Below, piece after piece: positions 1-64,000 of a DNA stretch of 64,000 nt. The notes below the pieces were generated by a model. That model saw only the letters and a list, made by a program, of their open reading frames with translations. It did no database searches and had not been told where the DNA came from. How positions within the stretch are numbered: the stretch's first letter is position 1; every line of letters starts with the position of its first letter. The position numbers and the translations under genes are program-made. The DNA is from a virus, in IMG/VR virus record IMGVR_UViG_3300025695_000007, positions 1-64,000 of that record; one strand, written 5' to 3'.

Positions 1-93
1 GAAATGCCAGCATGGTATCAATACACACTTAGCGTAATTGTTGCAGCATCATTTGGTGTACGAGCAGCAGTAGGATTTATGGGCAAAAAATGA
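1..93 (+). CDS. C-terminal end of a probable holin (cut by window edge)
   Basis: An open frame enters from the left edge and encodes 30 residues before a TGA at 91-93. The visible part begins EMPAWYQYTL, continues as a hydrophobic stretch of about 20 residues rich in Val, Ala and Gly, and ends in GKK, so it is the last membrane helix of a small membrane protein with a positively charged tail. The stop overlaps the ATG of the lysozyme gene (ATGA). Small membrane proteins translationally coupled to a phage lysozyme are usually holins, which let the endolysin out of the cytoplasm. The family cannot be named because the N-terminus is missing. Confidence 0.6.
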   Translation, partial: EMPAWYQYTLSVIVAASFGVRAAVGFMGKK

Positions 94-536
94 ATGTAGA
101 CAGACTACAAAAGCAGTTAGAAATTGATGAAGGAGTTAAATATGTCATCTATGTCGATCACCTCGGTTACCCGACATTTGGTATCGGACATAGAATTACT
201 AGGGATGATAAAGAATATTGGGATCCACTAGGTACTGAAATATCTGAAAAAAGAGTAAGAACTGCTTTTGAAACAGATCTCTGTATAGCAGTAGGAGACT
301 GCGAAGCTTTATACGGAGAAAGATTTGGTAGCTGGCCTTCAGAAGTGCAAGAAATTTTGGTTAATATGATGTTTAATATGGGAAGAACTCGTATGAGAAA
401 GTTTAAAAATATGAAAGCAGCATTATTAGAACAAGATTGGAAAACCGCAGCAAAAGAAGGGAGGGATAGTAAATGGTATAACCAAGTACCAAATAGGGCT
501 GAAAGGCTTATGTCTCGACTGGAAAATGTTTCTTGA
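90..536 (+). CDS. T4-type lysozyme (GH24 endolysin)
   Basis: A 148-residue muramidase that cuts the glycan strands of peptidoglycan at lysis. The catalytic triad of the T4 lysozyme family is visible with identical spacing: Glu14 in IDEG, Asp23 in YVDHLG and Thr29 in PTFGIGH (T4: 11, 20, 26). Length is close to the 164 residues of T4 lysozyme. There is no signal peptide or N-terminal anchor, so it needs the holin encoded just upstream, whose stop codon it overlaps. A second, unrelated cell-wall hydrolase lies at 62270-62653. Its end nearly touches the next promoter: the -35 at 533-538 overlaps the stop codon. Confidence 0.93.
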   Translation: MNVDRLQKQLEIDEGVKYVIYVDHLGYPTFGIGHRITRDDKEYWDPLGTEISEKRVRTAFETDLCIAVGDCEALYGERFGSWPSEVQEILVNMMFNMGRTRMRKFKNMKAALLEQDWKTAAKEGRDSKWYNQVPNRAERLMSRLENVS

Positions 537-561
537 CAAAGTGTCTCCATTTTAGTATAAT
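533..561 (+). promoter_or_regulatory. Sigma70-type promoter P1
   Basis: TTGACA (533-538), 17-base spacer, TATAAT (556-561): a perfect consensus promoter preceded by TTC. It should start transcription at about 568 and serve the 589 and thyX genes. It lies inside the inverted repeat 542-551/571-580. Confidence 0.9.
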
Positions 562-580
562 ATATTCTACAATGGAGACA
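542..580 (+). repeat. Inverted repeat around the P1 -10 box, enclosing the ribosome site
   Basis: Perfect 10-base arms TGTCTCCATT (542-551) and AATGGAGACA (571-580) are separated by 19 bases that hold the -10 box. The downstream arm contains the GGAG ribosome site (574-577) of the gene starting at 589. RNA that reads through from upstream would pair the arms and cover the site; RNA started at P1 (about 568) lacks the first arm. It could also act as a DNA operator. Confidence 0.75.
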
Positions 581-588
581 TAACCTCA

Positions 589-1188
589 ATGAATTTATTT
601 TATTTAGACCAAGACCTGGATAAGTGTGCGCAGTACCATGTTGACAAGCATATAGTAAAAATGCCTTTAGAAGTAGCACAGCTAATGTGTACCGCAATAT
701 GGGTAGATGCTCATCTAGGTTTTGTACCTCGAGCTCTTAACAAAGAAGAGCGTGACCACCTCAACGAACTTAAGAAAGAAATCAAACACCTTTCTATGGA
801 AGAAAGACCTCTTACACCTTACCTGCCTATGATGTACAATCACCCCTGTACTATATGGGTGCGTTCGTCTTTAGATAACTTTGAGTGGACACACTGTTAC
901 GGCAATGCTCTGAATGATGAGTACTACTATCGCTATGGCAAGCAGCATAAGTCTATAGTTGATGTAGTAAACAAACTACCTGAGCCTAAGAATATGCCTA
1001 GGAATGGTTTTACTACATTCGGCTTAGCAATGCCAGACGATTTAAAAGACTATGATAATCCTATACAATCGTACAGAGATTATTATCACTTAGATAAAGC
1101 AACCTTCGCTACTTGGTCACATAGAGATAGACCTGAGTGGTGGGACGACAACTACGCAATGTATGACAGAAGGATAACTGCAAAGTGA
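589..1188 (+). CDS. Conserved phage protein of unknown function
   Basis: A 199-residue cytoplasmic protein beginning MNLFYLDQDL. It has the blocks YHVDKHIVKM near the N-terminus, NHPCTIWVRSS in the middle and DEYYYRYGKQH further on, a pattern I recall from many marine phage genomes, where it has no firm function. The Asp, His and Tyr/Trp-rich blocks hint at a metal- or nucleic-acid-binding enzyme, but this is not established. It follows promoter P1 and overlaps thyX by four bases (GTGA), so it is probably cotranscribed with nucleotide metabolism. Its GGAG ribosome site (574-577) lies in the second arm of an inverted repeat. Confidence 0.75.
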   Translation: MNLFYLDQDLDKCAQYHVDKHIVKMPLEVAQLMCTAIWVDAHLGFVPRALNKEERDHLNELKKEIKHLSMEERPLTPYLPMMYNHPCTIWVRSSLDNFEWTHCYGNALNDEYYYRYGKQHKSIVDVVNKLPEPKNMPRNGFTTFGLAMPDDLKDYDNPIQSYRDYYHLDKATFATWSHRDRPEWWDDNYAMYDRRITAK

Positions 1189-1832
1189 AAGTTAAACTAA
1201 TCAGCCATTCAAAAGGAATGGGAGGAAATACATTACTAGAAGATATAGCATATATTGCGCGAGTATCTAACCCTAGTAATCAAAACAATACAGCTACGTC
1301 AGAAAAGTTAATACGATATCTTATCAAGCATAAACACTGGTCTCCTTTCGAGATGGTATCTGTGTGCATGGAGATTGAAACTACTCGTGACATAGCAAAA
1401 CAGATACTACGTCATCGCAGCTTCTCCTTTCAGGAGTTTAGTCAGCGATATGCTGATCCTGAAGACCTAGGAGTATTTGTACTTCGAGAAGCTAGGATGC
1501 AAGACACTGAGAATCGTCAGAATAGTATTGAGTGCGATAATCTACACGTTGCAGCTTTTTGGGAAAACTCTCAGAGAAATGTAATCAGTGCTGCTCAGAT
1601 GGCGTATGAGTATGCTATCAAATCAGGTATAGCAAAAGAGCAGGCTCGTGCAGTACTTCCAGAGGGTTGCACGCCTACGCGTATGTATATGAACGGAACT
1701 CTACGAAGTTGGCTTCATTACATAGAAATCCGTAGCGGGGTCGAAACACAGAAAGAACATCGAGAAATAGCTCTAGAAGCTGCCTGTCAATTGAGTCCGA
1801 TTTTTCCTATGATAAATGAATTTATTAGTTGA
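1185..1832 (+). CDS. thyX: FAD-dependent thymidylate synthase ThyX
   Basis: A 215-residue flavin-dependent enzyme that methylates dUMP to dTMP using methylene-tetrahydrofolate and NADPH. The ThyX signature is clear: RHRSFSFQEFSQRY, matching RHR followed by the conserved Ser and SxRY, within a conserved N-terminal context (HWSPFEM). Near the C-terminus the blocks ARAVLPEG and LRSWLHYIEIR are those of the nucleotide-binding half. Length is normal for the family. The GTG start overlaps the upstream gene. It supplies dTTP for replication together with the ribonucleotide reductase at 19110-21849. Confidence 0.95.
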   Translation: MKVKLISHSKGMGGNTLLEDIAYIARVSNPSNQNNTATSEKLIRYLIKHKHWSPFEMVSVCMEIETTRDIAKQILRHRSFSFQEFSQRYADPEDLGVFVLREARMQDTENRQNSIECDNLHVAAFWENSQRNVISAAQMAYEYAIKSGIAKEQARAVLPEGCTPTRMYMNGTLRSWLHYIEIRSGVETQKEHREIALEAACQLSPIFPMINEFIS

Positions 1833-1857
1833 CAGAATGCTTATAATTCAGTATAAT
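1829..1857 (+). promoter_or_regulatory. Sigma70-type promoter P2
   Basis: TTGACA (1829-1834), 17-base spacer, TATAAT (1852-1857), overlapping the stop codon of thyX. It should start at about 1864 and serve the gene at 1880. Unlike most promoters here it lacks the preceding TTC. Confidence 0.88.
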
Positions 1858-1879
1858 ATATTTTTATTTGGAGAGTTAG

Positions 1880-2281
1880 ATGGCTGAAGGCAAAAAATAT
1901 GATGGCGGAAAGCCCCAGATGCACCTGCTTCCTCCCAAAGCTATAGAACAAGTAGCTGAAGTATTGACATTTGGTGCAGTAAAGTATGGCGAACACAACT
2001 GGAAGAAGCTAGACAACTTACAAAACAGATACACTAGTGCAGCTCTGAGACATATCTTTCAAAGCATGGAACAAGAGCTAGATGAAGAAACTGGATGCTA
2101 TCACGAAGCACATGCAATATGTTGTTTATTATTTAAATTGGAGGCTAAACTAAATGAGGCGCGGAGTAAAGAAGAAGGACTACGAGAATCTGAGCGCAGC
2201 CAACATCAAGAAAGTGATATCTCTATTGACCCCTGGAGAGGGTACTTCACAGTCGGCGATTACGAAGAAAGCGGCGTGTGA
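1880..2281 (+). CDS. dATP/dGTP diphosphohydrolase-like protein (DUF5664-like)
   Basis: A 133-residue helical protein. The first 95 residues match what I know of the phage family with the opening GKKYDGGKPQMHLLPP, followed by EVLTFGAVKYG, HNW, ALRHI and the acidic block DEETGCYHEAHA. These acidic and His residues resemble the metal site of all-alpha NTP pyrophosphohydrolases, suggesting dNTP hydrolysis or sensing. The last 40 residues are also the first part of the next gene in another frame, so that tail may be non-essential read-on. Ribosome site GGAG at 1870-1873. Confidence 0.7.
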   Translation: MAEGKKYDGGKPQMHLLPPKAIEQVAEVLTFGAVKYGEHNWKKLDNLQNRYTSAALRHIFQSMEQELDEETGCYHEAHAICCLLFKLEAKLNEARSKEEGLRESERSQHQESDISIDPWRGYFTVGDYEESGV

Positions 2282-2876
2282 TATGCTCAACATCTCGTAC
2301 AACACTACGAGATTGGATAGAATCATTGAAGATTTCTTAGAGACACAAGCATATGTCGCTAAGCGTAAGTCAATGAATCGTGGTAAGCCTGCCACTGATA
2401 TGGAGATTGGAGAGGCTGTAATGAGCTATCTTCAGGGTGCTACAATAGCAGATATTGCTAAGGGTTTGTATCGCTCTCCATCATTCGTCAAGAATTTGAT
2501 CGAAAGGGTTGGTGTACCACAAAGACTTACTTCAAAAGATCAAGCAAGAGAAATAGACTATCTTCCAGATGAGTGTGTTTCTGATTCTTTTGAGATAGGT
2601 GAGATAGTCTGGTCTGCTAGGTATCATCGAGCAGGTACAGTTATGCAAGAATTAAGTCCTACTTATGTTCAATCTAGGAAGGGTCTAGCGAATACTAACT
2701 ATGAAGAAAAGTATGCGTGCAAATGCTATGATATACATATCTCAGAAGCTACAGACAGCGAAGACTCTATGTTTCCAGGCGTATCTGCAGGTGGGTTCTT
2801 TGCCTCTTCTGCAGCCTACGACCTCGGTAAACTCTCACACTTAGAGAAATATGGCATAAATCTCAAGACCTTATAA
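2154..2876 (+). CDS. Probable helix-turn-helix DNA-binding protein
   Basis: A 240-residue protein starting MRRGVKKKDYENLS. Residues 20-60 and 80-120 contain two helix-turn-helix-like segments (AACDMLNISYNTTRLDRII and ATIADIAKGLYRS followed by FVKNLIERVGVP), while the C-terminal half is of unknown fold. It is widespread in marine phages as an unnamed protein. The start lies 128 bases inside the previous gene in a different frame, but is supported by a strong GGAGG at 2140-2144 nine bases upstream. It may regulate transcription or bind phage DNA. Confidence 0.65.
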   Translation: MRRGVKKKDYENLSAANIKKVISLLTPGEGTSQSAITKKAACDMLNISYNTTRLDRIIEDFLETQAYVAKRKSMNRGKPATDMEIGEAVMSYLQGATIADIAKGLYRSPSFVKNLIERVGVPQRLTSKDQAREIDYLPDECVSDSFEIGEIVWSARYHRAGTVMQELSPTYVQSRKGLANTNYEEKYACKCYDIHISEATDSEDSMFPGVSAGGFFASSAAYDLGKLSHLEKYGINLKTL

Positions 2877-2886
2877 AAAATAATTC

Positions 2887-2916
2887 TTGACAACTTGCTA
2901 GAAACTTTTATATAAT
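2887..2916 (+). promoter_or_regulatory. Sigma70-type promoter P3
   Basis: TTGACA (2887-2892), 18-base spacer, TATAAT (2911-2916), preceded by TTC. It should start at about 2923, ahead of the GTG-started gene at 2950, whose transcript is closed by the terminator at 3336-3372. The 120-residue protein is therefore probably a strongly expressed single-gene unit. Confidence 0.88.
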
Positions 2917-2949
2917 ATTATTTCAAATTTAAGACAGGAGTAAAAAATC

Positions 2950-3312
2950 GTGGCATGGGACGACGATAAGAAAGCAGCAGTAATTGAAGCGTACGAAGAG
3001 CAAAACCCAACACCTGAGAACTCGATGGAAATCGTGAAAGACTTAGCTGATGAATACGAAGAATCGCCTAATGGTGTTCGTATGATTCTAACTAAAGCTG
3101 GTGTTTATGTTAAAAAGACTCCAGCCGCTTCAACTAAATCTTCTGGAGGCACTAGTGCTGGCGGTACGCGAGTATCTAAAGTAGCCGCCCAGGAGTCGTT
3201 AATAGCCGCACTCACCGATGCGGGTCAAGAAATCGACAATGATATTGTGGATAAATTGACAGGTAAAGCTGCCCAGTATTTTGCTGGAGTAATTGCCGCT
3301 ATTAATGCCTAA
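2950..3312 (+). CDS. Small HTH-like DNA-binding protein
   Basis: A 120-residue protein with a GTG start (AGGAG nearby). Residues 1-57 form a single helix-turn-helix-like unit ending SPNGVRMILTKAGVYVKK, which resembles each of the four units in the protein at 5835-6560. A Ser/Gly/Thr-rich linker (residues 58-77) joins it to a short helical Ala-rich C-terminus. It sits alone between promoter P3 and a strong terminator, as expected for an abundant regulator or nucleoid-like protein. Function is inferred from the fold impression only. Confidence 0.65.
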   Translation: MAWDDDKKAAVIEAYEEQNPTPENSMEIVKDLADEYEESPNGVRMILTKAGVYVKKTPAASTKSSGGTSAGGTRVSKVAAQESLIAALTDAGQEIDNDIVDKLTGKAAQYFAGVIAAINA

Positions 3313-3335
3313 ATCCAAGCCTTAATAAGCCTGGT

Positions 3336-3372
3336 AAACGTCAGAGAGTTCCCCGCTCTCTGGCGTTTCTTT
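3336..3372 (+). terminator. Intrinsic terminator after the 120-residue gene
   Basis: A 13-pair stem (3336-3348 with 3356-3368, one G-U pair) closes a 7-base loop and runs into TTTCTTT. It lies 24 bases after the stop at 3312 and ends the P3 transcript. Confidence 0.9.
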
Positions 3373-3442
3373 GCATCTACATCTTTCACCAAAGAAGTCA
3401 GCATTGCAAAAGATTTTGCTAACCTGCAACAAAGGAAGAAGG

Positions 3443-3712
3443 ATGAAAAAAGAAGCTTTAGCCAGCCTAGTACATGACTATGGTGATGCTGTGATAACAT
3501 ACAGAAGTGAAAACTCGAATAAGTTGAAGTACAATGTTTGTACTCTTGACTTTTCTACCCCCTATATACAAGGAAAAACTAGCAGAGCCAAAGAAGATAA
3601 AACTACTTTATTGCTTTTTTGCTGGGATACTGACTCCTATAGACTCTTAAAACCGTCTACTGTAACCAGCGTAGTTCCGTTAGCTTCCGTACTCAAAAAC
3701 GGAAGGTATTAA
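3443..3712 (+). CDS. Small phage protein, function unknown
   Basis: An 89-residue protein. I chose the ATG at 3443 because AAGGAAGAAGG lies directly upstream; a longer frame to a TTG at 3371 would begin inside the terminator. The protein contains FSTPYIQGK, FCWDTDSYRLL and a C-terminal VLKNGRY, a block pattern I recall from T7-like and marine phages. It is beta-rich and perhaps an SH3-like fold. Its stop overlaps the next ATG (TAATG), so the two are translationally coupled. No promoter is visible after the terminator, so expression may rely on read-through. Confidence 0.6.
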   Translation: MKKEALASLVHDYGDAVITYRSENSNKLKYNVCTLDFSTPYIQGKTSRAKEDKTTLLLFCWDTDSYRLLKPSTVTSVVPLASVLKNGRY

Positions 3713-4011
3713 TGGACTTATATCAAGCGCCCGAACTTTACGAAAGAGTAATACATTACGATTCTGAGAAAGAAATTCAGATTCGTTTGACTATTAGTAA
3801 CTTTCGAGGAGTAGAATATCTCAGCCTTCGAAAATACTATCTTGACTTTTTCGAAGAGTGGAGACCTACTCCTGAAGGTATTTCTATGCCTATTGATTTC
3901 TCTAATTCAAAAGAGTTGTTTATAGGTCTAACAGAGATTCTATCGCTTGCAGAGTCGAAAGAAATTATAGAAGAGAACTTCAAAGACTTAATTCAGGACA
4001 TCTACAAATAA
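3712..4011 (+). CDS. Small phage protein, function unknown
   Basis: A 99-residue acidic protein coupled by TAATG to the gene before it. It has a beta-rich first half (EIQIRLTISNFRGVEYLSLRKYYLDF) and a helical C-terminal half (FIGLTEILSLAE). The first half has the look of a transcriptional coactivator p15/PC4-like DNA-binding domain, in which a strand pattern with FRG...YL.LRKYY is typical. That would fit a single-strand or promoter-binding role, but it is a judgement by eye. Confidence 0.6.
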   Translation: MDLYQAPELYERVIHYDSEKEIQIRLTISNFRGVEYLSLRKYYLDFFEEWRPTPEGISMPIDFSNSKELFIGLTEILSLAESKEIIEENFKDLIQDIYK

Positions 4012-4014
4012 TTC

Positions 4015-4043
4015 TTGACTTCTACCTTATAGTTGTATATAAT
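4015..4043 (+). promoter_or_regulatory. Sigma70-type promoter P4 (ligase, first gene)
   Basis: TTGACT (4015-4020), 17-base spacer, TATAAT (4038-4043), preceded by TTC. It should start at about 4050 and serve the ligase gene starting at 4070. Confidence 0.9.
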
Positions 4044-4069
4044 ATACATATAAATGAAAGGAGCAAGTT

Positions 4070-5014
4070 TTGAAAAAGTTTTTAGATGACGCTAGTAGTG
4101 CTTACTATCAAGGCACTCCACTTCTATCAGACGAAGAGTTTGATAGATTGGCTGAGAAGTACTCCTATAATCAAGTTGGACACACTACCTCTGGTGGGAC
4201 TCCTCACCTCTACAAAATGTACTCTCTTCAGAAGTTCTTTGAGCTGGACGGTGTTTGCAGCAACTTAGAAGATTATGTAGCTACTCCTAAGTTAGACGGC
4301 GCAGCAGTATCTATTCTATATGTTAATGGAAAGTTAGCAATGGCTCTTACTCGTGGTGATGGCATAAAAGGTCAAATCATCACGGATAAGATAGCCTATC
4401 TTGTTCCTAACGAAATTCTACTTACAGGCACTGTTCAGATTACTGGAGAGGTTGTATGTCCTTCATCTGTGGCAAATGCTCGTAACGTCGCAGCGGGGTC
4501 ACTAAATCTTAAAAGTATAGAAGACTTTAAGACTCGCCCAGTAGAGTTTGTAGCATATGATGTACAAGGCGATATTGACTTCAGAACTTGGGTACGAGCA
4601 ATGCTTGCCCTAGAGTTTCAAGGTTTTAAGTCTGTATATAAATTTGACGCAAGTAACTATCCTACAGATGGTATTGTGTACCGAATCAATGATTATGAAG
4701 TTTTCTTCGAGATGGGCTTTACTGCTCATCATCCTAGAGGAGCTTTTGCTTTTAAAGAGCAAAAGGAAGGAGTGGTAACAACACTTCTTGATGTTGTGTG
4801 GCAGGTAGGCAAGAGCGGAGTTGTCAGTCCTGTTGCAATTCTAGAGCCTATTGTAATAGGTGAAGCTACGATAGCCCGAGCTACGCTACACAATATCGAA
4901 TACATACGGGAATTGAATCTAGAAATAGGTTGCCAAGTCGAGGTTATTAGGTCTGGAGAAATTATACCAAGAGTTGTCAAAAGAGTAGATGACCTTGCAA
5001 AAAATAATTCTTGA
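4070..5014 (+). CDS. NAD+-dependent DNA ligase, adenylation and OB subunit
   Basis: A 314-residue protein with a TTG start after AAAGGAG. It holds the N-terminal two thirds of a LigA-type ligase. A short Ia-like region (SAYYQGTPLLSDEEFDRL) precedes the adenylation domain with the nucleotide-accepting lysine in TPKLDGAA, TRGDG, ITGEVV, ARNVAAGSLN, DGIVYR and AFAFKEQ. The OB-fold follows (VVWQVGKSGVVSPVA to ATLHN). It ends where the zinc finger should begin, and that part is encoded by the next gene, 53 bases on. Together they would seal nicks using NAD+. The same split is known in T5-like phages. Confidence 0.9.
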   Translation: MKKFLDDASSAYYQGTPLLSDEEFDRLAEKYSYNQVGHTTSGGTPHLYKMYSLQKFFELDGVCSNLEDYVATPKLDGAAVSILYVNGKLAMALTRGDGIKGQIITDKIAYLVPNEILLTGTVQITGEVVCPSSVANARNVAAGSLNLKSIEDFKTRPVEFVAYDVQGDIDFRTWVRAMLALEFQGFKSVYKFDASNYPTDGIVYRINDYEVFFEMGFTAHHPRGAFAFKEQKEGVVTTLLDVVWQVGKSGVVSPVAILEPIVIGEATIARATLHNIEYIRELNLEIGCQVEVIRSGEIIPRVVKRVDDLAKNNS

Positions 5015-5039
5015 CTTTTACCTTAGATTTCCGTATAAT
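5011..5039 (+). promoter_or_regulatory. Sigma70-type promoter P5 between the two ligase genes
   Basis: TTGACT (5011-5016), 17-base spacer, TATAAT (5034-5039), preceded by TTC. It overlaps the stop codon of the first ligase gene and should start at about 5046, giving the second gene its own transcript. Confidence 0.9.
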
Positions 5040-5067
5040 ATCTTTTCAACTTTGAGGAAGAACCCGA

Positions 5068-5835
5068 ATGATAGAAATTCAAGCTCCGACACATTGCCCT
5101 TCGTGCAACTCGTCACTTGAATGGTCCAACCATCTGCTATACTGTAGAAATTCTAATTGTCATTCTCAATCAGCTAAAAAGCTGGAGCATTTCGCAAAAA
5201 CACTAAAAATCAAGGGACTTGGTCCTGCCTCCATAAGTAAGCTGGGATTGACCAGCTTAGAGGAAGTCTATTCCCTTGAATTAAGTGATCTTTGCGAGAA
5301 GCTCTCTTCCGAGAAGTTAGGACACAAACTGTTTTTAGAAATAGAAAACTCTAAGAAAGTAGGTCTTGAGACTTTGCTGCCCGCTTTTAGTATTCCTCTG
5401 ATTGGTAGAACTGCCGCAGAAAAATTATCTAAAGTCTGCAACAATATTATAGACATAGACTACGATAGCTGCGCTAAAGCCGGTCTAGGCGAAAAAGCAA
5501 CAGAAAGTCTCATTTCTTGGCTACAGAAAGATTTTTATTCCTATTACGATGGTATGTTACCCTTTAGCTTCGATTTTAGTAAAGCCTCTAGTAGTGTCAG
5601 TAATGCACCCAAAGGTACAGTTTGTATCTCGGGCAAATTAAATAGTTACAAAACTAAGGCTGAAGCAACTAAGATTCTTGAAGATCTAGGGTACATTGTC
5701 AAGAGCAGTTTAACAAAAGAGGTAGGGATTCTAGTAAACGAAAGCGGCATAGAATCACTGAAAACTCAAAAAGCCAGAGAGTCTGGCGTACAAATAATTA
5801 ACAACCTTAAAACTTTTATTTTGGAGAATATATAA
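5068..5835 (+). CDS. NAD+-dependent DNA ligase, zinc finger, HhH and BRCT subunit
   Basis: A 255-residue protein carrying the C-terminal third of LigA. A four-cysteine zinc finger (CPSC near residue 10, then LYCRNSNC) is followed by helix-hairpin-helix repeats (KTLKIKGLGPASISKLG; PAFSIPLIGRTAAEKLS) and a BRCT domain (GTVCISGKLNSYKTKAEA, then LEDLGYIVKSSLTKEVGILV). It lacks any adenylation residue and so must act with the protein of 4070-5014. It has its own promoter, P5, and the next gene starts on its stop (TAATG). Confidence 0.9.
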   Translation: MIEIQAPTHCPSCNSSLEWSNHLLYCRNSNCHSQSAKKLEHFAKTLKIKGLGPASISKLGLTSLEEVYSLELSDLCEKLSSEKLGHKLFLEIENSKKVGLETLLPAFSIPLIGRTAAEKLSKVCNNIIDIDYDSCAKAGLGEKATESLISWLQKDFYSYYDGMLPFSFDFSKASSSVSNAPKGTVCISGKLNSYKTKAEATKILEDLGYIVKSSLTKEVGILVNESGIESLKTQKARESGVQIINNLKTFILENI

Positions 5836-6560
5836 TGGCAGTCCCTAAGTGGAATGACGAACGCACAACGCAACTCACTAACTTCATTGGTGATGAAGCT
5901 CCCGTATCACAAGCAACTGTAGCAGGCGCTGCAGAGGCTCTCGAAACTTCTTCTCGCTCAGTTTCTAGCAAGCTGCGTAAGATGGGCTTCGACGTAGAAC
6001 TTGCTTCTGCAGCTGGAGGCAAAGCCTTCTCAGCTGATCAAGAAGCAACTCTTGCTACATTTGTAGAAGACAACAGCGGCAGCTACACTTATGCTGAAGT
6101 TGCACAGTACTTCGAGAATGGAGCGTTTTCCGCCAAGCAGATTCAAGGTAAGATTCTGTCAATGGAACTGACTGGTCATATTAAACCTGCTCCTAAAGTT
6201 GAATCTGTAAAAACTTATACAGATGCTGAAGAAGCTAAGTTTATTGATCTGGTCAACTCTGGCGCATTTGTTGAGGCAATTGCCGAAGCAATGGATCGTA
6301 GCGTAGCATCTGTTCGTGGTAAGGCTCTCAGCCTTCTTCGTTCAGGCGCAATCGACGCTATTCCTCGTCAGGAAAGCACCAAGTCTGCATCAAAAGAAGA
6401 CCCCCTGGCTTCTATTGATAACATCGCAGACCTTACAGTAGAGCAAATTGCAGAGACTATTGGCAAAACTGTTCGTGGTGTTAAGACTATGCTAACTCGT
6501 CGTGGTATCACTGCTGCGGATTACGATGGTGCTGCAAAACAACAAAAAGCTGCACAGTAG
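5835..6560 (+). CDS. Protein with four tandem HTH-like units
   Basis: A 241-residue protein of four similar units of about 50-60 residues, each ending in a recognition-helix-like segment: SSRSVSSKLRKMGFDV, SAKQIQGKILSMELTG, SVASVRGKALSLLRSG and TVRGVKTMLTRRGITA. Each is preceded by two predicted helices, giving a Myb- or HTH-like array that could read an extended DNA site. A single similar unit occurs in the 2950-3312 protein. The start is coupled to the ligase stop (TAATG; GGAG upstream), and a strong terminator follows at 6575-6605. It may be a phage regulator or origin- or nucleoid-binding protein; no named family is claimed. Confidence 0.7.
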   Translation: MAVPKWNDERTTQLTNFIGDEAPVSQATVAGAAEALETSSRSVSSKLRKMGFDVELASAAGGKAFSADQEATLATFVEDNSGSYTYAEVAQYFENGAFSAKQIQGKILSMELTGHIKPAPKVESVKTYTDAEEAKFIDLVNSGAFVEAIAEAMDRSVASVRGKALSLLRSGAIDAIPRQESTKSASKEDPLASIDNIADLTVEQIAETIGKTVRGVKTMLTRRGITAADYDGAAKQQKAAQ

Positions 6561-6574
6561 TATAGTTTCATCAG

Positions 6575-6605
6575 GCGCTAGTTATTTTGACTAGCGCTTG
6601 TTTTT
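6575..6605 (+). terminator. Intrinsic terminator before the helicase gene
   Basis: GCGCTAGT (6575-6582) pairs with ACTAGCGC (6590-6597) across a 7-base loop and is followed by TTGTTTTT. The helicase starts only 24 bases later with no promoter in between, so the terminator probably attenuates rather than blocks. Confidence 0.9.
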
Positions 6606-6628
6606 AGTTAGGTTCGGGAGACCTTAGA

Positions 6629-7978
6629 TTGAATATCGCCAGTGCTTTAATCAAGCAAGTCATTGCTTTGCAAGACTTCGAGACTTGGAGCCGGTTGCGT
6701 AAGCATTACTTACCTTCAGAGTATCACACTCTATACAAGGTTATTGACTCTCATTGCGATAAGTATCATCAAGTGCCTACATTTGATGATCTTCGCTATG
6801 AGATTCGTGACGGTGCTACACGGGACAGGCTCTATGCTATAGAAGGCATAGAAGTAGAGGCAGATCCTCTACACCTGCTCGAGTACCTAAAAAATGAGTA
6901 TGCACAAAAGGAAATTCTAGGGTCTCTTGAAACTTACGTAGATCAGTCTGTAGCTTTTGAAGATGCAGACGAATCTCTTGCACATCTTCACCAGATCGTT
7001 CTTGATGTAGAAAATAAAATTGATCTCAAAGATCCAGAGGAGAATATGCAATATATTCCTCTCTTCGATCCTGATGAAGAAGTAAGCAAGTACCTGCCTC
7101 TAGGTCTTAATGCTGAATACGATGATAAGATTAAGTTCTCTCCGAGAGACCTTATCCTTGTGGGCGGTCGACGTGGGGCAGGTAAATCTATAACTTGTGC
7201 TAACCTTGCCAACAATGTATTTAACTCAGGCAAGTCTGCAATCTATTTCACTATAGAAATGGATAGTCGCCAAATTCTCCAACGTTGCGCCTCAATCGCA
7301 ACGGGGATACCGTTCTCGAGACTAAAGTTGAAAAACCTTAGTGTTACAGAATGGGAAAAGGTTGCTGGATGGTGGGCTAACCGCTTTCAGCAGGGTGATG
7401 AGCGTTTGAAAGAGTACAAACAACATAGAGACTTCGAAAAATTCCATCGTGCATTGACAACTACCTGTGAGCTTCTCCCGACTCAACAGCTAGATGTTGT
7501 GTACGACCCATCTTTGACCATATCCAAAATCAAAGCGGAATTAGATAAGAAAGTTAAATCGTTGAATGTAGGTGTAGTCATTGTTGACTATATCAATCAA
7601 GTAAAGCGCTCAGCACTACCTTCTCGTGGTGGACAGTATGACTGGACTGAGCAGATAGAAGTTAGTAAGGCATTAAAAGCAATGGCACAAGAATTTGAAG
7701 TTCCAATATTCTCTCCATATCAAACCGATGCAAGTGGTGAGGCTAGATTCGCAAAAGGTATTCTAGACGCTGCAGATGCTGCATACGCTCTTGAGACCTG
7801 GAGTCCTGAAGATGGCTGCATCACTTTCAAGTGTGTTAAGATGCGTAATAATTCTATGGATTCATTCACCTCCACTATGGAGTGGGATTCATTGAAGATT
7901 GGTCCAGAGACTTCTCTATCTCCTAAGGAGGCTGAGGACTCTGAGCATAAAACTGGTGAAAGTATTGACGATCTTTAA
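6629..7978 (+). CDS. Replicative DNA helicase, DnaB type
   Basis: A 449-residue RecA-fold hexameric helicase that would unwind DNA at the fork. The N-terminal 150 residues form a helical domain; the Walker A motif is GGRRGAGKS (Lys186), followed by AIYFTIEMDSRQILQRCAS, the usual DnaB-family segment, and a Walker B-like VVIVDYINQV. The start is TTG at 6629 with GGGAG eight bases upstream. Primase is a separate gene (8495-9322), unlike the fused T7 gp4. The gene lies directly after a terminator, so it depends on read-through or an unseen weak promoter. Confidence 0.88.
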   Translation: MNIASALIKQVIALQDFETWSRLRKHYLPSEYHTLYKVIDSHCDKYHQVPTFDDLRYEIRDGATRDRLYAIEGIEVEADPLHLLEYLKNEYAQKEILGSLETYVDQSVAFEDADESLAHLHQIVLDVENKIDLKDPEENMQYIPLFDPDEEVSKYLPLGLNAEYDDKIKFSPRDLILVGGRRGAGKSITCANLANNVFNSGKSAIYFTIEMDSRQILQRCASIATGIPFSRLKLKNLSVTEWEKVAGWWANRFQQGDERLKEYKQHRDFEKFHRALTTTCELLPTQQLDVVYDPSLTISKIKAELDKKVKSLNVGVVIVDYINQVKRSALPSRGGQYDWTEQIEVSKALKAMAQEFEVPIFSPYQTDASGEARFAKGILDAADAAYALETWSPEDGCITFKCVKMRNNSMDSFTSTMEWDSLKIGPETSLSPKEAEDSEHKTGESIDDL

Positions 7979-7986
7979 AATACTTC

Positions 7987-8015
7987 TTGACACTTCTGCT
8001 ATTTTTTAGTATAAT
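7987..8015 (+). promoter_or_regulatory. Sigma70-type promoter P6 (replication operon)
   Basis: TTGACA (7987-7992), 17-base spacer, TATAAT (8010-8015), preceded by TTC. It should start at about 8022 and drive the run of overlapping genes from 8050 through 14016. It lies inside the inverted repeat 7996-8037. Confidence 0.9.
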
Positions 8016-8037
8016 ATACATATTAAATAAATAGCAG
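7996..8037 (+). repeat. Inverted repeat around the P6 -10 box, enclosing the ribosome site
   Basis: Perfect 9-base arms CTGCTATTT (7996-8004) and AAATAGCAG (8029-8037) flank the -10 box. The second arm overlaps the start of the AGGAG ribosome site (8036-8040) of the gene at 8050. Read-through RNA contains both arms; RNA started at about 8022 contains only the second. This is the same geometry as at 542-580. Confidence 0.72.
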
Positions 8038-8049
8038 GAGTTTTTCTTT

Positions 8050-8340
8050 ATGATGGTTTTTACGGATAACCGTTACAGACCAATTTCTCGTAAACGTAAA
8101 AAGTTGCCCCCCAAACCAAAGCGAACTAAGCCTAAGTTTGTACCCTATGTCCCTTCATCAAAGGTATTTCGTAGGGAAACTCCAGATTACCCATCTGTAG
8201 TATCAAAGTCAACAGACCTCACTAAAGAAGACGACAGCTATAAGTTAGAAGTGTCTAAGAAGTACACTTTAGCCCCTGCCTACAACAAAGGCGCTTATCA
8301 AGTAATTAGTATAGACAATGTGGAGCATATAGGAAAATAA
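8050..8340 (+). CDS. Conserved small phage protein, function unknown
   Basis: A 96-residue protein. Its first 45 residues are very basic and Pro-rich (RKRKKLPPKPKRTKPKF), then comes FRRETPDYPSV, a block I recall from small proteins near the replication genes of marine podo- and siphophages. The second half is neutral. The basic tail suggests nucleic-acid contact. AGGAG lies nine bases upstream of the chosen ATG, inside an inverted repeat. The stop overlaps the next start (TAATG). Confidence 0.65.
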   Translation: MMVFTDNRYRPISRKRKKLPPKPKRTKPKFVPYVPSSKVFRRETPDYPSVVSKSTDLTKEDDSYKLEVSKKYTLAPAYNKGAYQVISIDNVEHIGK

Positions 8341-8498
8341 TGAAACCCTCACCAATTATGTCAGAAGATGTTTACAGATTTCTAAAGAATCTAGTAGACC
8401 CAGGCAAATTTGGGCATGCAGTAACTGCCGAAGTAAGAGATGAAGCCAGAGTATTACTAGGTTTAGGAAGAGCAGAAACGGAGCAGTATAGAACGTGA
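8340..8498 (+). CDS. 52-residue phage protein, function unknown
   Basis: A short gene starting on the stop of the previous gene (TAATG) and ending over the GTG start of primase (GTGA), so all three are translationally coupled. The product begins MKPSPIMSEDVYRFLKNLVD and has a helical amphipathic character with PGKFGHAVTAEVRDEARVLL in the middle. The tight overlaps on both sides and clean coding character support it. No function is recognised; it may assist the primase. Confidence 0.65.
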   Translation: MKPSPIMSEDVYRFLKNLVDPGKFGHAVTAEVRDEARVLLGLGRAETEQYRT

Positions 8499-9322
8499 CA
8501 GTAGAAGAATTATTAACTAAGAAAGATATACCCTTTCATATGAAGGGAAAGGATCTCTTAGTACGATGCCTCAATCCTGAGCACGATGATTCTAACCCTA
8601 GTATGCGAATAGATCAAGTAACTGGAATATTTAATTGCTTTTCCTGTGCTTACAAGGGTAATCTGTTCTTTCTCTACGGAGAAAAAGTAAATCAACTACA
8701 GCTTCGAAGAGATTTACTAAAACGTAAAATACTGCAGAAACGATCAGAGAGTGTTGGACTTGTAATGCCCAAAGGTGCAGAACCTTACAGCGGGGATTGG
8801 CGGGGTCTCAAACCAGAGACATATATAAAGTTCGAAGCATTTCAACACCATGATCCTGACTACATAGGCCGCATCGTATTTCCAGTACGAGATATTGCAG
8901 GAAACATTGTAGCCTTTAATGGTCGTCATACAGCAAACGGACTACCTAAGTATAAAATTAGTCCTGTAGGAGCAAAGTTACCTTTCTACCCCAAAGTAAA
9001 TTCTAGGGATGGTAAAATAATACTTGTAGAAGGTATTTATGATATGTTAAACTTACATGATAAAGGATTAACAAACGCAGTATGTTCTTTTGGAACAAAG
9101 AATGTAAGTGAAGAAAAACTAGAAATTCTAAAAATGCAGGGAGTCGAAGGAATAGACATATTCTTCGATGGAGATGACGCAGGACAAAAAGCAGCAAAAA
9201 CAATAATTGATATGTGTGAGAAAGTTGGTCTCACTACCAGGAACATCCATTTAGAAGGAACTGACCCTGGTGAACTATCAGAAACTAAAGTAACTACACT
9301 AGCGAGAAAATTATATGCCTAA
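8495..9322 (+). CDS. DnaG-type DNA primase
   Basis: A 275-residue primase that makes RNA primers for lagging-strand synthesis. The N-terminal CHC2 zinc site is Cys25, His30, Cys48 and Cys51. The TOPRIM catalytic core follows, with Glu179 in ILVEGIYDML and Asp225/Asp227 in FFDGDDAG. It is shorter than bacterial DnaG (about 580 residues) because it lacks the helicase-binding C-terminal domain. GTG start, overlapping the upstream gene; its end overlaps DNA polymerase by eight bases. Confidence 0.92.
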   Translation: MTVEELLTKKDIPFHMKGKDLLVRCLNPEHDDSNPSMRIDQVTGIFNCFSCAYKGNLFFLYGEKVNQLQLRRDLLKRKILQKRSESVGLVMPKGAEPYSGDWRGLKPETYIKFEAFQHHDPDYIGRIVFPVRDIAGNIVAFNGRHTANGLPKYKISPVGAKLPFYPKVNSRDGKIILVEGIYDMLNLHDKGLTNAVCSFGTKNVSEEKLEILKMQGVEGIDIFFDGDDAGQKAAKTIIDMCEKVGLTTRNIHLEGTDPGELSETKVTTLARKLYA

Positions 9323-11588
9323 AGTCGCATTAATAGAGACTAAACCTAGCAAGACCAATTTCCGACAAGAGTTTGATGGAGCTTTCGAGTTCGATCAGTT
9401 TCAACTATGTTCAAATCCTACAATTAAGAAAGTTCTCAAGCGAGATTGTGATATCGAAGTAGATATCAATCTTTACGACTGGATTATTCTAGTAGGTAGT
9501 GATGCGCTCAAGTATTTCACTAAAATTAATTCTGTAACTGAATACTCAGGCAAGGTAGTTGAGCAGAAGTTCCTGCCTGTCATTAACCCTGCAATGCTTG
9601 CATTTAAGCCAGAGGCTCGTAAGACTTGGGACGACTCCAAGCAAAGCATCATTGACTTCATCAGTGGAAAGAAAGAAGAAGTGTTAGTAGATGACAGTAT
9701 AGCTTTTGGTATTCAAGATACTGCAACTGCAAATGCGTATATTCAAGCTGCAATCGACTACGATTATACTCACGTAGCACTTGACTCTGAGACTACTGGT
9801 TTGTACCCTCGTGATGGCTATATGCTTGGCTTATCTCTATCTTATGATGGTGTCAAAGGGGCGTATATTGACACTGAGTGCTTTGATGAAACAACAGAGG
9901 CTCTACTACAAGAACTCTTCAACAAGAAGACTGTGATCTTTCACAACGCAAAGTTCGACTTAGCGTTCTTTGAGTATCACTTTAACTTTAACTTTCCAAG
10001 TATAGAAGATACTATGCTTCTTCACTACTTGATTGATGAAAACCCTGGTACTCACGGACTCAAGCAGCTTGCTATGAAGTACACTCCTTATGGAGACTAC
10101 GAGCAGCCTATGTATGACTGGATTGCTGAGTATCGTAGAAGTCATGGCATTCTCAAGGAACAGTTTTCTTGGGACTTGATTCCTTTTGACACTATGAAAA
10201 CTTATGCTGCAATGGACTCTCTCGTTACTTTTCTAGTCTACGAGAAATTCAAGAAGATCAAGGAAAACAAAAAACTTCTTTGGGTATACGAGAACATACT
10301 GATTCCAGGCACTAGGTTTCTTCTTAATGTTCAGGACCATGGCGTTCCTTTTGATCGTCAGCGTCTTCTAATAGCTCAAGAGCTTATGCAGTCTGATATT
10401 GATGAGGCAGTCAAAACTCTATACAAAAATCCAGCTATTGCTAGATTCGAGGAAATTAATGCAAAACCTTTTAATCCTAACAGTACTGTTCAACTGCGTA
10501 GTCTCTTGTTTGATTTTCTTGGCTTGTCTCCAACAGGAAAGAAAACTGGCACAGGTGCAAACTCGACTGATGCAGAAGTCTTACAAGAACTCTCAGAAAA
10601 GTCGGAAGTACCTGGATTGATTCTTGATATTCGTCAGAAGTCTAAAATCAAGAATACATACCTTGACAAGATTATTCCACAGCTTGACAAAGATAGTCAT
10701 TTGCGTACTGGTTTCAATCTTCACGGCACTACTTCTGGACGTCTAAGTTCTAGCGGTAAGCTCAACATGCAACAACTGCCTCGTGATAATCCAATTGTCA
10801 AGGGCTGTATCAAAGCAAGGCCAGGACATAAAATTGTTGCAATGGACTTAACAACAGCCGAGGTTTATGTTGCAGCAGTTCTAGCAGACGACAAAGCTCT
10901 TATGGATGTTTTCCGCTCAGGCGGTAATTTTCATAGTACAATCGCTAAAACAGTTTTCAAGCTGTCTTGTGATGTAGAAGATGTTGCAACTTTGCACTCT
11001 GTAGAACGTCAAGCTGCTAAGGCTGTAACTTTCGGTATTATGTACGGTGCTGGAGCTAGAAAGATTAGTCAAGAAGTTACAAAGAGTTCTGGTACTTTCT
11101 TTAGCCCTACAGAAGCTCAAGAAGTTATTGACGACTACTTCAAGACTTTCCACAAGCTAAAAGCTTGGATCAAAAACAATGAAAAATATATTGAGCAAAA
11201 TGGCTTTATATATAGTTTCTTTGGTAGAAAGCGCAGACTGCCTAATGTGGCATCAACTGATAAAGGTATTAAAAGCCATACAATCAGGTCGGGTCTAAAC
11301 TTTCTAGTACAGTCTGCCGCCTCTGACATTAACTTGCTCGGTGGTATAGATATGGAATCGTTTATACGTGCAAATGGTATGAAGTCTCAAATCTTTGCAC
11401 TCGTACATGACTCCATTTTGGCAGAAGTCCCAGAAGATGAAATCGATCTTTACCAAGAGAAGCTACAGCATTTTATACAGATGGATAGAGGTATTACTAT
11501 CTCTGGTGCTCCTGTAGGCTGTGACTTTGAGGTAGGGGAAGACTACTCAATGGGTAAGTTCACAAATAAGTACGGCGAGTATTTGTGA
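9315..11588 (+). CDS. DNA polymerase I-type (family A) DNA polymerase
   Basis: A 757-residue replicative polymerase with proofreading. The 3'-5' exonuclease has Asp157 and Glu159 in LDSETTGL and FHNAKFDLAFFE. The polymerase core has TSGRLSS, motif A with Asp511 (MDLTTAEV), motif B RQAAKAVTFGIMYG and motif C HDS with Asp699. No 5'-3' exonuclease domain is present; that activity is encoded at 18277-19110. The residue equivalent to E. coli Phe762 is Phe573, the wild-type-like state; in marine phages this position (Phe, Tyr or Leu) has been linked to lifestyle. An N-terminal region of about 130 residues is unassigned. Confidence 0.95.
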   Translation: MPKVALIETKPSKTNFRQEFDGAFEFDQFQLCSNPTIKKVLKRDCDIEVDINLYDWIILVGSDALKYFTKINSVTEYSGKVVEQKFLPVINPAMLAFKPEARKTWDDSKQSIIDFISGKKEEVLVDDSIAFGIQDTATANAYIQAAIDYDYTHVALDSETTGLYPRDGYMLGLSLSYDGVKGAYIDTECFDETTEALLQELFNKKTVIFHNAKFDLAFFEYHFNFNFPSIEDTMLLHYLIDENPGTHGLKQLAMKYTPYGDYEQPMYDWIAEYRRSHGILKEQFSWDLIPFDTMKTYAAMDSLVTFLVYEKFKKIKENKKLLWVYENILIPGTRFLLNVQDHGVPFDRQRLLIAQELMQSDIDEAVKTLYKNPAIARFEEINAKPFNPNSTVQLRSLLFDFLGLSPTGKKTGTGANSTDAEVLQELSEKSEVPGLILDIRQKSKIKNTYLDKIIPQLDKDSHLRTGFNLHGTTSGRLSSSGKLNMQQLPRDNPIVKGCIKARPGHKIVAMDLTTAEVYVAAVLADDKALMDVFRSGGNFHSTIAKTVFKLSCDVEDVATLHSVERQAAKAVTFGIMYGAGARKISQEVTKSSGTFFSPTEAQEVIDDYFKTFHKLKAWIKNNEKYIEQNGFIYSFFGRKRRLPNVASTDKGIKSHTIRSGLNFLVQSAASDINLLGGIDMESFIRANGMKSQIFALVHDSILAEVPEDEIDLYQEKLQHFIQMDRGITISGAPVGCDFEVGEDYSMGKFTNKYGEYL

Positions 11589-12076
11589 TAATCACCTACA
11601 AAACTATTAAAAAGATTGAGTTTCCTGTCTTTGTTCTTCCTAGTGATAACTGGAGCTTACAAGACGGGCTGCTCTTTCTTGACAACGAAATAATAGATGA
11701 TAAAAATATGCCTGGAAAGACTCTTGGTATCAGAAGACTGCAAAGTCCTTTTGAGATGAAATCATTGAATAAATCAATTAGTAGCTTTGTAGGTATTTTA
11801 AAGCAGTCGAAGAATGCTTTTATCGATTCAAACGGTGTTCCATTTATATACCACAAAACGGAAAGGTGTTCTTTAAAATATCAAAAAATAACGAAGATAG
11901 TACGCAGGGACGTAGCTAGTTTAGTCTATATAAAAGGTTGCAACTCACCTTTTACAGTCCCTCGACCTCCTTTGCCTCAAATGACTTGGGCGGGGATATT
12001 ACATCTTCACGGGCTTCCTTGGGAGCTATACGAGTATTCTGAAGAATTTAAAAAGAATACTTGGAGAAAAATATAA
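11585..12076 (+). CDS. Conserved phage protein of unknown function
   Basis: A 163-residue protein overlapping polymerase by four bases. It carries LLFLDNEIIDDKNMPGKTLGIRRL near residue 30, FVGILKQSKNAFIDSNGVPFIY in the middle and VPRPPLPQMTWAGILHLHGLPWELYEYS near the end, a pattern I recall beside polymerase and PhoH genes of marine phages. It has no recognisable enzyme motif or membrane segment. The constant position next to the polymerase suggests a replication or repair accessory. Confidence 0.72.
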   Translation: MIITYKTIKKIEFPVFVLPSDNWSLQDGLLFLDNEIIDDKNMPGKTLGIRRLQSPFEMKSLNKSISSFVGILKQSKNAFIDSNGVPFIYHKTERCSLKYQKITKIVRRDVASLVYIKGCNSPFTVPRPPLPQMTWAGILHLHGLPWELYEYSEEFKKNTWRKI

Positions 12077-12736
12077 ATGGCAAAAAGAAACAGACTACTA
12101 GCAGCAGCAAACTTACAATTAGCAGAAATTGAACCTCTTACAAAGAATCAGTTAAAAGCTTTTGAATCTGATAAGCATCTCGTACTACATGGAGTTGCAG
12201 GAACAGGAAAAACATTTATATCATCTTATCTCGCATTTGATGATATACTAAAAAATGAATTTTCTAGTTTAGTTATTATTCGTAGCGCAGTACCCACCAG
12301 AGACATTGGATTTCTGCCTGGCAATGAAAAAGAAAAATCTTCAGTATACGAAGACCCCTATAAAGATATATGTATAGAACTTTTTCAGCGAGGAGATGCT
12401 TACGAAATACTAAAACAAAAAGGATTGGTTCATTTCATGACAACCTCTTTTATACGAGGAGTCACGTTAAGAGATGCAGTAGTTTTAATAGACGAGTGTC
12501 AAAATATGTCTTTTCATGAACTAGACTCTATCATCACTCGAATGGGTGAAAACTGTAGAGTTATGTTCTGTGGAGACTTTAGACAAGCAGACCTGCCCAA
12601 TAACGGGCTAAGTGAGTTTATTCGCATACTAAAAGCAATGGACGAGTTTACTCTAATAGACTTTGAAGCTGCTGATATTGTACGAAGCGGCTTCGTAAAG
12701 AAATACATTATCGCAAAATCAGACTTGGGCTTATGA
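12077..12736 (+). CDS. PhoH-like ATPase
   Basis: A 219-residue P-loop ATPase. Walker A is GVAGTGKT, Walker B is VVLIDECQNM and a sensor-type segment is VMFCGDFRQADLPN, with FIRGVTLRDA in between, all as in the PhoH family. PhoH proteins are common in marine phages, where their role is unresolved; RNA or nucleotide metabolism has been proposed. The gene sits directly against its neighbours (0 bases before, 4-base overlap after). Confidence 0.88.
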   Translation: MAKRNRLLAAANLQLAEIEPLTKNQLKAFESDKHLVLHGVAGTGKTFISSYLAFDDILKNEFSSLVIIRSAVPTRDIGFLPGNEKEKSSVYEDPYKDICIELFQRGDAYEILKQKGLVHFMTTSFIRGVTLRDAVVLIDECQNMSFHELDSIITRMGENCRVMFCGDFRQADLPNNGLSEFIRILKAMDEFTLIDFEAADIVRSGFVKKYIIAKSDLGL

Positions 12737-14016
12737 AAGCAGTATTAAGTAACAGAATATTTATGGACTGTACTCCAGAGTTGCAGGAGTCCATAGATAA
12801 AGAATTAACCTATAAAATACCTTCGTGGAGTCCTGAAGAGCCTCCACAAGTTATTAAAAATATGGGTATAATTCGAAAAGGTCTTATCACTATTCCTATT
12901 GGAAGAACTGATTTGATCCCAAGCGGATATGAGATAGTTGACAAGCGTCTGGAGATAGCTGCTGACTTTCCTAAGTTTAAATTTGAGCTTCGAGAGAGTC
13001 AGCAAGCTGTTTACGATGAAATACAAGATAATGCTATTATCAATGCTTGGGTTAGCTGGGGCAAAACCTTTACGGGGTTAGCCATAGCAGGAAAACTTGG
13101 GCTAAAAACACTAATTGTAGTTCATACTGTTCCACTACGAAACCAATGGGCAAAAGAAGTAAAGAAAGTCTACGGATTCGAACCCGGCATCATTGGTAGT
13201 GGAAAATTCGAACTAGATAAACCTATAGTTATAGGAAATACCCAAACACTGTACCGCAATATAGATAAGATTCGCAAGGAATTTGGGACAATCATCTTAG
13301 ATGAGATGCACCACGTAAGCAGCCCAACGTTTTCCAGAATTTTGGACATAAGCCATGCTAGGTATAAGATTGGATTGTCAGGGACCATAGAAAGAAAGGA
13401 CGGTAAACACGTAGTTTTTCGCGATTACTTTAGCTCTAAGGTATTTAAGCCGCCAAAAGAAAATTTCATGACTCCTACAGTGCATATTGTAAAGTCAGAC
13501 ATACGATTCTTAGACGGTGCAAGAACTCCTTGGGCTAACAGAGTCACCCATCTTGCTAACAATGAAGAATACAGACACACTGTAGCAATGTTAGCCGCTG
13601 CTTACGCTCAACGAGGCCATAAAGTCTTGGTAGTAAGTGATAGGGTGGGCTTTTTACGAAGCTGCGCCGAACTAACAGGAGAAAAAGCAGTTTGTGTTAC
13701 GGGTGAGGTAGCGCATGAGGACAGAGAAACGCTAGTGGACGGAATTTTGTATGGAGATAAGAATGTACTGTACGGAACTCAAGCAATTTTCTCCGAAGGG
13801 ATATCAGTGAATACTTTAAGCTGTTTAATTTTAGGTACTCCAATCAATAATGAGCCTTTACTAACTCAGTTGATAGGAAGGGTAATAAGACTACAGGAAG
13901 GTAAGATGTCTCCCGTAGTTGTAGATATCCATCTGAAAGGCAACACTGCTAATAGACAGGCTTCAAATAGAGTAGGCTATTATATGAAGCAAGGCTATAA
14001 GATTACACAGATATAA
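12733..14016 (+). CDS. DEAD/DEAH-type superfamily 2 helicase (UvsW-like)
   Basis: A 427-residue DNA helicase, likely for fork remodelling or recombination. An N-terminal 75-residue region precedes the Q-like ESQQAVYDEI, Walker A WVSWGKTFTG (a variant in which Trp-Gly replaces Gly-x-Gly before Lys), motif Ia VVHTVPLRNQW, motif II DEMH, motif III GLSGTIERKDG, and motif VI QLIGRVIR. The order and length match phage UvsW/XPB-like helicases. It overlaps phoH by four bases and is followed by promoter P7. Confidence 0.88.
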   Translation: MKAVLSNRIFMDCTPELQESIDKELTYKIPSWSPEEPPQVIKNMGIIRKGLITIPIGRTDLIPSGYEIVDKRLEIAADFPKFKFELRESQQAVYDEIQDNAIINAWVSWGKTFTGLAIAGKLGLKTLIVVHTVPLRNQWAKEVKKVYGFEPGIIGSGKFELDKPIVIGNTQTLYRNIDKIRKEFGTIILDEMHHVSSPTFSRILDISHARYKIGLSGTIERKDGKHVVFRDYFSSKVFKPPKENFMTPTVHIVKSDIRFLDGARTPWANRVTHLANNEEYRHTVAMLAAAYAQRGHKVLVVSDRVGFLRSCAELTGEKAVCVTGEVAHEDRETLVDGILYGDKNVLYGTQAIFSEGISVNTLSCLILGTPINNEPLLTQLIGRVIRLQEGKMSPVVVDIHLKGNTANRQASNRVGYYMKQGYKITQI

Positions 14017-14026
14017 AAAATAGTTC

Positions 14027-14055
14027 TTGACAAAAAGGTTAAATTTTAGTATAAT
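14027..14055 (+). promoter_or_regulatory. Sigma70-type promoter P7
   Basis: TTGACA (14027-14032), 17-base spacer, TATAAT (14050-14055), preceded by TTC. The predicted start at about 14062 falls just inside the next gene, whose ATG is at 14059, so this RNA would lack that ATG and may mainly serve the ssDNA-binding gene at 14469. Confidence 0.85.
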
Positions 14056-14058
14056 ATC

Positions 14059-14466
14059 ATGTTTTTATATAATTGGAAAAAAATATATGATGCGGCAGGT
14101 GGTAGAACTACCGAAACAGTCCGCATATTCGAGATGCTAGTAAAAAGCAAGATTCCAAATAATAGATACGACAAGATTTACAAGTATCGTAATACAGACT
14201 TTAGTGGGAGAAGTTTTTTAGTGCACGAAGATGTGTTATTATTTAACTCCTTTCGCTACAGCCACCGTGAAATCGCGGTATACCTTTCGATAGCTAGCTT
14301 ACGCAAATTACCGCATTGGATAGCTACGAAAGACACAACCCTAGACTTGCTTCATGTACCTGATGAAGATGTAGTCCTTGAATCAATTTATGAAAGTAGA
14401 CTACTTTATGTAGAAAATAGAAAAGTACATTTTTTATATGAAGAAGCCCCAATGGAGAAACACTAA
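14059..14466 (+). CDS. Conserved phage protein of unknown function
   Basis: A 135-residue protein starting MFLYNWKKIYDAAGG. The N-terminal block (RIFEMLVKSKIPNNRYD), FSGRSFLVHEDVLL, IAVYLSIASLRK and the ending VHFLYEEAPME resemble a conserved protein that precedes the ssDNA-binding gene in marine podo- and siphophages, so I think this N-terminus is right. The ATG lies only three bases after the -10 box of P7, too close for that promoter to include it, and there is no Shine-Dalgarno. How it is translated is unclear. No downstream in-frame ATG precedes residue 26. Confidence 0.7.
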   Translation: MFLYNWKKIYDAAGGRTTETVRIFEMLVKSKIPNNRYDKIYKYRNTDFSGRSFLVHEDVLLFNSFRYSHREIAVYLSIASLRKLPHWIATKDTTLDLLHVPDEDVVLESIYESRLLYVENRKVHFLYEEAPMEKH

Positions 14467-14468
14467 AA

Positions 14469-15101
14469 ATGGCAATATCATTTAATCAGCAAAAAGGTTC
14501 AGCACAAAAATCATCAATCGAAACTTTCTCTTTCCGAGATGGCGACAACAAGATGCGTCTTGTAGGAGACGTACTGGCTCGCTATGTCTATTGGATAGAA
14601 GGTGAAAATGGCAAAAACATTCCTTTAGAGTGCTTGTCTTTTGACCGTAACAACGAGCGATTCACTAATCTTGAGAAAGATTGGGTTCGTGAGTACTATC
14701 CTGACCTCAAGTGTGGCTGGAGCTACGCTATGCAGTGCATCGATCCTGCTGATGGAAAAGTCAAAGTAGTAAACCTAAAGAAGAAGCTGTGGGAGCAAAT
14801 TATTACTGCTGCAGAAGACTTGGGCGATCCTACAGATAAAGAGACTGGCTGGGACGTATGTTTCAAGCGAGTTAAAACAGGGCCTCTGCCATACAACGTA
14901 GAGTACCAATTGCAAGTACTAAAGTGCAAGCCTCGTCCACTAGATGAAAGCGAAGTGGCTTCTATTGCCGACCTCAAATCAATGGATGAAGTAATGCCTC
15001 GTCCAACTCCAGATGCGCAGAAAGAGCTTCTTGACCGTGTACGTGCTCCATCTCAGGAGCAAATGGATGAGTCCCTCGAAGAAGAGTTTAATATTGGATG
15101 A
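14469..15101 (+). CDS. Probable single-stranded DNA-binding protein
   Basis: A 210-residue protein with the layout of a phage SSB. An N-terminal half carries FRDGDNKMRLVGDVLARYVYW and WSYAMQCIDPADGKVKVVNL, with the strand pattern of an OB fold. The C-terminal tail is acidic (DESLEEEFNIG), as expected for contact with polymerase, primase and nucleases. It has GGAG a few bases upstream and overlaps the SbcD-like gene by four bases. The position between helicase and recombination genes fits. Confidence 0.7.
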   Translation: MAISFNQQKGSAQKSSIETFSFRDGDNKMRLVGDVLARYVYWIEGENGKNIPLECLSFDRNNERFTNLEKDWVREYYPDLKCGWSYAMQCIDPADGKVKVVNLKKKLWEQIITAAEDLGDPTDKETGWDVCFKRVKTGPLPYNVEYQLQVLKCKPRPLDESEVASIADLKSMDEVMPRPTPDAQKELLDRVRAPSQEQMDESLEEEFNIG

Positions 15102-16057
15102 TCCTATTCACCGCAGATTGGCATATTAAACTAGGTCAAAAGAATGTGCCTGTACAGTGGGCATTGAATAGATATGATTTATTCTTTAAGCAAATTAGAG
15201 AGATAGAATCAGAGTGTTCAATGCACATTATAGGCGGAGACCTTTTCGACCGATTGCCTACTATGGAAGAATTAGAACTGTACTTCTCGTTTATCCGAGG
15301 AGTACAGATTCCAACAATAATATATGATGGCAATCATGAAGCTACAAAGAAAAGTAAAACTTTCTTTAGTCAGTTAAAGCAAGTTACTAGAGATATCAAT
15401 CCTCTAGTAACAATTCTGGATATATCGTATATTGATGATGGTTTAGGCTTTGGCATACTTCCTTATACAGAACTACATAAGAAAGGTGCTATAGAACATT
15501 TTAACAAGAATAAGCCTTTATTTACTCATGTTCGAGGAGAGATTCCTCCTCATGTAAAGCCAGAAATTGATCTCGATGATCTATCAGAGTTCCCAGTGGT
15601 ATTTGCAGGTGATCTACACTCTCACTCAAATACTCAAAGAAATATTGTGTACCCAGGTAGTCCTATGACAACTTCTTTTCATAGAAGTAAAGTCTCAACG
15701 GGGTATCTACTAATTGACGAAAATTCTTGGAGTTGGATGTGGGAAGAGTTTAAACTTCCTCAACTAATTCGTAAAACAGTAACCTCTACAGAAGATATGG
15801 TTGAGACAGACTACGACCACACTATCTATGAAATAGAGGGCGATATACAAGAATTAGCCGCAATTAAAAACTCAGACTTACTCGACAAGAAGGTAGTAAA
15901 ACGAAACACTGAAGCAACTCTTATAATAGAAAAAGATATGACTATTGAAGAAGAGCTGTCAGAGTATCTAAACTACATATTGGGAATAAGTGAAGAAAAA
16001 ATTACTGGAATACTAGGCACATTTAATGATTACTCTCAAACAGCTCAAATGGAATAA
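15098..16057 (+). CDS. SbcD/Mre11-like recombination nuclease subunit
   Basis: A 319-residue metallophosphoesterase, the nuclease half of an SbcCD (T4 gp47/gp46) complex that processes DNA ends. Metal-binding motifs are in order: FTADWHIKLG, IIGGDLFDR, YDGNHEA, and FAGDLHSHS with YPGSPMTTS. Length is close to T4 gp47 (339). It overlaps the ATPase subunit gene by 32 bases, implying coupled translation. Confidence 0.9.
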   Translation: MILFTADWHIKLGQKNVPVQWALNRYDLFFKQIREIESECSMHIIGGDLFDRLPTMEELELYFSFIRGVQIPTIIYDGNHEATKKSKTFFSQLKQVTRDINPLVTILDISYIDDGLGFGILPYTELHKKGAIEHFNKNKPLFTHVRGEIPPHVKPEIDLDDLSEFPVVFAGDLHSHSNTQRNIVYPGSPMTTSFHRSKVSTGYLLIDENSWSWMWEEFKLPQLIRKTVTSTEDMVETDYDHTIYEIEGDIQELAAIKNSDLLDKKVVKRNTEATLIIEKDMTIEEELSEYLNYILGISEEKITGILGTFNDYSQTAQME

Positions 16058-17828
16058 CTGCTTCAGCTATGGAGCAGATAACGAGATAAACTTAAATGAC
16101 AGTACTCTTACTCAAATAATTGGTACAAACGGAATGGGCAAGTCGTCCATTCCGTTAATTATTGAGGAAGCTCTATACAATAAAAACTCGAAAGGAATCA
16201 AAAAAGCAGATATACCTAATCGTTATGTAAACAATGGGTACGATATCTACTTATCTTTTGAAAAAGAAGATTCACTATACGAGATAACTATTAATAGAAA
16301 GGTCAACGTAAAAGTAAAGCTAGAAGAGAATGGTGTAGATATCTCTAGTCACACAGCTACAAATACCTATAAAACTATTCAAGAAATTCTAGGTATCGAC
16401 TTTAAGACATTCAGTCAATTAGTTTATCAAAACACCAATAGTAGTTTACAATTCTTAACAGCAACAGATACCAATCGTAAAAAGTTTCTTATTGACTTAT
16501 TGCACTTGGAAGAATATGTTAAGCTGTTCGAAGTTTTTAAGGAGGCTGCAAAAACTAGCGCAACCAATTTAACAGCCATAGAATCAAAAATAACTACTAT
16601 TGAGAAGTGGCTTTCCGAAAATAAATTGAGCGATACATCCATACTTCCACTACTTGATGTTCAAATCGAGACGGAAGAAGATGAGAAAGAATTACGTTCT
16701 CTTACGATAGAACTTCAAAATATTTCGGAAAAGAATAAGAAAATTTCAGAAAATAATAAATTTATAGAAATACTGAGTAGTATCAATATAGATGAAGCGA
16801 ATAAAATTAGCGCAACTGAAATTATATCTTATGATGCATTACAATCAGAAGCAGGAAGCCTGAAAGGAACTATAACAAGTTCTAAGGCTGCTTTAAGTAA
16901 ATTGGAAGCATTAGGGCATAATTGTCCTACTTGTGAACAATCTATAGATGCTGAATTCAAGCAAGGATTAATTGATCTTGAAACGGCAAGGGCGAAGGAA
17001 GCCGCAGAGAAATTAACAAATGAAATTAACCCAGAAATTGACAGAATTAAAGCTAACAATTCAGACTATGAATATAAAAACCGTATTCAGCAAGATTGGG
17101 AGAGGGTTTATAAATCTATTGACCGCAATCTTCCGACGACTCAAATGGATCGGGAAGAGCTTGATAGAAGCATTCGGGGAATTCAAGGCAGAATACAGGA
17201 TGCAAAAAACAAACTGGCAGATATCTCAGCTGAGAATGAAAGACGCACAAGACGAAACACCCGAATCCAAGTAATAGAAGAGCAGACTCAAGAGTTTGTA
17301 GATCAACTTACTGAAGCACAAGCATTATTAGATGCAGAGATGAGTTTAAACTCTAACTTAGAAATACTCAAAAAAGCTTTTAGTACTAATGGTCTGCTAG
17401 CTTATAAGATAGAAAATCTAGTAAAAGAGCTAGAAGAGTTGGTAAATTCCTACTTGGGAGAGTTGTCTGACGGAAGATTTACTTTAGAGTTTGTAGTTTC
17501 AAATGATAAATTAAATGTACAAGTTACAGACAATGGGAATATTATTGACATTCTAGCTCTGTCTAGTGGCGAGCTTGCAAGAGTTAATACTGCGACTCTT
17601 ATAGCTATTCGTAAGCTAATGAGTAGTATATCAAGGTCTAAACTAAATATACTATTCTTAGATGAAGTAATCAATGTACTCGATGATTCAGGCAGAGAAA
17701 AACTAGTAGAAGTATTACTAGGAGAGGAAGAACTAAATACTTACGTAGTAAGTCATGGCTGGACTCACCCTCTACTTGAAAAAATAGAGATTGCAAAGAA
17801 AGGCAGTATAAGTGTCTTAGAAAAATAA
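16026..17828 (+). CDS. SbcC/Rad50-like ATPase subunit
   Basis: A 600-residue SMC-type ATPase partnering the SbcD-like nuclease. Walker A is GTNGMGKSS near residue 39, then two long coiled-coil arms (about 170-290 and 320-450) meet at a zinc-hook Cys300-Pro-Thr-Cys303. The ABC signature LSSGELARVN and Walker B LNILFLDEV follow near residue 510-545. All parts of a functional Rad50 family member are present; length is close to T4 gp46 (560). Confidence 0.92.
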   Translation: MITLKQLKWNNCFSYGADNEINLNDSTLTQIIGTNGMGKSSIPLIIEEALYNKNSKGIKKADIPNRYVNNGYDIYLSFEKEDSLYEITINRKVNVKVKLEENGVDISSHTATNTYKTIQEILGIDFKTFSQLVYQNTNSSLQFLTATDTNRKKFLIDLLHLEEYVKLFEVFKEAAKTSATNLTAIESKITTIEKWLSENKLSDTSILPLLDVQIETEEDEKELRSLTIELQNISEKNKKISENNKFIEILSSINIDEANKISATEIISYDALQSEAGSLKGTITSSKAALSKLEALGHNCPTCEQSIDAEFKQGLIDLETARAKEAAEKLTNEINPEIDRIKANNSDYEYKNRIQQDWERVYKSIDRNLPTTQMDREELDRSIRGIQGRIQDAKNKLADISAENERRTRRNTRIQVIEEQTQEFVDQLTEAQALLDAEMSLNSNLEILKKAFSTNGLLAYKIENLVKELEELVNSYLGELSDGRFTLEFVVSNDKLNVQVTDNGNIIDILALSSGELARVNTATLIAIRKLMSSISRSKLNILFLDEVINVLDDSGREKLVEVLLGEEELNTYVVSHGWTHPLLEKIEIAKKGSISVLEK

Positions 17829-17829
17829 T

Positions 17830-18276
17830 ATGGTTGATAGCAGAGCAAAAGGCGCTCGCGGAGAGTATCTAGTAAGAGATATGCTTCGCGAGTACACAGG
17901 CCTTAAATTCGAGAGAGTGCCAGCTTCTGGCGCTCTTGAATACTTAAAAGGGGATCTTTATGTTCCCAATGAAAGGAATCACTTTTGCATAGAAGTAAAA
18001 AACTATTCAGAGTCTCCACTTAATGATAAAATGTTTACTGCGGAAAAAACAAATAATTTAATTCGTTGGTGGACAAAAGTAGTTCTTCAAGCGGAGAATG
18101 GCGGACAAGAACCAATGTTGTTTTTTAAATATAATCGATCTAAAGTGTTTGTGGTTACTCGGGAAAAACCGAAGCAATGCCTCAAATATTTCTTTATTTC
18201 TTGGCTAAATTGTTATATAATGGTAGCTGAAGATTGGTTAGAGACAGAAGAAATAAATTTTATAGGAACACTCTAG
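17830..18276 (+). CDS. Holliday-junction resolvase-like nuclease (PD-(D/E)xK)
   Basis: A 148-residue nuclease. The archaeal Hjc-like arrangement is visible: KGARGEYLVRDML with Glu12, Asp42 in KGDLYV, and Glu55-Val-Lys57 in CIEVKNY. It would cut four-way junctions or trim branched DNA before packaging. Hjc proteins are about 120-140 residues, so the length fits; the C-terminal hydrophobic stretch (FFISWLNCYIMV) is not typical. It starts one base after the SbcC-like gene's stop and ends against the exonuclease. Confidence 0.8.
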   Translation: MVDSRAKGARGEYLVRDMLREYTGLKFERVPASGALEYLKGDLYVPNERNHFCIEVKNYSESPLNDKMFTAEKTNNLIRWWTKVVLQAENGGQEPMLFFKYNRSKVFVVTREKPKQCLKYFFISWLNCYIMVAEDWLETEEINFIGTL

Positions 18277-19110
18277 ATGGCATTTAATTTTTCCGACAAA
18301 ATAACAGGCTCAGGCAGAAACGCTACACTAATAGTAGACGCCTTAAACTTAGCTTTTCGATGGAAGCATCAAGGACGTACAGACTTTTGCGATGATTATG
18401 TAAGAACTGTAGAGTCCTTAGCCAGGTCTTATGACTGTAGTAATGTAATTATTACTTCAGATCAAGGGTCTTCCTCGTATCGTAGAGAGATTTCTCCTGA
18501 ATACAAGCAAAATCGAAAAGATAAGTATGCCGAACAAAGCGAAGAAGAAAAGCAAGCATTTGCAGACTTCTTCGAAGAGTTCGAAAATACTTTAGAGGTT
18601 CTAGCAGATATGTTCCCTGTGTTACGATATCAAGGCGTAGAAGCCGATGACATAGCTGCACATCTAGTAAAGAACCGAAAAAGATATGGTCTTGGAGATA
18701 TATGGTTAATCTCTAGTGACCGAGACTGGGACTTATTGATAGATGATAAAGTAGCCAGGTTTTCTTATGTAACACGAAAAGAAGTCACAGTAGATAATTG
18801 GGAGGAGCACTATGACGTTACTAGAGATGAATATATCTCTCTTAAGTGCTTGACCGGTGATAAAGGCGATAATGTTGCAGGAATACCTGGCATCGGCCCA
18901 AAGCGTGCTTTAGACTTAATTCGTGAGTACGGAGACGCTATGGATATTTACAACAGCTTGCCTATAAACAGTAAGTATAAACATATACAAGCATTGAATG
19001 ATAGTGGTGAACAATTACTTACTAATTATCAATTAATGGACTTAGTAACATATTGCGATGATGCGATAGGATCTGATAATATAGCAGATATACTACGGAA
19101 ATTTGATTAA
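18277..19110 (+). CDS. 5'-3' exonuclease (FEN/T7 gp6-type)
   Basis: A 277-residue flap-type nuclease that supplies the 5'-3' exonuclease activity missing from the DNA polymerase, for primer removal or recombination. Acidic metal sites are visible in order: IVDALNLAFRW, GVEADDIAAHL, LISSDRDWDLL, and TGDKGDNVAGIPGIGPKRA, the last also forming the helix-hairpin-helix. Its stop overlaps the start of nrdA (TAATG). Confidence 0.92.
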   Translation: MAFNFSDKITGSGRNATLIVDALNLAFRWKHQGRTDFCDDYVRTVESLARSYDCSNVIITSDQGSSSYRREISPEYKQNRKDKYAEQSEEEKQAFADFFEEFENTLEVLADMFPVLRYQGVEADDIAAHLVKNRKRYGLGDIWLISSDRDWDLLIDDKVARFSYVTRKEVTVDNWEEHYDVTRDEYISLKCLTGDKGDNVAGIPGIGPKRALDLIREYGDAMDIYNSLPINSKYKHIQALNDSGEQLLTNYQLMDLVTYCDDAIGSDNIADILRKFD

Positions 19111-20885
19111 TGAATATTGATATAAACTATAGAAGAGATAACTATTTATCTGAATTCAGTATTAAAACACTAGAAGACAGGTACTTGATAGATGGGGAAA
19201 TCTCTCCACAGGATGCTTTTGCACGTGCAGCAAAAACATTTGCAGATGATGAAGCACACGCACAGAGGCTCTACGACTACGCTAGTAAGTTATGGTTTAT
19301 GTTCTCTACCCCTATACTTAGCAACGGAGGAACCAAACGTGGATTACCTATTAGCTGTTTTCTTAACTATGTGGACGATAGCCGAGCTGGTATTACCTCT
19401 CACTATACTGAGAATGCTTTTCTATCGTCAGTAGGTGGAGGCATTGGCGGAAGCTGGGACGGGGTCAGGAGCGTAGGCTCAAAAACGAGCAATGGCTCCG
19501 AAAGTACAGGAGTAATACCCTTTCTCAAAGTAGTAGACGCAGAAATGTTGGCATTCTCTCAAGGAGTAACTCGTCGAGGCAGCTATGCTGCTTATCTTGA
19601 CATGGGACACCCAGAGATTGAAGAGTTTCTAGACATTCGTAAGCCTACGGGTGGAGATATTAACCGTAAATCCATTAATCTACATCACGGCGTAGTAATT
19701 AGTGATAAATTTATGGAAATTATCGAAAATGCTACTCGAATTGAAGGATTTGATGACTCTTGGGATTTGATTGATCCACACAGTAAGCGAGTTACTAAAA
19801 CTGTATCGGCAAAGGCACTCTGGGTAAAGCTTATTCAAAATCGTGTTGAAACGGGCGAGCCTTACATCATGTTTGGGGATACTGTGCAAGCTGCGTTACC
19901 CTCGTTCCAAAAAGAACTTGGATTAGTAGCACGTCAATCAAACCTTTGCTCTGAAATTACACTTGCAACAGATAAAGATCGTACTGCGGTTTGTTGCTTA
20001 TCAAGTGTAAATCTAGAAGAATATGACGAGTGGAGAGACGACCCTAATTTCATTCCAGACTTAGTAAGAATGCTAGACAATGTATTAACACATTTTATTA
20101 CGAACGCTCCTAATGAGCTAGAGAAAGCAAAATATAGTGCATTTAGGGAAAGAAGTATTGGTCTTGGGGCCATGGGCTTTCATGCACATTTACAAAGGCA
20201 TAATATTGCTTTTGAAAGTGCAATGGCAAAAGGCAGGAATATGCAAATGTTTAAGCATATTAAATCGGAGGCAGAACGTGCTACTCGAATTCTTGCGGAA
20301 GAGCGTGGTGAGTGTCCGGACGGAGTTGGTCATGGTGTTCGCAATGCTCATTTATTGGCTATCGCTCCTAATGCTTCTAGTAGTATTATCTGTGGTAATA
20401 CTAGCCCAAGCATTGAACCCTACCGTGCTAATGCATATGTACAGAAAACTAAAACAGGCTCTTCGCTTATGAAGAATGAATACCTAGAGCATCACTTAGA
20501 TGAGATAGGGCATAACACTGAAGAAGTTTGGAAGAGTATTACAACGAATAATGGTTCAGTAGCACATTTAGACTTTTTAGATGATTGGACAAAAGATGTA
20601 TTTAAGACAGCAGTAGAGATAGATCAAAGATGGGTAGTTGATATGGCTGCCGATAGGCAGAAAGAAATTTGTCAGGCTCAATCTTTGAATCTGTTTTTTC
20701 CTGGAAATGTCTCAAAGCAGGAACTTCATGCAGTACATATGATGGCTTGGAAGCAAAAAGTAAAAACTCTTTATTATTTGCGAAGCGAAGCGTTAAAAAG
20801 GGCAGATAATGTGTCAGTAGAGGCACTAAGGCAGTATATTTTCGATACAATCGATGAGGGCGCTTGTTTAGCGTGTGAGGGGTAG
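19110..20885 (+). CDS. nrdA: Ribonucleoside-diphosphate reductase large subunit, class I
   Basis: A 591-residue catalytic subunit that reduces ribonucleotides to dNTP precursors. Visible are PISCFLNYV (first redox Cys), SNLCSEI with the thiyl-radical Cys and Glu, AVCCLSSVNL (second redox Cys), KTLYYLRSE with the radical-relay tyrosines, and the C-terminal ACLACEG pair that exchanges with thioredoxin. It is about 170 residues shorter than E. coli NrdA, mainly because the N-terminal ATP-cone is absent, so dATP inhibition through that site is not expected. nrdB follows immediately. Confidence 0.94.
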   Translation: MNIDINYRRDNYLSEFSIKTLEDRYLIDGEISPQDAFARAAKTFADDEAHAQRLYDYASKLWFMFSTPILSNGGTKRGLPISCFLNYVDDSRAGITSHYTENAFLSSVGGGIGGSWDGVRSVGSKTSNGSESTGVIPFLKVVDAEMLAFSQGVTRRGSYAAYLDMGHPEIEEFLDIRKPTGGDINRKSINLHHGVVISDKFMEIIENATRIEGFDDSWDLIDPHSKRVTKTVSAKALWVKLIQNRVETGEPYIMFGDTVQAALPSFQKELGLVARQSNLCSEITLATDKDRTAVCCLSSVNLEEYDEWRDDPNFIPDLVRMLDNVLTHFITNAPNELEKAKYSAFRERSIGLGAMGFHAHLQRHNIAFESAMAKGRNMQMFKHIKSEAERATRILAEERGECPDGVGHGVRNAHLLAIAPNASSSIICGNTSPSIEPYRANAYVQKTKTGSSLMKNEYLEHHLDEIGHNTEEVWKSITTNNGSVAHLDFLDDWTKDVFKTAVEIDQRWVVDMAADRQKEICQAQSLNLFFPGNVSKQELHAVHMMAWKQKVKTLYYLRSEALKRADNVSVEALRQYIFDTIDEGACLACEG

Positions 20886-20886
20886 A

Positions 20887-21849
20887 ATGAGCAATTTATT
20901 AGAAGAAAGAGAGTATTACAAACCATTTAATTATCCGTGGGCTTTTGAACATTATAAAGCTCAACAGCAAATGCATTGGCTGCCAGATGAAGTAAATCTG
21001 GCAGACGATCTAAAAGACTATAGAGAAAAGTTGTCTCCTGGCAATCGACGCTTAGTCAATCAGATATTTCGTTTCTTTACACAGGCAGATGTAGATGTGT
21101 GCTGTGGGTATGCAAAGCATTACCTGCCCACATTTAAGCAACCTGAAGTACGAATGATGCTATCTGCATTTGCAGCAATGGAAGCAGTACACCAAGAAGC
21201 GTACTCTTTATTACTCGAGACTCTTGGCTTTGACGATTCTGAGTACCAAAAGTTTTATGAGCACAAAGAGATGCTAGATAAGCATGAGCATCTTTCAAAC
21301 TTTGGTATGAGTACAAAAATGGACATAGCAAAGACTATGGCTATCTACTCAGGTTTTACAGAAGGAGTACAGCTCTTTAGTAGTTTTGCGATTCTTCTTA
21401 ACTTTCCTCGTCACAACCTTATGAAAGGTATGGGGCAGATTGTTACTTGGTCGATTCGAGATGAGAGCCTTCACGTAGAAGGCATGAGCCAGCTTTTCCG
21501 TACTTTTATTCAAGAGAACCCAGAGTTGTGGAATGATGAGCTGAAGTATGAAATATATTGTGCCGCAGAGCGTACTGTAGAATTGGAAGATGCGTTTATT
21601 GATCTTTGCTTTGAAGGTGCAGATGTGCCAGACTTAACTCCAGAAGAAGTCAAGTCATATATTCGTTATATTGCAGATCGAAGATTACTAGGTCTAGGCA
21701 TGAAGAAAATATTTCATAGCGAGAAGAATCCTCTTGGATGGTTAGATTATATGCTCAACGGGGTTGAACATACTAACTTCTTTGAGAATCGCGCCACTGA
21801 GTACTCAAAAGCGAGTACTACTGGTAACTGGCAAGATATATTTAAATAG
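20887..21849 (+). CDS. nrdB: Ribonucleoside-diphosphate reductase small subunit, class I
   Basis: A 320-residue di-iron subunit that provides the tyrosyl radical. I use the ATG at 20887 (MSNLLEEREYYKPF), preceded by GAGGGG, rather than an in-frame GTG at 20875 inside nrdA. The metal and radical segment MEAVHQEAY has Glu, His three residues later and Tyr seven residues later, exactly as E. coli Glu115, His118 and Tyr122. Further ligands lie in IRDESLHVEGM. Together with nrdA it scavenges host ribonucleotides for phage DNA synthesis. Confidence 0.94.
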   Translation: MSNLLEEREYYKPFNYPWAFEHYKAQQQMHWLPDEVNLADDLKDYREKLSPGNRRLVNQIFRFFTQADVDVCCGYAKHYLPTFKQPEVRMMLSAFAAMEAVHQEAYSLLLETLGFDDSEYQKFYEHKEMLDKHEHLSNFGMSTKMDIAKTMAIYSGFTEGVQLFSSFAILLNFPRHNLMKGMGQIVTWSIRDESLHVEGMSQLFRTFIQENPELWNDELKYEIYCAAERTVELEDAFIDLCFEGADVPDLTPEEVKSYIRYIADRRLLGLGMKKIFHSEKNPLGWLDYMLNGVEHTNFFENRATEYSKASTTGNWQDIFK

Positions 21850-21858
21850 GAGTCTATT

Positions 21859-22038
21859 ATGGCAAACGAAAGTATTAAACTTGACCTCTCATTACAAGAG
21901 ATCAATGTTATTCTAGCAGGATTGGGCGAAATGCCTGCAAAAACATCTGTTGGAGTAATTAATAAACTTCAAATGCAGGCAGGTCCGCAAGTGGTTCCTG
22001 AACCTGTTGAAGCAGAAAAGGAAGAAGGGGCTGAATAG
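21859..22038 (+). CDS. 59-residue conserved phage protein
   Basis: A short gene after nrdB with AGGAG upstream (21849-21853 region). The product MANESIKLDLSLQEINVILA contains a hydrophobic amphipathic helix followed by AGLGEMP, VINKLQMQAG and an acidic Pro/Glu tail. Proteins with the pattern L.LEEVNV.L..LG....... .V..L...IQ are common in marine phages; the function is unknown. Its last codons form the first stem arm of the terminator that ends the rightward transcript. Confidence 0.75.
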   Translation: MANESIKLDLSLQEINVILAGLGEMPAKTSVGVINKLQMQAGPQVVPEPVEAEKEEGAE

Positions 22039-22048
22039 CCCCTTTTTT
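22027..22048 (+). terminator. Terminator ending the rightward arm
   Basis: GGGGCT (22027-22032) and AGCCCC (22037-22042) flank a 4-base loop and are followed by six T. The stop codon of the 59-residue gene lies inside it. On the opposite strand the hairpin is followed by a T/C-rich run, so it may also stop the leftward transcript. Confidence 0.93.
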
Positions 22049-22091
22049 AGTATATCTGCATTAAAGAAGTTATCAACTACATAGTAGTCCA

Positions 22092-22224
22092 TTAAACTAC
22101 ACCGTATCTTATTTCCCAAGCCGCTATTGCTTCACGCTGCCTTGCTGTACTCTATTAAACTCAAGATACCACCCTTACTATTGCCATAATAATCAGAATC
22201 CAAATGAAGCGACTTGTATAGCAT
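22092..22224 (-). pseudogene. Frameshifted remnant of a small phage gene
   Basis: Two frames read as protein in series. The first, from an ATG at 22224 (MLYKSLHLDSDYYGNSKGG then ILSLIEYSKAA), stops at 22132. The second, one base out of phase from 22142, gives RQREAIAAWEIRYGVV and stops at 22092. Joined at about 22142 they resemble a compact phage protein ending in AAWEIRYG. It overlaps the end of the tail gene at 22193 and has no ribosome site. A decayed gene, a sequencing error, or a +1 frameshift would all fit. Confidence 0.35.
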
Positions 22225-22936
22225 AGAAATCATTTGCATCTAAACCTGAGACAGTTGCTGTAAAAGTCAAAGAAGTATTGCTTGGAGAAGAGCCGGAGTA
22301 AACGGAATAGTATTCGGTAGTTCCTCCATCTTTAGACACATCGCTTGTATAAGTTCCCCCTCCACTAACAGAAATTACTGGGGCGTTAGTTGAGTTACTA
22401 ACATTAGCTGTAGCAAAAGAGAATACAGTACCTGAAGGAGTTGTTAAGCCTGTACTATAAGATGGTACTGACCCAGTTCCTATAGTGTCATTACTTTGAA
22501 CATTTACTGAACTTACGTCATGAGAGATCTCATAAACAGCTATGTTTGCCTGACCCTCATGTGCGGTACTTAATGATACCGATATTGATTGATTTCCTGA
22601 CAAAGTACTATTTGACAGATAAGCAATGCAAGAGGAGTTATAGTCACCAGAAGAATATGCTCTAGAAATTATTGTACAAACAACTCCTCCTACTGTGACA
22701 CTCGTATAAGGATCACTTGTGGATCCATTTGAGTCTCTTGATTGAATAACTAAAACTATAGTTTTGTTGCCAGTTGATAATGTTGTATTACCTGTAAATG
22801 ACGTATATGCGCTACCAGTACCTGATTGGGATACAATATTACCTACAAAAAATAAACTAGGCACTAAACTAGGCACGGAAGACGCTACAGAGGCAGCGCC
22901 CCATTTCCCTGCGGCGAACGTAGCAAGTAATGGCAT
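22193..22936 (-). CDS. Tail-associated structural protein, Ser/Thr-rich
   Basis: A 247-residue protein, last gene of the leftward operon. I take the ATG at 22936 (MPLLATFAAGKWGA), which has GGGAG upstream, instead of an in-frame codon at 22984. After a short hydrophobic N-terminus it is a Ser/Thr/Gly-rich beta protein (for example TVGGVVCTIISRAYSS, SISVSLSTAHEGQANIAVYEISHD), the kind of jelly-roll domain seen in phage fibre and host-binding proteins. Position after the fibre genes supports a role at the tail tip. No specific family is recognised. Confidence 0.6.
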   Translation of the reverse strand: MPLLATFAAGKWGAASVASSVPSLVPSLFFVGNIVSQSGTGSAYTSFTGNTTLSTGNKTIVLVIQSRDSNGSTSDPYTSVTVGGVVCTIISRAYSSGDYNSSCIAYLSNSTLSGNQSISVSLSTAHEGQANIAVYEISHDVSSVNVQSNDTIGTGSVPSYSTGLTTPSGTVFSFATANVSNSTNAPVISVSGGGTYTSDVSKDGGTTEYYSVYSGSSPSNTSLTFTATVSGLDANDFYAIQVASFGF

Positions 22937-22949
22937 AGTTATCTCCCTT

Positions 22950-25499
22950 TTATTCGTAAGTTGCGACTTGAGCAAGAACGTCAAACGAATTATTTGATAC
23001 TTTTATAACAGTAAAAGTATAAACTTCAGTACTATTGGGAGTTGCGCTAGTTGGCGCACCGCCTAACCACTTGATTGAAGCAGGAGCAGAGCCATCTATT
23101 GTTACATCAGTAACATAATATGCATTAGGGCCGTGGACTAAAGCAACAGCAAATGTCCTCACCCCTCCATTTTCCATTACAGAATTTAATGTAGCTGAAG
23201 TGGTCGCTGCAATATTAACCGTCCTATTCGCCTGCTGCCAATAAGGAGCGTAATAAACAGAATGCTTCTCAGCATATACATTGAATATGCCAGCTGAGGT
23301 AAAGTCTGTAAAAAATGCCTCTTCAATTCCAGTAGTTTTTATAGTGCCACTAGAAAATCCTGCGGTTTCTGCTGCATCTAATACATAAGGTTGAGCGTTT
23401 GGTAACTGATAGATGTATGCTTTACCAGAACTATTACCACCAGCATCATCTTCTAATTGAGCGCCAACAATTGCATAGTTACCGCTTATTGCTACTGGAA
23501 GACCAAAATAATCACTAGCACTTGTTGAATAAGCGTTGGGATTGTCGAGTGTATGAACCAGTGATCCAGTTGTTACATCGAAGATATATGCTTTACCTGA
23601 TTGAGTACCACCAGCATCATCTTCAAACCAAGCGCCAACAATCGCATAGTTACCTGATATAGCTACCGACTCACCAAATCTATCATTAGCACTTGTTGAA
23701 TAAGCATTGGGATTGTCGAGTGTATGAAGTAAAGCACCTGTTGATACATTGAAAATATAGGCTTTACCGGAACTAGCACCACCAGCATCATCTTCTAAAT
23801 AAGCGCCAACAATCGCATAGTTACCTGATATAGCTACTGAAAGCCCAAAATTATCACCACCACTTGTTGAATAAGCATTTGGATTATCTAGCGTATGAAG
23901 TAATGCGCCAGTTGTGACGTTAAAAATATATGCTTTACCAGAACTATTACCCCCGGCATCATCTTCGTTTTTAGCACCAACAATCGCATAGTTACCTGAT
24001 ATTGCTACTGACCAACTAAAATAATCAGAGCTACTCGTTGAATAAGCGTTAGGATTGTCGAGTGTATGAACCAGTGATCCAGTTGTTACATCGAAGATAT
24101 ATGCTTTACCTGATTGAGTACCACCAGCATCATCTTCATAAGAAGCGCCAACAATAGCATAATTACCAGATATGGCTACTGAGATACCAAAATAATCACT
24201 AACACTAGTACCATAAGCGGTAGGATTGTCGAGTGTGTGAAGTAAAGCACCTGTTGTTACATCAAAGATATATGCTTTACCTGAACTAAGATTACCAGCA
24301 TCATCTTCGTTTTTAGCACCAACAATCGCATAGTTACCTGATATAGCTACTGAAAGCCCAAAATTATCACCACTACTATTACCATAAGCATTTGGATTAT
24401 CGAGTGTATGGACCAGTGATCCAGTAGTGACGTTAAAAATATATGCTTTACCAGAACTATTACCCCCGGCATCATCTTCTAAATAAGCGCCAACAATTGC
24501 ATAGTTACCGCTTATTGCTACTGGAAGACCAAAATAATCACTAGCACTTGTTGAATAAGCGTTGGGGTTATCTAGCGTATGGAACAGCGATGCTGTAAAT
24601 GAAGACCCGCCTGAAGCATCAGCAAACGATAGAGTACCGGAACCATCAGTTGTTAAAACTTGACCTGCGTTCCCATTAGATACCGGCAAAGTCAAAGTGT
24701 ATCCAGAATTATTTGTCATATCAGGAATTTTAATGACGACATTATTACCTGAAAAATGCCTTAGCTCAATTCCTGATTGTTGGTCCCCCCAATCTTTTCG
24801 GATAGGGAGATAGTTTAATGGAGAGGTATATTGAAGAAGGCTAACCTCTGTAAGTTGACCTACCGCATATATCCCGTGATTATTACCATTTAAGATATTA
24901 CCTAACGCAGGGGAAGAGTCTTCAAAAACACTGGAGATTCCGCCAGAAGCTGGTGTAGACCAAGACAGAGCACCGGAACCATTGGTAGTTAAAACTGTAC
25001 CTTCAGTTCCGTCAGACGTTGGGAATGTGTACGAATTATTGAAGGTGATTGGACCAGTACTAGCAATCCCAATTCGAGTCTGGTTTTCGGTGAGTAAACT
25101 TATGGTCCCGCCGCCGGATTCACTAGTGCCTGCAATTAAAGACATGCTACTATTAGCGGTACTAATCGACAGCGGATTAACGTTTGATTGAACCCCTGTA
25201 AGAGCAGCAGCATCCATAATCTTGAGCATTTCAGTTGATCCGCTCTTAAATAAAGCTGTTCCTGAAAATGCCTTCGAGTTTAAGTCAAGATCACCACCCA
25301 ACTGCGGAGTGGTATCTTCTACAACATTAGAGATGCCGCCAGAAGCATCAGTAAATGATAGCGTACCGGAACCATCAGTAGCTAGTACTTGACCAGCAGT
25401 ACCGTCAGTTGCGGGATAATTTAGCCCGCCCACTGAAGCTAAATCACCGTTTGCGTCTAAATTTCTTGTAAAATTTGATAATTTAAGGCTTGTTGACAT
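22950..25499 (-). CDS. Tail-fibre protein with a probable seven-bladed beta-propeller
   Basis: An 849-residue fibre protein. Residues 1-300 hold beta modules shared with the 778-residue fibre (GQVLATDGSG, GTVLTTNGSG, GQVLTTDGSG and VEDTTPQLGGDLDLNS). Residues 305-703 are seven repeats of exactly 57 residues with the core HTLDNPNAY, AISGNYAIVGA, EDDAGG and SGKAYIF, which match FG-GAP/integrin-type propeller blades. The last 145 residues form a separate beta domain. Seven equal blades would close into a ring, a good shape for binding a surface receptor. Ribosome site AAGGAG. Confidence 0.8.
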   Translation of the reverse strand: MSTSLKLSNFTRNLDANGDLASVGGLNYPATDGTAGQVLATDGSGTLSFTDASGGISNVVEDTTPQLGGDLDLNSKAFSGTALFKSGSTEMLKIMDAAALTGVQSNVNPLSISTANSSMSLIAGTSESGGGTISLLTENQTRIGIASTGPITFNNSYTFPTSDGTEGTVLTTNGSGALSWSTPASGGISSVFEDSSPALGNILNGNNHGIYAVGQLTEVSLLQYTSPLNYLPIRKDWGDQQSGIELRHFSGNNVVIKIPDMTNNSGYTLTLPVSNGNAGQVLTTDGSGTLSFADASGGSSFTASLFHTLDNPNAYSTSASDYFGLPVAISGNYAIVGAYLEDDAGGNSSGKAYIFNVTTGSLVHTLDNPNAYGNSSGDNFGLSVAISGNYAIVGAKNEDDAGNLSSGKAYIFDVTTGALLHTLDNPTAYGTSVSDYFGISVAISGNYAIVGASYEDDAGGTQSGKAYIFDVTTGSLVHTLDNPNAYSTSSSDYFSWSVAISGNYAIVGAKNEDDAGGNSSGKAYIFNVTTGALLHTLDNPNAYSTSGGDNFGLSVAISGNYAIVGAYLEDDAGGASSGKAYIFNVSTGALLHTLDNPNAYSTSANDRFGESVAISGNYAIVGAWFEDDAGGTQSGKAYIFDVTTGSLVHTLDNPNAYSTSASDYFGLPVAISGNYAIVGAQLEDDAGGNSSGKAYIYQLPNAQPYVLDAAETAGFSSGTIKTTGIEEAFFTDFTSAGIFNVYAEKHSVYYAPYWQQANRTVNIAATTSATLNSVMENGGVRTFAVALVHGPNAYYVTDVTIDGSAPASIKWLGGAPTSATPNSTEVYTFTVIKVSNNSFDVLAQVATYE
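23391..24587 (-). repeat. Seven tandem 171-bp coding repeats
   Basis: Repeat starts on the minus strand are 24587, 24416, 24245, 24074, 23903, 23732 and 23561, every interval exactly 171 bases (57 codons). Variation is concentrated just after NAY (SASDYFGLP, SSGDNFGLS, SVSDYFGIS, SSSDYFSWS, SGGDNFGLS, SANDRFGES, SASDYFGLP) and before EDDAG. The first and last copies share 80 identical bases (24487-24566 and 23461-23540). Confidence 0.95.
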
Positions 25500-25509
25500 T
25501 TAATGCTCC

Positions 25510-28500
25510 TTATGCCTGAGATTCTGACCAAGTGATGCGTGCAGAAGCTTGTAATGGACTTGATGCCGTAATACCTGATGTATCAGCAACTTGAATTGCA
25601 ACAGTCAAGATATCTGGACCGTTGGGGAATGTTCCGTCACCGCCAAGAATCGAGTTACCCATGTCGATAACAGATGCAAGTGAGAAGTTAGTTGATGCAC
25701 CCAAACGTTTACCGGCTGAGTCTGTTGTACCACCTGATGCACGGAACGAGAAGATTTCTGAACCGCCAGTTACTTCATCACCTGTATTGTGTTTCAATAG
25801 CTGTGATAGAGATGGTTGTTTAACACTTTCCCAAGCAACACGACTCAAGTCAGCGTTAAGAATCAACTTAACCTCACAGTCATGCGTTAGAATCAAACCA
25901 ACTTCTTGCAATTTCAATTGCATTCTGTTAATAATATCACGCTCACCAAGTTGTCCAGATACACCACCGTCAACAGAAGGTGCAAGACGCAACGTAACAA
26001 GTGGAATAGTTGCTGTACCAAGGTTCAACCCATCACCACCGGTTGCGGGTTCACCAATATTAACAGTAGTGCCACCGCTTACGCTCGGATATACAGCAGG
26101 ATAGCTTCTTCCGCTTGATACGTAGATAGCCGCATATACTGTACTACCGCTGTATCGTGTGTAAGAAATTTCTTCCCCGTTCAACTCTCCACCAGATGTG
26201 TAGAGTTTTGTGCCATTAGACAACTTAGCGCCATCTGTATCAGCAAACGGAATTTCAACATAGAAGTCAAATGTACGTTGCTGCTTGTTAGATTCGAATA
26301 TTAGCTGACTATTAGCGGTTGTTGTTGCAGTCAATGCTTGACCGTTTGTAAACGATAGCGAGTTCGATTGTGCTGTGAACAAGTACGCTTCATCTTCGTC
26401 AAATCGACCATCCATAATTACCGATGTACCCCAGTGGAATAGTGTCGGTGCATATGTTGGGTTAGGACCGTTGACAACTTCATACTTAGCTGGAATGTTA
26501 CCAGAACGCATATATGCTTCATCTAGCCTGTTGTTGTGAACGAATTCATGTACGTATCTTACATGACCTTCACGGTCTTTGAAGCCGAAACGAATCTTAC
26601 CAGCACCATACCATGAGTAATCCATGTAAGCCATCTGAATCTTGTGAATATCAAGATTGAAGCCTTCTGGTCCTGTACCGTCAGCACGGTCCAAATTCCA
26701 CTCTGACTGAGGAACTTTAACATCAATAGTTTTTGTTAGAATGATGCTTGACTCCGATGTTCCACGATATTCTGGCTGTACGAACATTTCTGATCTAGAG
26801 TTAATCTTCGTGATCTTATATGACATACCACGAATAACTACATAGTCACCAACTGTAAGTTGAGTCGAGAAGTTTGTGTTTGTACCCAAAATTGTGTTAC
26901 TATTCTTGGTACAAGTAACAGTACCACTCAACTGCGTTGTTGATGATCTGCGACAGGCTTTAAGTTGTTGACCATCATATTCAAAGAAGAATCCGTTCTG
27001 ATAGTCAAACATACCAGCACGTGTGGCCGCATCAGAATATGAATCTACAACGTATTGAATGATGCCGCCAGGCAATGAAGTACCAGGCAATCTAGGCAAT
27101 GTAAACGTAAACGTTGACGGCGAAGTAGTTGTTACTTCATACGAGTCATTGTAAATAGAATCGTTTGCACCAGAGAACGTGACAAACAAGCCGTCAGATA
27201 GTCTGTGCGGATACTTAGTTGTTACTGTAACTGTTGTGCCTGAAGCCGTAATAGTATCAACGATTACGGGAGGGCTAAAGTTAATAGCAAGTGACGTTTG
27301 AATCCCCTTACCAGATTGGTAACGGAAGTATTTACGTGTCTGTCTGGTAATCTGTGAATATGGAGCAGTACCAGCTGCAATTTCAACGCCACCATCAAAC
27401 GGTCTGTGGACAGCATATCCGTCAGGTCTTGCATAGATTGCAGATTCAACAAAGTATTTTGTTGATGCTGATGTAAATCCTACGGGTCTATCGAGCTGCA
27501 TAATTTCATCATCTGCAATTGCAACAACCGTGAACGAGTTAAGCGAACCAGGTGTAGCAGTATTATCTTTAATAAAGATAGTGTCGCCCGGTTTAAAGTA
27601 ACGCTTAAACAGAGTTTCGGTACCAGATAGAGTATCACTTGTTGATGTTGTCGCAACAGTACCTGCCGCTTCTGATACACCACTAATTGTTGATGATTCA
27701 ATTCTATGTGTGCCTGTTCCAGCAGTCAAAGCAATAGCTGCTCCAGAAGCCCAATCATCGCTCGAGGCTGCAAGTTGGATATATTCATCATCAACAACAA
27801 TAACGTAATAATCATTATTATGGGTCAACCCACCAATACTTGCATTACCATTATTATTGTATGTTATAATTGTGCCATTTTGTAGTTTATGGCCTGATGA
27901 TATATGAATATTATCATTTGCAATTGTGCTAGCATCTGTATCATAATCAATAGGATTAATCTGGAAGTTCGTTTGAATGCTTATGTCTGTATCTGTAGTG
28001 CTTGTAGCCGTGTATGCGCCATCAACAGCACCGATCTCAGCCGATGTTGTTTCAAACGACAATGTAGCCGCCCCTGAATTTGTTAAGTTGATTGTGAAAT
28101 CGTTATTATTTTTCAATGCAATTCTGTCAGAGCTAACAACACTAGTCAAGTAATTTTGTTGATTAGTTAGAGTTGGATAAATGAAATCTGTTGCAATATC
28201 ATCAATAATAGCTTGAGACAACTGCTGAGCTTGTGTCGTACCCCATGTTATTGCATCATCTACCGAAAACTGCACAAAAATTAACTTATCACCTTCGACA
28301 GTGTAATTGTTTGGATACACATATCCGTTGACGCTACTACGAGTGTAGGAATAAGCATTCACTCCAGTTGTGCTATTAAACACTGATCTATCACGTATTT
28401 TAATACACGCAACTATCATATCATTAGCAGAGCTTCCTCCGGCTCTAAGCCAAGAGCATGAGTAGTAATAGTTCTTACCATTTGAAGAATATGAAATTGC

Positions 28501-31011
28501 ACTGGTATTCGATCCTGATCTAGATGTACCTTGACCAGACCAATACAAAGTCAAATACAGGTTCATACGAGCATAGCTATCCGTACCCATATCAGGTTCA
28601 AAAACTGCAGCGTAGTATGGAATTGTGGAGTTTGCAGTCCAGTCGGTTCCTACCGCACCTATTTTATAACCAGAGTATAGCGTTGAATTCCAAGGATTAT
28701 ATACGCTTGATGATGAAATATCATCTACATATGGAGTGACATATTGATAGGTATTGACACTAGGCAGGAGGTATTGCCCAGTATTATATGCGAACGTTGA
28801 GTATGAAATATTAGTTGAGGATGAGTCAGTAATACGAAATCCGCTTGTGGTGGTTGAAGTCGATAGATTAACTCTACCAGATAAGTTTGTCATATATGTA
28901 TCAAGCGCACCATCAATTACGTTCCATGCGAATATATTTGTTTCACCTGGTTCGTGTACAACAGTACCAGATTGTGACGAAGGAGTTGTTCCGCCAGATG
29001 AATCAAATTTCAATTCAACATTGTCTGATAGCGAGTGTGCAGCAAGATAGAAGCTATTTTTAGTTGGATTGGCCTTGTTACCAACAAATGAATAACTTCC
29101 TGTTGCATCATAAATTCTTGCAGAACCTTGACTCCAAACAATTCTAAATCTATCGTCCGATACAGCTTCTACTGTGTAGTTTCCAGAACTTAAATTTGTT
29201 CGAGACGTATTGTTGTATTGAACGCCAAGAGTACCGCTATTAACAGTTAATGATAACGGCAATCCAGTCAGCATTTCGTGACCGGCGGCATAGAATGTGT
29301 CGCCTTCTTCGTCTTTTTTCAACGGCACCCAAAATGCTGTTCTACTTGAGTAGCTATCTGTAAAGCCGTTGCGACTGTTTGTAGAAGTACCATATGAATA
29401 GAATCGAATATATCTTTGTGTAAAGATGTTGCCAGAATAAAAACTACTTGTATAATAACTGCCAGCAAATATAGAATCGTCTTCAATCCAATTATATACG
29501 CCCGGTGTTGTGGAGGATTCGCCGTAAGATGAGTTCAATGTACTTGACTGATAATACGAAAGATTTTGATATCCGTGGAGCGCAGCCGTACCAAACAAAA
29601 TGCCCTTTCCGCTACTGCTGGTATAAGTAGATGCGTTACCCAATCCGTATCCCGAACCAAAGTATGATGCTAAGTCCCAACCAGATCCTACACCATTGTT
29701 ACTATATGCACGTGTGTAGCCATAAGCGTAAGAATCGTTTGCTAATTTGGAACCTGACAATAGTTCATAAACAACACCGATACACGCACGACCATAGTTG
29801 TATGTGCCAGCAGATGAAAAGTTGATTGCAGCACCGTTATATGTTGTAGTAAGTTGGATTGTGTTATCATCAACCCTTTTGATGTAATAAACAGTCATTC
29901 TTGACAACCCACCAATTTGTGTGTCGCCAGAAGGTGGAATATAGAGAACACAATCATTGTCTCTCATTCCATGAGAGGTCCATGTGATTGTATTATTTGT
30001 TGTGTCAACACCCGATGCATTGAACTTTGTCGAATGCATAGGAATATACTGTTTTGTTTCAGTAAGTGTTTGATCAAACGAAGTCAAATCAAAAGCTAGA
30101 GTATCTTCATAATCAACGTATGGTCGACCATCGGGTGCAGTTGATGTTGTTGAGTTAGTTAGACCCAATGTCTTCTTAGCAATAGTATTTGTCAGATAGA
30201 AGTTAGAATCTTGAACAAAACCGTGTGGGTTTGGAGTACTAATTGTCAGTGTCGAGTTAGCGGCCTCATCTGTGCTAAATCCATTATCTTTATCATACGT
30301 AATTTGCGACCCACTGTAGAACTGACCTGGTGTAACCGCAGTGTAAGAAGAACCTATTGAACCTGTAATAGTCTGATTAGCATTAGCTTGATAGATGAAA
30401 GAGTTTGGCAATACACTCTTTACTAGAAACTTACCTTCCGCTGTTCGAGATGCAAGACCTTGAACATCAATAGGTGTGCCAACAACTAGACCATGCGGAA
30501 TTGATGTGCTCACCGTGATTAAATCTGATCCAGCAGAGGCAGTAATATCAGTGATGAACGCAATTGCCGCATCGCCATCTGCGACATAGTACGAGGGAAC
30601 GTTTTGAGAAAGTTCAACAGTTTCCCATTTAGTTGGCTGAAGACCATATTCAAAGTCAGTATCGATAAGGTTTTGAGGAGTCGATACACGAATTTTATGC
30701 ACAGGATCCACATATGACTCATGCATATCCATGTCTTGATGTGGCGTATCTACGATAATCTGAAGAACACTATCATCGGTTGACCCCGCAGCTGAGGTGT
30801 CAAAATCTAAAGTGATGGTAGTTAACTCAGTTTGCTCATTGAATACTACCGAACTTGCACCTTTCGCTGAATCCGCAAAGTTGTAAATGATAGTGCCTGT
30901 GCTAACGTCTGTTATAAGAAGTAGCTCTTCTTGTTTCACATACGCTTCAACAGTAATCGTATCATTTACTGAGTCAAAAGTGTAGTAAGAATTAATAATC
31001 TTCTTTGCCAT
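25510..31011 (-). CDS. Giant virion structural protein (tail-associated)
   Basis: An 1833-residue protein with many repeated beta motifs of the type PHGL...G..V..G (for example STSIPHGLVVGTPIDVQG, TKYPHRLSDGLFVTFSG, GHEMLTGLPLSL). A conserved-looking region near residues 1450-1560 reads QMAYMDYSWYGAGKIRFGF, VHEFVHNNRLDEAYMRSGN, which I recall from large structural proteins of T4-like cyanophages. The C-terminus is a compact beta domain. Codon use (frequent TTG for Leu and GTT for Val) looks different from the flanking tail genes, hinting at separate origin. It is probably a tail-tip or fibre component. Confidence 0.7.
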   Translation of the reverse strand: MAKKIINSYYTFDSVNDTITVEAYVKQEELLLITDVSTGTIIYNFADSAKGASSVVFNEQTELTTITLDFDTSAAGSTDDSVLQIIVDTPHQDMDMHESYVDPVHKIRVSTPQNLIDTDFEYGLQPTKWETVELSQNVPSYYVADGDAAIAFITDITASAGSDLITVSTSIPHGLVVGTPIDVQGLASRTAEGKFLVKSVLPNSFIYQANANQTITGSIGSSYTAVTPGQFYSGSQITYDKDNGFSTDEAANSTLTISTPNPHGFVQDSNFYLTNTIAKKTLGLTNSTTSTAPDGRPYVDYEDTLAFDLTSFDQTLTETKQYIPMHSTKFNASGVDTTNNTITWTSHGMRDNDCVLYIPPSGDTQIGGLSRMTVYYIKRVDDNTIQLTTTYNGAAINFSSAGTYNYGRACIGVVYELLSGSKLANDSYAYGYTRAYSNNGVGSGWDLASYFGSGYGLGNASTYTSSSGKGILFGTAALHGYQNLSYYQSSTLNSSYGESSTTPGVYNWIEDDSIFAGSYYTSSFYSGNIFTQRYIRFYSYGTSTNSRNGFTDSYSSRTAFWVPLKKDEEGDTFYAAGHEMLTGLPLSLTVNSGTLGVQYNNTSRTNLSSGNYTVEAVSDDRFRIVWSQGSARIYDATGSYSFVGNKANPTKNSFYLAAHSLSDNVELKFDSSGGTTPSSQSGTVVHEPGETNIFAWNVIDGALDTYMTNLSGRVNLSTSTTTSGFRITDSSSTNISYSTFAYNTGQYLLPSVNTYQYVTPYVDDISSSSVYNPWNSTLYSGYKIGAVGTDWTANSTIPYYAAVFEPDMGTDSYARMNLYLTLYWSGQGTSRSGSNTSAISYSSNGKNYYYSCSWLRAGGSSANDMIVACIKIRDRSVFNSTTGVNAYSYTRSSVNGYVYPNNYTVEGDKLIFVQFSVDDAITWGTTQAQQLSQAIIDDIATDFIYPTLTNQQNYLTSVVSSDRIALKNNNDFTINLTNSGAATLSFETTSAEIGAVDGAYTATSTTDTDISIQTNFQINPIDYDTDASTIANDNIHISSGHKLQNGTIITYNNNGNASIGGLTHNNDYYVIVVDDEYIQLAASSDDWASGAAIALTAGTGTHRIESSTISGVSEAAGTVATTSTSDTLSGTETLFKRYFKPGDTIFIKDNTATPGSLNSFTVVAIADDEIMQLDRPVGFTSASTKYFVESAIYARPDGYAVHRPFDGGVEIAAGTAPYSQITRQTRKYFRYQSGKGIQTSLAINFSPPVIVDTITASGTTVTVTTKYPHRLSDGLFVTFSGANDSIYNDSYEVTTTSPSTFTFTLPRLPGTSLPGGIIQYVVDSYSDAATRAGMFDYQNGFFFEYDGQQLKACRRSSTTQLSGTVTCTKNSNTILGTNTNFSTQLTVGDYVVIRGMSYKITKINSRSEMFVQPEYRGTSESSIILTKTIDVKVPQSEWNLDRADGTGPEGFNLDIHKIQMAYMDYSWYGAGKIRFGFKDREGHVRYVHEFVHNNRLDEAYMRSGNIPAKYEVVNGPNPTYAPTLFHWGTSVIMDGRFDEDEAYLFTAQSNSLSFTNGQALTATTTANSQLIFESNKQQRTFDFYVEIPFADTDGAKLSNGTKLYTSGGELNGEEISYTRYSGSTVYAAIYVSSGRSYPAVYPSVSGGTTVNIGEPATGGDGLNLGTATIPLVTLRLAPSVDGGVSGQLGERDIINRMQLKLQEVGLILTHDCEVKLILNADLSRVAWESVKQPSLSQLLKHNTGDEVTGGSEIFSFRASGGTTDSAGKRLGASTNFSLASVIDMGNSILGGDGTFPNGPDILTVAIQVADTSGITASSPLQASARITWSESQA

Positions 31012-31017
31012 TTTATA

Positions 31018-31257
31018 TTATCCTAATGCAATTGAGTAAGCGATGGCGATTGCAGATGTAACACCCCCGCTGCCTCCTCCTTGGACTGATGCACCGCCAA
31101 TGGTAACATCCCCGCCCGAACCAACAACAACATCTCCTGCAACATTTAAATCGTTACTAAGATGCGCGTCTCTAAATTTTGCTGTTGAGTGTCCCAAATC
31201 AGCGTCTGTATGTCCTGGAACTAGTCCATTATCAACTGTAAATGCTACTTTTGCCAT
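31018..31257 (-). CDS. Small tail-fibre-type protein
   Basis: A 79-residue protein with AAGGAG close upstream. It begins MAKVAFTVDNGLVPGHTDA and continues DLGHSTAKFRDAHLSNDLNV, followed by a glycine-rich repeat (VVGSGGDVTIGGASVQGG). The FRDAHLSNDLNVAG segment is a motif found inside long phage fibres, where it introduces a beta-helix. As a separate short gene between two fibre genes it may be a detached fibre module or an adaptor. Confidence 0.65.
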   Translation of the reverse strand: MAKVAFTVDNGLVPGHTDADLGHSTAKFRDAHLSNDLNVAGDVVVGSGGDVTIGGASVQGGGSGGVTSAIAIAYSIALG

Positions 31258-31268
31258 TATTATCTCCT

Positions 31269-33605
31269 TTATGAATCAATTAGCGTATAGGCAACCTTTA
31301 CAGTTGAACTATTTGCTGAGGACATTGTCACTTCAAGTGCCGTATTTGTCGAAACATTAGCAACATCAAATGAGGCAAGAGCGCTGGCAGACGTATACAT
31401 AGTACCATAGGTTGTAATCTTAGGTGTTCCTCCATTAACCGTTAAAATTAAGGCTTCTGTAATTTGAGTATCGCCTGTTGTTCCGTCCGTGATTGTTATA
31501 ATTAATTTAGATCCAACGTAATCTGCGCTTGCATACATTACAACATTTGTTGCATTTGTTGTTGCAATTGTAGAGGTTAAGCTACCTTCTTTACGATGGT
31601 TACCTACTTGCAGCGTACCAGAAGTCGACACATTACCAGAAGAATCAACAGTAACAAGTTCGTGATTATCTAGAGTTGTAGAGTTAAAACCCCAAATAGC
31701 AATCTCATCACCATTCTCTGCGGCTGTTACAAGTGTTACAATACCTGTACTCTGTACAAATGACCACTGGCTATCATCTAGGTAAACACCATTTTTGAAT
31801 ACCTGAACCTTGTCGTGTGTATTTACCGAGGTACCAAATGTCGATGTTGTTGAAGTCACATTGTAATAGTAATCTTCATATCCTGCGTAGCCAGCTTGTG
31901 CCCCACCGCCACCTGACACTGTAGTGAATGAGAAGTTACCGGAACCATCAGTCTGAAGTACTTGACCAGAAGTGCCGTCACTAATACCAAAGTCCAAAAT
32001 AGATGTTGGTGTGCTTGTAAAGTTTGTGTAGTCAAGGTAGTGAGAGCCTTCTTGACCGTCAAGCAAGTCTGCATCTAGTCCAGAGGTTGTTCCATCAACT
32101 GTTTTAATTGCAGTCAACAACTCACTGGCGGTTGAATATGTTTCGCTTGTTAGATACCCAGAAGCGTTATTAAAAGAAATAACACCTGTTGCGCTATCAT
32201 AACTAATATCACCCGTACCGCTAATTGCACCTCTTGCACGTGTGGCTGTGTGATAGAGGTTTGTGCCTTCAGACAAATCAGTTGTCGATTTGTTACTAAA
32301 GTCTGTATTGAATCTTGTAGTCGTATAGTAAAGATTTGTTGAACCTTCAGCCAGATCATCTGTATCAAATCCTGTTAGGTTATGAGTAGATATGTTTAGA
32401 CCCCAACCCATATACTCATGCGCTGAACACTGATAATAAAGTGTCGCAGGAGTTGATTCGCTAACAACAATTTCTGTGTATGCGCCTGCAGAACCAGGCG
32501 TGCCGTTGTTTGTTACGCCAGTTGTATATGCAGTTGTTTTACCTTCATCATAATAGAATACAAGCGGATGACCTGAGTTAGACGCATCTGACTGGTCAAA
32601 GCGATATGTCATTCCGGGAACCATATGCAAGAATGGCGCAAATGTTCCGTTTATCTTGTAGCCGTTTGCTGATCCATTATTGAATTGTGGATGTGTTGCG
32701 TCTTTTGTATCAACAGTAACAGTGTATGTTTTTACATTTTCATATTGTATATTATTCGATTCACTTGTTAAGTATCCACTCAGATCGGGCGGTGTGTATG
32801 TGAATACACCGCTTGTATTATTATAAGAGAGATTTGCTGTGCCAGCGGTTGCAACTGTTACGGATAAATCTGTTAATCCGATTCCGCCACTACCACCAGA
32901 AACAGTAGTAAACGTTAGACTACCGGAACCATCGGTTGTTAATACCTGACCTGCGCTTCCGTCAGACGTTGGGAATGAATATGCATCATTAAATCTGATT
33001 ACACCAGTCGAACTAACTTCAATGCGTGTAGATCCACCAAATGGACCTGTTTTAAATGTTAATTTGTTTTCTACCCCAACGCCAAAGTCATAAGTGTTTT
33101 CGACTATAACATTACCTCGGCGTGAACTGCTATTACCAACGCCACCGCTATACGCACCACCTTGTAAACTTACATCACCGCCTAATGACGAATAAGAATT
33201 GCTAGGAGCTTTGCCTGTACCGCCTCTAAGTACAAGTTCGCCACCTTTACCATCTCCTATCACTGGGATGGTATCGCCTGCTTTAAGTAATGTCACCAAA
33301 GTGCCTGTGTTACCACCTTGTAATTCTAAACTTGCACCAGGAATAGAAGCAATCGGTTCGGTACGACCTCTAATTATTCTACCATTAACGTCAAGATCAC
33401 CACCTAGTTGAGGAGTAGTATCTTCAACGATATTTGAAATGCCGCTTAAAGCTCCTATCTCTACAACAGATTCGGTGCCATCATCTTTTTTGATAAACAT
33501 TTTACCATCATATGTATTGATGGCAACTTCTCCAAGAGCTAGAGAAGAAGTGGAGGGTACAGCGGCCGGCGTAGCCGACCGCTTTAGCTTAATAGTTTGT
33601 GCCAT
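31269..33605 (-). CDS. Tail-fibre protein with a cupredoxin-like domain
   Basis: A 778-residue fibre protein starting MAQTIKLKRSATPAAVPSTS, an N-terminal adaptor type shared with the next fibre (MTQILKIKRST). It has beta modules GQVLTTDGSG (near residue 220) and GQVLQTDGSG (near 545). Residues 285-405 resemble a cupredoxin fold: VPGMTYRFDQSDASNSGHPL with His346, and YYQCSAHEYMGW with Cys393, His396 and Met399. The C-terminal region has a phage fibre block (YDDSQWSFVQSTGIVTLV style). Likely a host-range protein. Confidence 0.75.
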   Translation of the reverse strand: MAQTIKLKRSATPAAVPSTSSLALGEVAINTYDGKMFIKKDDGTESVVEIGALSGISNIVEDTTPQLGGDLDVNGRIIRGRTEPIASIPGASLELQGGNTGTLVTLLKAGDTIPVIGDGKGGELVLRGGTGKAPSNSYSSLGGDVSLQGGAYSGGVGNSSSRRGNVIVENTYDFGVGVENKLTFKTGPFGGSTRIEVSSTGVIRFNDAYSFPTSDGSAGQVLTTDGSGSLTFTTVSGGSGGIGLTDLSVTVATAGTANLSYNNTSGVFTYTPPDLSGYLTSESNNIQYENVKTYTVTVDTKDATHPQFNNGSANGYKINGTFAPFLHMVPGMTYRFDQSDASNSGHPLVFYYDEGKTTAYTTGVTNNGTPGSAGAYTEIVVSESTPATLYYQCSAHEYMGWGLNISTHNLTGFDTDDLAEGSTNLYYTTTRFNTDFSNKSTTDLSEGTNLYHTATRARGAISGTGDISYDSATGVISFNNASGYLTSETYSTASELLTAIKTVDGTTSGLDADLLDGQEGSHYLDYTNFTSTPTSILDFGISDGTSGQVLQTDGSGNFSFTTVSGGGGAQAGYAGYEDYYYNVTSTTSTFGTSVNTHDKVQVFKNGVYLDDSQWSFVQSTGIVTLVTAAENGDEIAIWGFNSTTLDNHELVTVDSSGNVSTSGTLQVGNHRKEGSLTSTIATTNATNVVMYASADYVGSKLIITITDGTTGDTQITEALILTVNGGTPKITTYGTMYTSASALASFDVANVSTNTALEVTMSSANSSTVKVAYTLIDS

Positions 33606-33652
33606 GTGGCTCTCCTAATAATACGTATATACGCTGGAGTTGAAAAAGTTTT

Positions 33653-35626
33653 TTAGAATGTTCCGCCATCAAGTTGAGTTACAGAGAGAACTCCGGCAAG
33701 GTAGGATAGGCCATCCCCTGCAAGCGAAGACTTAAGTTGTAAGTCTCCTGCAGATATCTCAATACCTCCAGCAGAAGCAACATTTACAGTAAATTCGCTA
33801 CCTGTTAAGGTTAGTCCTGCACCTGCAGTATAAGTACCTGCTCCTGAGAACTGTACAAAAGATACCGCATCTGTGCCTACAGTAGCTACTGGCTCACCTA
33901 ATACCCAACCTGTATCAGCATACTGAGTACCATGAGTAACAAATATGAAGTCACCCCCCGCCATTTCTGCAGGAGTATCAAAATCTTCAGCACGAGTCAA
34001 GACAGTTGTCGAGGTTAGAACATAAATACCATTATGAGCAGAAGTTGCTTCACCTGCAACAATGATGCGATCACCGGTGGTAATATCTGTATCGCCGTCT
34101 AAATCTCCGCCCGGTATATCAAGAGCAGTAGAAAGAGTTAGGGTTGCTCCTACGCCTGAAGTCCCGTTGTCATAAGTAACTGTATTACCAGTTATAGTAG
34201 CAAGAGGGCTTGTAATAATAGCATGAGCAGCGGCATGTACATGTAAGCCTTCTGCAACGGTATCAACATAGTTTTTAGTAGCTGCATCTGAACCATTTAC
34301 TGGTTCTGCTAGTCCAGTAATTCGAGAGCTATTAACAGATACAGAGCCAGAGCCATTAGGATTAAGAGATATATCTCCATTAGTATCCGTAGATGCAATT
34401 TGATTGCCATTAAAGTTTAGATTATCAACCGTAAGTTCTGTTACTCCTGCTAAAGAAGTAGAAGTAGTTCCAAGTTCTAGAGTAGTGGAGCCTAAAGTTA
34501 CAGATGAATTTGCAAGTTTTGCATTTGTAATCGCACCCGTGGCAATAGTAAAATCACCAGTTGCAGAAGTATAAGTAATACCTCCAGAAGCTGTAAAATG
34601 AGAACGAATCTCTGCTGCAGAAGGTCCAGTATAAGTAATGACTCCAGTAGAAGAGTTATAACTTAAAGATCCATCGCCTCCCGCATCAGTAACACTAATA
34701 GCTGAACGTGAACGAGTATCTGTATAGTAAAGGTTTGTTGCACCTTCAGATAAATCGTCAGTATCGGCTAATGCAAGTTTTGAATCGAACATTGCTTCGC
34801 CGCGTGCAGTCGTCCAATAAAGGTTAGTTACCCCTTCGGATACATTATCAGTTGTTTTGTTGGCTAAATCAGCATCAAAGTCGGCCGATTTGTAAGTGGT
34901 TACACTAAATTCACCGGTTGTACTGTTATAGCTTAAATCACCCGCTGCACTAAAGAGCCCTCGAACTTCTGCATCTGTACGCTCTGTAAAAGAGAACTCT
35001 CCAGTAGTAGAGTTATAGGATAAATCTCCTGCAGCACTAACTAATCCACGTATTTCTGCGTCTGAAAGACCTGTAAAAGTAACTTCATTATTTGTAACAG
35101 TAGCGGTAATATTTGTACCACCAGTAAAAGTGAGAGTTTCTCCTGTAGTAAACGTATCCGAGCTAGTACCATCAGATAGAGTAAAGCTTCCAGAAGGAAT
35201 AGCTGCCCAAGAAAGTTGTCCACTACCGTTTGTCTTTAGAAAGTAATTTGCCAGACCATCTGCTTGAGGCCAATTTTGTCCGTCAAGGATTAGGTTTCCT
35301 GTGCCATTTGGAGTGATTTCTATGTCGCCGTTAAGATCAGTGGAGACAATAGAGTTACCATTTAAAGTAATATTATCAACATTTAATACGTCAAGCTTAC
35401 TGCTTGAATCAACAATAAGAGCACTACTAGCAGTTACAGTTCCTGCAGTATGATCGAGCAAGTCGGTAAAAAACTTACCACCAATGGCATCTATATCTCC
35501 CGTACCACCTCCAGGACGACCTATAAACAGTTTATTGCTGTTTGCAGAATACGCCAGTTCTCCGTTTTGTAAGCTAGAAGGAGACGCTGTAGTAGTACTT
35601 CTTTTAATTTTCAATATTTGAGTCAT
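33653..35626 (-). CDS. Tail-fibre protein
   Basis: A 657-residue fibre. It begins MTQILKIKRSTTTASPSSLQ and NGELAYSANSNKLFIGRPGG, a common marine phage fibre N-terminus. Repeated units follow (AGDLSYNSTTGEFS twice or more, NVSEGVTNLYWTTARGEAMF, DLSEGATNLYYTDTRSRSAI, GSLSYNSSTGVITYTG). The C-terminal third has ITGLAEPVNGSDAATKNYVD, a typical fibre hinge, then a beta domain with TGDRIIVAGEATSAHNGIYV. The repeats should form a long trimeric shaft. Confidence 0.78.
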   Translation of the reverse strand: MTQILKIKRSTTTASPSSLQNGELAYSANSNKLFIGRPGGGTGDIDAIGGKFFTDLLDHTAGTVTASSALIVDSSSKLDVLNVDNITLNGNSIVSTDLNGDIEITPNGTGNLILDGQNWPQADGLANYFLKTNGSGQLSWAAIPSGSFTLSDGTSSDTFTTGETLTFTGGTNITATVTNNEVTFTGLSDAEIRGLVSAAGDLSYNSTTGEFSFTERTDAEVRGLFSAAGDLSYNSTTGEFSVTTYKSADFDADLANKTTDNVSEGVTNLYWTTARGEAMFDSKLALADTDDLSEGATNLYYTDTRSRSAISVTDAGGDGSLSYNSSTGVITYTGPSAAEIRSHFTASGGITYTSATGDFTIATGAITNAKLANSSVTLGSTTLELGTTSTSLAGVTELTVDNLNFNGNQIASTDTNGDISLNPNGSGSVSVNSSRITGLAEPVNGSDAATKNYVDTVAEGLHVHAAAHAIITSPLATITGNTVTYDNGTSGVGATLTLSTALDIPGGDLDGDTDITTGDRIIVAGEATSAHNGIYVLTSTTVLTRAEDFDTPAEMAGGDFIFVTHGTQYADTGWVLGEPVATVGTDAVSFVQFSGAGTYTAGAGLTLTGSEFTVNVASAGGIEISAGDLQLKSSLAGDGLSYLAGVLSVTQLDGGTF

Positions 35627-35644
35627 TTTAAAAATTCCATTGGG

Positions 35645-36022
35645 CTAAAAAGCCCCTGCGTCCACCGTATCGGAATTAGGAGAGTCGTTGCCTATCATTA
35701 TAGGAACCCACTCTACTACTCCTGGACTTACTTCTCGGTAAACATAGAGTTGCTGTGTGTCCGGGTTATACCATTGGTCTCCTTGCTCAAGATTAGAGCC
35801 AGTAGGAATATCTACAGAACGAAAAGACTGATCTGCAAGTTGCTGTAATGCTTCTTGTAAGTTTTCAGCAGTTATACTATTGTAAGGAGTTACTAAAACA
35901 TTTTCTGAAGACATTTCTAGCCCTAAGCTAGAAACAAATGCTAAGTTAGCAGTAACTTCAGTTACAGAAGTAGATACCTCAAGCTGAGATATATATGGAG
36001 CTATTTCTATAGTAATTGCCAT
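35645..36022 (-). CDS. Small tail-associated protein
   Basis: A 125-residue protein starting on the stop of the upstream gene (TAATG). The first 70 residues are beta-rich and carry ITAENLQEALQQLADQSFRS, a segment found in phage fibre hinges; the second half, GDQWYNPDTQQLYVYREVSPG, is a short fibre-type block. It probably links fibres to the tail tip. Function beyond that is unknown. Confidence 0.62.
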   Translation of the reverse strand: MAITIEIAPYISQLEVSTSVTEVTANLAFVSSLGLEMSSENVLVTPYNSITAENLQEALQQLADQSFRSVDIPTGSNLEQGDQWYNPDTQQLYVYREVSPGVVEWVPIMIGNDSPNSDTVDAGAF

Positions 36023-36360
36023 TATCTTGTAACTTCTTGAGTAATTGTAACTTGACCTTCAAGTAGTCTTGTTACATTTACATCGCCTGAAGAATAAATT
36101 TCTAAATCGTAGAAGTATAAACCAGCAGAAATTGCACTAGTCACTCCATTTGCTAACTCCATCTTTATTTTTCCGCCGACAGCATCTACAACTGTACAAG
36201 TAAACGAAGCTACTAAAGTTGCATCCGCTTTTTTTGAACGCATCTGAGCTCGGGCACTCCACCCAGTTAAATTTTTAGGGGATCCATCCTCAGAAAGAGT
36301 CAACTGAATCGCAAAATCCGATCCTTGATCTATTATAAGGTTATAAGCTGCAGCAGTCAT
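36022..36360 (-). CDS. Tail-tip/fibre adaptor-like beta protein
   Basis: A 112-residue beta-sandwich-like protein. The features IIDQGSDFAIQLTLSEDGSP, LTGWSARAQMRS and GLYFYDLEI followed by VTRLLEGQVTITQEVTR match a widespread small phage virion protein (BppU-N-like immunoglobulin fold in other phages). It follows promoter P8 and has GGAG upstream. Its stop is coupled to the next gene (TAATG). Confidence 0.68.
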   Translation of the reverse strand: MTAAAYNLIIDQGSDFAIQLTLSEDGSPKNLTGWSARAQMRSKKADATLVASFTCTVVDAVGGKIKMELANGVTSAISAGLYFYDLEIYSSGDVNVTRLLEGQVTITQEVTR

Positions 36361-36380
36361 TCTTTTTTCTCCATGTTGAA

Positions 36381-36409
36381 ATTATAACAAAGCGAACATT
36401 TTAAGTCAA
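36381..36409 (-). promoter_or_regulatory. Sigma70-type promoter P8 (fibre operon)
   Basis: Minus-strand TTGACT (36404-36409), 17-base spacer, TATAAT (36381-36386), preceded by TTC. It should start at about 36374 and drive the fibre genes from 36360 down to 22193. Confidence 0.9.
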
Positions 36410-36434
36410 GAAATATTTTTGGTCAGGTATTTGT

Positions 36435-36764
36435 TTATACTAATTCGTACCTAACTAATCCAATTTCGTTCTCGCGTTTCGAAAGTTCAATTTCGTGTAT
36501 AGCTTTTAATTGGGTTAAAAACTCTTCTCCACCATTTGCTTGTATAACCCAATTTGCTAGAGTATCCGTACTTATTTGATCTACAGGAATAAAGGTATCT
36601 TGAGATAAAGCGGTTACATCGAGTACTGCTTCAACCATTCCTTGCGTTGAGACCCCGTTGCGAGAGAAAGTAATCTTTAAAAGTGCTTTTCCTACTACAT
36701 TTGTAAAAGCTTCTTTTTCAGGATAGACAAATAAGTCTAGTATTTCATAAGTTGTTTCTATCAT
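36435..36764 (-). CDS. Small phage protein, function unknown
   Basis: A 109-residue protein, MIETTYEILDLFVYPEKEAF, with a beta-rich centre (VGKALLKITFSRNGVSTQGM) and a helical C-terminus (LANWVIQANGGEEFLTQLKA). Similar small proteins occur near fibre genes in marine phages. It ends 26 bases before the -35 of promoter P8, so it is the last gene of the upstream tail transcript. Confidence 0.62.
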   Translation of the reverse strand: MIETTYEILDLFVYPEKEAFTNVVGKALLKITFSRNGVSTQGMVEAVLDVTALSQDTFIPVDQISTDTLANWVIQANGGEEFLTQLKAIHEIELSKRENEIGLVRYELV

Positions 36765-36795
36765 GTTGTTATTCCTCCATAAAAAGATATTATTG

Positions 36796-37242
36796 CTATA
36801 CTCTTGCTATATCTGCTACACTATAATTTACACCTCCAAGAGGTTGATTAGTAAATGTCCAAGTGCCGGGTTTTTTAAAATAGGTGTAACCACCAACGCT
36901 GTAACTAAACGGGACTCCGAAAGAGGTACCACTAAACGATGCTATTTGTGCATTATTCCAGTATATTAGCACTGTCCAAGGGGAGCTTTGTCTTTGTGCC
37001 CATCCATAAATAGTACCAGAAAGACTGGCACTTGTATAAGTAACTTTAGTAGCCCCTCGCAACTCATACATACTTATAGTACTTCCGGATGCTGGATTTA
37101 TTCCATCCGCACCAGAGTACTGACTATTCGCTGCTAAATATCTAATATTTGATGAATTAAGAGAGAGCGTAGCGTTTGAAGAATTGCCTAGCTCAGTATT
37201 TATATTAGCAAAACTAATTGATCCACTAGTTGGAAGAGTCAT
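36796..37242 (-). CDS. Small tail-tip-associated protein
   Basis: A 148-residue protein overlapping the end of the giant tip protein by 17 bases. It opens MTLPTSGSISFANINTELGN, a conserved N-terminal block that I know from structural proteins of cyanophages, then IRYLAAN and a beta-rich C-terminal half ending in YSVADIARV. The opening block is thought to belong to particle-attached proteins; the exact role is unknown. Confidence 0.65.
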   Translation of the reverse strand: MTLPTSGSISFANINTELGNSSNATLSLNSSNIRYLAANSQYSGADGINPASGSTISMYELRGATKVTYTSASLSGTIYGWAQRQSSPWTVLIYWNNAQIASFSGTSFGVPFSYSVGGYTYFKKPGTWTFTNQPLGGVNYSVADIARV

Positions 37243-40200
37243 TCTTCAATTCCTCTACTTCAGCTTTTAATTCTTTAATTGCTTCTATTAATAAACCTAC
37301 TAAATTACCATAAGCAAGTGTTAGAGTGCCATCTTCTGTATGTCCTACAGCTTCTGGTAATATCTTCAATACGTCTTGTGCAATAAGTCCTGTTTGGCTT
37401 TCTCCTGTATCTATACGGTCAAATGTGTAACCTGTTAGTGCAGATACTTTCTCTAAAGCATTTGGTATTACCTCTAAATTTTGCTTTAGTTTAACATCTG
37501 AATAAGCAGTGATATTACCTCCAGCAGTAATAGCTCCACCAACAACTAAATTTAGAGCGAATAAACCTGTTCCATCTGATTGCAAAGTTATGCCGGTATC
37601 GTTATACCCTCCTCCAAAATAAGCACTTCCATCTACGGTTAAGCTACCGTTAAACGATCCAGAGCCCGTGCTAGATATTGTGACCCCGCTACTGCCATAT
37701 CCTCCTGCAAATGTTGAAGTACTACCAGAAGAAAATGTTCCTTTTACTATAACATTTCCATCGAACGATCCAGAGCCCGTGCTAGATAGTGTGACGCCGC
37801 TGCTGCCATAGCCTCCTCCAACATTAAGACTTGTTGGATTAAAACTCCCTGCTGTTATACTTCCATCTACGATCAGATTTCCATTAAACGATCCAGATCC
37901 CGTATCAGATATTGTAACCCCGCTACTACCGTATCCTCCCGCAAAATTAGTTGTAGAGTATGTATCGAAAATACCGTCTACTCTAGCGGTTCCACGAAAA
38001 TGTGAGGTAGTCTTAGTAAGAGTAGTTCCGTCATAAAAAGAACCTCCACCAATATAAATTTGACCTCCAGTTGCAACTTCAAGAGTAGGTAATCCATTTT
38101 GTCTAACAAGAAAAGCTGAAGTACCTTCACCAATTTTTACCACCATATCATTGTTATCGGCCCAAGAAGCAGTGGAATTTTTGTAGAAAGACGCAACAAT
38201 TCCGCTGGTAGAGGCAAAAGCTGCTGCAGATGTAGAAGAAGTTCCTGCAGTAGATATAGCCACAAGAGCCGTAGAGTTAGTAGTATCTGTAGTCGTAAAT
38301 AAGCCCGCAGTAGTATAGTTAGTGCTCTCTACAGCTATACCAGTGGTCGATAGCCCAAAAGAATAATCTGTCTCAACTGTTCTAACCCCACTTTTTATTT
38401 TATCTACGGTTAAAGTATTGGTTTGTATAAATCCGCCATCTATTTGGGTTACAGTAGCTCCATTATACTCTAATTCATTTGATCCTCCAGTACCTGTTCC
38501 AGAGCTAAAGGTTACAACGCCTGCAAAATTATGTCCTAAAGTAGCGGAATCAATGCTTAGCCCTGTACTTGTAGAATTTGCAGTAGTTTCCAAAGCTTTC
38601 CATCTACGTACATAGTATTGTGCGCTGGTACCTGCCCCCATTTCTGGAGGTATAGTGTTCCATTGAGTACTACCTGTGCCTATATTTGTACCTGAAACAG
38701 CTCCTGTACTCCATGTATAAATACCGCTCGGAGTAGTTGCAGGAGTTCCTGCAGATTGATAATATAAGTACCCCTCTGCTCTTCTTAGCCCATTTGCTCC
38801 TGTAGCTCCCGGTAGCCCATTTGTTCCTGCACTAGATTTACTAAAAGTTTGTTTTTGAGTACCAGTAACTAAGTTCTCTATATTAAGTGTATAAGTAATT
38901 AGTGCGGTATCGGCAGTCATGTTACTATGATCACCAATTGTAAACGGGTTACCAGTAACACTTGTAGTTCCTGCAGTAATATTACTTGCACTTACACTTA
39001 CAGAAAATTGTCCTGCAGCAGGTGTACCTGTAACACTATTTAATTCTACGCCACCTTTATATACTTCTATAGAAGTTCCCGATTCAGAATAAGTACTAAC
39101 AGTTCCAGAACTGTCAGCTGTAAAAGAGTGAGCTGCATTGGTCATAACTACCGTATAACCATCTATACCATCGTCGCCGTCTACCCCATCGGCCACGTAA
39201 AATATAGATATAGTATCAAAAGCTATTTCAGTCGTAGGAGCTGCAGCCTCTGCTACTCCTACACGAATGCTTAAAGGATTCCCTGCCCAACCAGAAGATA
39301 GACTTGGAATAGTATAACTAAATGTATCAGAATCTCCTGTTCCATCAGTATAAGAGGTTTCGTCAGTTATACCGTCTCCTGTAAACTTAAAGTAAGGGTC
39401 TGTAAAGTTTGAAGCAGTTGCAGTAAATGTTAAAGTGCCGCTAGGAGAAGGATTTGCTCCTGTATCATCATAAACTACAGAGTAGTCATTAGAAGTTAAA
39501 CGAACTAACTTTCCTGCCCCGCCTGCTGCTCCGTCTTTTACAAAAGGTATAGTAATATCTGCAGTAGACTGTTTGTTTGTATTACTTTCATCTAGTTCTT
39601 CCGCTACTGTGACAGAGAATACTAAGTCGGTTAAACTATACTCATCTACTTTATCAAGAGTTTTTGTAGCTACAAAGTTCGTTCCAGCAGAAAATACAGT
39701 ATCTGCTGTCTGAGATATTTCAGAATTATCAAACCCGGTTCCTGTAAATTTAAACACAGGATTTTTATACCCAAAAGCAGTAGCAGTTAATATTAAATTA
39801 GTATAGTTAGTAGTGAGTACTTCATCCCCATCAAAATTAAGGAAAGTAGGATTTACAGTAAGTATAACATTTCTAGGAGACTTGCCTAAATCTGGATTTA
39901 TAGCTAAATTTATAGGGTACGCCTTAAAAGTCCCGCTGTCATTTCTAACTGAATAAATAACAGAATCATCATTCTTATTAAATCTAAATTCATTTCTATA
40001 TGCTTCTACGGAAGATATAGCAGTAGAAAAGCTCTTATCTATACGAACATCTGTGGCTGAAGCAATATAAACTACTTTAGCTGCTTGAGTGCTGCTAAAC
40101 TTAATAATATCTCCGACCTGAAGAGAAGTATCAAAACCACTACCAGTAACTTTATTTGAGTCTGCAGATACACTTACTGTTCCTATAGAAGTCCAGTTAC

Positions 40201-43200
40201 TTGTGTGCGTAGTATTTCCTGTTCCTGCGTTATAGAAATATCCATACCCTAAGTCTTGGTCTTTGTAGTATTTAATCAGCTTGAGTGGATCAGTATCGTC
40301 TCCATCAATCATTATGTAATGAGAAGCAAGCTCTGCCTCATCATTCGTAAAGGTAGAGAAATCTAAAGAAGGTATAGTACTACAATCCTGAGTATACTCA
40401 GTTACAGGAATACCATCAAACGTTCTTACTAATTGAGGATTGCCTATAGGGGATAAAGAGTATGCCTTATCCTCTAAAGTAAAAGTACCTACAGAAGTTA
40501 CAAATGCAGGAGACGATAAAACTCCTCCCAAAGCCATGCCAAACACTCGAGGAACGGCTTGGCGTGCAGGATCCTCTATAGTGAAGGTTGTTTTTGTAGT
40601 ATCTGATCTTCTTCCGTTTTGGGCTACTGTACGAACTGCAAGCGTAAAAGTACCTATCGGTAAATCTAACCCTGATAAGCTAGTTTGATTTCTAGAAACT
40701 TTAAGAGTAGTAGGGAACCCAGGAATATTACCTGAAACCTCAAAATAATCTATATAATCATAAACATTACCGTTTGAGTCTAGGGGGTTGTCCCAACTTA
40801 AAATAACGTCATCTTTTAGTTGCCCAGAATTTAAATCACTAATTATTACATAAGCATTACGAGGCGCAGGAATACTTTCCGTCGAATCAGGAGGACTGAA
40901 AACAGGGTCTTGAGTAGATAATACAAAATTATCGTCTACAGCCGCATATTTTTCATTATAAAACTCTACTGCAGTAATTCCATAAATGTTCTTAGACTCT
41001 TCAGATATAGAAAGAATCTTATACATTTTTTTAGAGCCTTCTACTTCTACGCCAGAAATACTTTCTTTCAATACCCAAACACTTTCTGCGCTTGGAGTAG
41101 TAGAGAACGCACCACTAACAGTAAGAGAAGTTATTCCCGTGCCAGAAGCTGTAGAAACTGTTTGAGTCTCTACATTTGTATAAGGCTTCCAAGTTACGTC
41201 TACATAATCACCACTATCGTCGAGTATATTACTCGCCTCATTTTCTGTATCAATAGTTGCACCCTCGATTACATCTCCACGAGAGTAGGAAACGGTTCCA
41301 ATAGTAGCAGATTCTTGAGCAAGAGTAGCAACGCTATCAGTAAACAGTACACTAAGTTCATAGTCTGAGCCAGAGTTTAGCTCAATCTCACGATCCAAAG
41401 GTATTGTTGTAGTGTTACGAGTACCTGTATTACTAACTCGTCCACTATATTTTAAATTGCCTGGATAACGATCAGAGTCTTGAACATTGATAATATCCCC
41501 CGGAGCTATAAACGCTGCATTGATTGCTGTCTTGAAAGATACAAGCTCAGTTTGATTAACAGCCGTCCACAGTTTCCAACGACCATATCGAAGTGCTTGA
41601 CCTTCAGTAGTTGCGCCAAAAGCTACTGCTTCTTCAGAGATAATTCTACCAGTGTTAATAATATTGTCACGATCTTCTACTATTAGATTCTCTAGCTTAT
41701 AGTTTGCTGCAGGGTTATTCCAAGTTACAACTATTTGATTTGCACGAGTTTTACTGCCAGTAGTCTCATATCCAAATGCTCCATCAATAACATTTGATTT
41801 TGAGAAGTTATAAATAGGATCGCCAGGCTGGTCAGTAACAGTATAAACCTCACCATCCATCCAATAGATCATGCTTCGGAATACAGTGGCTAAGTCTTTT
41901 ACTATTTTATAAGCATCAGACGCCTGCGTAAAGTAAACATTTGTAGTAAATCGAGGCTCAAAACCACCTGCCCCGTCAGGAACGAGTTCATCACAGTATC
42001 GTGCAATTCGATAAAGAGCGTATTTATCAATCTCATCTTCATTCAACCAATCTCCAAGACCATAACGATTGTTTGTAAGAATATCGTAGAATACCCAAGC
42101 AGGATTGTTTGTATAAACTTTATCCGCACGGAAATTTCCATCCCAGTCTTGATAAGATGAAGTGATAGCACCCGTAGATACGTTTCGATTGTATGTAGCA
42201 GTACTGTTTACACCTTCATCTCTCGTAACATAGTTTGAAGGTACTTTTACTTTTATGCCCTTACAGTGGTAAGTTCGAGTAGGAACATTCTGAAAATCTT
42301 TTGAGTTTATTCTTACTTTTGCCATTGCAGTAAGAGGATAAGAAAGATTTTCTTTAATAATACTATTTAAAGAGGTAATTGAACCATCAGACTGAGTAGT
42401 ATAATTAGTATTTACAGTATTTGTTCCAGCATTGTAGGCTTGGTCGTTATTTGTAGTACGTGTTATCTTTACCTTAAAATCTGTAAAAGGCTGGTACTGT
42501 CGCATATCTATTATTTCTTCAAATATGCGAGGAGCGTTACTTTGAGCTAAGTGCTCAACATTTTGAGTTATATTTTGGTAAGCCCCAAAAGCACCATCTC
42601 TCTCTACTGCAACATACATATTGTATCGTACAGTTGCTGCTGTCTGCTCACCTTTTTCGTTACGATTCCATAGCTGCCCGTATGTAAAAGTTACTCGAAC
42701 TTCATCTACTTCTTCTGCTTGAGCTGTTGTAAGTCCAAAGCCAGAAGCAGACGTACCTGTGTACTCTACAGTAGGATTATCTGTTTCTCCAGTGTCTGCA
42801 TAAAGAACAGGGCTAAAAGGAGAAAAAGAGCCTCCAGGTCCTAATGCTATAGAGCCTACGCCTGTTCCTGCAGCATCTGAAAAAGCAGGCTGTATTAAGT
42901 TACCGTTTCTAAACTGTACATCAAAGCTGTTGTGTTTTGAACCACTAGATACTCGATCAATAAGAGAAACTGTCTCATAGCTTGTACCGCTCAAATCACA
43001 CTTATAACTACCAGTATTACCTGGAAAATTAGAGGCAAGAGTTAAAGTATTCGAAGATATAGAGCTTACTTGAAACTTTCCATCAACAACTACAGTATAT
43101 GTTCCGTTTGATAGAGCAGGATTAAGATCCATGCCAGGTAAAGGAATACATTTAGCCACTGTACTAGAAGTATAACTTTCTACGTATCCTTCAAATACCG

Positions 43201-44374
43201 TGCTTGAGTTTGAGTCCAATAGACGAATTATTGCTACTTGAGCAAAGTTTGTTCTATCATACTCCATTGCAGCAGTAAATATTCCAGTACTGGAAGTAAT
43301 TGTTACAGAGTTTGCAGACCCCGTTACTGAACTACGAACAACAGAAGCTGAGCTCGAGCCATAGTTTCTTACAATAATAAACTTAGTACCATTTTCAGTA
43401 TCGGCTTCTATATCTTTAGTATGCCCATTTCTATCGATAGTTACAGAAGTGCTATTAAGTGTAAAGTCAAACTCTACTGGAGTTTCTGATAATCTTACAA
43501 AACTTTGTGCAGTTACTTGGGCAGGGTCGTCATTTAGAAATACAGAAGTACCTCCATCTACGAGTCCATAGATAGGGCCTTCTGAGATGATATCAGTAAA
43601 AAGAATGTCTTGGCTATTTCTAGATGCAGTTACGCCTGTTATAGGATCTATTACTTGGCTTATATTTCCGCCGTTTCTCTCCATCTGGTCTTCGAAGTAT
43701 CCTTCTATATCACCTTTTGGAAGATTTATTATTTCTCCATTGTATGTTATGGTATTGTCACTAGACGTGATTCTCTTTGACCCATGAATCATTTCAAAAG
43801 ATACAGGATATCCAGGAACACGAAGCTCTCCATAAAGAAGAGGAATAGGCATACCTTCGACAATGTTTTGTTCTGCTCCATTAAATAAGTAGCCTTCATC
43901 TTCTTGATCTACTGCAGGGTCAGGAGCCATAAGTTGCTGAATGCCAGTTATAGCTAGGTTTGTTGCTAAAGCAAGAGCAGCATTTGCCAAAGTGGCAGGT
44001 ACCCAACTAGTAGTGACAGAGGTCATATAGGTATAAAGACTCATTCCTCCAGTTGGTATAAATAGTATTGCAGCAATCAATGCTGCTGTAAGAATCTTGG
44101 CTCCCCCAGATTTAGAACCGGCAGCAATAGGAGTAATAATTATATCGCCTTCACGAAGAGGCAGTAAACATTCTAAGGGCGAGTCAAGTTCCTGTCCGCC
44201 AACTTCAATATGAAAACCAATATCACACTCAGCAGCATCTATAAAATATTTCTTAAGTCCAGGCTTATTTGCATCTAGTAGACGCAGGGCATCCTTAACG
44301 CTATCTCCATAAAAAGAGTGCTGTGCTCCAAATTTTAAAGCGAGTTCGCCTTCAAGATAAATGCTACGTTTCAT
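37226..44374 (-). CDS. Tail-tip host-specificity protein: gpI-gpJ fusion with S74 chaperone domain
   Basis: A 2382-residue protein, twice the length of lambda J. Residues 1-210 look like lambda gpI: a ubiquitin-like start (ELALKFGAQHSFYGDSVKDA), GSKSGGAKIL, a hydrophobic Ala/Gly-rich stretch (about 95-165) and GMPIPLLYGELRVPG. The gpJ hub region follows, then an FN3-like segment (near 1245), further beta domains, four GGYGSSGVT repeats and a C-terminal S74-type intramolecular chaperone (YSDVKLKQN, GLIAQDVLKILPEAVG, GLLIEAIKELKAEVEEL). The S74 domain would trimerise the spike and then cut itself off before the Ser of SDVKLK. It lies at the distal tail end and binds the host. Confidence 0.88.
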   Translation of the reverse strand: MKRSIYLEGELALKFGAQHSFYGDSVKDALRLLDANKPGLKKYFIDAAECDIGFHIEVGGQELDSPLECLLPLREGDIIITPIAAGSKSGGAKILTAALIAAILFIPTGGMSLYTYMTSVTTSWVPATLANAALALATNLAITGIQQLMAPDPAVDQEDEGYLFNGAEQNIVEGMPIPLLYGELRVPGYPVSFEMIHGSKRITSSDNTITYNGEIINLPKGDIEGYFEDQMERNGGNISQVIDPITGVTASRNSQDILFTDIISEGPIYGLVDGGTSVFLNDDPAQVTAQSFVRLSETPVEFDFTLNSTSVTIDRNGHTKDIEADTENGTKFIIVRNYGSSSASVVRSSVTGSANSVTITSSTGIFTAAMEYDRTNFAQVAIIRLLDSNSSTVFEGYVESYTSSTVAKCIPLPGMDLNPALSNGTYTVVVDGKFQVSSISSNTLTLASNFPGNTGSYKCDLSGTSYETVSLIDRVSSGSKHNSFDVQFRNGNLIQPAFSDAAGTGVGSIALGPGGSFSPFSPVLYADTGETDNPTVEYTGTSASGFGLTTAQAEEVDEVRVTFTYGQLWNRNEKGEQTAATVRYNMYVAVERDGAFGAYQNITQNVEHLAQSNAPRIFEEIIDMRQYQPFTDFKVKITRTTNNDQAYNAGTNTVNTNYTTQSDGSITSLNSIIKENLSYPLTAMAKVRINSKDFQNVPTRTYHCKGIKVKVPSNYVTRDEGVNSTATYNRNVSTGAITSSYQDWDGNFRADKVYTNNPAWVFYDILTNNRYGLGDWLNEDEIDKYALYRIARYCDELVPDGAGGFEPRFTTNVYFTQASDAYKIVKDLATVFRSMIYWMDGEVYTVTDQPGDPIYNFSKSNVIDGAFGYETTGSKTRANQIVVTWNNPAANYKLENLIVEDRDNIINTGRIISEEAVAFGATTEGQALRYGRWKLWTAVNQTELVSFKTAINAAFIAPGDIINVQDSDRYPGNLKYSGRVSNTGTRNTTTIPLDREIELNSGSDYELSVLFTDSVATLAQESATIGTVSYSRGDVIEGATIDTENEASNILDDSGDYVDVTWKPYTNVETQTVSTASGTGITSLTVSGAFSTTPSAESVWVLKESISGVEVEGSKKMYKILSISEESKNIYGITAVEFYNEKYAAVDDNFVLSTQDPVFSPPDSTESIPAPRNAYVIISDLNSGQLKDDVILSWDNPLDSNGNVYDYIDYFEVSGNIPGFPTTLKVSRNQTSLSGLDLPIGTFTLAVRTVAQNGRRSDTTKTTFTIEDPARQAVPRVFGMALGGVLSSPAFVTSVGTFTLEDKAYSLSPIGNPQLVRTFDGIPVTEYTQDCSTIPSLDFSTFTNDEAELASHYIMIDGDDTDPLKLIKYYKDQDLGYGYFYNAGTGNTTHTSNWTSIGTVSVSADSNKVTGSGFDTSLQVGDIIKFSSTQAAKVVYIASATDVRIDKSFSTAISSVEAYRNEFRFNKNDDSVIYSVRNDSGTFKAYPINLAINPDLGKSPRNVILTVNPTFLNFDGDEVLTTNYTNLILTATAFGYKNPVFKFTGTGFDNSEISQTADTVFSAGTNFVATKTLDKVDEYSLTDLVFSVTVAEELDESNTNKQSTADITIPFVKDGAAGGAGKLVRLTSNDYSVVYDDTGANPSPSGTLTFTATASNFTDPYFKFTGDGITDETSYTDGTGDSDTFSYTIPSLSSGWAGNPLSIRVGVAEAAAPTTEIAFDTISIFYVADGVDGDDGIDGYTVVMTNAAHSFTADSSGTVSTYSESGTSIEVYKGGVELNSVTGTPAAGQFSVSVSASNITAGTTSVTGNPFTIGDHSNMTADTALITYTLNIENLVTGTQKQTFSKSSAGTNGLPGATGANGLRRAEGYLYYQSAGTPATTPSGIYTWSTGAVSGTNIGTGSTQWNTIPPEMGAGTSAQYYVRRWKALETTANSTSTGLSIDSATLGHNFAGVVTFSSGTGTGGSNELEYNGATVTQIDGGFIQTNTLTVDKIKSGVRTVETDYSFGLSTTGIAVESTNYTTAGLFTTTDTTNSTALVAISTAGTSSTSAAAFASTSGIVASFYKNSTASWADNNDMVVKIGEGTSAFLVRQNGLPTLEVATGGQIYIGGGSFYDGTTLTKTTSHFRGTARVDGIFDTYSTTNFAGGYGSSGVTISDTGSGSFNGNLIVDGSITAGSFNPTSLNVGGGYGSSGVTLSSTGSGSFDGNVIVKGTFSSGSTSTFAGGYGSSGVTISSTGSGSFNGSLTVDGSAYFGGGYNDTGITLQSDGTGLFALNLVVGGAITAGGNITAYSDVKLKQNLEVIPNALEKVSALTGYTFDRIDTGESQTGLIAQDVLKILPEAVGHTEDGTLTLAYGNLVGLLIEAIKELKAEVEELKNDSSN
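37600..37960 (-). repeat. Repeated GGYGSSGVT beta units in the tail-tip protein
   Basis: Three close copies of the unit GGYGSSGVT(I/L)S.TGSGSF(N/D)G and one diverged copy (GGYNDTGITLQSDGTG) lie just before the S74 chaperone domain, spaced roughly 105-120 bases. They would build a short trimeric beta-helical shaft. Confidence 0.65.
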
Positions 44375-45053
44375 ATCTGTATATTCCAGTTAAGTACTTT
44401 TTCCATAAAGGATATAAATTTTCTCTACAAGAAAGTCTATTTACGGCATGATGAAAGAAAATATCATTACCAGTGTAGACCCCGCAATGGTTGGGAACCG
44501 AAGCTCCCATTGTAAATATCAATAAATCATTGGGCTGTAAGTTTTCTACTTTACTAAATCCCCATTCTTGAATATGTTCGTCTGTAAAGTAGTTATGCCC
44601 GTGTTCCCACCAATCATCTAAGTAGGGTAATCTGTTCTGTAATTCTAAACCTAAGTACTCTTTGTAATAGTCCTTACACGCCTCAAGACAGTCAAACTTA
44701 CCAAACTCATACTCTCGTCCTATTAAAGGATTGACTTTTACTTTTGGTTCCAGTATATTTAATTTCATATCTGGATAGCTAAAAATATAGTAAGGTATTC
44801 CTAAAGAATTACAGTATTTTTTATCGTTCTCACTTGCTTCATTCGTCCAGTCTATATGGTTATGGACTATTGCGAAAATATCCGCCCGCCTCTTTACTGA
44901 AATATAGTCTGTAGGATCAAGTACAAAGTCTTCGTCTTCTTCTGCTAAATTTTTACAAGGAAAATATTGCTTTTTACCTTTTACTATTGCAATTATACCA
45001 CAAGCCTCTCGTGGAAATTCTCCCCTAAAGTGCTCCTGAATCTCATCAATCAT
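44364..45053 (-). CDS. Lambda gpK-like tail protein: JAMM peptidase plus NlpC/P60
   Basis: A 229-residue two-domain protein. Residues 1-95 form a JAB/JAMM metallopeptidase domain with Glu16 and the metal motif His64-Asn-His66, Ser74, Asp77, in the exact JAMM spacing. Residues 110-229 form an NlpC/P60 domain with Cys122 (FDCLEACKDYY) and His189 (NHCGVYTG). In lambda the homologue gpK acts with gpI in tail-tip assembly, and the peptidoglycan-cutting domain may aid entry. It overlaps the tip protein by 11 bases. Confidence 0.9.
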   Translation of the reverse strand: MIDEIQEHFRGEFPREACGIIAIVKGKKQYFPCKNLAEEDEDFVLDPTDYISVKRRADIFAIVHNHIDWTNEASENDKKYCNSLGIPYYIFSYPDMKLNILEPKVKVNPLIGREYEFGKFDCLEACKDYYKEYLGLELQNRLPYLDDWWEHGHNYFTDEHIQEWGFSKVENLQPNDLLIFTMGASVPNHCGVYTGNDIFFHHAVNRLSCRENLYPLWKKYLTGIYRYET

Positions 45054-46051
45054 CTAAACTTTCGGCTTCCTATAAATGCTCCAAAAGGTAATATTTTGCC
45101 AGTATTTTTCTCGGTAGAAGGATCTGAATTACTACCACTGGGAGACTGAGGTTTAAATTGGAATCTACATTTACATGAAGATAGTTTTTTACCGCACACA
45201 TCTCCCTTCGACCAATAAATAGAGTTTAATCCAGGGGCGTTGCCTGTGCTAGCAAGATTGCATTTCCATACTGTTATTTGATTTCCATCGTCATACTCTA
45301 CGTACTGTCCCGCAGAATAAGCGGTTCCAGCAGAATAAGTAGTATAAGTTTTATATTGTCCGGCTGTCCAACCTGTCATAGTAGAACCTGCAGGAACTAT
45401 GGGCTCGTCATCTTCTGTAAAATATGCCTTGTGCGTATTGACCCCGCCAGCGCCATCTGCATAAGAAACCACACTATTCTTATCCCAAATACAGCCGCCT
45501 TTTTGTGCTAAACTATAACCTTGATATTGCCAAGAACAGTACTTTCCTATAACCTTTCTATTAGGTAAAGTTATTCCTGATAGATCATAAGGAGCTGCTA
45601 GTTCATAAGTTACTGCAGTATTACTTTCTCCAGAGATTCTATCAATAATAAACTTACGAATAGGAAACTCTACGGGCGGACTAGCGTCCCCTATTTCTCC
45701 TACTAAGTATTTTTTAAGAGTAGTGCGTTTTGTAACTCTTTCGCCTACAAGATTCTCTGCTTTAATATTACCTATTGCTGCTGAGAAAGTATTTGCTACA
45801 TTTGCAACTGTTAGACTAGGTCGATTAATAGCTCCATCAGCACCTAACTCTACCCCGTCCATTACAATTGGAAACGCAACATACTCTCTTATAGTATAAG
45901 GACTAGTACGATCTCTAAACTGTACAGTACTTAAATCTTCTTCTAAGCCTGAGTGAAAGTATAGAGTTGTGCCTTCTATAGTAATCTCATAAAGCTCTAC
46001 TAGCTCACTTCCAGGTTCTTGTAGTTGTATTACTTCAATTAACTCGCTCAT
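45050..46051 (-). CDS. Lambda gpL-like minor tail protein (probable Fe-S protein)
   Basis: A 333-residue tail-tip protein; lambda gpL is 232. The core is gpL-like (YCSWQYQG; GCIWDKN; CGKKLSSCKCRF). Lambda gpL binds a 4Fe-4S cluster through four C-terminal cysteines; here Cys172, Cys187, Cys286 and Cys293 (or Cys295) are the equivalents. Between the second and third Cys lies an 80-residue insert with a pattern like a small carbohydrate-binding module (YSAGTAYSAGQYVEYDD ... YWSKGD). It overlaps both neighbours by four bases. Confidence 0.82.
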   Translation of the reverse strand: MSELIEVIQLQEPGSELVELYEITIEGTTLYFHSGLEEDLSTVQFRDRTSPYTIREYVAFPIVMDGVELGADGAINRPSLTVANVANTFSAAIGNIKAENLVGERVTKRTTLKKYLVGEIGDASPPVEFPIRKFIIDRISGESNTAVTYELAAPYDLSGITLPNRKVIGKYCSWQYQGYSLAQKGGCIWDKNSVVSYADGAGGVNTHKAYFTEDDEPIVPAGSTMTGWTAGQYKTYTTYSAGTAYSAGQYVEYDDGNQITVWKCNLASTGNAPGLNSIYWSKGDVCGKKLSSCKCRFQFKPQSPSGSNSDPSTEKNTGKILPFGAFIGSRKFR

Positions 46052-46440
46052 GCTTCATATACTCGTCTAAAAGTTGCTGATACTGAATAAAATCCATCAT
46101 GCTGGTAACTTTGACTATAGTTTTGACAAACTACTTTAATTGCTAATTCTCCACCGACAGCGTTATCATCTGGTATTGTATAAGTAAAAGAAGTAACTCC
46201 TTTTAAAGATGCAAAGTATCCAGTAATACCATCAATCTCTGCTGCAGTACGATTATTAAACGTCACACTAAAAGTTTCGTCTATAGAATTAATACCGTCA
46301 GCAAGACGTTGCTCATAGCCATCTCCAAACTTAGCCACAAGTACACGAGGGGTAGACTGTCTTCCAATACCCCTGTCGGGCAGTATTTCTAATTCTCCCC
46401 CGACAGCGTTCTCATCTGGTATTTTAAATCCTAGTGCCAT
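46048..46440 (-). CDS. Lambda gpM-like minor tail protein
   Basis: A 130-residue tail-tip protein matching the gpM family: FGDGYEQRLADGINSIDETF, FNNRTAAEIDGITGYFAS, and FRRVYEA at the C-terminus. An unusual internal repeat, IPDENAVGGELEI near residue 7 and IPDDNAVGGELAI near residue 88, is visible. In the M-L-K-I-J order of lambda this protein caps the tail tube before L. Length (lambda 109) fits. Confidence 0.85.
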   Translation of the reverse strand: MALGFKIPDENAVGGELEILPDRGIGRQSTPRVLVAKFGDGYEQRLADGINSIDETFSVTFNNRTAAEIDGITGYFASLKGVTSFTYTIPDDNAVGGELAIKVVCQNYSQSYQHDGFYSVSATFRRVYEA

Positions 46441-46458
46441 TTTGTTACTCCCTGTAGG

Positions 46459-46743
46459 TTACTTACCTATACTTTCTTTTTGATACCTTAAATCAGTTTG
46501 TATTATTAAAACTTGTTTTTGCAAATCTATTACTTGTTCTTCAAGTTTTCTAATGTCTGGAAATACATAATTGTTTTGATTGCTTCTAAGGCTTTTTGTT
46601 TCATCATAATTATTATCAATTTTTTCCATCACAGTTGCATACCCCCAAGTAGCAACCGACACTATAGCAAGAATTTGTATTAACCAGACTATGCTTATAG
46701 TGATTTCTGACTTATCATTAAGTTCAGGTGGCTTTGATGTCAT
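46459..46743 (-). CDS. Membrane-anchored coiled-coil protein, function unknown
   Basis: A 94-residue protein starting on the tape-measure stop (TAATG). One membrane helix (about residues 17-40, ISIVWLIQILAIVSVATWGY) is followed by a coiled coil (RKLEEQVIDLQKQVLIIQTD). Such proteins near tail genes may be spanin- or holin-accessory-like, or may be membrane-penetrating tail components; nothing here decides. Similar one-helix proteins with STWGYAT are known in marine phages. Confidence 0.62.
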   Translation of the reverse strand: MTSKPPELNDKSEITISIVWLIQILAIVSVATWGYATVMEKIDNNYDETKSLRSNQNNYVFPDIRKLEEQVIDLQKQVLIIQTDLRYQKESIGK

Positions 46744-49700
46744 TATGCGGCCCCGTAGGGATTTAATATACCTCCTGAGCGTTTTTGATTTTGTAGCTCT
46801 TGCTGTACTGCTCTTGCAATAACTTGTCCAAGATTTCCTGCTTGTGCAGAATCTTGTTGAGTATTTGTAGACGCATTTCCTTGATTATCAACAGATACGT
46901 TTACAGTAACATTATTTTGCTGTCCTGCACCCTGCATACTTACAGGAATTGACTTTCCGTCTGGCAAAGGAACTACAGCTTCTGTTCCATGTAACATTGC
47001 TGGGTATCCCGCGTTTGCTCCACGAGCAATACCTCCAGAAGCATATCCATTCATGTCTTTTCCGTTTGAAACTATTCCTCCATACCTTTTTGAGGGTACT
47101 CCTAAGAAGTTTCCAAAGCTGCTTCCCCCTAGTGCGCCTTCTAGTAGTCTCATCATTAACATTTTTGCTATAATATCTCCTAAGTTTTTTAGCATACTTA
47201 GAGCCATGTCTGCAAAAGCTTGTTTGGCTGATTTAGTTCCGTCTATTAAAGAAGAAAACGCAGAAGAGAGACTACTTTGAAGAGTATTACCTAATTGAAG
47301 ACCCATACTTTTAATATCGTCCATGCCATCTTCAGTAACTTTTATATTTTCAAGAGTGGCAGCTCTTCTATTGCCTAACTCTTCTAGCTCTTGTGCAATT
47401 GCTGCAATTCTTAATGAACTAATATCAGTTCCAAGCTCTAAAGTCCTGGCTTCGATTGTAGCATCTATGGTTTTTAATTCCAGTAATTTTTCTCTAAGAG
47501 CTATCTCTGACTGTGCTCTAGTAGCAAACTCTCCTGAGAGTCTAGAGGTTTGCATTCTTTCAATATTTAACTCGCGCTCCTCTGTTTTAAGGCTAGAATA
47601 TGTATTTGCTAGTGTAGTTAACTTATTCTCTAAGTCAGCTAGTCCCATTCCGGTAGCATCTTGAAACTCTTCATTTAATGCTGACGCTCCCATTCCTAGA
47701 GTGCCTACAGTATCCTCCATTGCTTTTCTTACGTCTCTGAGTTTAGCTTTTAAGTCATCTATGCCTTCTATAGAGCTAAAAGCTTCTGAAGGACTGGCCC
47801 CTACAACATCTAAAGTATTTCTAAATCCTTCAAAATTTGCAACTGCTTCTGCTCCAGACTTTTCAAGAGTTTGTACGTCTCCAATAAAAGCTGCTATTCC
47901 TAGTGGGGTAGAAAAGTCTGCATTTTGCCATTTTCGACCCAACTCTCCCATTAATCCTGGCAATTGAGATGCGTAGCCTAAAGCTTCTCGAAGCCCTGTA
48001 ATCAGAGTACTCTGTCTTTCTGGATCTGTAGTATTAAGGGCAGATATTCCAATATTCGAAAGTCCTGTAGTGCTAACAGCTCTTGCTCCTATTAAAGCAT
48101 CTTGAAAGCTTGTTGTATCTTTCAATTTTTTATAGTTTTCTATCATAGAGGCTAAAGATGAATTAAGACGATCAATATTTGTCTTTGCAGCATCAAACTT
48201 TTCATTTAAAACATCCTGGGCAAGTGCTCCTTCTTGAATGCTTTCAAGTCCTTCACCTAAATCACTCTTAGCAAACATGTCTACGAAACTTGCTGTACCT
48301 TCAGATACATCTCCTAGTACTTCAGTACCGGCTCTCATAGTAGCTATAAAATTGTCGAATTTTTCATCTACTATTGCTAATTTTTCTACATTTTCTGCAG
48401 CCGAGTTAAAATTTAAAAGCCTTAATCCAGCACCTATTTTTTCTCCTACTATTCTTATAAACCCTGTTAAGTATCCCACACTATTATCTAATAAGGTTAA
48501 TATAGCATTTTGTACAAAAGTAATTACTTTTACTATTCCTTTTCCTGGGCCTGATTGTACAAATCTATCTACAAGCCCCAATATTGAGAGTGTAATATCA
48601 TATATACTACGCTTTAGCTCCTTGAAACCTTCTATTAAGATAGTTATAGACCCAATTATTCCAAGAACTCCCAGAGCTTTATTGAGAACTTTTCCCGCAG
48701 TAGAAGCTACGTTGGACATACCTTTCATGGTAACTGCAAAGCCTTTGCCCCCTACTGCCCATACTTGCTTAATACGAAGCCAAGCCTTTTTATGCACAGA
48801 TACAAATTTCATAGACCAAGTAGAGTGACTTGCAGTCATTTTCTTTAAGGTATCTTCAAAGTTTCGAACTCTCTTTATGTTTTCTCCTGCAAAAATACCT
48901 GTTGTTATTTGTCCAGTTTTTTTGTATTGAGCTTCAGCAGCTTTAAATGCTTTTCTAAGATTGCTCTCATCCGCTTTATTTAAAGAGGTAGGATCTGAAG
49001 CTAATTTTGTTAAAATTTTTGATGAGGAGCCTCTTTGTACAAAACCTGCAGCTTGTTTTTGCCCTTTTAAACTAGCCTTTGCTTTTGATTGTTCTAAAGC
49101 TGATATCGCTTGTTTTTGAGAATCAGTTAGAGATTTTATACTTGCAGAAGCCTTCTCAGACATTCTAGTAAAACGATCTCCTAAACTATCTATTGCTTCC
49201 CCCATTTCTTCTGTCGGGATAGCTGCTTTAAATATAGAGAGTCCTAACATTCCGAAAACTGCTATGGCTGCTACTGCTGATCTATTTATAATATTTGCGA
49301 AACCTTCAAAAATAGGTAAAACAAACTGAGTTGCTTTTTTAACTATCTCATCAAAAGTAACGCTTAATTGCTCGAAGGGATTTTTAAAATCTGCGGAGTC
49401 TAGTGAACCAAACATATTGTTTATCTGTCTATTTACTTCAGCTAATACAGCCTGGCCTCTTTCATACTCTGTTAAAGATTTTGCTGCTTTATTATTAGCG
49501 GCTGCAAATCTTTTTGTAGCTGTCTCTAGTCGAAGAGTGATTCCTAGTTCGTCTAGTAATTCTGGTTCTGCTTTTGATACACCTCTTAAAAGTCTATTGA
49601 AAGTATCTTCGTAACTTCTCCCTAGTGCTGCTGAAATTTTAACGGCATCATCAGTTAATTTTGTAAGCTGGCCTGTTGTAAAGCCTTTAGCTGCACCTAT

Positions 49701-50123
49701 AGCCGCTGCTTCTGCGGCCTGTCCATAATTCAAATATCCTTGAGAAGCCTCTTGCAATGAAGTAGAGATTGAAGACAGCATAGACCCTGTACTAGCGGCG
49801 TAGGCATTTTGAGCAGATATTAAGTTCTTATAGTTTGCGGCCTGTGTAAGAAAATTAAATGCAGCGGATAGAGCAAAAACATTTGCAGCAAGAGTTGCAT
49901 ACGCAGGAACAAGCCCTCCGGTTATGCCCTGAGCCATCTTCGAAAAGTTTTTAGTACTGTTAGACGAGGCTTTAGCAGCGCCTTTTAAGCGTCTATCTGC
50001 ATTTTGAGAGCCTGCTGCGAGACCGTTGAGACTATCCGCGGCTTTTTTAGCTTTGTTTCCAACGGCTTTTAAATTACCGTCATCGTCTACTTTTACTTTT
50101 ATCTTTATCGTATTTTCAGCCAT
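46743..50123 (-). CDS. Tape measure protein
   Basis: An 1126-residue protein. The N-terminal 200 residues are typical (QGITGGLVPAYATLAANVFA, SYEDTFNRLLRGVSKAEPEL). Hydrophobic segments lie around residues 285-305 and 485-540; long helical stretches and a C-terminal globular region (ARGANAGYPAMLHGTEAVVP, the usual end of phage tape measures) follow. At about 0.15 nm per residue it predicts a tail of roughly 170 nm. It starts on the stop of the chaperone gene (TAATG), directly after the chaperone pair, as in lambda. Confidence 0.93.
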   Translation of the reverse strand: MAENTIKIKVKVDDDGNLKAVGNKAKKAADSLNGLAAGSQNADRRLKGAAKASSNSTKNFSKMAQGITGGLVPAYATLAANVFALSAAFNFLTQAANYKNLISAQNAYAASTGSMLSSISTSLQEASQGYLNYGQAAEAAAIGAAKGFTTGQLTKLTDDAVKISAALGRSYEDTFNRLLRGVSKAEPELLDELGITLRLETATKRFAAANNKAAKSLTEYERGQAVLAEVNRQINNMFGSLDSADFKNPFEQLSVTFDEIVKKATQFVLPIFEGFANIINRSAVAAIAVFGMLGLSIFKAAIPTEEMGEAIDSLGDRFTRMSEKASASIKSLTDSQKQAISALEQSKAKASLKGQKQAAGFVQRGSSSKILTKLASDPTSLNKADESNLRKAFKAAEAQYKKTGQITTGIFAGENIKRVRNFEDTLKKMTASHSTWSMKFVSVHKKAWLRIKQVWAVGGKGFAVTMKGMSNVASTAGKVLNKALGVLGIIGSITILIEGFKELKRSIYDITLSILGLVDRFVQSGPGKGIVKVITFVQNAILTLLDNSVGYLTGFIRIVGEKIGAGLRLLNFNSAAENVEKLAIVDEKFDNFIATMRAGTEVLGDVSEGTASFVDMFAKSDLGEGLESIQEGALAQDVLNEKFDAAKTNIDRLNSSLASMIENYKKLKDTTSFQDALIGARAVSTTGLSNIGISALNTTDPERQSTLITGLREALGYASQLPGLMGELGRKWQNADFSTPLGIAAFIGDVQTLEKSGAEAVANFEGFRNTLDVVGASPSEAFSSIEGIDDLKAKLRDVRKAMEDTVGTLGMGASALNEEFQDATGMGLADLENKLTTLANTYSSLKTEERELNIERMQTSRLSGEFATRAQSEIALREKLLELKTIDATIEARTLELGTDISSLRIAAIAQELEELGNRRAATLENIKVTEDGMDDIKSMGLQLGNTLQSSLSSAFSSLIDGTKSAKQAFADMALSMLKNLGDIIAKMLMMRLLEGALGGSSFGNFLGVPSKRYGGIVSNGKDMNGYASGGIARGANAGYPAMLHGTEAVVPLPDGKSIPVSMQGAGQQNNVTVNVSVDNQGNASTNTQQDSAQAGNLGQVIARAVQQELQNQKRSGGILNPYGAA

Positions 50124-50551
50124 TAGCCTTGTACATTATGGGTGTAGTTCTTACCACCGCTTTTAGCTTTACGCTCTTCTGCTTTTCGTTTTCTATCTGC
50201 TTCTTCAGATCTATATCCCATTAATATTCTTTCATACAATTTCATAAAATATAATATAACTTTTGGATCTTGTACTTCGTAAATATCAAATAATTGTGAG
50301 CAATGTGACCAGTCTTTTCCACAATAAGTGCCGGACATACCTTCCCAGACATCTGATAGTAAATTAAACATAAAAAATGCCACTTGTACCTCTGCCGGAA
50401 AATCCGACTCGGTAAGTGGCATCTTTTGGGGATCGGGTTCTTCACCCAATTGCTCGCATATCTGTAGATATTGATCTATAGATATTGGTGAAGACTGTTC
50501 TTTCACATAACGAGCAAGTAAATCCTGAATATGGGCTACTTGCTCCCAGTA
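50123..50551 (-). CDS. Tail assembly chaperone, T part (reached by -1 frameshift)
   Basis: The -1 frame is open from the slippery site at 50551-50557 to the stop at 50123 (142 residues), beginning YWEQVAHIQDLLARYVKEQS. The only independent start is a GTG at 50506 without a convincing ribosome site, so it is best read as the extension of the 146-residue chaperone, giving a fusion of about 284 residues. This is the lambda G-GT arrangement: the short and long forms bind tube and tape-measure proteins during tail assembly and do not stay in the particle. The C-terminus is Lys/Arg-rich. Confidence 0.85.
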   Translation of the reverse strand, partial: YWEQVAHIQDLLARYVKEQSSPISIDQYLQICEQLGEEPDPQKMPLTESDFPAEVQVAFFMFNLLSDVWEGMSGTYCGKDWSHCSQLFDIYEVQDPKVILYFMKLYERILMGYRSEEADRKRKAEERKAKSGGKNYTHNVQG

Positions 50552-50976
50552 AAATTTTCAAGATTTGAAACAGTATCTGTAATCCAAGAATCAAAACTAT
50601 TAGAATTACGCATTAGTAATTCCGCATTGTCTTGTGTAAAAGGTAGTTCATCGTCAGGATTCTGTTTCGAAATATCCACCAAAAGAAACTCTTCTAAGTA
50701 TGAAAATTTCAAGCCAGACCAACCTTTGATAACTGCACTTACATACTCTTCCAGAAACTTATCTTCATCTAAATTTTCTTCTGGCTGATGAGTACGCTTA
50801 TTAAATTTTGTGCTAACACATCTCTTTCGAAGTTTTAGTAATTCATCTCTGCCCAAGTAACAAATATCTACAGTAAATCCTTTATACCCAGGAAAGTCAA
50901 TAGATACTGTCTTGCTTGGAGTTAATAAACTCGCTAATGAAACTGGAGCGGCTTTAGAAGTTACTGAATCTGTCAT
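50536..50976 (-). CDS. Tail assembly chaperone, G part
   Basis: A 146-residue protein, MTDSVTSKAAPVSLASLLTP, with a beta N-terminal part (TVSIDFPGYKGFTVDICYLG) and a helical remainder (YVSAVIKGWSGLKF), the typical pattern of HK97/lambda-type chaperones encoded between tube and tape measure. It has its own promoter P9 and an AAGGA ribosome site. Ribosomes that slip at codon 142 continue into the T frame. Confidence 0.85.
   Translation of the reverse strand: MTDSVTSKAAPVSLASLLTPSKTVSIDFPGYKGFTVDICYLGRDELLKLRKRCVSTKFNKRTHQPEENLDEDKFLEEYVSAVIKGWSGLKFSYLEEFLLVDISKQNPDDELPFTQDNAELLMRNSNSFDSWITDTVSNLENFTGSK
50551..50557 (-). promoter_or_regulatory. -1 ribosomal frameshift site A AAT TTT
   Basis: In zero frame the codons are GAA AAT TTT ACT; the heptamer A AAT TTT fits X XXY YYZ with X=A and Y=T. 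A TGA in the -1 frame lies directly before it and the zero-frame TAG is 12-14 bases after it, so the two frames overlap by a few codons around the site only. TGGG and CCCA just downstream could form a weak hairpin. Confidence 0.8.
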
Positions 50977-51010
50977 TGTATATCCTTTTATTGTTTTTAT
51001 GAAAACAAGC

Positions 51011-51028
51011 GGGGGTTTTTACACCCCC
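51011..51028 (-). terminator. Hairpin between tail-tube gene and chaperone genes
   Basis: On the minus strand GGGGGT and ACCCCC form a 6-pair stem with a 6-base loop, followed by GCTTGTTTTC. It is 66 bases after the tube gene's stop but also downstream of promoter P9, so it lies in the leader of the chaperone mRNA. It may be a weak terminator for the tube transcript or a stability or attenuation element. Confidence 0.5.
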
Positions 51029-51069
51029 ACTTTTATTGTTATTAGTATAGAAGATCTCAACATAAAAGT
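51029..51069 (-). repeat. Inverted repeat flanking the P9 -10 box
   Basis: Eight-base arms ATAAAAGT and ACTTTTAT (51062-51069 and 51029-51036) flank the -10 box of P9. The upstream arm overlaps the -35. Here the second arm does not contain the ribosome site, so it fits an operator better than a mask, though a related CAATAAAAGG lies at the ribosome site of the chaperone gene. Confidence 0.5.
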
Positions 51070-51072
51070 CAA
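51044..51072 (-). promoter_or_regulatory. Sigma70-type promoter P9 (chaperones and tape measure)
   Basis: Minus-strand TTGACT (51067-51072), 17-base spacer, TATACT (51044-51049), preceded by TTC. It should start at about 51037, ahead of the chaperone gene at 50976 and the tail operon behind it. Confidence 0.85.
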
Positions 51073-51094
51073 GAACTATTTTTCTATGCTAACA

Positions 51095-52216
51095 CTATGC
51101 ACCCTTGTAAGTAAGCGTAACTTCGTCTGTTAATTCAATGCTGCTTGGTAGAGCATTGAAATTCGTTTCAAGAGAAATTACATCTTCAATAGAGTGAGTA
51201 GGAATGTCTACGTGAGCAGTAGGCATTGCTAGCTCTAGTGCTGGAGCGGAAGTTCCACCAACTTTAAATGTAAGTGCAAAAGAGTTAGTAACAACATTTG
51301 AAATTGACTTAACATCTTGGAAGAAGTCAGTAGACTTATTTGTTCCAGCCGTATCTTTTAGTAGATAACAAGTAAAGCTTCCACTTACTGCTCGACCACC
51401 AGTTACGTGACCAATTGGAACATTCACTACACCTAGCTCTTCTGGAGTAATGTAAGTAATATTATTAGTAATAGTAATACTACCACCAGTAAGAGTAAGA
51501 TCGTAAGAGGCTTCTAACTCATCAACAGTATCGCCATCAGGATCCTGAGTAGTAGGTACAATTGTTAATTGTGTGAGACGGTTACGAATAAAGTTGTCTG
51601 TGGCTGTAACGTCTTCGTAGATAGTAGCAGTAGGAAGACCTGTTGCTGTATCATCCACAATTTCTGCTGCAAAGCCTGACCAATCAATCATTGCAATACC
51701 GTCAATTTCAAAGTTAAGAGTTGCTTCATTAACAACGGCATTTGTTAACTTATACACTTTCTTGTTTGCATTACCTACAACAAAGTAGATACTTGCGGTA
51801 CCTAGAGTAGACTTATTTGAGTTCGAAAAGTCAATATTTAAGTCTGTTGTATCCGCAGTAAATCCTGGGAAGGTATTGGATGCATAAGCAGCAGATCCTG
51901 CCATTAGTGCCCATAATACTTCTTCTACTGCGTGATGGTTTGCTGCTGTATCTGCAGCGCCCGCACCTGTTCCTGCTGAAACGAACGGACGTACATAAGT
52001 ACTAAAAGACCACTCTGCTGGGGCTAGAGAGTCGTTAAATGCGCGACGACCCCGCTTACTAGTGCCTGCAGAATCTTCCATCTCTGAAAGAGCGATTTCA
52101 GATACGTTTGTAGCCTGTGAAAAACTGAAACCGTCGAGTACAGGAAGTTCCCATACATTGGCTCCAATTTCCACGTAAACTTTAGTATCGCGACTAAAAT
52201 ATAATTGTTGTGCCAT
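51095..52216 (-). CDS. Major tail tube protein
   Basis: A 373-residue protein, MAQQLYFSRDTKVYVEIGAN, with the beta-rich pattern of siphophage tube proteins: FSQATNVSEIALSEMEDSAG, AEWSFSTYVRPF, FEIDGIAMIDWSGFA and the C-terminal ALTFKVGGTSAPALELAMPT. It lies between tail terminator and chaperones, the standard place. It is longer than lambda gpV (246), probably owing to an added C-terminal domain. A clear ribosome site (AGGAG) precedes it. Confidence 0.85.
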   Translation of the reverse strand: MAQQLYFSRDTKVYVEIGANVWELPVLDGFSFSQATNVSEIALSEMEDSAGTSKRGRRAFNDSLAPAEWSFSTYVRPFVSAGTGAGAADTAANHHAVEEVLWALMAGSAAYASNTFPGFTADTTDLNIDFSNSNKSTLGTASIYFVVGNANKKVYKLTNAVVNEATLNFEIDGIAMIDWSGFAAEIVDDTATGLPTATIYEDVTATDNFIRNRLTQLTIVPTTQDPDGDTVDELEASYDLTLTGGSITITNNITYITPEELGVVNVPIGHVTGGRAVSGSFTCYLLKDTAGTNKSTDFFQDVKSISNVVTNSFALTFKVGGTSAPALELAMPTAHVDIPTHSIEDVISLETNFNALPSSIELTDEVTLTYKGA

Positions 52217-52276
52217 TACTTTCTCCTATATTCTTGAAAAGACTTGGACTTGAACCTTTGTTCTTGCCAGTATTTT

Positions 52277-52729
52277 CTAGTATCGAACCTCTATTGTCAT
52301 CTCACCGACTCCATATGGTTCAAGCACACCCTCATCAGTATCGATACTAATGATTGTGATTTGATGCGTATATTGTGCTACGCCTTTTCTATCTATATAC
52401 TGCAGTCTGGAGTTATCCTCCAATACTACTTCTACATCTTCCAATAACTTATCTAAGTCTTCTACAGAGTCTTCGGAGTTTACGTAACATCTTAAAGTTA
52501 CGCTCATAAAACGGTCTTTATAACCCCCACCTTGATACTCTCGAGTTTCTGACCCCGCATTTAAGTGTACTGCTGGAAATTCTTCTATCTCATCCCAGAA
52601 TTTTAATCTTGGATGAACATTCTCAAATAAGTTTGTAAGGTATTCTCCGTTTCCATTAATACCTTTTAATTTATCTACTAGAGCATTTACAATGGCTTGC
52701 CTTCTAGTACTATAAGTTCTTGTAGCCAT
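52277..52729 (-). CDS. Tail terminator protein
   Basis: A 150-residue protein, MATRTYSTRRQAIVNALVDK, with PAVHLNAGSETREYQGGG and VTLRCYVNSEDSVEDLDKLLEDVE, the alpha/beta pattern of lambda gpU-like proteins that cap the tube at the head side. Its place directly before the tube gene supports this. Start overlaps the upstream stop (TAATG). Confidence 0.78.
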   Translation of the reverse strand: MATRTYSTRRQAIVNALVDKLKGINGNGEYLTNLFENVHPRLKFWDEIEEFPAVHLNAGSETREYQGGGYKDRFMSVTLRCYVNSEDSVEDLDKLLEDVEVVLEDNSRLQYIDRKGVAQYTHQITIISIDTDEGVLEPYGVGEMTIEVRY

Positions 52730-54087
52730 TATTGTCTCCTAGTGTATAATCTTCCGGTTACCATTTCTGCAGCTATTTCTCGTATTGATCTATCAATTAA
52801 TTTACGAGGGTCTCTATCTGTGCTTCCTTGAGCGAATCCTGGCTCGAAAGTTTGATAGGGGTACAGTTGGTAAGTATACCCTACAGAAGGAAATCCTTGA
52901 GCTGTTTTACTTACGTCTGTAATTTTAACTCCTGACGCAAATCTTCCTGTCTGATATTCTAATCCAGGAAGATCCATGTTTTTTGCTACTACTGCATTAA
53001 TTCTAGTATTTAAAGCCGCATATAGTTTTACTTGTGAAAACCCCGTGCTTTTTGGTTTTCTTGTCCTGCCTCTTGCCGGGGTTGCTTTTGAATTTTTTAC
53101 TCTTCTTTTTGAAGTCCCTGCAATTACTGTTTTAACTGGTGCAGGCGATCTCTTTGGTTTTTTTGTCTTTTTTGTAGCTGTAACATTTCTAGCTTTTGTT
53201 AATGTACTTACTACTGTATGAGCCGTTAGCTCTAGTGAGTCTTCTTTTAGAGATTTACTTCCTTTTCTGTTCCACCAGTCTTGCTTAGACGCCCACGAAG
53301 AAATAGCTTCTTCTAACTTTGGTTTAATATTCTTCCAATCATTTGGCTCACTTCCTCCAAAGTTTTTTCTATAACTGCCAATATCTACTGAAATTAAATA
53401 ATCTTCTTTAATTGATACATTTAAGTCCGAGTCTGTTTGAAACATTAAATCAAAGTCTCCAAACATATCTCTTAAAGATGTTATTTCTTCAGAGGACATA
53501 AAATCTGAAAAATACTTCGAAGTTTCTAAAAAAGCGAAAGCTTTAGTTAACTGCGCAGCTCCAATTGTAGTTCCTTTATGGTGTATTTCTATACCTGTTT
53601 TGAACTGAGCTACTTGACTAGCTTGTGCTGCTGCACTAAAATCCATTCCGGGATTTTGTTCAACAAGACTTTTTGCGTCCGTTAAAGTTTTATTAGATTG
53701 TTTTAATTTTCTATTAACATAACGAACTCCTGTTTTTTTAATAATTTCTAAAGGTACAGTAGAATTTTTATTACTTGTATAAACTACTACTCTTCCTTTT
53801 ATACTTCCTGGCGCAAAATAAGATTTAGTCTTAGGATCTTTTAAATGATTTTCTAAGTCTTTTATTGCTGCTTTTGCTGCAAAATCAAAAATTTTCCAGC
53901 CTTTTGGATCAGGTAAGTCTGGGCTCTTTTCTAGAACTCTATTATACGAATCTCTATAGGATTCTTTAATATTTTCAAGCGTAATTGTAACAATGTGTTT
54001 ATTTCTTGTAAGCTGCTTTCTGGTGCTTTTTCCATCGGCTATTCTAAAAACTTCTTTTAATAGTTTTTTTGTAAGCTGCTTTGACAT
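52729..54087 (-). CDS. Probable head-closure/neck protein with long N-terminal extension
   Basis: A 452-residue protein. The last 100 residues (LYAALNTRINAVVAKNMDLP ... GLEYQTGRFASGVKITDVSK, SVGYTYQLYPYQTFEP) look like an HK97 gp10-type neck or tail-completion domain. It is preceded by a Lys/Arg/Pro-rich linker (residues 305-345) and a 300-residue helical N-terminal region of unknown role. The family is normally about 110-150 residues, so the extension is notable. Its position between connector and terminator is right for neck assembly. Confidence 0.65.
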   Translation of the reverse strand: MSKQLTKKLLKEVFRIADGKSTRKQLTRNKHIVTITLENIKESYRDSYNRVLEKSPDLPDPKGWKIFDFAAKAAIKDLENHLKDPKTKSYFAPGSIKGRVVVYTSNKNSTVPLEIIKKTGVRYVNRKLKQSNKTLTDAKSLVEQNPGMDFSAAAQASQVAQFKTGIEIHHKGTTIGAAQLTKAFAFLETSKYFSDFMSSEEITSLRDMFGDFDLMFQTDSDLNVSIKEDYLISVDIGSYRKNFGGSEPNDWKNIKPKLEEAISSWASKQDWWNRKGSKSLKEDSLELTAHTVVSTLTKARNVTATKKTKKPKRSPAPVKTVIAGTSKRRVKNSKATPARGRTRKPKSTGFSQVKLYAALNTRINAVVAKNMDLPGLEYQTGRFASGVKITDVSKTAQGFPSVGYTYQLYPYQTFEPGFAQGSTDRDPRKLIDRSIREIAAEMVTGRLYTRRQ

Positions 54088-54677
54088 TAGAAGTTTTTGT
54101 ATAAGTCTAGAACGCGTTTAATATGGTCAGGGAAAGCAACATTATTACGCTGACTAGTACTTGCTTGATTTTGTACTGAAGCACCTGCAAGTGTGCGGCG
54201 CTCTTTGTGCTCATCTTTGATATAGTAAGTAATCAAATCAATAACTGCAAGCTGTAAATCTGCAGGAACAGTTTCATACCCCGCAGTGTAGACTACTCTT
54301 ACCGCTCCAGGGCCTTTTGCCCAGTTACGATAATTTCTACCTCCAGTAGTTCTCATCACAGTATCAGTAGAACTATCGAAGTAATACTCATATGAAGCCT
54401 CTGTAAGCGTTACATAACTGTCTTGGTAAGAGTCTCTTTCTTCGACAGACACAATCGTGTTTACAGGACTTTCAGTAAGCTGTATTATGTGAGTATCCCA
54501 ATTAATATTAATAACTTCTGTTTTATTAGTAGAGTAGTAGTCTACAATACTGTTACCGCAGTAAGTTTTTATTAATTGACTCACAGATGGAATCAAAGCC
54601 TCAATACGCAAGTCTTCTTTCGGAGACTGAATACCTTCAGCTTCTTTGTATTCTTCTAGTGTAATTAAGTTTGCCAT
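54087..54677 (-). CDS. Head-tail connector protein (gp6-like)
   Basis: A 196-residue protein. I take the ATG at 54677 (MANLITLEEYKEAEGIQ); a TTG at 54686 is possible. The opening helix, IPSVSQLIKTYCGNSIVDYY, RVVYTAGYETVPADLQLAVI and LITYYIKDEHKERR match phage gp6-like connector proteins that extend the portal ring. No ribosome site is visible: it begins 15 bases past the T-run of the capsid terminator, so expression must come from read-through and is likely low. Confidence 0.75.
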   Translation of the reverse strand: MANLITLEEYKEAEGIQSPKEDLRIEALIPSVSQLIKTYCGNSIVDYYSTNKTEVININWDTHIIQLTESPVNTIVSVEERDSYQDSYVTLTEASYEYYFDSSTDTVMRTTGGRNYRNWAKGPGAVRVVYTAGYETVPADLQLAVIDLITYYIKDEHKERRTLAGASVQNQASTSQRNNVAFPDHIKRVLDLYKNF

Positions 54678-54690
54678 ATAAGTCAATTAA

Positions 54691-54717
54691 TAAAAACTTG
54701 GGGGAGCGAACTCCCCC
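54691..54717 (-). terminator. Terminator after the capsid gene (UUCG tetraloop)
   Basis: On the minus strand GGGGGAG (54711-54717) and CTCCCCC (54700-54706) form a perfect 7-pair stem with a UUCG tetraloop, followed by AAG and TTTTT (54692-54696). It lies 18 bases after the capsid stop. It would limit transcription into the neck genes and leave abundant capsid mRNA. Confidence 0.93.
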
Positions 54718-54734
54718 TCGTTTTCTGGTTCAGA

Positions 54735-56099
54735 TTAAACTGCGAGGTCGATCTTAACAGCTGAACGGTTACCTGCTGTATCTGCAACCAACTCTTCAAA
54801 GCCGAGTGATTGAGTAGCAACGATAACACGACGCTGGTTACCAACTTCGTAGTCTTGCTCAACGCTAACGCCACGGAGACGTGGGATTGCGTAGTTACGA
54901 GTGTTAACGGCAAATGCAACTGGAACACCGTCTGCCTCTGAGCCGAAGCTGTCAGAAACGATAACAGGTGAGCCATAAACAGCACCGATTGCACCAGTGA
55001 TCTTAGTAGCGATATCAGAACCTACGTCTGTGATATCTGCAAAACCGGCATCTTCGATAAGCTCGAAGTAACGAGCCTGGCTAACGATGTAGGCAACATC
55101 CATAGGATTGATACCATACTTACCCATGTCCTTACGACATGCAAGTAGTTTAGCCGCAGTAAGAGCCTCAGAACCCCCAATGCTAAGAGTATCAGCATTT
55201 GCAGTAGCATAACCGTCAAGGCCAGTAATTGAACCAGAACCGTTAACAATTGCATTATCAACAGCACGTGCGTGTGCACGAGCAACTGACTCAACGAGCA
55301 TAGGCATCAAGTTAATGAGGACTTCTTCGTCAATGTGGTTATCCATGTAAGTCTGTGAGATCAGACGATAAGCATTCAGAATTACTTGTGAAGGCTTATA
55401 GCTGTTGTCTGAATCACCACGGTTTTCCAAGTTACCAGCAGCAGCTGCACCAGTTTGGAAAGTTGCAGGCTCTACGTCAGGCTGGATTGGAAGTACAGTA
55501 GCTGCACCATTTACAGGGATTTCGCGGAAAAGACCAGCAGTTCGGAGGTTAAGAGTAACTTCCTTCTCGATTTGACGAGAAACTTCTTGGTCAATATCAG
55601 CAGCAGTTGCAGCATATGCAATACCTGCTTTTTCTTGAATGTTACGAGCAAAGTTAGTATCCCAACCTTTGCCAGTCATAACACCTAGAAGGTGAGCGTG
55701 CATGAAGTCTTTGCCCCACTTAGTGAGGTCGCCTTGTGCGCCACGATCAGAGAAAGTACGCTTTGAATCGCGCATTTTCGCCATCTCTTCGCTCTTCTCT
55801 TCAAGCTCTTTCTTGAAAGAAGCGAGAACTTCGTTGTAGCTTGCATCTTTCTCAGCGAGTTTCGCTTCGAGGTCTTCTTGTAGACGCTCTGCACCAGTCT
55901 CAACAGCAGTAACTACCGCTGATTTAACTTGCTCTTCTTGAGCTGCTTTGGCTTCTGCCTCTGCTGCTGCTTTTTCTTGCTCAGCTTTTTCAGCTGCTTT
56001 TTGCTCGGCTTGCTTCATTGCAATATTAGCAGCAGTTTGCTCCGCTACTTTTTTAGCAAAAGCTTCCAAGTCGATTTCTGGAGTATTAACTTCAGACAT
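54735..56099 (-). CDS. Internal start: scaffold plus major capsid protein
   Basis: Met206 of the fusion (MSEVNTPEIDLEAFAKK) is preceded by AGGAG (56106-56110) with a 6-base spacer, a better ribosome site than many true gene starts here. Initiation would give a 454-residue protein without protease, comparable to the 385-residue HK97 capsid precursor. Needing hundreds of capsid subunits per protease, the phage gains a simple way to set the ratio. Not proven, but the match is too good to be ignored. Confidence 0.75.
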   Translation of the reverse strand: MSEVNTPEIDLEAFAKKVAEQTAANIAMKQAEQKAAEKAEQEKAAAEAEAKAAQEEQVKSAVVTAVETGAERLQEDLEAKLAEKDASYNEVLASFKKELEEKSEEMAKMRDSKRTFSDRGAQGDLTKWGKDFMHAHLLGVMTGKGWDTNFARNIQEKAGIAYAATAADIDQEVSRQIEKEVTLNLRTAGLFREIPVNGAATVLPIQPDVEPATFQTGAAAAGNLENRGDSDNSYKPSQVILNAYRLISQTYMDNHIDEEVLINLMPMLVESVARAHARAVDNAIVNGSGSITGLDGYATANADTLSIGGSEALTAAKLLACRKDMGKYGINPMDVAYIVSQARYFELIEDAGFADITDVGSDIATKITGAIGAVYGSPVIVSDSFGSEADGVPVAFAVNTRNYAIPRLRGVSVEQDYEVGNQRRVIVATQSLGFEELVADTAGNRSAVKIDLAV

Positions 56100-56714
56100 T
56101 TTGATCTCCTGTTGTGCGGATAATTCCGCCTTTTCCGGTGTGTCACTAGCTACGCTAGAGGTATTGACCTCGTCCTTAGCCAGAGTCTGACCGGCTAGAT
56201 CTACACGATTTGTGAAAGTTTTCTTGAACTCCTCATACTCATCCATCGAGTTAAAGGATTTCGCCAAAGAGAAAGTAGCTGCCTGATTGCAAGGTACGGA
56301 AACAACCGAAACTTCAAACAACTCAGCGTCCTTAATCATTAATCCATCAGTTTCCTTAATATAATCCGCATCCTTGACTCGGAAACCGACAGAAAAGGCT
56401 CCAAGGACACCGTCTTTAACTAACTCAGCAACATTGCCAGGGGCACTTTTGCTAATCTTGCATTCTAATTCCAGACCATTAGGACCAGCTTTCATACCAG
56501 TCGCACGACCAATTGGTCGATCATAGTCATGGTTGAAAAGAATAATAGGATTCTTTTCAAAGTTTGCTAGCCCACCTTTTGTCCATGCTTCGTGAGATAT
56601 AGAATCTCCAGCACGGTCAAAGTCAGCAGTACTAGCCATCCCACGAATCATTACACTGCCATCTTCTGCAGCTTGTGATTTAAATGTGGAGGTAAGATTA
56701 AATATTTTTTCCAT
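54735..56714 (-). CDS. HK97-type prohead protease-scaffold-major capsid fusion
   Basis: A 659-residue polyprotein. Residues 1-155 are an HK97 (U35) prohead protease with His62 (FNHDYDRPIGR) and Ser108 (LGAFSVGF). Residues 215-315 are a charged Ala/Glu/Lys coiled coil, the scaffold or delta domain. Residues 320-659 are the HK97 major capsid fold (KWGKDFMHAHLLGVMTGKG, AGLFREIPVNGAATVLPI, NAIVNGSGSITGLDGYA). The protease would cut the scaffold out after assembly. An internal start at 56099 with a perfect ribosome site should make the scaffold-capsid part alone in larger amount. Confidence 0.93.
   Translation of the reverse strand: MEKIFNLTSTFKSQAAEDGSVMIRGMASTADFDRAGDSISHEAWTKGGLANFEKNPIILFNHDYDRPIGRATGMKAGPNGLELECKISKSAPGNVAELVKDGVLGAFSVGFRVKDADYIKETDGLMIKDAELFEVSVVSVPCNQAATFSLAKSFNSMDEYEEFKKTFTNRVDLAGQTLAKDEVNTSSVASDTPEKAELSAQQEIKMSEVNTPEIDLEAFAKKVAEQTAANIAMKQAEQKAAEKAEQEKAAAEAEAKAAQEEQVKSAVVTAVETGAERLQEDLEAKLAEKDASYNEVLASFKKELEEKSEEMAKMRDSKRTFSDRGAQGDLTKWGKDFMHAHLLGVMTGKGWDTNFARNIQEKAGIAYAATAADIDQEVSRQIEKEVTLNLRTAGLFREIPVNGAATVLPIQPDVEPATFQTGAAAAGNLENRGDSDNSYKPSQVILNAYRLISQTYMDNHIDEEVLINLMPMLVESVARAHARAVDNAIVNGSGSITGLDGYATANADTLSIGGSEALTAAKLLACRKDMGKYGINPMDVAYIVSQARYFELIEDAGFADITDVGSDIATKITGAIGAVYGSPVIVSDSFGSEADGVPVAFAVNTRNYAIPRLRGVSVEQDYEVGNQRRVIVATQSLGFEELVADTAGNRSAVKIDLAV
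56106..56110 (-). promoter_or_regulatory. Internal ribosome site for the capsid protein
   Basis: AGGAG on the minus strand, six bases before the in-frame ATG at 56099 within the protease-capsid fusion gene. It decides the start of the scaffold-capsid form. Confidence 0.78.
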
Positions 56715-57036
56715 CTTCTTTTACCTCTGCTTTTGCAGGCTCAGCCTTGGGTACTTCAATTTTTACAGGCTTTGGCTTTGGTACTTCTATCTTTGGTTTT
56801 TCTATTTTTACTTCTGGTAATTTAGGTTTAGTAGCCATAAGCCAAAGTTCTGGCTCATTTCTTTCTAACATAATAACCATACGAGAGTAAGAACGAAAAA
56901 TTCTACGAATGTTTGAAAGTAGAACTGGTTTATCTGCAGCTTCTACATATTCTGCTTGAGAAAGAACTTTTCCTTTTTCAGCAAAAAACATGGCTACATC
57001 TTGTAGTACTTTCTTGATTTGTGCCTTATTCGACAT
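56698..57036 (-). CDS. Small Lys/Pro-rich protein between portal and protease
   Basis: A 112-residue protein. I use the ATG at 57036 (MSNKAQIKKVLQDVAMFFAE), preceded by AAGGAG, overlapping the portal end by 11 bases; a longer frame to 57093 lies wholly in the portal gene. Residues 1-65 are helical; residues 66-112 are repeats of Lys-Pro-Glu/Val type (PKLPEVKIEKPKIEVPKPKP). It may assist prohead assembly or bind the portal. No named family is recognised. Confidence 0.65.
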   Translation of the reverse strand: MSNKAQIKKVLQDVAMFFAEKGKVLSQAEYVEAADKPVLLSNIRRIFRSYSRMVIMLERNEPELWLMATKPKLPEVKIEKPKIEVPKPKPVKIEVPKAEPAKAEVKEDGKNI

Positions 57037-58228
57037 CTGTGTCTCCTTCGGTAGGTCTTCCACCCAAATCTGGGTTTGCTGCGCTGCCTGCAATATTCGC
57101 AGGAACTCTTAAATCGCTGTGACCTTCTACGGCTTCAAAACCTAGGTTATCACGAGCTTCATTTGGGGTAATAATTCCTGCGTTTACAAGAGCAGAATAG
57201 TATTGCGCGGAGTCGCGCAGTTCTGGTTGCAATGCTGGAATATTTGTAATATCTTCTGATAGCTCATACCCAAAAAATCTTTCTAAAGCAAAGTTTAATT
57301 TCTTTACTATAGGCAATACGGTTTCTAAATAATACAACCGCATATTCGGACGAAGATTAGCATTATTTCCAGAATCTAGTAAGATTGGAGGTACGCCAAG
57401 TGCTTTTAAAATAGTCTTTTCAGTTTCTTCTGTAGCACTTTGAAAGTCTAACTCTTTAAAGTTTACGTTTGAAATAGAGTCTACTTCAATACCACCATCA
57501 AGAATAAGAGGTCTACGGCCTCCTGCGTCTGGCTTATAACGTGCTTGCCAAGACATGAGCATACGCTCTTTAATTTTCTCTGAAAGAGTATTAGGACTTT
57601 TAAGTACGAGTCCTGGAACTGCACCATTCTTAAAGAAGTTATCTTGAAAAGATCTCATGCTCGACATTAACTTCATAGTACGAAGAGCAGGGCTTAAACG
57701 TGGAACTCCTCTATAAATAGAGTAGAACGAATTTTCTTTAACGTGAATAATTTCACTAGGAGAGTAAGTTATTCTCTCGTTAAAAGTAAACTTTTCAATG
57801 TAAGTAGTATCACTTGCATGAATAATCATCTTATCTGCTGGAAGATGATACAAGTGTACTCCATCAAAATAAATAAAGATATTTCCGTCAAGGATTAAAT
57901 CAATAATACAGTTTCTACGAAAAGTATTTATATCCTGAAAAGGATTAGGCTCAGTATTGAGAAGAAGATCTACTCTACTGCGCTTTATACCTTTCTGTAC
58001 GGCAGTGCCCTTTGTAGGCATTCCAACGATGGTATTAATTTCGGCAGCATCATCTACAATCATGTTGACGCCACGATTAACAATTTCTAATTCTTCGTAG
58101 GCACGCTCGTATGAATAAGTTGGCTCTCTAGTAGGCTCAATTTTATTATCGTAGTATGGTTGCGCAGGATTCAGTTTTTCTTCCAAATCTTCAGGCTTTC
58201 TACCTAGTAATGTATCATACCACGCCAT
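57026..58228 (-). CDS. Portal protein
   Basis: A 400-residue HK97-type portal subunit, twelve of which form the DNA gate. Visible family features are VNMIVDDAAEI, YIEKFTFNERITYSPSEIIH, GVPRLSPAL, FQDNFFKNGAVPGLVL, KELDFQSATEETEKTILKAL and GVPPILL, then an acidic C-terminus. Length is typical. It follows the HNH gene (14-base overlap) and precedes the protease-capsid fusion. Confidence 0.92.
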   Translation of the reverse strand: MAWYDTLLGRKPEDLEEKLNPAQPYYDNKIEPTREPTYSYERAYEELEIVNRGVNMIVDDAAEINTIVGMPTKGTAVQKGIKRSRVDLLLNTEPNPFQDINTFRRNCIIDLILDGNIFIYFDGVHLYHLPADKMIIHASDTTYIEKFTFNERITYSPSEIIHVKENSFYSIYRGVPRLSPALRTMKLMSSMRSFQDNFFKNGAVPGLVLKSPNTLSEKIKERMLMSWQARYKPDAGGRRPLILDGGIEVDSISNVNFKELDFQSATEETEKTILKALGVPPILLDSGNNANLRPNMRLYYLETVLPIVKKLNFALERFFGYELSEDITNIPALQPELRDSAQYYSALVNAGIITPNEARDNLGFEAVEGHSDLRVPANIAGSAANPDLGGRPTEGDTDVE

Positions 58229-58598
58229 GTTTAGTTCTCTGTATTTCTACCCAGTTCTCTTGCTTTTTAGCTGTAGCTAGAGAAGGATCTTTGCCATAAA
58301 TAGAGTGTAGCTGTAGATGATGTGCATGGCATAAAGTTACTGTATAGTCATATAACTCTGCGTGCTTTTCTTCTATAAACTCATCTCTCCATACGACAAT
58401 GTATTCGTCAGTATAGTGATCAGGGCGTGTAGCCTGTTTTTCTTTCAACCACTCAGAGAGTAGAGGACTTAAACTGTAAAAATGATGAAAGTCTAGTTTC
58501 TCTGTACTTTCACAAATGTAGCAAGCCCCTGCTTTTTGGTATTGGGACTTTGCTTTGTCCCGAATATACTTAACTCTGTCTCTTTTTAGCTGTGCCAT
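58215..58598 (-). CDS. HNH endonuclease
   Basis: A 127-residue nuclease with a zinc-type CYICEST motif near residue 24, the HH pair in KLDFHHFYSL and a distal CHAHHLQLHSIYG, as in HNH or endonuclease VII-like proteins. HNH nucleases next to large terminase are common in HK97-type phages, where they can be needed for packaging cuts. It has its own promoter P10; ribosome site is weak. Confidence 0.82.
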   Translation of the reverse strand: MAQLKRDRVKYIRDKAKSQYQKAGACYICESTEKLDFHHFYSLSPLLSEWLKEKQATRPDHYTDEYIVVWRDEFIEEKHAELYDYTVTLCHAHHLQLHSIYGKDPSLATAKKQENWVEIQRTKHGVV

Positions 58599-58626
58599 GT
58601 GGTTTCTTTTCTACTTTGATAACGAA

Positions 58627-58655
58627 ATTATAGCTAACTTGAGGTTTGTTGTCAA
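58627..58655 (-). promoter_or_regulatory. Sigma70-type promoter P10
   Basis: Minus-strand TTGACA (58650-58655), 17-base spacer, TATAAT (58627-58632). It should start at about 58620 and drive HNH, portal and capsid genes. It lacks the usual TTC before the -35. Confidence 0.9.
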
Positions 58656-58678
58656 ACACTATTTTTAACCATGTCCTA

Positions 58679-59983
58679 TTAGAATGTGGTCTGCGAAGTT
58701 TCAAACGAGTACAAAGCATATCGAAGAGCATCTGCCATATGCGATGCTTTGTTATGCTTGGGCTTCTCCTTTAATAGATTAGGGTTTGGGTCCCATTGGT
58801 ATTGGTCTAAGCAAGATAAAGTCTCGAAACACCTCTGATCTACAATAAGATTATTATTATCAACTATTGCTGCTACATGACCTATACCATCAATAATGGA
58901 CTTCTTTGCATTTATTGTACTAATATCATAATTCTGCGCAAAGTCAAATCGAGTTTGAGCAGCCGCAGAATCTATGTAAATAAAGTCTATATCATACTTA
59001 TTTATAGCATCTCTAATTTCTTCTGCATGTTTCTCTGTAGTTTTTTCAGAGTCGTAGTACTCTCCGAGTACATAATATTTTCCAGTATCCCAGTCATATG
59101 CTATTACACAAAAAGCGGTAGGATCTCTAAAGCCTACGTCTAACCCTGCGAATATATCCATACCAGTAGTGTCTAATTCTGATAAATCTGCAACACATTC
59201 TTCAGCATTAAAGTTCCAAATTTGTCCTTCATAAGTATTAAAATCCGCTTCGTATTCTTGCTTAAACTCTGACTCGCTCATAGACTTCTTGGCTTCGTCT
59301 ACATCATGTTGACTCATGCGAGGATTATCTTTGTAGGTTGCTTTTATACTTATCCATTCAGGAAACTCAGCAGAGAATCCTCTGTCAAAAAATTTTGCAA
59401 ACCAGTTATTCTTTCCTCGTGGAGTAGAAATAAAAATTGCTTTTGAATTATCTTTATCGAGTGTGGGGCGCAAAGAAACATTAAAAGCTTCCTCTCCGTC
59501 TGTAAGTGCCGCCTCATCAAAGATAATTAGATCGTAAGAACGCCCTACAGAAGAGTCTACCTGATTTACAGAACCCATTCGTACCGTAGAACCATTTGAT
59601 ATTTCTATAACTTTATCCTTTGCATTATCCCTTGTAACTTCGAGATCGAAGTGCTTAATAAGTGTTCTTTGCAGATCAAAGGAGATTTGAGAGAGGGAGT
59701 AGTTAGGGGACATGATAAGTATATTTGATTTTGGAACAAGTGAAACTAGTTGCCCTATAATATTTGCAATATAGGTTTTTCCCTGCCGTCTGGAGAGTGC
59801 TGCTGTCACAAAGCGATATTTTGGATTATTTATAGCATTTATAAGTGCTATTTGAGAGGGCAAAGGGTCGATTCCTAATAAATCCAGATAAGGATCAATA
59901 GGTAGTTTTAGAAATCGAGACCCTGAGTCTAGTTCTTGTATCTTTGTATATGGAACATCTACCCTACTAACTTGTACTGCCAT
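58679..59983 (-). CDS. Terminase large subunit
   Basis: A 434-residue packaging motor. The ATPase has a Walker A variant SRRQGKT (Lys69), Walker B DLIIFDEAA and the coupling motif ISTPRG. The nuclease has the three acidic sites LDVGFRDPTAF, IDFIYIDSAA and HMADALRYALY. Length is typical. The start is coupled to the upstream membrane-protein gene (TAATG). The gene lies upstream of the portal with HNH between. Confidence 0.94.
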   Translation of the reverse strand: MAVQVSRVDVPYTKIQELDSGSRFLKLPIDPYLDLLGIDPLPSQIALINAINNPKYRFVTAALSRRQGKTYIANIIGQLVSLVPKSNILIMSPNYSLSQISFDLQRTLIKHFDLEVTRDNAKDKVIEISNGSTVRMGSVNQVDSSVGRSYDLIIFDEAALTDGEEAFNVSLRPTLDKDNSKAIFISTPRGKNNWFAKFFDRGFSAEFPEWISIKATYKDNPRMSQHDVDEAKKSMSESEFKQEYEADFNTYEGQIWNFNAEECVADLSELDTTGMDIFAGLDVGFRDPTAFCVIAYDWDTGKYYVLGEYYDSEKTTEKHAEEIRDAINKYDIDFIYIDSAAAQTRFDFAQNYDISTINAKKSIIDGIGHVAAIVDNNNLIVDQRCFETLSCLDQYQWDPNPNLLKEKPKHNKASHMADALRYALYSFETSQTTF

Positions 59984-60324
59984 TATTCTTTTTTTCCACT
60001 ATTTGCGTATAAACCAAACCAAGCAGCTCCTGCTCCTACAATTACTGAAATTAGACCTGCTTGTTCCATGGTAGGGGCTTCTAAAGCCATAAACCATTTT
60101 GAACTTGAATAGAGTAAATAAATATAAGTAGTAATAAATATTCTTGGAAAGATACGCCAAGCATCTATTGCAACTGCCAAGTCTTTTATTTTTTGGTATC
60201 GAGCTTCCGGTGGGGGAGCTTCTGGAGCCGCTGCTGCTGCATCTTCAAGTTCATCAATACGATCTAGTAGAGCGTTGTATTTATCTAAGTCTACTTGTAC
60301 TTCATTTCGAGTATTATCTTCCAT
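59983..60324 (-). CDS. Membrane protein next to terminase, possible holin
   Basis: A 113-residue protein: a cytoplasmic helical N-terminal half with Ala/Pro run (AAAAAPEAPPPEA), then two membrane helices (FPRIFITTYIYLLYSSSKWF and AGLISVIVGAGAAWFGLYAN) and a short GKKE tail. The order and tail charge resemble the holin fragment at 1-93. Related proteins next to terminase occur in marine phages, often annotated holin; this is unproven. Confidence 0.65.
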   Translation of the reverse strand: MEDNTRNEVQVDLDKYNALLDRIDELEDAAAAAPEAPPPEARYQKIKDLAVAIDAWRIFPRIFITTYIYLLYSSSKWFMALEAPTMEQAGLISVIVGAGAAWFGLYANSGKKE

Positions 60325-60336
60325 TTAGTTTTCCAA

Positions 60337-61032
60337 TTATACCGGATCTAGTATTAGATCGAATGACCCCGTTGCGGGAAAGTTATTTCCAGTAGTTGTT
60401 GCTCGGAAATCTATATCCATCTTCGGAGGAAGATAGAAAGGAACAGAGTAAGTTTGAGTAAAAGTTGTTTCGTATAACTCAAGCTGTGCACGTATTCGGA
60501 AAGTTCCTCCAAAGTCACGAGTATATAATTTAAACTCAGCGTCCCCTCCTTTACCAATACCTGCGGTAAACTGGGTTCCGTAAGCACGAGTATTCGCAGG
60601 CACGGTGTATACACACATAAGAGTTTGACTATCTCCTATTTTTATATGCCCTACGACAGTGCCTGTACCTGAAACTGTACGAGCAGTAATGGTTCCTACA
60701 TTTGCTGCATCATCGCTATAAATCATACGATATATACGCTTAAAAGTATTTTGAGTAGGAACAGCTGTAAGTCCTGTCATTGTTACAGTTTCTTGTTGCA
60801 GAACATAATCTGCATCAAGACCATAAACCGTCAGAGACCCCGTATCGGAGGCAGAAGTACTAATAAGGTATAAAGTTTGGGGATTATCAAGTGCAGACCA
60901 TGGGTACGCTCCGCCTTGTGTCCAAAGGGTTTGAGTGCCTGAAACAAGATTTGGATTTGCTCCAAATTTGTGTTCAAAAACGTAGTCTCGTTCTGCGCCT
61001 CTAGCAATGTCTAATCCGTATGCTCCAATCAT
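60337..61032 (-). CDS. Probable virion structural protein
   Basis: A 231-residue beta-rich protein (start ATG 61032, on the stop of the previous gene; an in-frame ATG at 61038 is possible). MIGAYGLDIARGAERDYVFE and the repeated strands (QTLYLISTSASDTGSLTVYG; FRIRAQLELYETTFTQTYSV; PKMDIDFRATTT) resemble structural proteins of marine podo- and siphophages encoded just upstream of terminase. Likely a particle protein such as a decoration or tail component. Confidence 0.68.
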   Translation of the reverse strand: MIGAYGLDIARGAERDYVFEHKFGANPNLVSGTQTLWTQGGAYPWSALDNPQTLYLISTSASDTGSLTVYGLDADYVLQQETVTMTGLTAVPTQNTFKRIYRMIYSDDAANVGTITARTVSGTGTVVGHIKIGDSQTLMCVYTVPANTRAYGTQFTAGIGKGGDAEFKLYTRDFGGTFRIRAQLELYETTFTQTYSVPFYLPPKMDIDFRATTTGNNFPATGSFDLILDPV

Positions 61033-61355
61033 TACCATTTTACCTTATCGGCCCAATAAGCTGCGCTCATTTTGCCCTTTGCAATATTCTTTGCATGACG
61101 AGCCTTAAACGAGGCGCGCTTCTTTTTCATTGCAGCAGACTCACCAGCTTTAGGCTTGCCCGCAGTCTTTGCGCCTTGCTGACCGAAACGAATAGTCTTT
61201 ACTTTTGTTCCCACTTTTGCTACTACGATGTGAGACTTCTTAGGATGGCCAGGAGTTCTACGAGGTTTATTGTAGCCTGATACCTTAGCTCTTTTAAGTC
61301 TGGAGTCTTTCTTTTTACCTTTTCTTACCGCCACGTCGTTGTCTCTTACGAGCAT
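61032..61355 (-). CDS. Basic DNA-binding-like protein
   Basis: A 107-residue, very basic protein ending AAYWADKVKW. The C-terminal half (AAMKKKRASFKARHAKNIAK then GKMSAAYWADKVKW) is a recurring block in small marine phage proteins. The annotated first ATG at 61355 lies 41 bases inside the preceding gene; a GTG at 61334 is an alternative start. It could coat or condense DNA. Confidence 0.6.
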   Translation of the reverse strand: MLVRDNDVAVRKGKKKDSRLKRAKVSGYNKPRRTPGHPKKSHIVVAKVGTKVKTIRFGQQGAKTAGKPKAGESAAMKKKRASFKARHAKNIAKGKMSAAYWADKVKW

Positions 61356-61596
61356 ATGTTTTCACATAAGTCGGCTTGCCTCCAGGATTCCCTGCTGCAC
61401 GCTTTCTTCGAATAGCGGAGCGTTTTTGTGCTGGAGTCATTTTTGCTGCTTTGGCAGCTGGAACGCATTTAGGGTATTTTCCTTTTTTTGCCTTACTACG
61501 ACCGCAGGGCTGATATCCCCCGCCTTTTTTCGGACGAGAAATATCTACCCATTTTTCTTTAAACCACTTAGTAAGACCACCTCTAGGCTTAGCCAT
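61315..61596 (-). CDS. DUF5872-like basic protein
   Basis: A 93-residue, Lys/Arg/Gly-rich protein: WFKEKWVDISRPKKGGGYQP, CGRSKAKKGKYPKCVPAAKA, AIRRKRAAGNPGGKP. The VDI..PK..G....CGR......YPKC.P block with two Cys is that of the family I know as DUF5872, common in marine phages. Its ATG overlaps the stop of the 21-residue gene (TAATG). Nucleic-acid binding is likely from composition. Confidence 0.75.
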   Translation of the reverse strand: MAKPRGGLTKWFKEKWVDISRPKKGGGYQPCGRSKAKKGKYPKCVPAAKAAKMTPAQKRSAIRRKRAAGNPGGKPTYVKTYARKRQRRGGKKR

Positions 61597-61661
61597 TACT
61601 TTTTACGCTTTTTCTTTGGCTTGGGCGTATAAGGCCCTCCACTACAACTAGGTCCGTGCAT
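61596..61661 (-). CDS. 21-residue micro-gene
   Basis: An ORF encoding MHGPSCSGGPYTPKPKKKRK plus a final Lys. Its ATG is on the stop of the upstream gene (TAATG) and its own stop is on the next ATG (TAATG); GGGGAG lies just upstream. The double coupling and the Pro/Lys-rich content, like its neighbours, argue that it is real. Function unknown; perhaps a DNA-binding peptide or a coupling element. Confidence 0.6.
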   Translation of the reverse strand: MHGPSCSGGPYTPKPKKKRKK

Positions 61662-61846
61662 TACTTACTCCCCATGCGGTATCTACCGCCTCGTGCCTTG
61701 TAAGTCTTTACAAGCCACCCGTTTGCATAAGCTGAAGGATATACTTTAAACTTACGCTTTGCTTCGGACTTTACTTTCGCATAAAGCCGTTTATTTGTAG
61801 GTACGGGTTTTTTCTTTGTTACTTTTCGTCGCTTTTTGACAGCCAT
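61661..61846 (-). CDS. Small basic conserved phage protein
   Basis: A 61-residue basic protein: MAVKKRRKVTKKKPVPTNKR and FKVYPSAYANGWLVKTYKAR, ending GGRYRMGSK. The block VYPSAYANGWLVKTYK..GG.Y is widespread in marine phages. Overlaps the EF-hand gene's end (28 bases) and is coupled to the micro-gene. Confidence 0.72.
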   Translation of the reverse strand: MAVKKRRKVTKKKPVPTNKRLYAKVKSEAKRKFKVYPSAYANGWLVKTYKARGGRYRMGSK

Positions 61847-62043
61847 TGCTCTAGCTCTGCCTTTTCGATAACACCATCATCGTCTAGGTCTGCATCCAAG
61901 ATGCTTTCTTCAACTACGGCTCCAGCTAGACGTACTTTGATACCCGCAGCATCTTTAGCTTCCTGCTCGTTATTGTAGATTCCTACTACTTTTCCGCTTT
62001 CTTCGACAATCCACATGTCTCGCTTTTGTCTGATTGTTCGCAT
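61819..62043 (-). CDS. EF-hand protein
   Basis: A 74-residue protein; the ATG at 62043 (MRTIRQKRDMWIVEESGKVV) has AAGGAG upstream and is preferred to an in-frame ATG at 62082. A short beta part (WIVEESGKVVGIYNNEQEAK) is followed by a perfect calcium-binding loop, DLDDDGVIEKAE (Asp1, Asp3, Asp5, Gly6, Ile8, Glu12). One EF-hand alone usually needs a partner hand, so it may dimerise. It overlaps the 58-residue gene by 58 bases. Confidence 0.7.
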   Translation of the reverse strand: MRTIRQKRDMWIVEESGKVVGIYNNEQEAKDAAGIKVRLAGAVVEESILDADLDDDGVIEKAELEQWLSKSDEK

Positions 62044-62162
62044 TCTTCCTTCTCCTTTTTGGAACCGAATATCAAGTCCCAACCTGTTGCATAAGCGTTA
62101 TCGTCTCGTCCTTTTCTTGGCTTGCTTCCTTTTCCCGCTTCGCTTTTTGGGTTTCCAGCCAT
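61986..62162 (-). CDS. 58-residue conserved phage protein in overlapping frame
   Basis: A gene starting ATG 62162 with AAGGAG six bases upstream. The product MAGNPKSEAGKGSKPRKGRD then YATGWDLIFGSKKEKEE has the KGSKPR...WD.IFG pattern of a small conserved protein common in T7-like and marine phages. It overlaps the end of the 62-residue gene (65 bases) and the start of the EF-hand gene (58 bases) in other frames. The perfect ribosome site supports it. Confidence 0.75.
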   Translation of the reverse strand: MAGNPKSEAGKGSKPRKGRDDNAYATGWDLIFGSKKEKEECEQSDKSETCGLSKKAEK

Positions 62163-62286
62163 GTTCTACTCCTTGTAGTAATTTTACCATCTTTCTAGCA
62201 GAGGTCTTACTTTTTGCCTTTGCTTTCTTTTTAAGTTTCTTGCCGCTCTTCTTGTAGACTGTTGTTCCTTTAATCGTATAAGGCAT
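62098..62286 (-). CDS. Small very basic conserved protein
   Basis: A 62-residue protein: MPYTIKGTTVYKKSGKKLKK, then a middle KTSARKMVKLLQGVEHGWKP and a Lys/Arg end. The MVKLLQGVEHGWKP-type segment recurs in small phage proteins. It overlaps the hydrolase end by 17 bases; no clear ribosome site is seen, so it may be coupled. Confidence 0.65.
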   Translation of the reverse strand: MPYTIKGTTVYKKSGKKLKKKAKAKSKTSARKMVKLLQGVEHGWKPKKRSGKRKQAKKRTRR

Positions 62287-62653
62287 GATAAAATCTGTGT
62301 GAGCCTACGGCAACATAACTGCTACCTGCCCATCTTGGCCGTACGTAGTGCGCATGGTACCAAAGAGCTCCTGAAGTAGGGTCTTCGTACTTTGAGTAAA
62401 CCATCGCAACGTAAATTGCTTGTTTCCAAGCAGCCAAATCTTTAGGATTATCTGACTTACCGTCACAGTACCACGAAAATTGACATCGATGTCGCTGTTC
62501 TCCTCCATCTTTCACAACTCCACAATAGGAGTTCGGAAAGAGGGACGATTCGACACGATTCTCAACTACGTGAGCAACTGCAAGTTGAGATAAGAAATCC
62601 TCGCTTCTGGCCTCGAAGTAAATATTCAAGGCCATACACATGAGAACTGTCAC
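62270..62653 (-). CDS. SleB-like cell-wall hydrolase (Hydrolase_2)
   Basis: A 127-residue peptidoglycan hydrolase: MALNIYFEARSEDFLSQLAV, HVVENRVES, SYCGVVKDGGEQ, CQFSWYCDGKS and GALWYHAHYVRPRW match the SleB/Hydrolase_2 catalytic domain; the active-site Glu is in YFEARSE. It lacks a visible export signal. It overlaps the XhlA-like gene by four bases (ATGA), a second holin-endolysin pair in addition to that at 1-536. It may act at lysis, or degrade wall during entry. Confidence 0.88.
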   Translation of the reverse strand: MTVLMCMALNIYFEARSEDFLSQLAVAHVVENRVESSLFPNSYCGVVKDGGEQRHRCQFSWYCDGKSDNPKDLAAWKQAIYVAMVYSKYEDPTSGALWYHAHYVRPRWAGSSYVAVGSHRFYHALYD

Positions 62654-62862
62654 CTCGCAAATACAGTAACGACAAGGCCTGCTAGAAAGACAATAACTGC
62701 ACCACCAACGGCTACAATTCGTCCTTCTATGCGCTCAACAGCCTTTTCGATATCGCCAAGACGCTGAAAGTTTGTCTTCCAACGTTCTTCGCACTGTACC
62801 TCATGCCGATCTAATTGATTCTCGAGCGTATGTATTCGCTCTTCAACTCTATCCTCCACCAT
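62650..62862 (-). CDS. XhlA-like membrane protein (holin/hemolysin type)
   Basis: A 70-residue protein: a coiled-coil N-terminus (RVEERIHTLENQLDRHEVQC, RLGDIEKAVERIEGR) and one C-terminal membrane helix (VAVGGAVIVFLAGLVVTVFA). This is the XhlA pattern, a hemolysin/holin partner protein. It overlaps the small terminase (14 bases) and the hydrolase (4 bases), so lysis and packaging genes are translated together. Confidence 0.75.
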   Translation of the reverse strand: MVEDRVEERIHTLENQLDRHEVQCEERWKTNFQRLGDIEKAVERIEGRIVAVGGAVIVFLAGLVVTVFAR

Positions 62863-63310
62863 TGAGTAATTTCTCCATCAACTTTCCATAGTTTCCTTGA
62901 CCAAAAGGTATAGCTTCATTAATTTGAACATTTGTCTGGTTCTTGATTGAGGCGGAAGAAGCTTTCTCAAGCTCTACTTGTGCCTTAATCTCGTCCATAC
63001 GCATTTTATGAGCCATCTGTAGTAGGTCTGCTAAATCTTTCTTAGAATAGATTCCTGTTTCAGTTGCTTCTTCAAGTTTTGAAGCTATTATATCGTCCAT
63101 AACCGAAGCAATATTCCCTCGGTTGCGATATCCCATATCAAGGTACACGGTGTCAATGTACTGCTTTACTTCTCTTTTGTTCAGGGTAGACACAACCGTA
63201 TCTTCAGCAATGCTAAGATAGTTGCATACTTCACGAATATTTCCGTATTGTAAATACAGATTCGCTATTTCAATCCCTTCTGGAGATATTGTTGTTAATT
63301 CTTTTGCCAT
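62849..63310 (-). CDS. Probable terminase small subunit
   Basis: A 153-residue protein starting at ATG 63310 (MAKELTTISPEGIEIANLYL); a longer frame to 63502 would read across promoter P11. The N-terminal 60 residues form a helix-turn-helix (NIREVCNYLSIAEDTVVSTL), followed by a coiled-coil-like middle and a short Gly tail, the usual small terminase plan. It would recognise the packaging site and load the large subunit. The mRNA from P11 begins about at the ATG, so it is probably leaderless. Confidence 0.65.
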   Translation of the reverse strand: MAKELTTISPEGIEIANLYLQYGNIREVCNYLSIAEDTVVSTLNKREVKQYIDTVYLDMGYRNRGNIASVMDDIIASKLEEATETGIYSKKDLADLLQMAHKMRMDEIKAQVELEKASSASIKNQTNVQINEAIPFGQGNYGKLMEKLLNGGG

Positions 63311-63316
63311 TTTTGA

Positions 63317-63345
63317 ATTATACTGCATGACACAATTAAAGTCAA
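63317..63345 (-). promoter_or_regulatory. Sigma70-type promoter P11 (small terminase; leaderless start)
   Basis: Minus-strand TTGACT (63340-63345), 17-base spacer, TATAAT (63317-63322), preceded by TTC. Six bases separate the -10 from the ATG at 63310, so transcription should start on or next to the ATG. It lies 12 bases after the methyltransferase-like gene's stop. Confidence 0.9.
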
Positions 63346-63356
63346 GAAATTTTTTT

Positions 63357-63950
63357 CTATCCCCACTGTAAAGCCATTGCTGCTGCGATTCCAAAATAGG
63401 TAACGGAACGTTCGTGCCCAGAACCTCCGCCAAGTCGCGATTGCCCACTATCGGACTGATTTGCCCAACGAGGCTTACCGTCCACCCAGCGGGGTTCGAC
63501 ATATTCGCTAGGAACTAGGGCAGGTAAGTTTCGAAGCCACAAACCTGTCTTCTTTGAAGCATCTTCTCCAAAATCATAGGGTTGTACATATTGAGGCTTG
63601 GGCATAAAATCAAGTCGAGTACTAATACATCCTACAGGATTCTCGATGCACATATGTTTTACAGGAGCTTTCCACAACTTTTCGATAAATTTTAAACTTT
63701 CCTCGGTTTTGAGAGCGCGCTCTGGTTGTCGCTTGTTCCAATGTAGTCCCGAGGCCGCTAGATAGGTACAGGGTGGATGTAAAATTGCCATATCCCACGA
63801 ATTTTCATACAAAACTTTTACCACATCGTCGACAATATGAGGGCCGGGAGCTTCTGTTGGTAGTAAGTCGCACGAGATGGCCTCATGACCCATTGCCAAG
63901 AAGCAGTCACGAACAACGCCGGAAAATTCACACCCAATTAATATTTTCAT
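63357..63950 (-). CDS. DNA cytosine methyltransferase-like protein
   Basis: A 197-residue protein starting at ATG 63950 (MKILIGCEFSGVVRDCFLAM); an in-frame ATG at 63998 lies upstream of promoter P12. The SAM-binding-like start, DLLPTEAPGPHIVDDV and the PPCTYLAASGLHWN motif (PPC as in C5-cytosine methyltransferases, with the Cys) and CIENPVGC (ENP as motif VI) are present. It lacks the target-recognition domain and the C-terminal motifs of ordinary 300-400 residue enzymes. Such short forms are widespread in phages with no proven activity; it may block restriction. Confidence 0.72.
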   Translation of the reverse strand: MKILIGCEFSGVVRDCFLAMGHEAISCDLLPTEAPGPHIVDDVVKVLYENSWDMAILHPPCTYLAASGLHWNKRQPERALKTEESLKFIEKLWKAPVKHMCIENPVGCISTRLDFMPKPQYVQPYDFGEDASKKTGLWLRNLPALVPSEYVEPRWVDGKPRWANQSDSGQSRLGGGSGHERSVTYFGIAAAMALQWG

Positions 63951-63956
63951 ACAAGT

Positions 63957-63985
63957 ATTATACTTCAATTTTTTGAAATTGTCAA
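63957..63985 (-). promoter_or_regulatory. Sigma70-type promoter P12 (methyltransferase-like; leaderless start)
   Basis: Minus-strand TTGACA (63980-63985), 17-base spacer, TATAAT (63957-63962), preceded by TTC. Six bases separate it from the ATG at 63950, predicting a leaderless mRNA. CAATTT and AAATTG within the -35/spacer region form a small palindrome. Confidence 0.9.
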
Positions 63986-64000
63986 GAATTTTTTGCAATC

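Follow-up and report, generated by a model that had tools for sequence, protein, structure and literature searches.

The window, a stretch of 64,000 nucleotides, is part of a 78,691-base IMG/VR record of a marine phage that we classify, on the basis of its sequence, as T5-like. A 127-base direct repeat is found at window positions 1–127 and again at the end of the record, and the genome is therefore probably closed at about 78,564 bases. When we compared the gene order of the window with that of DT57C (NC_027356), an E. coli T5-like phage that also served as our reference for T5-type promoters, we found the T5 early order from position 2154 on (D2, D3, a split NAD ligase, D5, DnaB, primase, polymerase and SbcCD), and the DNA polymerase is 43% identical to those of T5-like Vibrio and enterobacterial phages. 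A strong terminator-like hairpin (6572–6600; 13 pairs, then TTTTT) lies between the D5-like and the DnaB-like helicase genes, and there is no obvious promoter before the latter. Predicted genes are on the + strand over a stretch that runs from position 74,292 of the record past its end and on to 21,849. The lysis region is directly preceded by three genes for proteins with CxxCH heme motifs (74747–78067 of the record; L084:11247–14564); one protein matches cytochrome c (PF00034, 6e-8), PHROG and Pfam searches with the other two gave no match, and all three are possible auxiliary metabolic genes.

Near the left end of the window, a lysozyme gene is followed by a promoter, P1, and by two genes, the second of which is thyX (Table 1). 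The boxes of P1 are spaced by 17 bases and match the consensus at 12 of 12 positions, the lysozyme stop codon (534–536) falls within the –35 box, and ATATT directly follows the –10 box. ATATT at this position is a motif reported for T5 early promoters, which have short leaders, and all temporal classes of T5 (pre-early, early and late) use host sigma-70 promoters (PMC7472727). An earlier note on this DNA had called P1 a host-type rather than a late phage promoter, and the complete sigma-70 match in a T5-like phage bears this out. The perfect 10-base arms that the note had described are also present: TGTCTCCATT (542–551) is the exact reverse complement of AATGGAGACA (571–580), the –10 box (556–561) is between them, GGAG is inside the second arm, and a G–U pair (541/581) lengthens the stem to 11 pairs. 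The expected start of transcription, about 7 bases past the –10 box, is predicted to lie in the loop of the hairpin, so that RNA made from P1 would lack arm 1, as had been proposed. The gene under P1 begins with the ATG at 589. We found a candidate ribosome site of its own for thyX; thyX is possibly coupled to the 589 gene, and its silencing would then come about only through that coupling. Arm 2 of P1 also contains a three-codon frame over the ribosome site (ATG GAG ACA TAA, 572–583), which is absent from the related locus L004.

Table 1. Positions of the P1 and P2 promoter hairpins and their neighbouring genes in the window.
Feature	Position	Strand	Basis or remark
Lysozyme gene (Phage_lysozyme)	90–536	+	PF00959 8.8e-7; PHROG tail lysozyme/endolysin
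–35 box of P1, TTGACA	533–538	+	Promoter match
P1 arm 1	541–551	+	Perfect part 542–551; 541 forms G–U pair with 581
Inner stem of P1 hairpin	553–555/567–569	+	Fold prediction
–10 box of P1, TATAAT	556–561	+	Between the hairpin arms
Expected P1 transcription start	567–569	+	Deduced from position of –10 box
P1 arm 2	571–581	+	Perfect part 571–580
Shine-Dalgarno GGAG	574–577	+	Within P1 arm 2
Gene under P1	589–1188	+	phrog_624 DNA-binding protein; weak Pyr_excise similarity
thyX	1185–1832	+	PF02511 8.6e-43; 4-base overlap with preceding gene
P2 consensus promoter	7987–8015	+	TTGACA 7987–7992, TATAAT 8010–8015
P2 arm 1	7992–8012	+	Fold prediction
P2 arm 2	8020–8041	+	Fold prediction; contains AGGAG 8036–8040
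96-aa gene under P2, no assigned function	8050–8340	+	phrog_4593 2e-4

To describe the hairpin energetically, we computed folds with 37 °C energies, leaving translation of the upstream gene out of the prediction. The region 520–620 folds with –23.8 kcal/mol as compared to –14.9 kcal/mol for shuffled sequences (z = –3.0), and the predicted cost of opening GGAG is 2.0 kcal/mol in P1's own RNA and about 14 kcal/mol in read-through RNA. A ribosome halting at the lysozyme stop codon might overlap part of arm 1 and so briefly open the hairpin. The 64-kb window contains four inverted repeats with perfect 10-base arms and loops of 3–25 bases, as compared to an expectation of 1.8; the P1 repeat alone is therefore unremarkable, a point in favour of the view that the hairpin has no function and reflects chance pairing of purine-rich leaders with AT-rich spacers that contain pyrimidine stretches. 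What matters is position rather than length, and it is remarkable for such a repeat to be centred on one of the window's 12 strong promoters and to cover its ribosome site. Among these 12 promoters, pairing between the –35/–10 spacer and the leader stands out only at P1, where the arm-to-arm duplex is 5.8 standard deviations beyond shuffles (z = –5.8), and at a second promoter, P2 (position 7987; z = –7.3); the other ten do not stand out.

P2 has the same layout as P1, with unrelated arm sequences, and opening its ribosome site is predicted to cost 2.9 kcal/mol in its own RNA as compared to about 9.5 kcal/mol in read-through RNA. A Pfam search with its 96-aa gene gave no match. The P2 stem comprises 21 pairs closed by a 7-base loop, a size that would suit a structure acting on the upstream RNA, such as an intrinsic terminator or attenuator, a 3'-end stabiliser or an RNase III site; insulation of the downstream gene would still result, because the read-through RNA would end or be cut there. 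The U-runs right after the stem at P2 and at the loci L089 and L152 also fit such a role; however, there is no U-run at P1 (where CATAACCTC follows the hairpin), L087 or L076, the stems are AU-rich, and a terminator scan reports neither P1 nor P2. Coverage of the ribosome site, which is common to all cases, argues against it as well, although this coverage is partly unavoidable given the short leader. We consider action on the upstream RNA unlikely for the two hairpins. An intrinsic terminator was rejected for P1, which has no GC-rich stem followed by a U-run and does not appear in the scan, and we leave a terminator role open for P2. The scan found no terminator from the lysozyme gene to P1; further upstream there is a strong terminator near 74,865 of the record, and on the + strand from there to P1 we found no terminator-like site except a weak one inside a coding region.

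To see how the elements vary, we compared them with those of related phages. A lysozyme gene directly precedes P1 in seven loci, one of which, L001, has nearly the same sequence as the window, and all seven have a strong P1 fold (–17 to –22 kcal/mol); in 35 loci with a different upstream gene the fold is weaker (–4 to –13 kcal/mol), an association that is confounded by descent. Within the lysozyme group, pair 543/579 is G–C in three sequences and A–U in four, a full compensation, and the inner pairs vary by wobble. The covariation score of P1 exceeds slid controls; however, 56 of 500 column shuffles reach it, with few sequences and few variable positions, and we therefore regard the covariation as suggestive. 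At P2, we compared pairs directly (a MAFFT alignment misplaced arm 2) and found one pair that is C–G in the window, U–G in L085 and U–A in L086–L088 with the stem retained, so that P1 and P2 have one fully compensated pair each. In the more distant L089 and L152, wholly different stems of 14–15 pairs cover the ribosome site at the P2 position. These compensated changes fit pairing and not a fixed binding site, and thus weigh against a DNA operator, in which a dimeric regulator of the phage or the host would bind the two arms flanking the –10 box and control P1. It is common for an operator to be an inverted repeat around the –10 box, and a D5-like regulator gene is present; however, the arms of P1, P2 and the DT57C elements described below are wholly different and share only CTC or CTCC, the motif complementary to the ribosome site. 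Because of this, we rejected an operator as the main reading and consider it very improbable. When we searched phage records for sequences similar to the P1 element, all matches were weak and promoter-like, and one of them, in Enterococcus, showed no comparable repeat by eye.

To ask how general the pairing is, we assembled a non-redundant set of 96 promoters from the group (80% clustering limit), each with a ribosome site. Promoters paired with their own arms at –6.7 kcal/mol on average as compared to –5.4 kcal/mol with swapped arms, and none of 10,000 permutations was as low (p < 0.0001); seven of the 96 have a rank below 0.01. The gain in masking of the ribosome site in long over short RNA was 2.1 kcal/mol, as compared to 1.1 kcal/mol with shuffled spacers (Wilcoxon p = 0.001; p ≤ 0.05 in 19 of 96). 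These p-values are approximate, since promoters with shared ancestry below the 80% limit may remain in the set. The masking gain is driven by a minority of promoters and the mean effects are modest; the majority of the group's promoters have no strong hairpin.

In six of the 29 promoters of DT57C, the own spacer pairs better than any swapped one (binomial p = 0.0004). These elements precede T5.090, T5.058, T5.053, llp, the holin gene and an HNH endonuclease gene, and for five of them the predicted opening cost is 2–4 kcal/mol in the own RNA as compared to 10–18 kcal/mol in long RNA. The holin element is the weakest against shuffles (0.075). All 26 relatives that we found retain the T5.090 hairpin; one of them, L191, we take to be T5. 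At llp, the upstream gene is not co-directional and the hairpin is weakened in most relatives. The holin and HNH homing endonuclease spacers, which are complementary to their leaders, are on the – strand of NC_027356 at 19145 and 40196; the HNH gene sits between nrdA and nrdB, an arrangement that recalls mobE of phage Aeh1. In the first 50 kb of Vibrio phage pVp-1, we found no excess of own-arm pairing (p = 0.74). A single strong promoter-in-hairpin candidate is present in pVp-1 (L224) at 44003, upstream of a small gene (CTCTCTTATTT / AAATTAATGAGAGAG). Since pVp-1 has no excess and most promoters have no strong hairpin, we rejected the hairpin as a universal feature of T5-like promoters. The result for pVp-1 and the modest group-wide averages speak for an absence of function; in contrast, two independent sets (the 96 promoters and DT57C) show better pairing with own than with swapped arms, and complementarity is kept or rebuilt despite sequence change. 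Overall, chance pairing is an improbable explanation.

Taken together, these data make it reasonably likely that P1 and P2 carry a cis-acting translational insulator whose layout is reused in T5-like phages with unrelated arms. RNA started at P1 would begin in the loop, without arm 1, so that GGAG is free and the 589 gene is translated, whereas RNA entering from the lysozyme side would have both arms and fold once arm 2 is made, hiding GGAG. The 589 gene would thus be translated solely from its own promoter; P2 would work like P1, and related T5-like phages would use the layout at several promoters. We infer that the purpose would be to keep early nucleotide and repair genes off while the lysis genes are transcribed. 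The earlier note had proposed that read-through RNA folds and silences the 589 gene. Geometry, predicted energetics, conserved complementarity, recurrence and the lack of a terminator support this proposal in part; as a possible source of read-through RNA, we found no convincing promoter, late promoters included, on the + strand between the 74,865 terminator and P1. Silencing of read-through RNA is the most economical reading because it explains the start in the loop, the motif complementary to the ribosome site, the freedom of the arms and the recurrence.

Similar arrangements are found in transposable elements. In IS10/Tn10 and IS50/Tn5, a host-type promoter lies within the element, and external transcripts fold so that the ribosome site of the transposase is hidden. 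P1 resembles them in its host-type promoter and in a ribosome site hidden in incoming RNA; however, IS10 and IS50 shield a transposon from neighbouring genes, whereas P1 would keep units of one lytic phage genome apart. We found no paper on read-through protection in IS10 in the open-access literature, an absence that is weak evidence. In phages, promoters inside an RNA hairpin have been described for T4 e, soc, 49, I-TevI and segB and for Aeh1 mobE, with the ribosome site hidden in long RNA and free in short RNA, an effect of about 100-fold being reported for gene e; the e and I-TevI hairpins contain late promoters (PMC3014915, PMC2988022). As in the e/soc/I-TevI type, the promoter of P1 lies between the arms or over arm 1, and the ribosome site is predicted to be masked only in long RNA. 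In the T4 cases, late or mobile genes that form part of early RNA are served by a phage-specific late promoter; in contrast, P1 is an early-type consensus sigma-70 promoter that serves a nucleotide or repair gene downstream of a lysozyme gene. Because of the 12/12 consensus and ATATT, P1 would work like the e/soc late-gene subtype without being a member of it; and because an early-type promoter with the ATATT of T5 early promoters follows a lysozyme gene, its use is likely opposite to that in T4, and the temporal order would be inverted. A further difference from the T4-type cases is that one genome has several promoters with this layout. We judge P1 to be a probable RNA-level insulator of the e/soc/I-TevI type that is placed on sigma-70 promoters and used repeatedly.

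More tentatively, it is possible that T5-like phages, T5 included, have a set of promoter-in-hairpin insulators, unrelated in sequence, that define private translation units and leave read-through RNA silent. T5 early promoters resemble P1 in being sigma-70 promoters with ATATT after the –10 box, and the T5.090 promoter of both DT57C and T5 has a hairpin. The open-access literature yielded no paper on hairpin promoters in T5, which is weak evidence of absence, and hairpins are unmentioned in the T5 promoter paper, which states that the switch between temporal classes is unknown (PMC7472727). The hairpin promoters are of interest mainly because they recur in T5-like phages and can be tested in T5 at the T5.090 promoter. 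If the reading is true, part of the temporal separation of T5 would be set at translation, in cis and without any protein, which would help a phage with one sigma factor to hold its temporal classes apart, and the hairpin would offer a small, naturally occurring device for the insulation of genes where a genome is densely packed.

Follow-up and report, generated by a model that had tools for sequence, protein, structure and literature searches.

Why should a phage place the promoter of a replication operon inside an inverted repeat, one arm of which reaches into the Shine-Dalgarno (SD) sequence of the first gene of that operon? The question is raised by promoter P6 of a virus whose record is 78,691 bases long; the window, meaning the whole stretch of DNA analyzed here, is its first 64 kb. 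The proteins of the virus suggest a distant kinship with the T5 group. Its helicase, primase and capsid proteins are about 30–47% identical to those of T5-like phages, and a DNA-level search against named phages returned short matches only, with no close relative. As in T5, the NAD-dependent ligase genes are split. (On the minus strand at 54735-56714, T5-like prohead protease and major capsid protein are both matched by a single ORF, which looks like a fusion of the two genes.) Strong sigma-70-type promoters lie between codirectional genes, at 533 (P1), 1829, 2887, 4015, 5011, 7987 (P6) and 14027 (P7). The surroundings of P6 are as follows.

6629 to 7978, plus strand: gene for a DnaB-type replicative helicase, upstream of P6 (ORF, Pfam).
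7987 to 8015, plus strand: promoter P6, with TTGACA at 7987-7992, a 17-nt spacer and TATAAT at 8010-8015 (12 of 12 consensus bases).
7992 to 8004, plus strand: left arm ACTTCTGCTATTT, inside the promoter spacer and in read-through RNA only (sequence).
8005 to 8028, plus strand: inner extension and 7-nt loop (8013-8019), containing the -10 box (minimum-energy fold of 7979-8075).
8029 to 8041, plus strand: right arm AAATAGCAGGAGT, in the leader of the P6 transcript (sequence, fold).
8036 to 8040, plus strand: SD AGGAG, completely within the right arm (sequence).
8041 to 8049, plus strand: U-tract TTTTTCTTT, abutting the stem ahead of the ATG at 8050; candidate intrinsic terminator (d-score, orthologs).
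8050 to 8340, plus strand: first gene behind P6, 96-aa protein, start ATG 8050 (ORF; orthologs in relatives).
8340 to 8498, plus strand: 52-aa ORF, its start overlapping the stop of the 96-aa gene (ORF).
8495 to 9322, plus strand: DNA primase (Toprim, CHC2 zinc finger), its start overlapping the preceding stop (ORF, Pfam).

The 96-aa protein, for which a Pfam search found no family, the 52-aa ORF and the primase are followed by DNA polymerase I-type genes. The start/stop overlaps in this operon (8338-8342 and 8495-8498) are compatible with translational coupling. Upstream, a canonical intrinsic terminator (CAGGCGCTAGTTATTTTGACTAGCGCTTG followed by TTTTT) lies at 6572-6600, between a 241-aa gene and the helicase gene, and there is no clear promoter ahead of the latter, so that its expression seems to rely on terminator read-through. 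Because the helicase gene sits behind this terminator, its mRNA may only rarely reach P6.

According to the original prediction, 9-base arms flank the -10 box and the second of them overlaps AGGAG. The two arms, CTGCTATTT (7996-8004) and AAATAGCAG (8029-8037), match exactly as reverse complements on either side of TATAAT, and the overlap turns out to be larger than supposed. In the RNA, the helix extends outward via a U·G, a U-A, a C-G and an A-U pair to 13 pairs (7992-8004 with 8029-8041), the one U·G being 7995-8038, and AGGAG is therefore wholly buried, not merely overlapped. The left arm starts at the final base of the -35 box and extends through the spacer. With the inner part included, the hairpin has 21 pairs and a 7-nt loop (7992-8012 with 8020-8041, one bulge). 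The fold of 7979-8075, with the -10 region as upper stem and loop and AGGAG fully paired, has a predicted energy of -25.8 kcal/mol (z -5.9), and none of 200 shuffles was equally stable. P6 transcripts presumably start near 8022. RNA from there to 8075 has an ordinary fold (z -0.2), and since the left arm lies upstream of the inferred start site, P6-initiated RNA would lack it. An Rfam 15 search of window positions 1-20000 found no RNA family at the gathering score.

The same design, in a sequence unrelated to that of P6, is found at P1 (533-561), where an 11-pair helix covers GGAG.

541 to 551, plus strand: P1 left arm GTGTCTCCATT, within the spacer that separates the boxes of the promoter at 533-561 (sequence, fold).
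571 to 581, plus strand: P1 right arm AATGGAGACAT, containing GGAG and not followed by a U-tract; the gene at 589 comes next (sequence, fold).

The gene behind P1 (589-1188) has a weak match, below the curated cutoff, to the Pfam family Pyr_excise (pyrimidine dimer DNA glycosylase). A perfect 9-base match arose in 0.6% of spacer shuffles. The duplex energies are -17.7 at P6 and -18.0 at P1, and 0 of 2000 spacer shuffles reached either value. That two unrelated sequences of the same geometry are unlikely to arise by chance, as had been argued, is upheld by these shuffles and by the swap tests between orthologs described below.

The reading we favor, at a probability of about 0.8, is that P6 is a split hairpin whose use is decided by the origin of the transcript, read-through RNA being masked and probably terminated as well. 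An RNA entering from the helicase gene would have both arms, which would pair and bury the SD of the 96-aa gene; at the U-tract behind the stem, transcription would probably also end just before the start codon. An RNA started at P6, on the other hand, would begin inside the hairpin without the left arm, and would be neither masked nor terminated. P1 would work in the same way, by masking alone. We infer that the hairpin silences read-through RNA, masking and termination sharing in this effect, and that the coupled downstream genes (the 52-aa ORF and the primase) would be silenced with it.

If the hairpin matters to the phage, its arms should change together. Relatives were fetched from viral contigs via the primase, the helicase and the 199-aa gene; all are marine environmental contigs. 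A P6-type promoter was present behind the helicase gene at 297 relative loci, comprising 123 distinct sequences. In a swap test, the pairing of each spacer with its own leader was compared with its pairing to leaders taken from the other orthologs. Own pairs were far more stable than swapped pairs whether 111 P6 sequences (-11.3 versus -7.0 kcal/mol, z -17.9), 52 clusters (-10.4 versus -6.5 kcal/mol, z -11.3) or 31 clusters (-10.2 versus -6.4 kcal/mol, z -8.7) were used, and 0 of 20,000 permutations reached the real value. When promoters were grouped by downstream gene, the P6 signal was z -7.6. Orthologs of P1 gave z -7.0 (36 clusters) and, in a smaller set of 11 clusters, z -3.1. Covariation of the arms in related phages, the check proposed with the original prediction, is thus present at both promoters. 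The swap tests reduce the effect of shared ancestry and do not remove it, and the folding energies are predictions at 37 C for phages that are marine. Start codons were chosen automatically, and the known errors would be expected to dilute the statistical signal, not to produce it: the ortholog L143 was scored at a wrong start (its actual stem is -23.0 kcal/mol), and L030-L032 were omitted, though CTTCCATAC/GTATGGGAG are visible there.

The pattern of change within the helix agrees with this. In the fixed register of the window, 82% of the cells in 30 sequences are paired, as against 73% when shuffled and 40–55% when slid, and 42 cells are changed on both sides, against 17. On the helicase tree, pair 8 alternates between C-G and U-A, each side having changed about four times, and it is paired in 21 of 21 register-keeping sequences; between L270 and L272, which have almost identical helicases, pair 7 goes from G-C to A-U. 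Other lineages re-create the pairing in a different register or sequence (L083, CCTCCTCTA/TAGAGGAGG; L079, CACTCCTTCCATT/AATGGAAGGAGTG; L169; L284). Across 190 promoters of every type, the part complementary to the leader is chiefly the spacer between -35 and -10 (z -8.9); farther upstream, complementarity is marginal at best. Only about 40% of the P6 ortholog clusters reach a stem energy of -10 kcal/mol or better, and a few lineages lack a promoter or an SD at this position. In L097, L098 and L118, the ATG follows P6 after hardly any leader and lacks an SD, and the masking design therefore cannot apply. In a large subclade of P6 orthologs (L013-L027, L053, L064-L077 and others), the -10 region is palindromic (CGTATAATATACG), so that the -10 box itself forms the hairpin tip. 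A pattern scan of viral contigs returned 54 stretches, and all 52 of those newly fetched sit 11–12 nt behind a helicase gene. A similar exact pattern, covering close variants only, had no match in 84,980 bacterial and archaeal species genomes. The examined stretches of T5 and Vibrio phage pVp-1, where few promoters fit the strict pattern, held no strong case.

Could such pairing follow simply from base composition, since a spacer rich in pyrimidines would tend to pair with a purine-rich SD? Some pairing is indeed seen in swapped combinations (-6.4 kcal/mol), but own pairs at P6 and P1 lie far above swapped pairs of the same composition. Swapped leaders have the same gene position and the same kind of SD, so neither composition nor SD conservation can explain the excess, and the compensatory changes in the fixed-register helix also speak against it. 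The swap tests thus rule chance out at P6 and P1, and as an account of these two sites we give it a negligible probability; it may hold for P2–P5. The perfect 9- and 10-base arms centered near the -10 box of two promoters could alternatively be a DNA dyad, serving as the operator of a repressor or activator, or extruded as a cruciform. A dyad should tolerate G·T and A·C mismatches equally, and the arm search scored them alike, yet the P6 orthologs have 26 G·T and 2 A·C (p 3e-6); for all promoters, the numbers were 17 and 2, with about equal numbers in swapped pairs, and for P1 orthologs alone 9 and 3. The excess of G·T over A·C indicates selection on the sense RNA rather than on a DNA dyad. 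The sequences of P1, P6 and their orthologs are, moreover, unrelated and differ in register, and the SD is included in the arm, both of which also speak against a binding site. An operator or cruciform was accordingly rejected and is very improbable. Together, these comparisons show that selection maintains the pairing and acts on the sense RNA, where the promoter spacer supplies the left arm and the right arm contains the SD.

What, then, does the pairing do to the RNA? Here the strongest P6 stems, which run straight into a U-tract, resemble an intrinsic terminator whose loop holds a promoter. Of 17 strong stems, 14 lead directly into a U-tract, whereas of 35 weak stems just 2 do (Fisher 4e-8). 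A run of five Ts precedes the start codon in 88% of strong P6 leaders, the figure for ordinary SD leaders that have no promoter being 1.7%. At P6 of the window, the stem at 7992-8041 is followed by the U-tract within 0–2 nt, as in an intrinsic terminator. On a classical d'Aubenton Carafa-type d-score, it scores +11.8, and four relatives (L078, L079, L080 and L143) are also positive. The lower stem of 13 pairs has 5 G-C pairs, and the upper stem below the 7-nt loop consists of weak A-U and G-U pairs; it was not among the hits of a standard terminator scan, which covers loops of 3–8 and stems ending close to the tail. Termination of read-through transcription, which the original prediction did not consider, is an equally good or additional mechanism, and the P6 hairpin probably also terminates incoming transcription. 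One could go further and suppose that the stem and U-tract do nothing else than end the helicase transcript, with P6 inside to save space and the SD there by crowding, so that nothing is masked. This is possible but rather unlikely. In L009/L010 and L084, strong stems lack a U-tract, and the P1 family covaries with no U-tract before the start; because P1 and some P6 relatives have the stem alone, SD masking stands by itself. P6 unique sequences without a T-run still give z -6.0, although the signal is weaker in 32 such clusters (z -2.4), which implies that much of the P6 signal travels with the terminator-like form. Nearly all SD bases, furthermore, are within the stem: where stems are -10 kcal/mol or better, 89 of 95 are paired. 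Termination cannot be the whole story at these promoters.

The converse, that masking is all there is, takes the U-tract as an unstructured spacer between SD and start codon, past which read-through RNA continues, untranslated from 8050. It draws on the same buried SDs, on the relatives of P1 and P6 without U-tracts and on the precedent of T4 gene e (PMC3014915). Predicted SD accessibility in P6 orthologs is 0.27 in read-through RNA, 0.35 with a foreign 5' part and 0.58 in P6 RNA, and nearly closed SDs (accessibility <0.1) make up 40%, 17% and 2%, respectively; the change from own to foreign 5' part is modest (p 0.025). But masking does not predict U-tracts that accompany strong stems and are rare before ordinary starts, and as a complete explanation we consider it doubtful. 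A 21-pair hairpin might also be cut by RNase III, or might shield the 3' end of the helicase mRNA from exonucleases. The stem is long and stable enough, and such an element would be kept in the sense RNA, yet the position of the SD in the right arm and of the left arm in the promoter spacer would be left unexplained, and there is little likelihood of this being the main function. The combined reading, in which P6 masks and probably terminates and P1 masks, is the one carried forward here.

How general is the arrangement? The original prediction spoke of a general rule of promoter-dependent unmasking used by at least two operons. The two operons stand, since the arms of P6 and P1 covary and the pairing is that of sense RNA, and promoter-dependent unmasking of the ribosome-binding site in at least two operons is the best reading of the comparisons. 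The generality does not. Spacer-leader pairing at P2–P5 of the window is at chance relative to shuffles (p 0.18–0.54; P7 was left out of the pairing scores), and among promoter groups of the relatives there was no signal for LigB (z 0.2) or the 120-aa gene (z -0.8), and a weak one for LigA (z -2.6). A hairpin rule for every promoter is thereby rejected, and the design is, by these scores, a property of certain operon starts. Single promoters with similarly strong pairing occur at L132 2023 (ahead of a 217-aa gene) and L055 1252 (ahead of a ThyX-type gene), for example AAATTTCTCTTTTTGG/CCAAGGAGAGAAATT, so that the design appears sporadic beyond P1 and P6.

The principle itself is already known from phage T4, where longer early transcripts of e, soc, 49 and I-TevI form a helix across the SD, and a late promoter situated within that hairpin gives rise to a translated RNA without the 5' strand of the helix (PMC3014915, PMC2988022). 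In gene e, the structure cuts lysozyme synthesis about 100-fold (PMC3014915). P6 is like e, soc and I-TevI in that RNA started upstream would pair over the SD and promoter RNA, from the inferred start site, would lack the 5' strand. It fits the T4 type of switch on anatomy (SD in the helix, promoter past the 5' strand) and on covariation, the effect on translation being predicted. The T4 switches use phage late promoters (TATAAATA) and delay late or toxic products, whereas P6 is a sigma-70-like promoter with a -35 box, ahead of primase and DNA polymerase genes. P6 and P1 further differ in serving replication and metabolism genes, in having their left arms in the 17-nt spacer and in the U-tract behind many of the stems. 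What would be new relative to T4 is thus the use of host-type promoters of non-late operons, the repeated re-pairing across a viral group and, likely, the fusion with a terminator. Since related viruses keep the hairpin by matched mutations, the switch known from T4 looks widespread.

The terminator side has its own parallels. At nrdD/T5.100 of T5, an intrinsic terminator overlaps an annotated promoter region, stopping incoming transcription, which restarts at the promoter there, as proposed for P6. The T5 stem is wholly upstream of the promoter, however, whereas the AU-richer P6 hairpin has the -10 box inside it and the SD as part of its right arm. In IS200, one hairpin terminates impinging transcripts and another hides the ribosome-binding site (PMC3196728). 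These are two separate hairpins acting on a transposase, while at P6 one hairpin, split by the gene's own promoter, may do both. IS10 and IS50 are further insertion sequences protected against outside transcription. The extended start-associated sequences (ESAS) of Cluster K mycobacteriophages, by contrast, have one consensus per genome and mostly 4–13 bp spacers, unlike the P6 and P1 arms, which differ in sequence at every site, span the promoter and include the SD. A literature search, with most subscription journals outside its scope, found no single hairpin that encloses a sigma-70-type promoter and both terminates and masks.

A broader proposal, which we put slightly below even odds, is that a group of marine T5-related phages possesses a single compact element, some 60 bases long, which serves simultaneously as terminator, promoter and masked ribosome-binding site and insulates operons from one another. 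Incoming RNA polymerase would be stopped, any message that leaked through would be untranslatable, and the promoter in the hairpin would restart a readable message; the pairing would re-evolve in new sequences and registers, lineage after lineage. If this is true, closely packed codirectional phage operons would be insulated from their neighbors without a protein and with almost no extra sequence, by placing a gene's own promoter within a hairpin, and transcript coverage in such phages would not imply translation. The signature, a spacer complementary to its own SD, is simple and could be searched for in any phage genome, and the element would offer a compact insulated promoter-RBS part for gene-circuit design. 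For the phages themselves, a mechanism of a handful of T4 late genes would be extended to the host-type promoters of replication genes.

Follow-up and report, generated by a model that had tools for sequence, protein, structure and literature searches.

The window analyzed here, a stretch of 64,000 nucleotides that forms part of a 78,691-base IMG/VR virus record, carries on its minus strand a siphophage tail module with genes for the head-tail adaptor, tail completion, tail terminator, and major tail proteins, two small genes, the tape measure gene, and genes for minor tail proteins (Table 1). The two small genes, here called G and GT, follow the major tail protein gene, precede that of the tape measure protein, and match the PHROG tail assembly chaperone families phrog_313 (E = 4.7e-15) and phrog_3914 (E = 6.7e-18), respectively. 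Two chaperone frames in this position, with a -1 fusion predicted close to where the first one ends, recall gpG and gpGT of phage lambda, for which Xu, Hendrix and Duda reportedly described a programmed -1 frameshift in 2004; the likeness is one of logic only. The stop codon of GT overlaps the ATG of the tape measure gene as TAATG (positions 50125 to 50121), which suggests translational coupling.

Table 1. Positions of the genes and signals at the chaperone junction (window coordinates)
Feature	Position	Strand	Remarks
Major tail protein, 373 aa, upstream of G	51095..52216	-	phrog_3575
G, tail assembly chaperone, zero frame, 146 aa	50536..50976	-	phrog_313 and predicted fold
-1-frame TGA, upstream bound of overlap, directly before heptamer	50558..50560	-	
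Slippery heptamer A AAT TTT	50551..50557	-	AAT-TTT would re-pair to AAA-TTT
Candidate stimulatory hairpin	50512..50545	-	arms 50545-50536 and 50521-50512, 5 nt 3' of heptamer
Zero-frame stop TAG of G, inside 5' arm of hairpin	50536..50538	-	
GTG, lone ATG/GTG/TTG between slip and conserved GT core	50504..50506	-	
GT extension, -1 frame, 142 codons plus stop	50123..50551	-	phrog_3914 (matched from the GTG)
Tape measure protein, 1126 aa	46743..50123	-	

Near the end of G, the zero frame reads GAA AAT TTT ACT GGG AGC AAG TAG (minus strand), with the heptamer A AAT TTT in phase and five codons ahead of the stop. After a slip at this site, the -1 frame is open from 50551 to 50126, with its stop at 50125 to 50123, and the predicted fusion would consist of the 142 residues of G through Phe142 and 142 residues of the extension, 284 in all. 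Each of these features had been put forward in the first-pass annotation, namely, an A AAT TTT a few codons ahead of the zero-frame stop, a -1-frame TGA directly upstream of it, a -1 frame open for 142 codons into the second gene, and a combined protein of about 284 residues, and all were found as described. A AAT TTT is an unusual heptamer, on which the A-site Phe tRNA would re-pair perfectly and the P-site Asn tRNA with a third-position (wobble) mismatch. The likelihood of meeting such a heptamer by chance was estimated from the 40 open reading frames of at least 150 amino acids in the window (18,267 positions), which hold an in-phase XXXYYYZ at 67 positions and AAATTTT at 3; for an overlap of 7 phased positions, the chance is approximately 2.5% for any XXXYYYZ and 0.1% for AAATTTT.

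A search of IMG/VR with G returned 43 loci. All 41 loci at 66 to 100% identity have AAATTTT exactly 19 nt ahead of the G stop and GT in the -1 frame, which in two of them is open to the contig end. The two frames might have come from an assembly or sequencing error or from a broken gene, as G is broken in one surveyed T5-like record (L056); as 41 further loci of the clade, drawn from separate samples, repeat the frame relation, the 19-nt spacing, and the heptamer, this explanation is refuted by recurrence, and we give it next to no probability. The 11 bases GAAAATTTTAC, in which all three wobble positions of the heptamer lie, do not vary across the clade of the window (28 distinct sequences); coding in two frames can account for part of the conservation of the heptamer.

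Searches for more distant relatives, together with fetched cultured phages, brought the set to 197 sequences, the window plus 196 loci (with one contig present twice, as L042 and L057). GT was located in them by profile, and its frame was compared with that of G. The frame was scored in 191 sequences, 147 at -1 and 44 at +1; the six unscored were L031, L043, and L071 (contig ends), L056 (broken G), and L053 and L138 (no G frame found). For the tree and cluster counts given below, 183 of the 191 were retained after a length filter and formed 69 clusters at 90% identity. An in-phase X XXY YYZ heptamer is present in the overlap of all 147 scored -1 sequences, as AAAAAAC in 80, AAATTTT in 52, and GGGAAAC in 15. 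Because every scored -1 locus has an overlap heptamer and the 11 bases above are invariant, chance no longer casts doubt on the heptamer. The earlier proposal of a lambda-type G-GT frameshift is upheld by the -1 frame of GT, the PHROG chaperone matches, and the heptamer in every scored -1 relative, and so is its remark that the heptamer departs from that of lambda, three heptamers being present across this chaperone family. The lambda heptamer is G GGA AAG; unlike lambda, the window has A AAT TTT, one sister clade having GGGAAAC, as well as a covarying hairpin with the G stop in its stem, and its chaperones belong to a different sequence family.

Fusions of this kind have precedents. According to excerpts of PMC5009743, tailed phages differ in using -1, -2, or +1 shifts for chaperone fusion, and a +1 shift is thought likely in HSTV-2. 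Excerpts of PMC3556154 assign -1 chaperone frameshifts in Caulobacter phages to AAAAAAC in phiCbK and GGGAAAC in Colossus; these are two of the three heptamers found in the window's relatives, and, unlike the window, neither phage is described there as using AAATTTT. The kind of event and two of the three heptamers were therefore already known. GT gave a weak structural match to CcrColossus (E = 0.029). In a literature search that most subscription papers lay outside, AAATTTT was found together with frameshift and slippery only for a Wolbachia phage hydrolase region.

Overlooked in the first-pass annotation was the hairpin downstream of the heptamer. Its z score in the window is -2.58 over 68 nt and -1.74 over 88 nt. 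By group, mean z over clusters 3' of the site (with the clusters below -2) is -2.88 for AAATTTT (17 of 22), -1.72 for AAAAAAC (13 of 30), -0.39 for GGGAAAC (2 of 6), and -0.70 for +1 (2 of 11). When compared with all 45-nt windows of its own G and GT, the junction fold ranked in the best 5% in 20 of 22 AAATTTT and 19 of 30 AAAAAAC clusters; the signal was weak in the GGGAAAC group (2 of 6 clusters), and 3' of the +1 site no hairpin comparable to the AAATTTT one emerged, none of 11 clusters being in the best 5%. We then aligned 19 sequences of our own choice from the 41 loci plus the window, in which 88.9% of cells pair, compared with 23 to 46% in slid controls. Four pairs covary, with 8 cells changed on both sides and few changes in all; for example, a TAA stop goes with U opposite and TAG with C or U. 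Of the 19, L023 folds into another stem, and in two more the shared stem has weaker ends. The consensus also contained an outer stem that extended into the heptamer; it was set aside, since a ribosome positioned there would already have opened it. In the AAAAAAC group (e.g., L079, L113, and L124), the 3' stem pairs CCTCC with GGAGG, and the GGAGG often stands directly ahead of an in-frame ATG (GGAGGTATG), which places a Shine-Dalgarno (SD)-like sequence within the hairpin.

GT might alternatively be made as a separate protein, coupled to the end of G and started at the GTG at 50506 or at a later codon, and T5 and most T5-like records indeed annotate GT as a gene with its own start. The first-pass annotation had taken the GTG to be the sole start of the second gene; this is true of the stretch before the conserved core, but a TTG at 50449 and an ATG at 50422 lie further in. 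Within the AAATTTT group, the GTG is kept in only 3 of 22 clusters, 13 of the 22 have no ATG, GTG, or TTG at all between the slip and the conserved GT core, and a start with an SD-like site for GT was found in none of the 22, the GTG of the window included. From the G stop to the GTG, nearest-neighbor substitutions are distributed 20:9:46 by -1 codon position, a protein-coding pattern in a segment that a GTG start would leave out. When the extension was modeled from the slip (mean pLDDT of 88.6), it opened with a confident helix (residues 2 to 18) that spans the GTG and would be cut by starting there, and a separate start leaves the heptamer unexplained. We consider a separate GT protein very improbable. 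Because the GTG is kept in 3 of 22 clusters and the core is without an upstream start in 13, frameshifting would be the only plausible route to GT in the AAATTTT group. In the GGGAAAC and AAAAAAC groups, the start-codon test alone is not decisive, since every member has some start codon before or within the GT core; an SD-like site at the GT start is present in 1 of 30 AAAAAAC clusters.

The frame could also be changed by RNA polymerase slipping on the A and T runs of the site (A4T4) rather than by the ribosome. These runs of four are short compared with the approximately nine or more of the transcriptional slippage sites reported in excerpts of PMC3711429, and the GGGAAAC of the sister clade and the phased heptamer with its hairpin suit ribosomes, which makes polymerase slippage, if anything, even less probable than a separate GT protein. 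Altogether, the frames, the in-phase heptamer and its conservation, the covarying hairpin, the coding constraint on the extension, and the lack of conserved starts argue, with little room for doubt, that the G/GT tail assembly chaperone gene of this T5-related siphophage undergoes programmed -1 ribosomal frameshifting, in which some ribosomes probably slip back one base to make the longer chaperone form.

As to the mechanism, we infer a slippage rate at which most ribosomes would end at the TAG to give G of 146 residues, while a minority would be held up by the hairpin 5 nt downstream, which may thereby have a stimulating role. Held with AAT in the P site and TTT in the A site, these ribosomes would slip one base back onto AAA and TTT and continue through GT to yield G-GT of 284 residues. 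In lambda, according to excerpts of PMC5009743, the tape measure is coated by G, and the tube protein is brought in through the T part. By analogy, G of the window would coat the tape measure protein during tail assembly, G-GT would recruit the tail tube protein through its T part, and the ratio of the two would set correct assembly.

The predicted folds of the chaperones match T5-like tape measure chaperones. Against solved structures (994 chains), the top two matches were YqbN (Z = 5.3) and the HK97 chaperone 2OB9 (Z = 4.4), both weak; a Foldseek search of the PDB gave nothing below E = 0.001, and a profile search of solved-structure sequences gave a single chance-level match, the designed protein 6m6z. 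A DNA search of cultured phages returned no match, Rfam gave nothing in 50300 to 50800, and no tRNA genes were found in the window. In a comparison limited to the tail module, the chaperone genes are homologous at 36 to 38% to those of Demerecviridae, i.e., T5-like phages, and they share with T5p139/T5p138 of T5 and the other Demerecviridae chaperones (phrog_313 and phrog_3914) the same gene order and a predicted shift at the same Phe codon. Unlike the window, with its -1 frame and A AAT TTT, T5 and other Demerecviridae have GT in the +1 frame with TTT CG(T/A).

This +1 arrangement, with an in-frame TTT CG(T/A) in the overlap, is seen in all 44 scored T5-like sequences, comprising T5 and cultured relatives from Escherichia, Salmonella, Klebsiella, Yersinia, Serratia, Pantoea, Erwinia, Enterobacter, and Vibrio, and the motif falls at the homologous Phe codon in all 42 distinct +1 genes. 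Phe142 of G is itself conserved throughout the aligned relatives (alignment A1). All 38 distinct genes of the AAATTTT group, where its codon belongs to the slip site, have TTT there; outside the slip site, the codon is TTT in 43 and TTC in 13 of 56 AAAAAAC-group genes and TTT in 4 and TTC in 6 of 10 GGGAAAC-group genes. The Phe codon is always TTT where it is part of the predicted slip site and free where that predicted site lies elsewhere. With -1 heptamers in some relatives and TTT CG(T/A) with a +1 frame in others, the predicted direction of the shift therefore differs at one conserved Phe codon. In a tree of the 69 representatives (unrooted, from a quick search with trait columns excluded, with long +1 branches, and showing no direction of the switch), the +1 and -1 sequences lie on opposite sides of one branch with SH-aLRT support of 99. 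AAAAAAC forms one group. AAATTTT occurs in two places: besides the clade of the window, it is present in a freshwater set that lies nested among the GGGAAAC phages, apparently a separate origin of this heptamer. This pattern implies at least one change of direction and at least three changes of heptamer. The freshwater set (L165, L168, L174, and kin) has a 3' hairpin of its own.

It is likely, from these comparisons, that ribosomes on the genes of a single orthologous chaperone family are shifted at one conserved Phe codon, back in some phages and ahead in others, and that T5 uses a UUU_CGU +1 shift on bacterial ribosomes. GT of the T5-like phages could instead be reached by -2 slippage or from its own start: the Shivani record joins G and GT over a span of 832 bases with a public protein of 277 residues, which is consistent with -2, and the Sugarland announcement describes a chaperone, like that of T5, without a predicted frameshift signal. 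Several observations weigh against this. In the +1 phages, local usage is 0.475 for Phe TTT and 0.571 for Arg CGN, yet TTT CG(T/A) is present in 42 of 42 distinct genes; among 16,326 codons from 11 cluster representatives, in-phase TTT CGN occurs 13 times, and 11 of these are the junctions, one per cluster. In D232, the +1 frame opens only 11 nt ahead of the stop, in AAC TTT CGT TAA, where re-pairing at -2 would be poor. Within the constant-spacing T5-like group, the region ahead of the annotated GT start shows a coding pattern of 7:1:36 by +1 codon position, which indicates that this region is read as protein. A -2 shift or an independent start is thus unlikely in these phages, and the +1 shift at UUU_CGN is the reading we prefer. 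In the T5 record, T5p139 and T5p138 are annotated as two separate hypothetical proteins, and the Shivani announcement mentions neither frameshift nor chaperone. From the phage collection, 20 of roughly 900 cultured T5-like records were included. The literature search, outside which most subscription papers lay, found no UUU_CGU shift in a phage and no paper combining Tequintavirus, frameshift, and tape measure. Candidates for an unannotated +1 frameshift are L190 (T5, AY692264), L045 to L055, and L191 to L197.

The proposed signal resembles a site in RNA viruses. Excerpts of PMC3498833 describe a UUU_CGN +1 site in influenza A PA-X, with re-pairing from UUU to UUC, and note CGU as a common codon in E. 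coli; excerpts of PMC5052127, in which bacteria and phage go unmentioned, describe a UUU_CGN +1 site in plant amalgaviruses. As judged from these excerpts, the T5-like relatives, though not the window, share with PA-X and the amalgaviruses the predicted P-site change from UUU to UUC and a CGN codon next; the PA-X and amalgavirus sites serve eukaryotic ribosomes and RNA viruses, whereas the T5-like sites are in phages.

The -1 event belongs to a kind already known, its heptamer being unusual, and would add to that mechanism a large uncultured lineage whose signal combines this heptamer with a covarying hairpin 3' of it; newer is the +1 proposal for T5. In our view, the comparison of shift directions outweighs the -1 event in importance. 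The orthologues would keep G and G-GT while the means switches between -1, by three heptamers, and +1, at one conserved codon, and because the products are kept while the means changes, they offer direct evidence that selection would act on the fusion and not on the signal. The analysis also makes a specific prediction for T5, a classic laboratory phage, which, if true, would make T5 a bacterial model for the UUU_CGN shift, and the T5-related phages would provide a natural comparison of backward and forward slipping at the same spot.

Two cultured T5-like records were unusual in other respects. In L056 (Klebsiella phage vB_Kpn_3), G and its neighbors are fragmented by frame errors, and parts of G carry an anti-repressor name; the breaks are likely sequencing errors. 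In L053 (Aeromonas phage AhSzq-1, NC_047949), many in-frame TAG codons are present in the tail genes across the whole 4.2-kb locus, and when TAG is read as a residue, G (141 aa), GT (188 aa), and the tape measure gene (622 aa) are open, which suggests amber reassignment or suppression in this cultured phage. The L053 junction has TTT CGA, with GT in the +1 frame.
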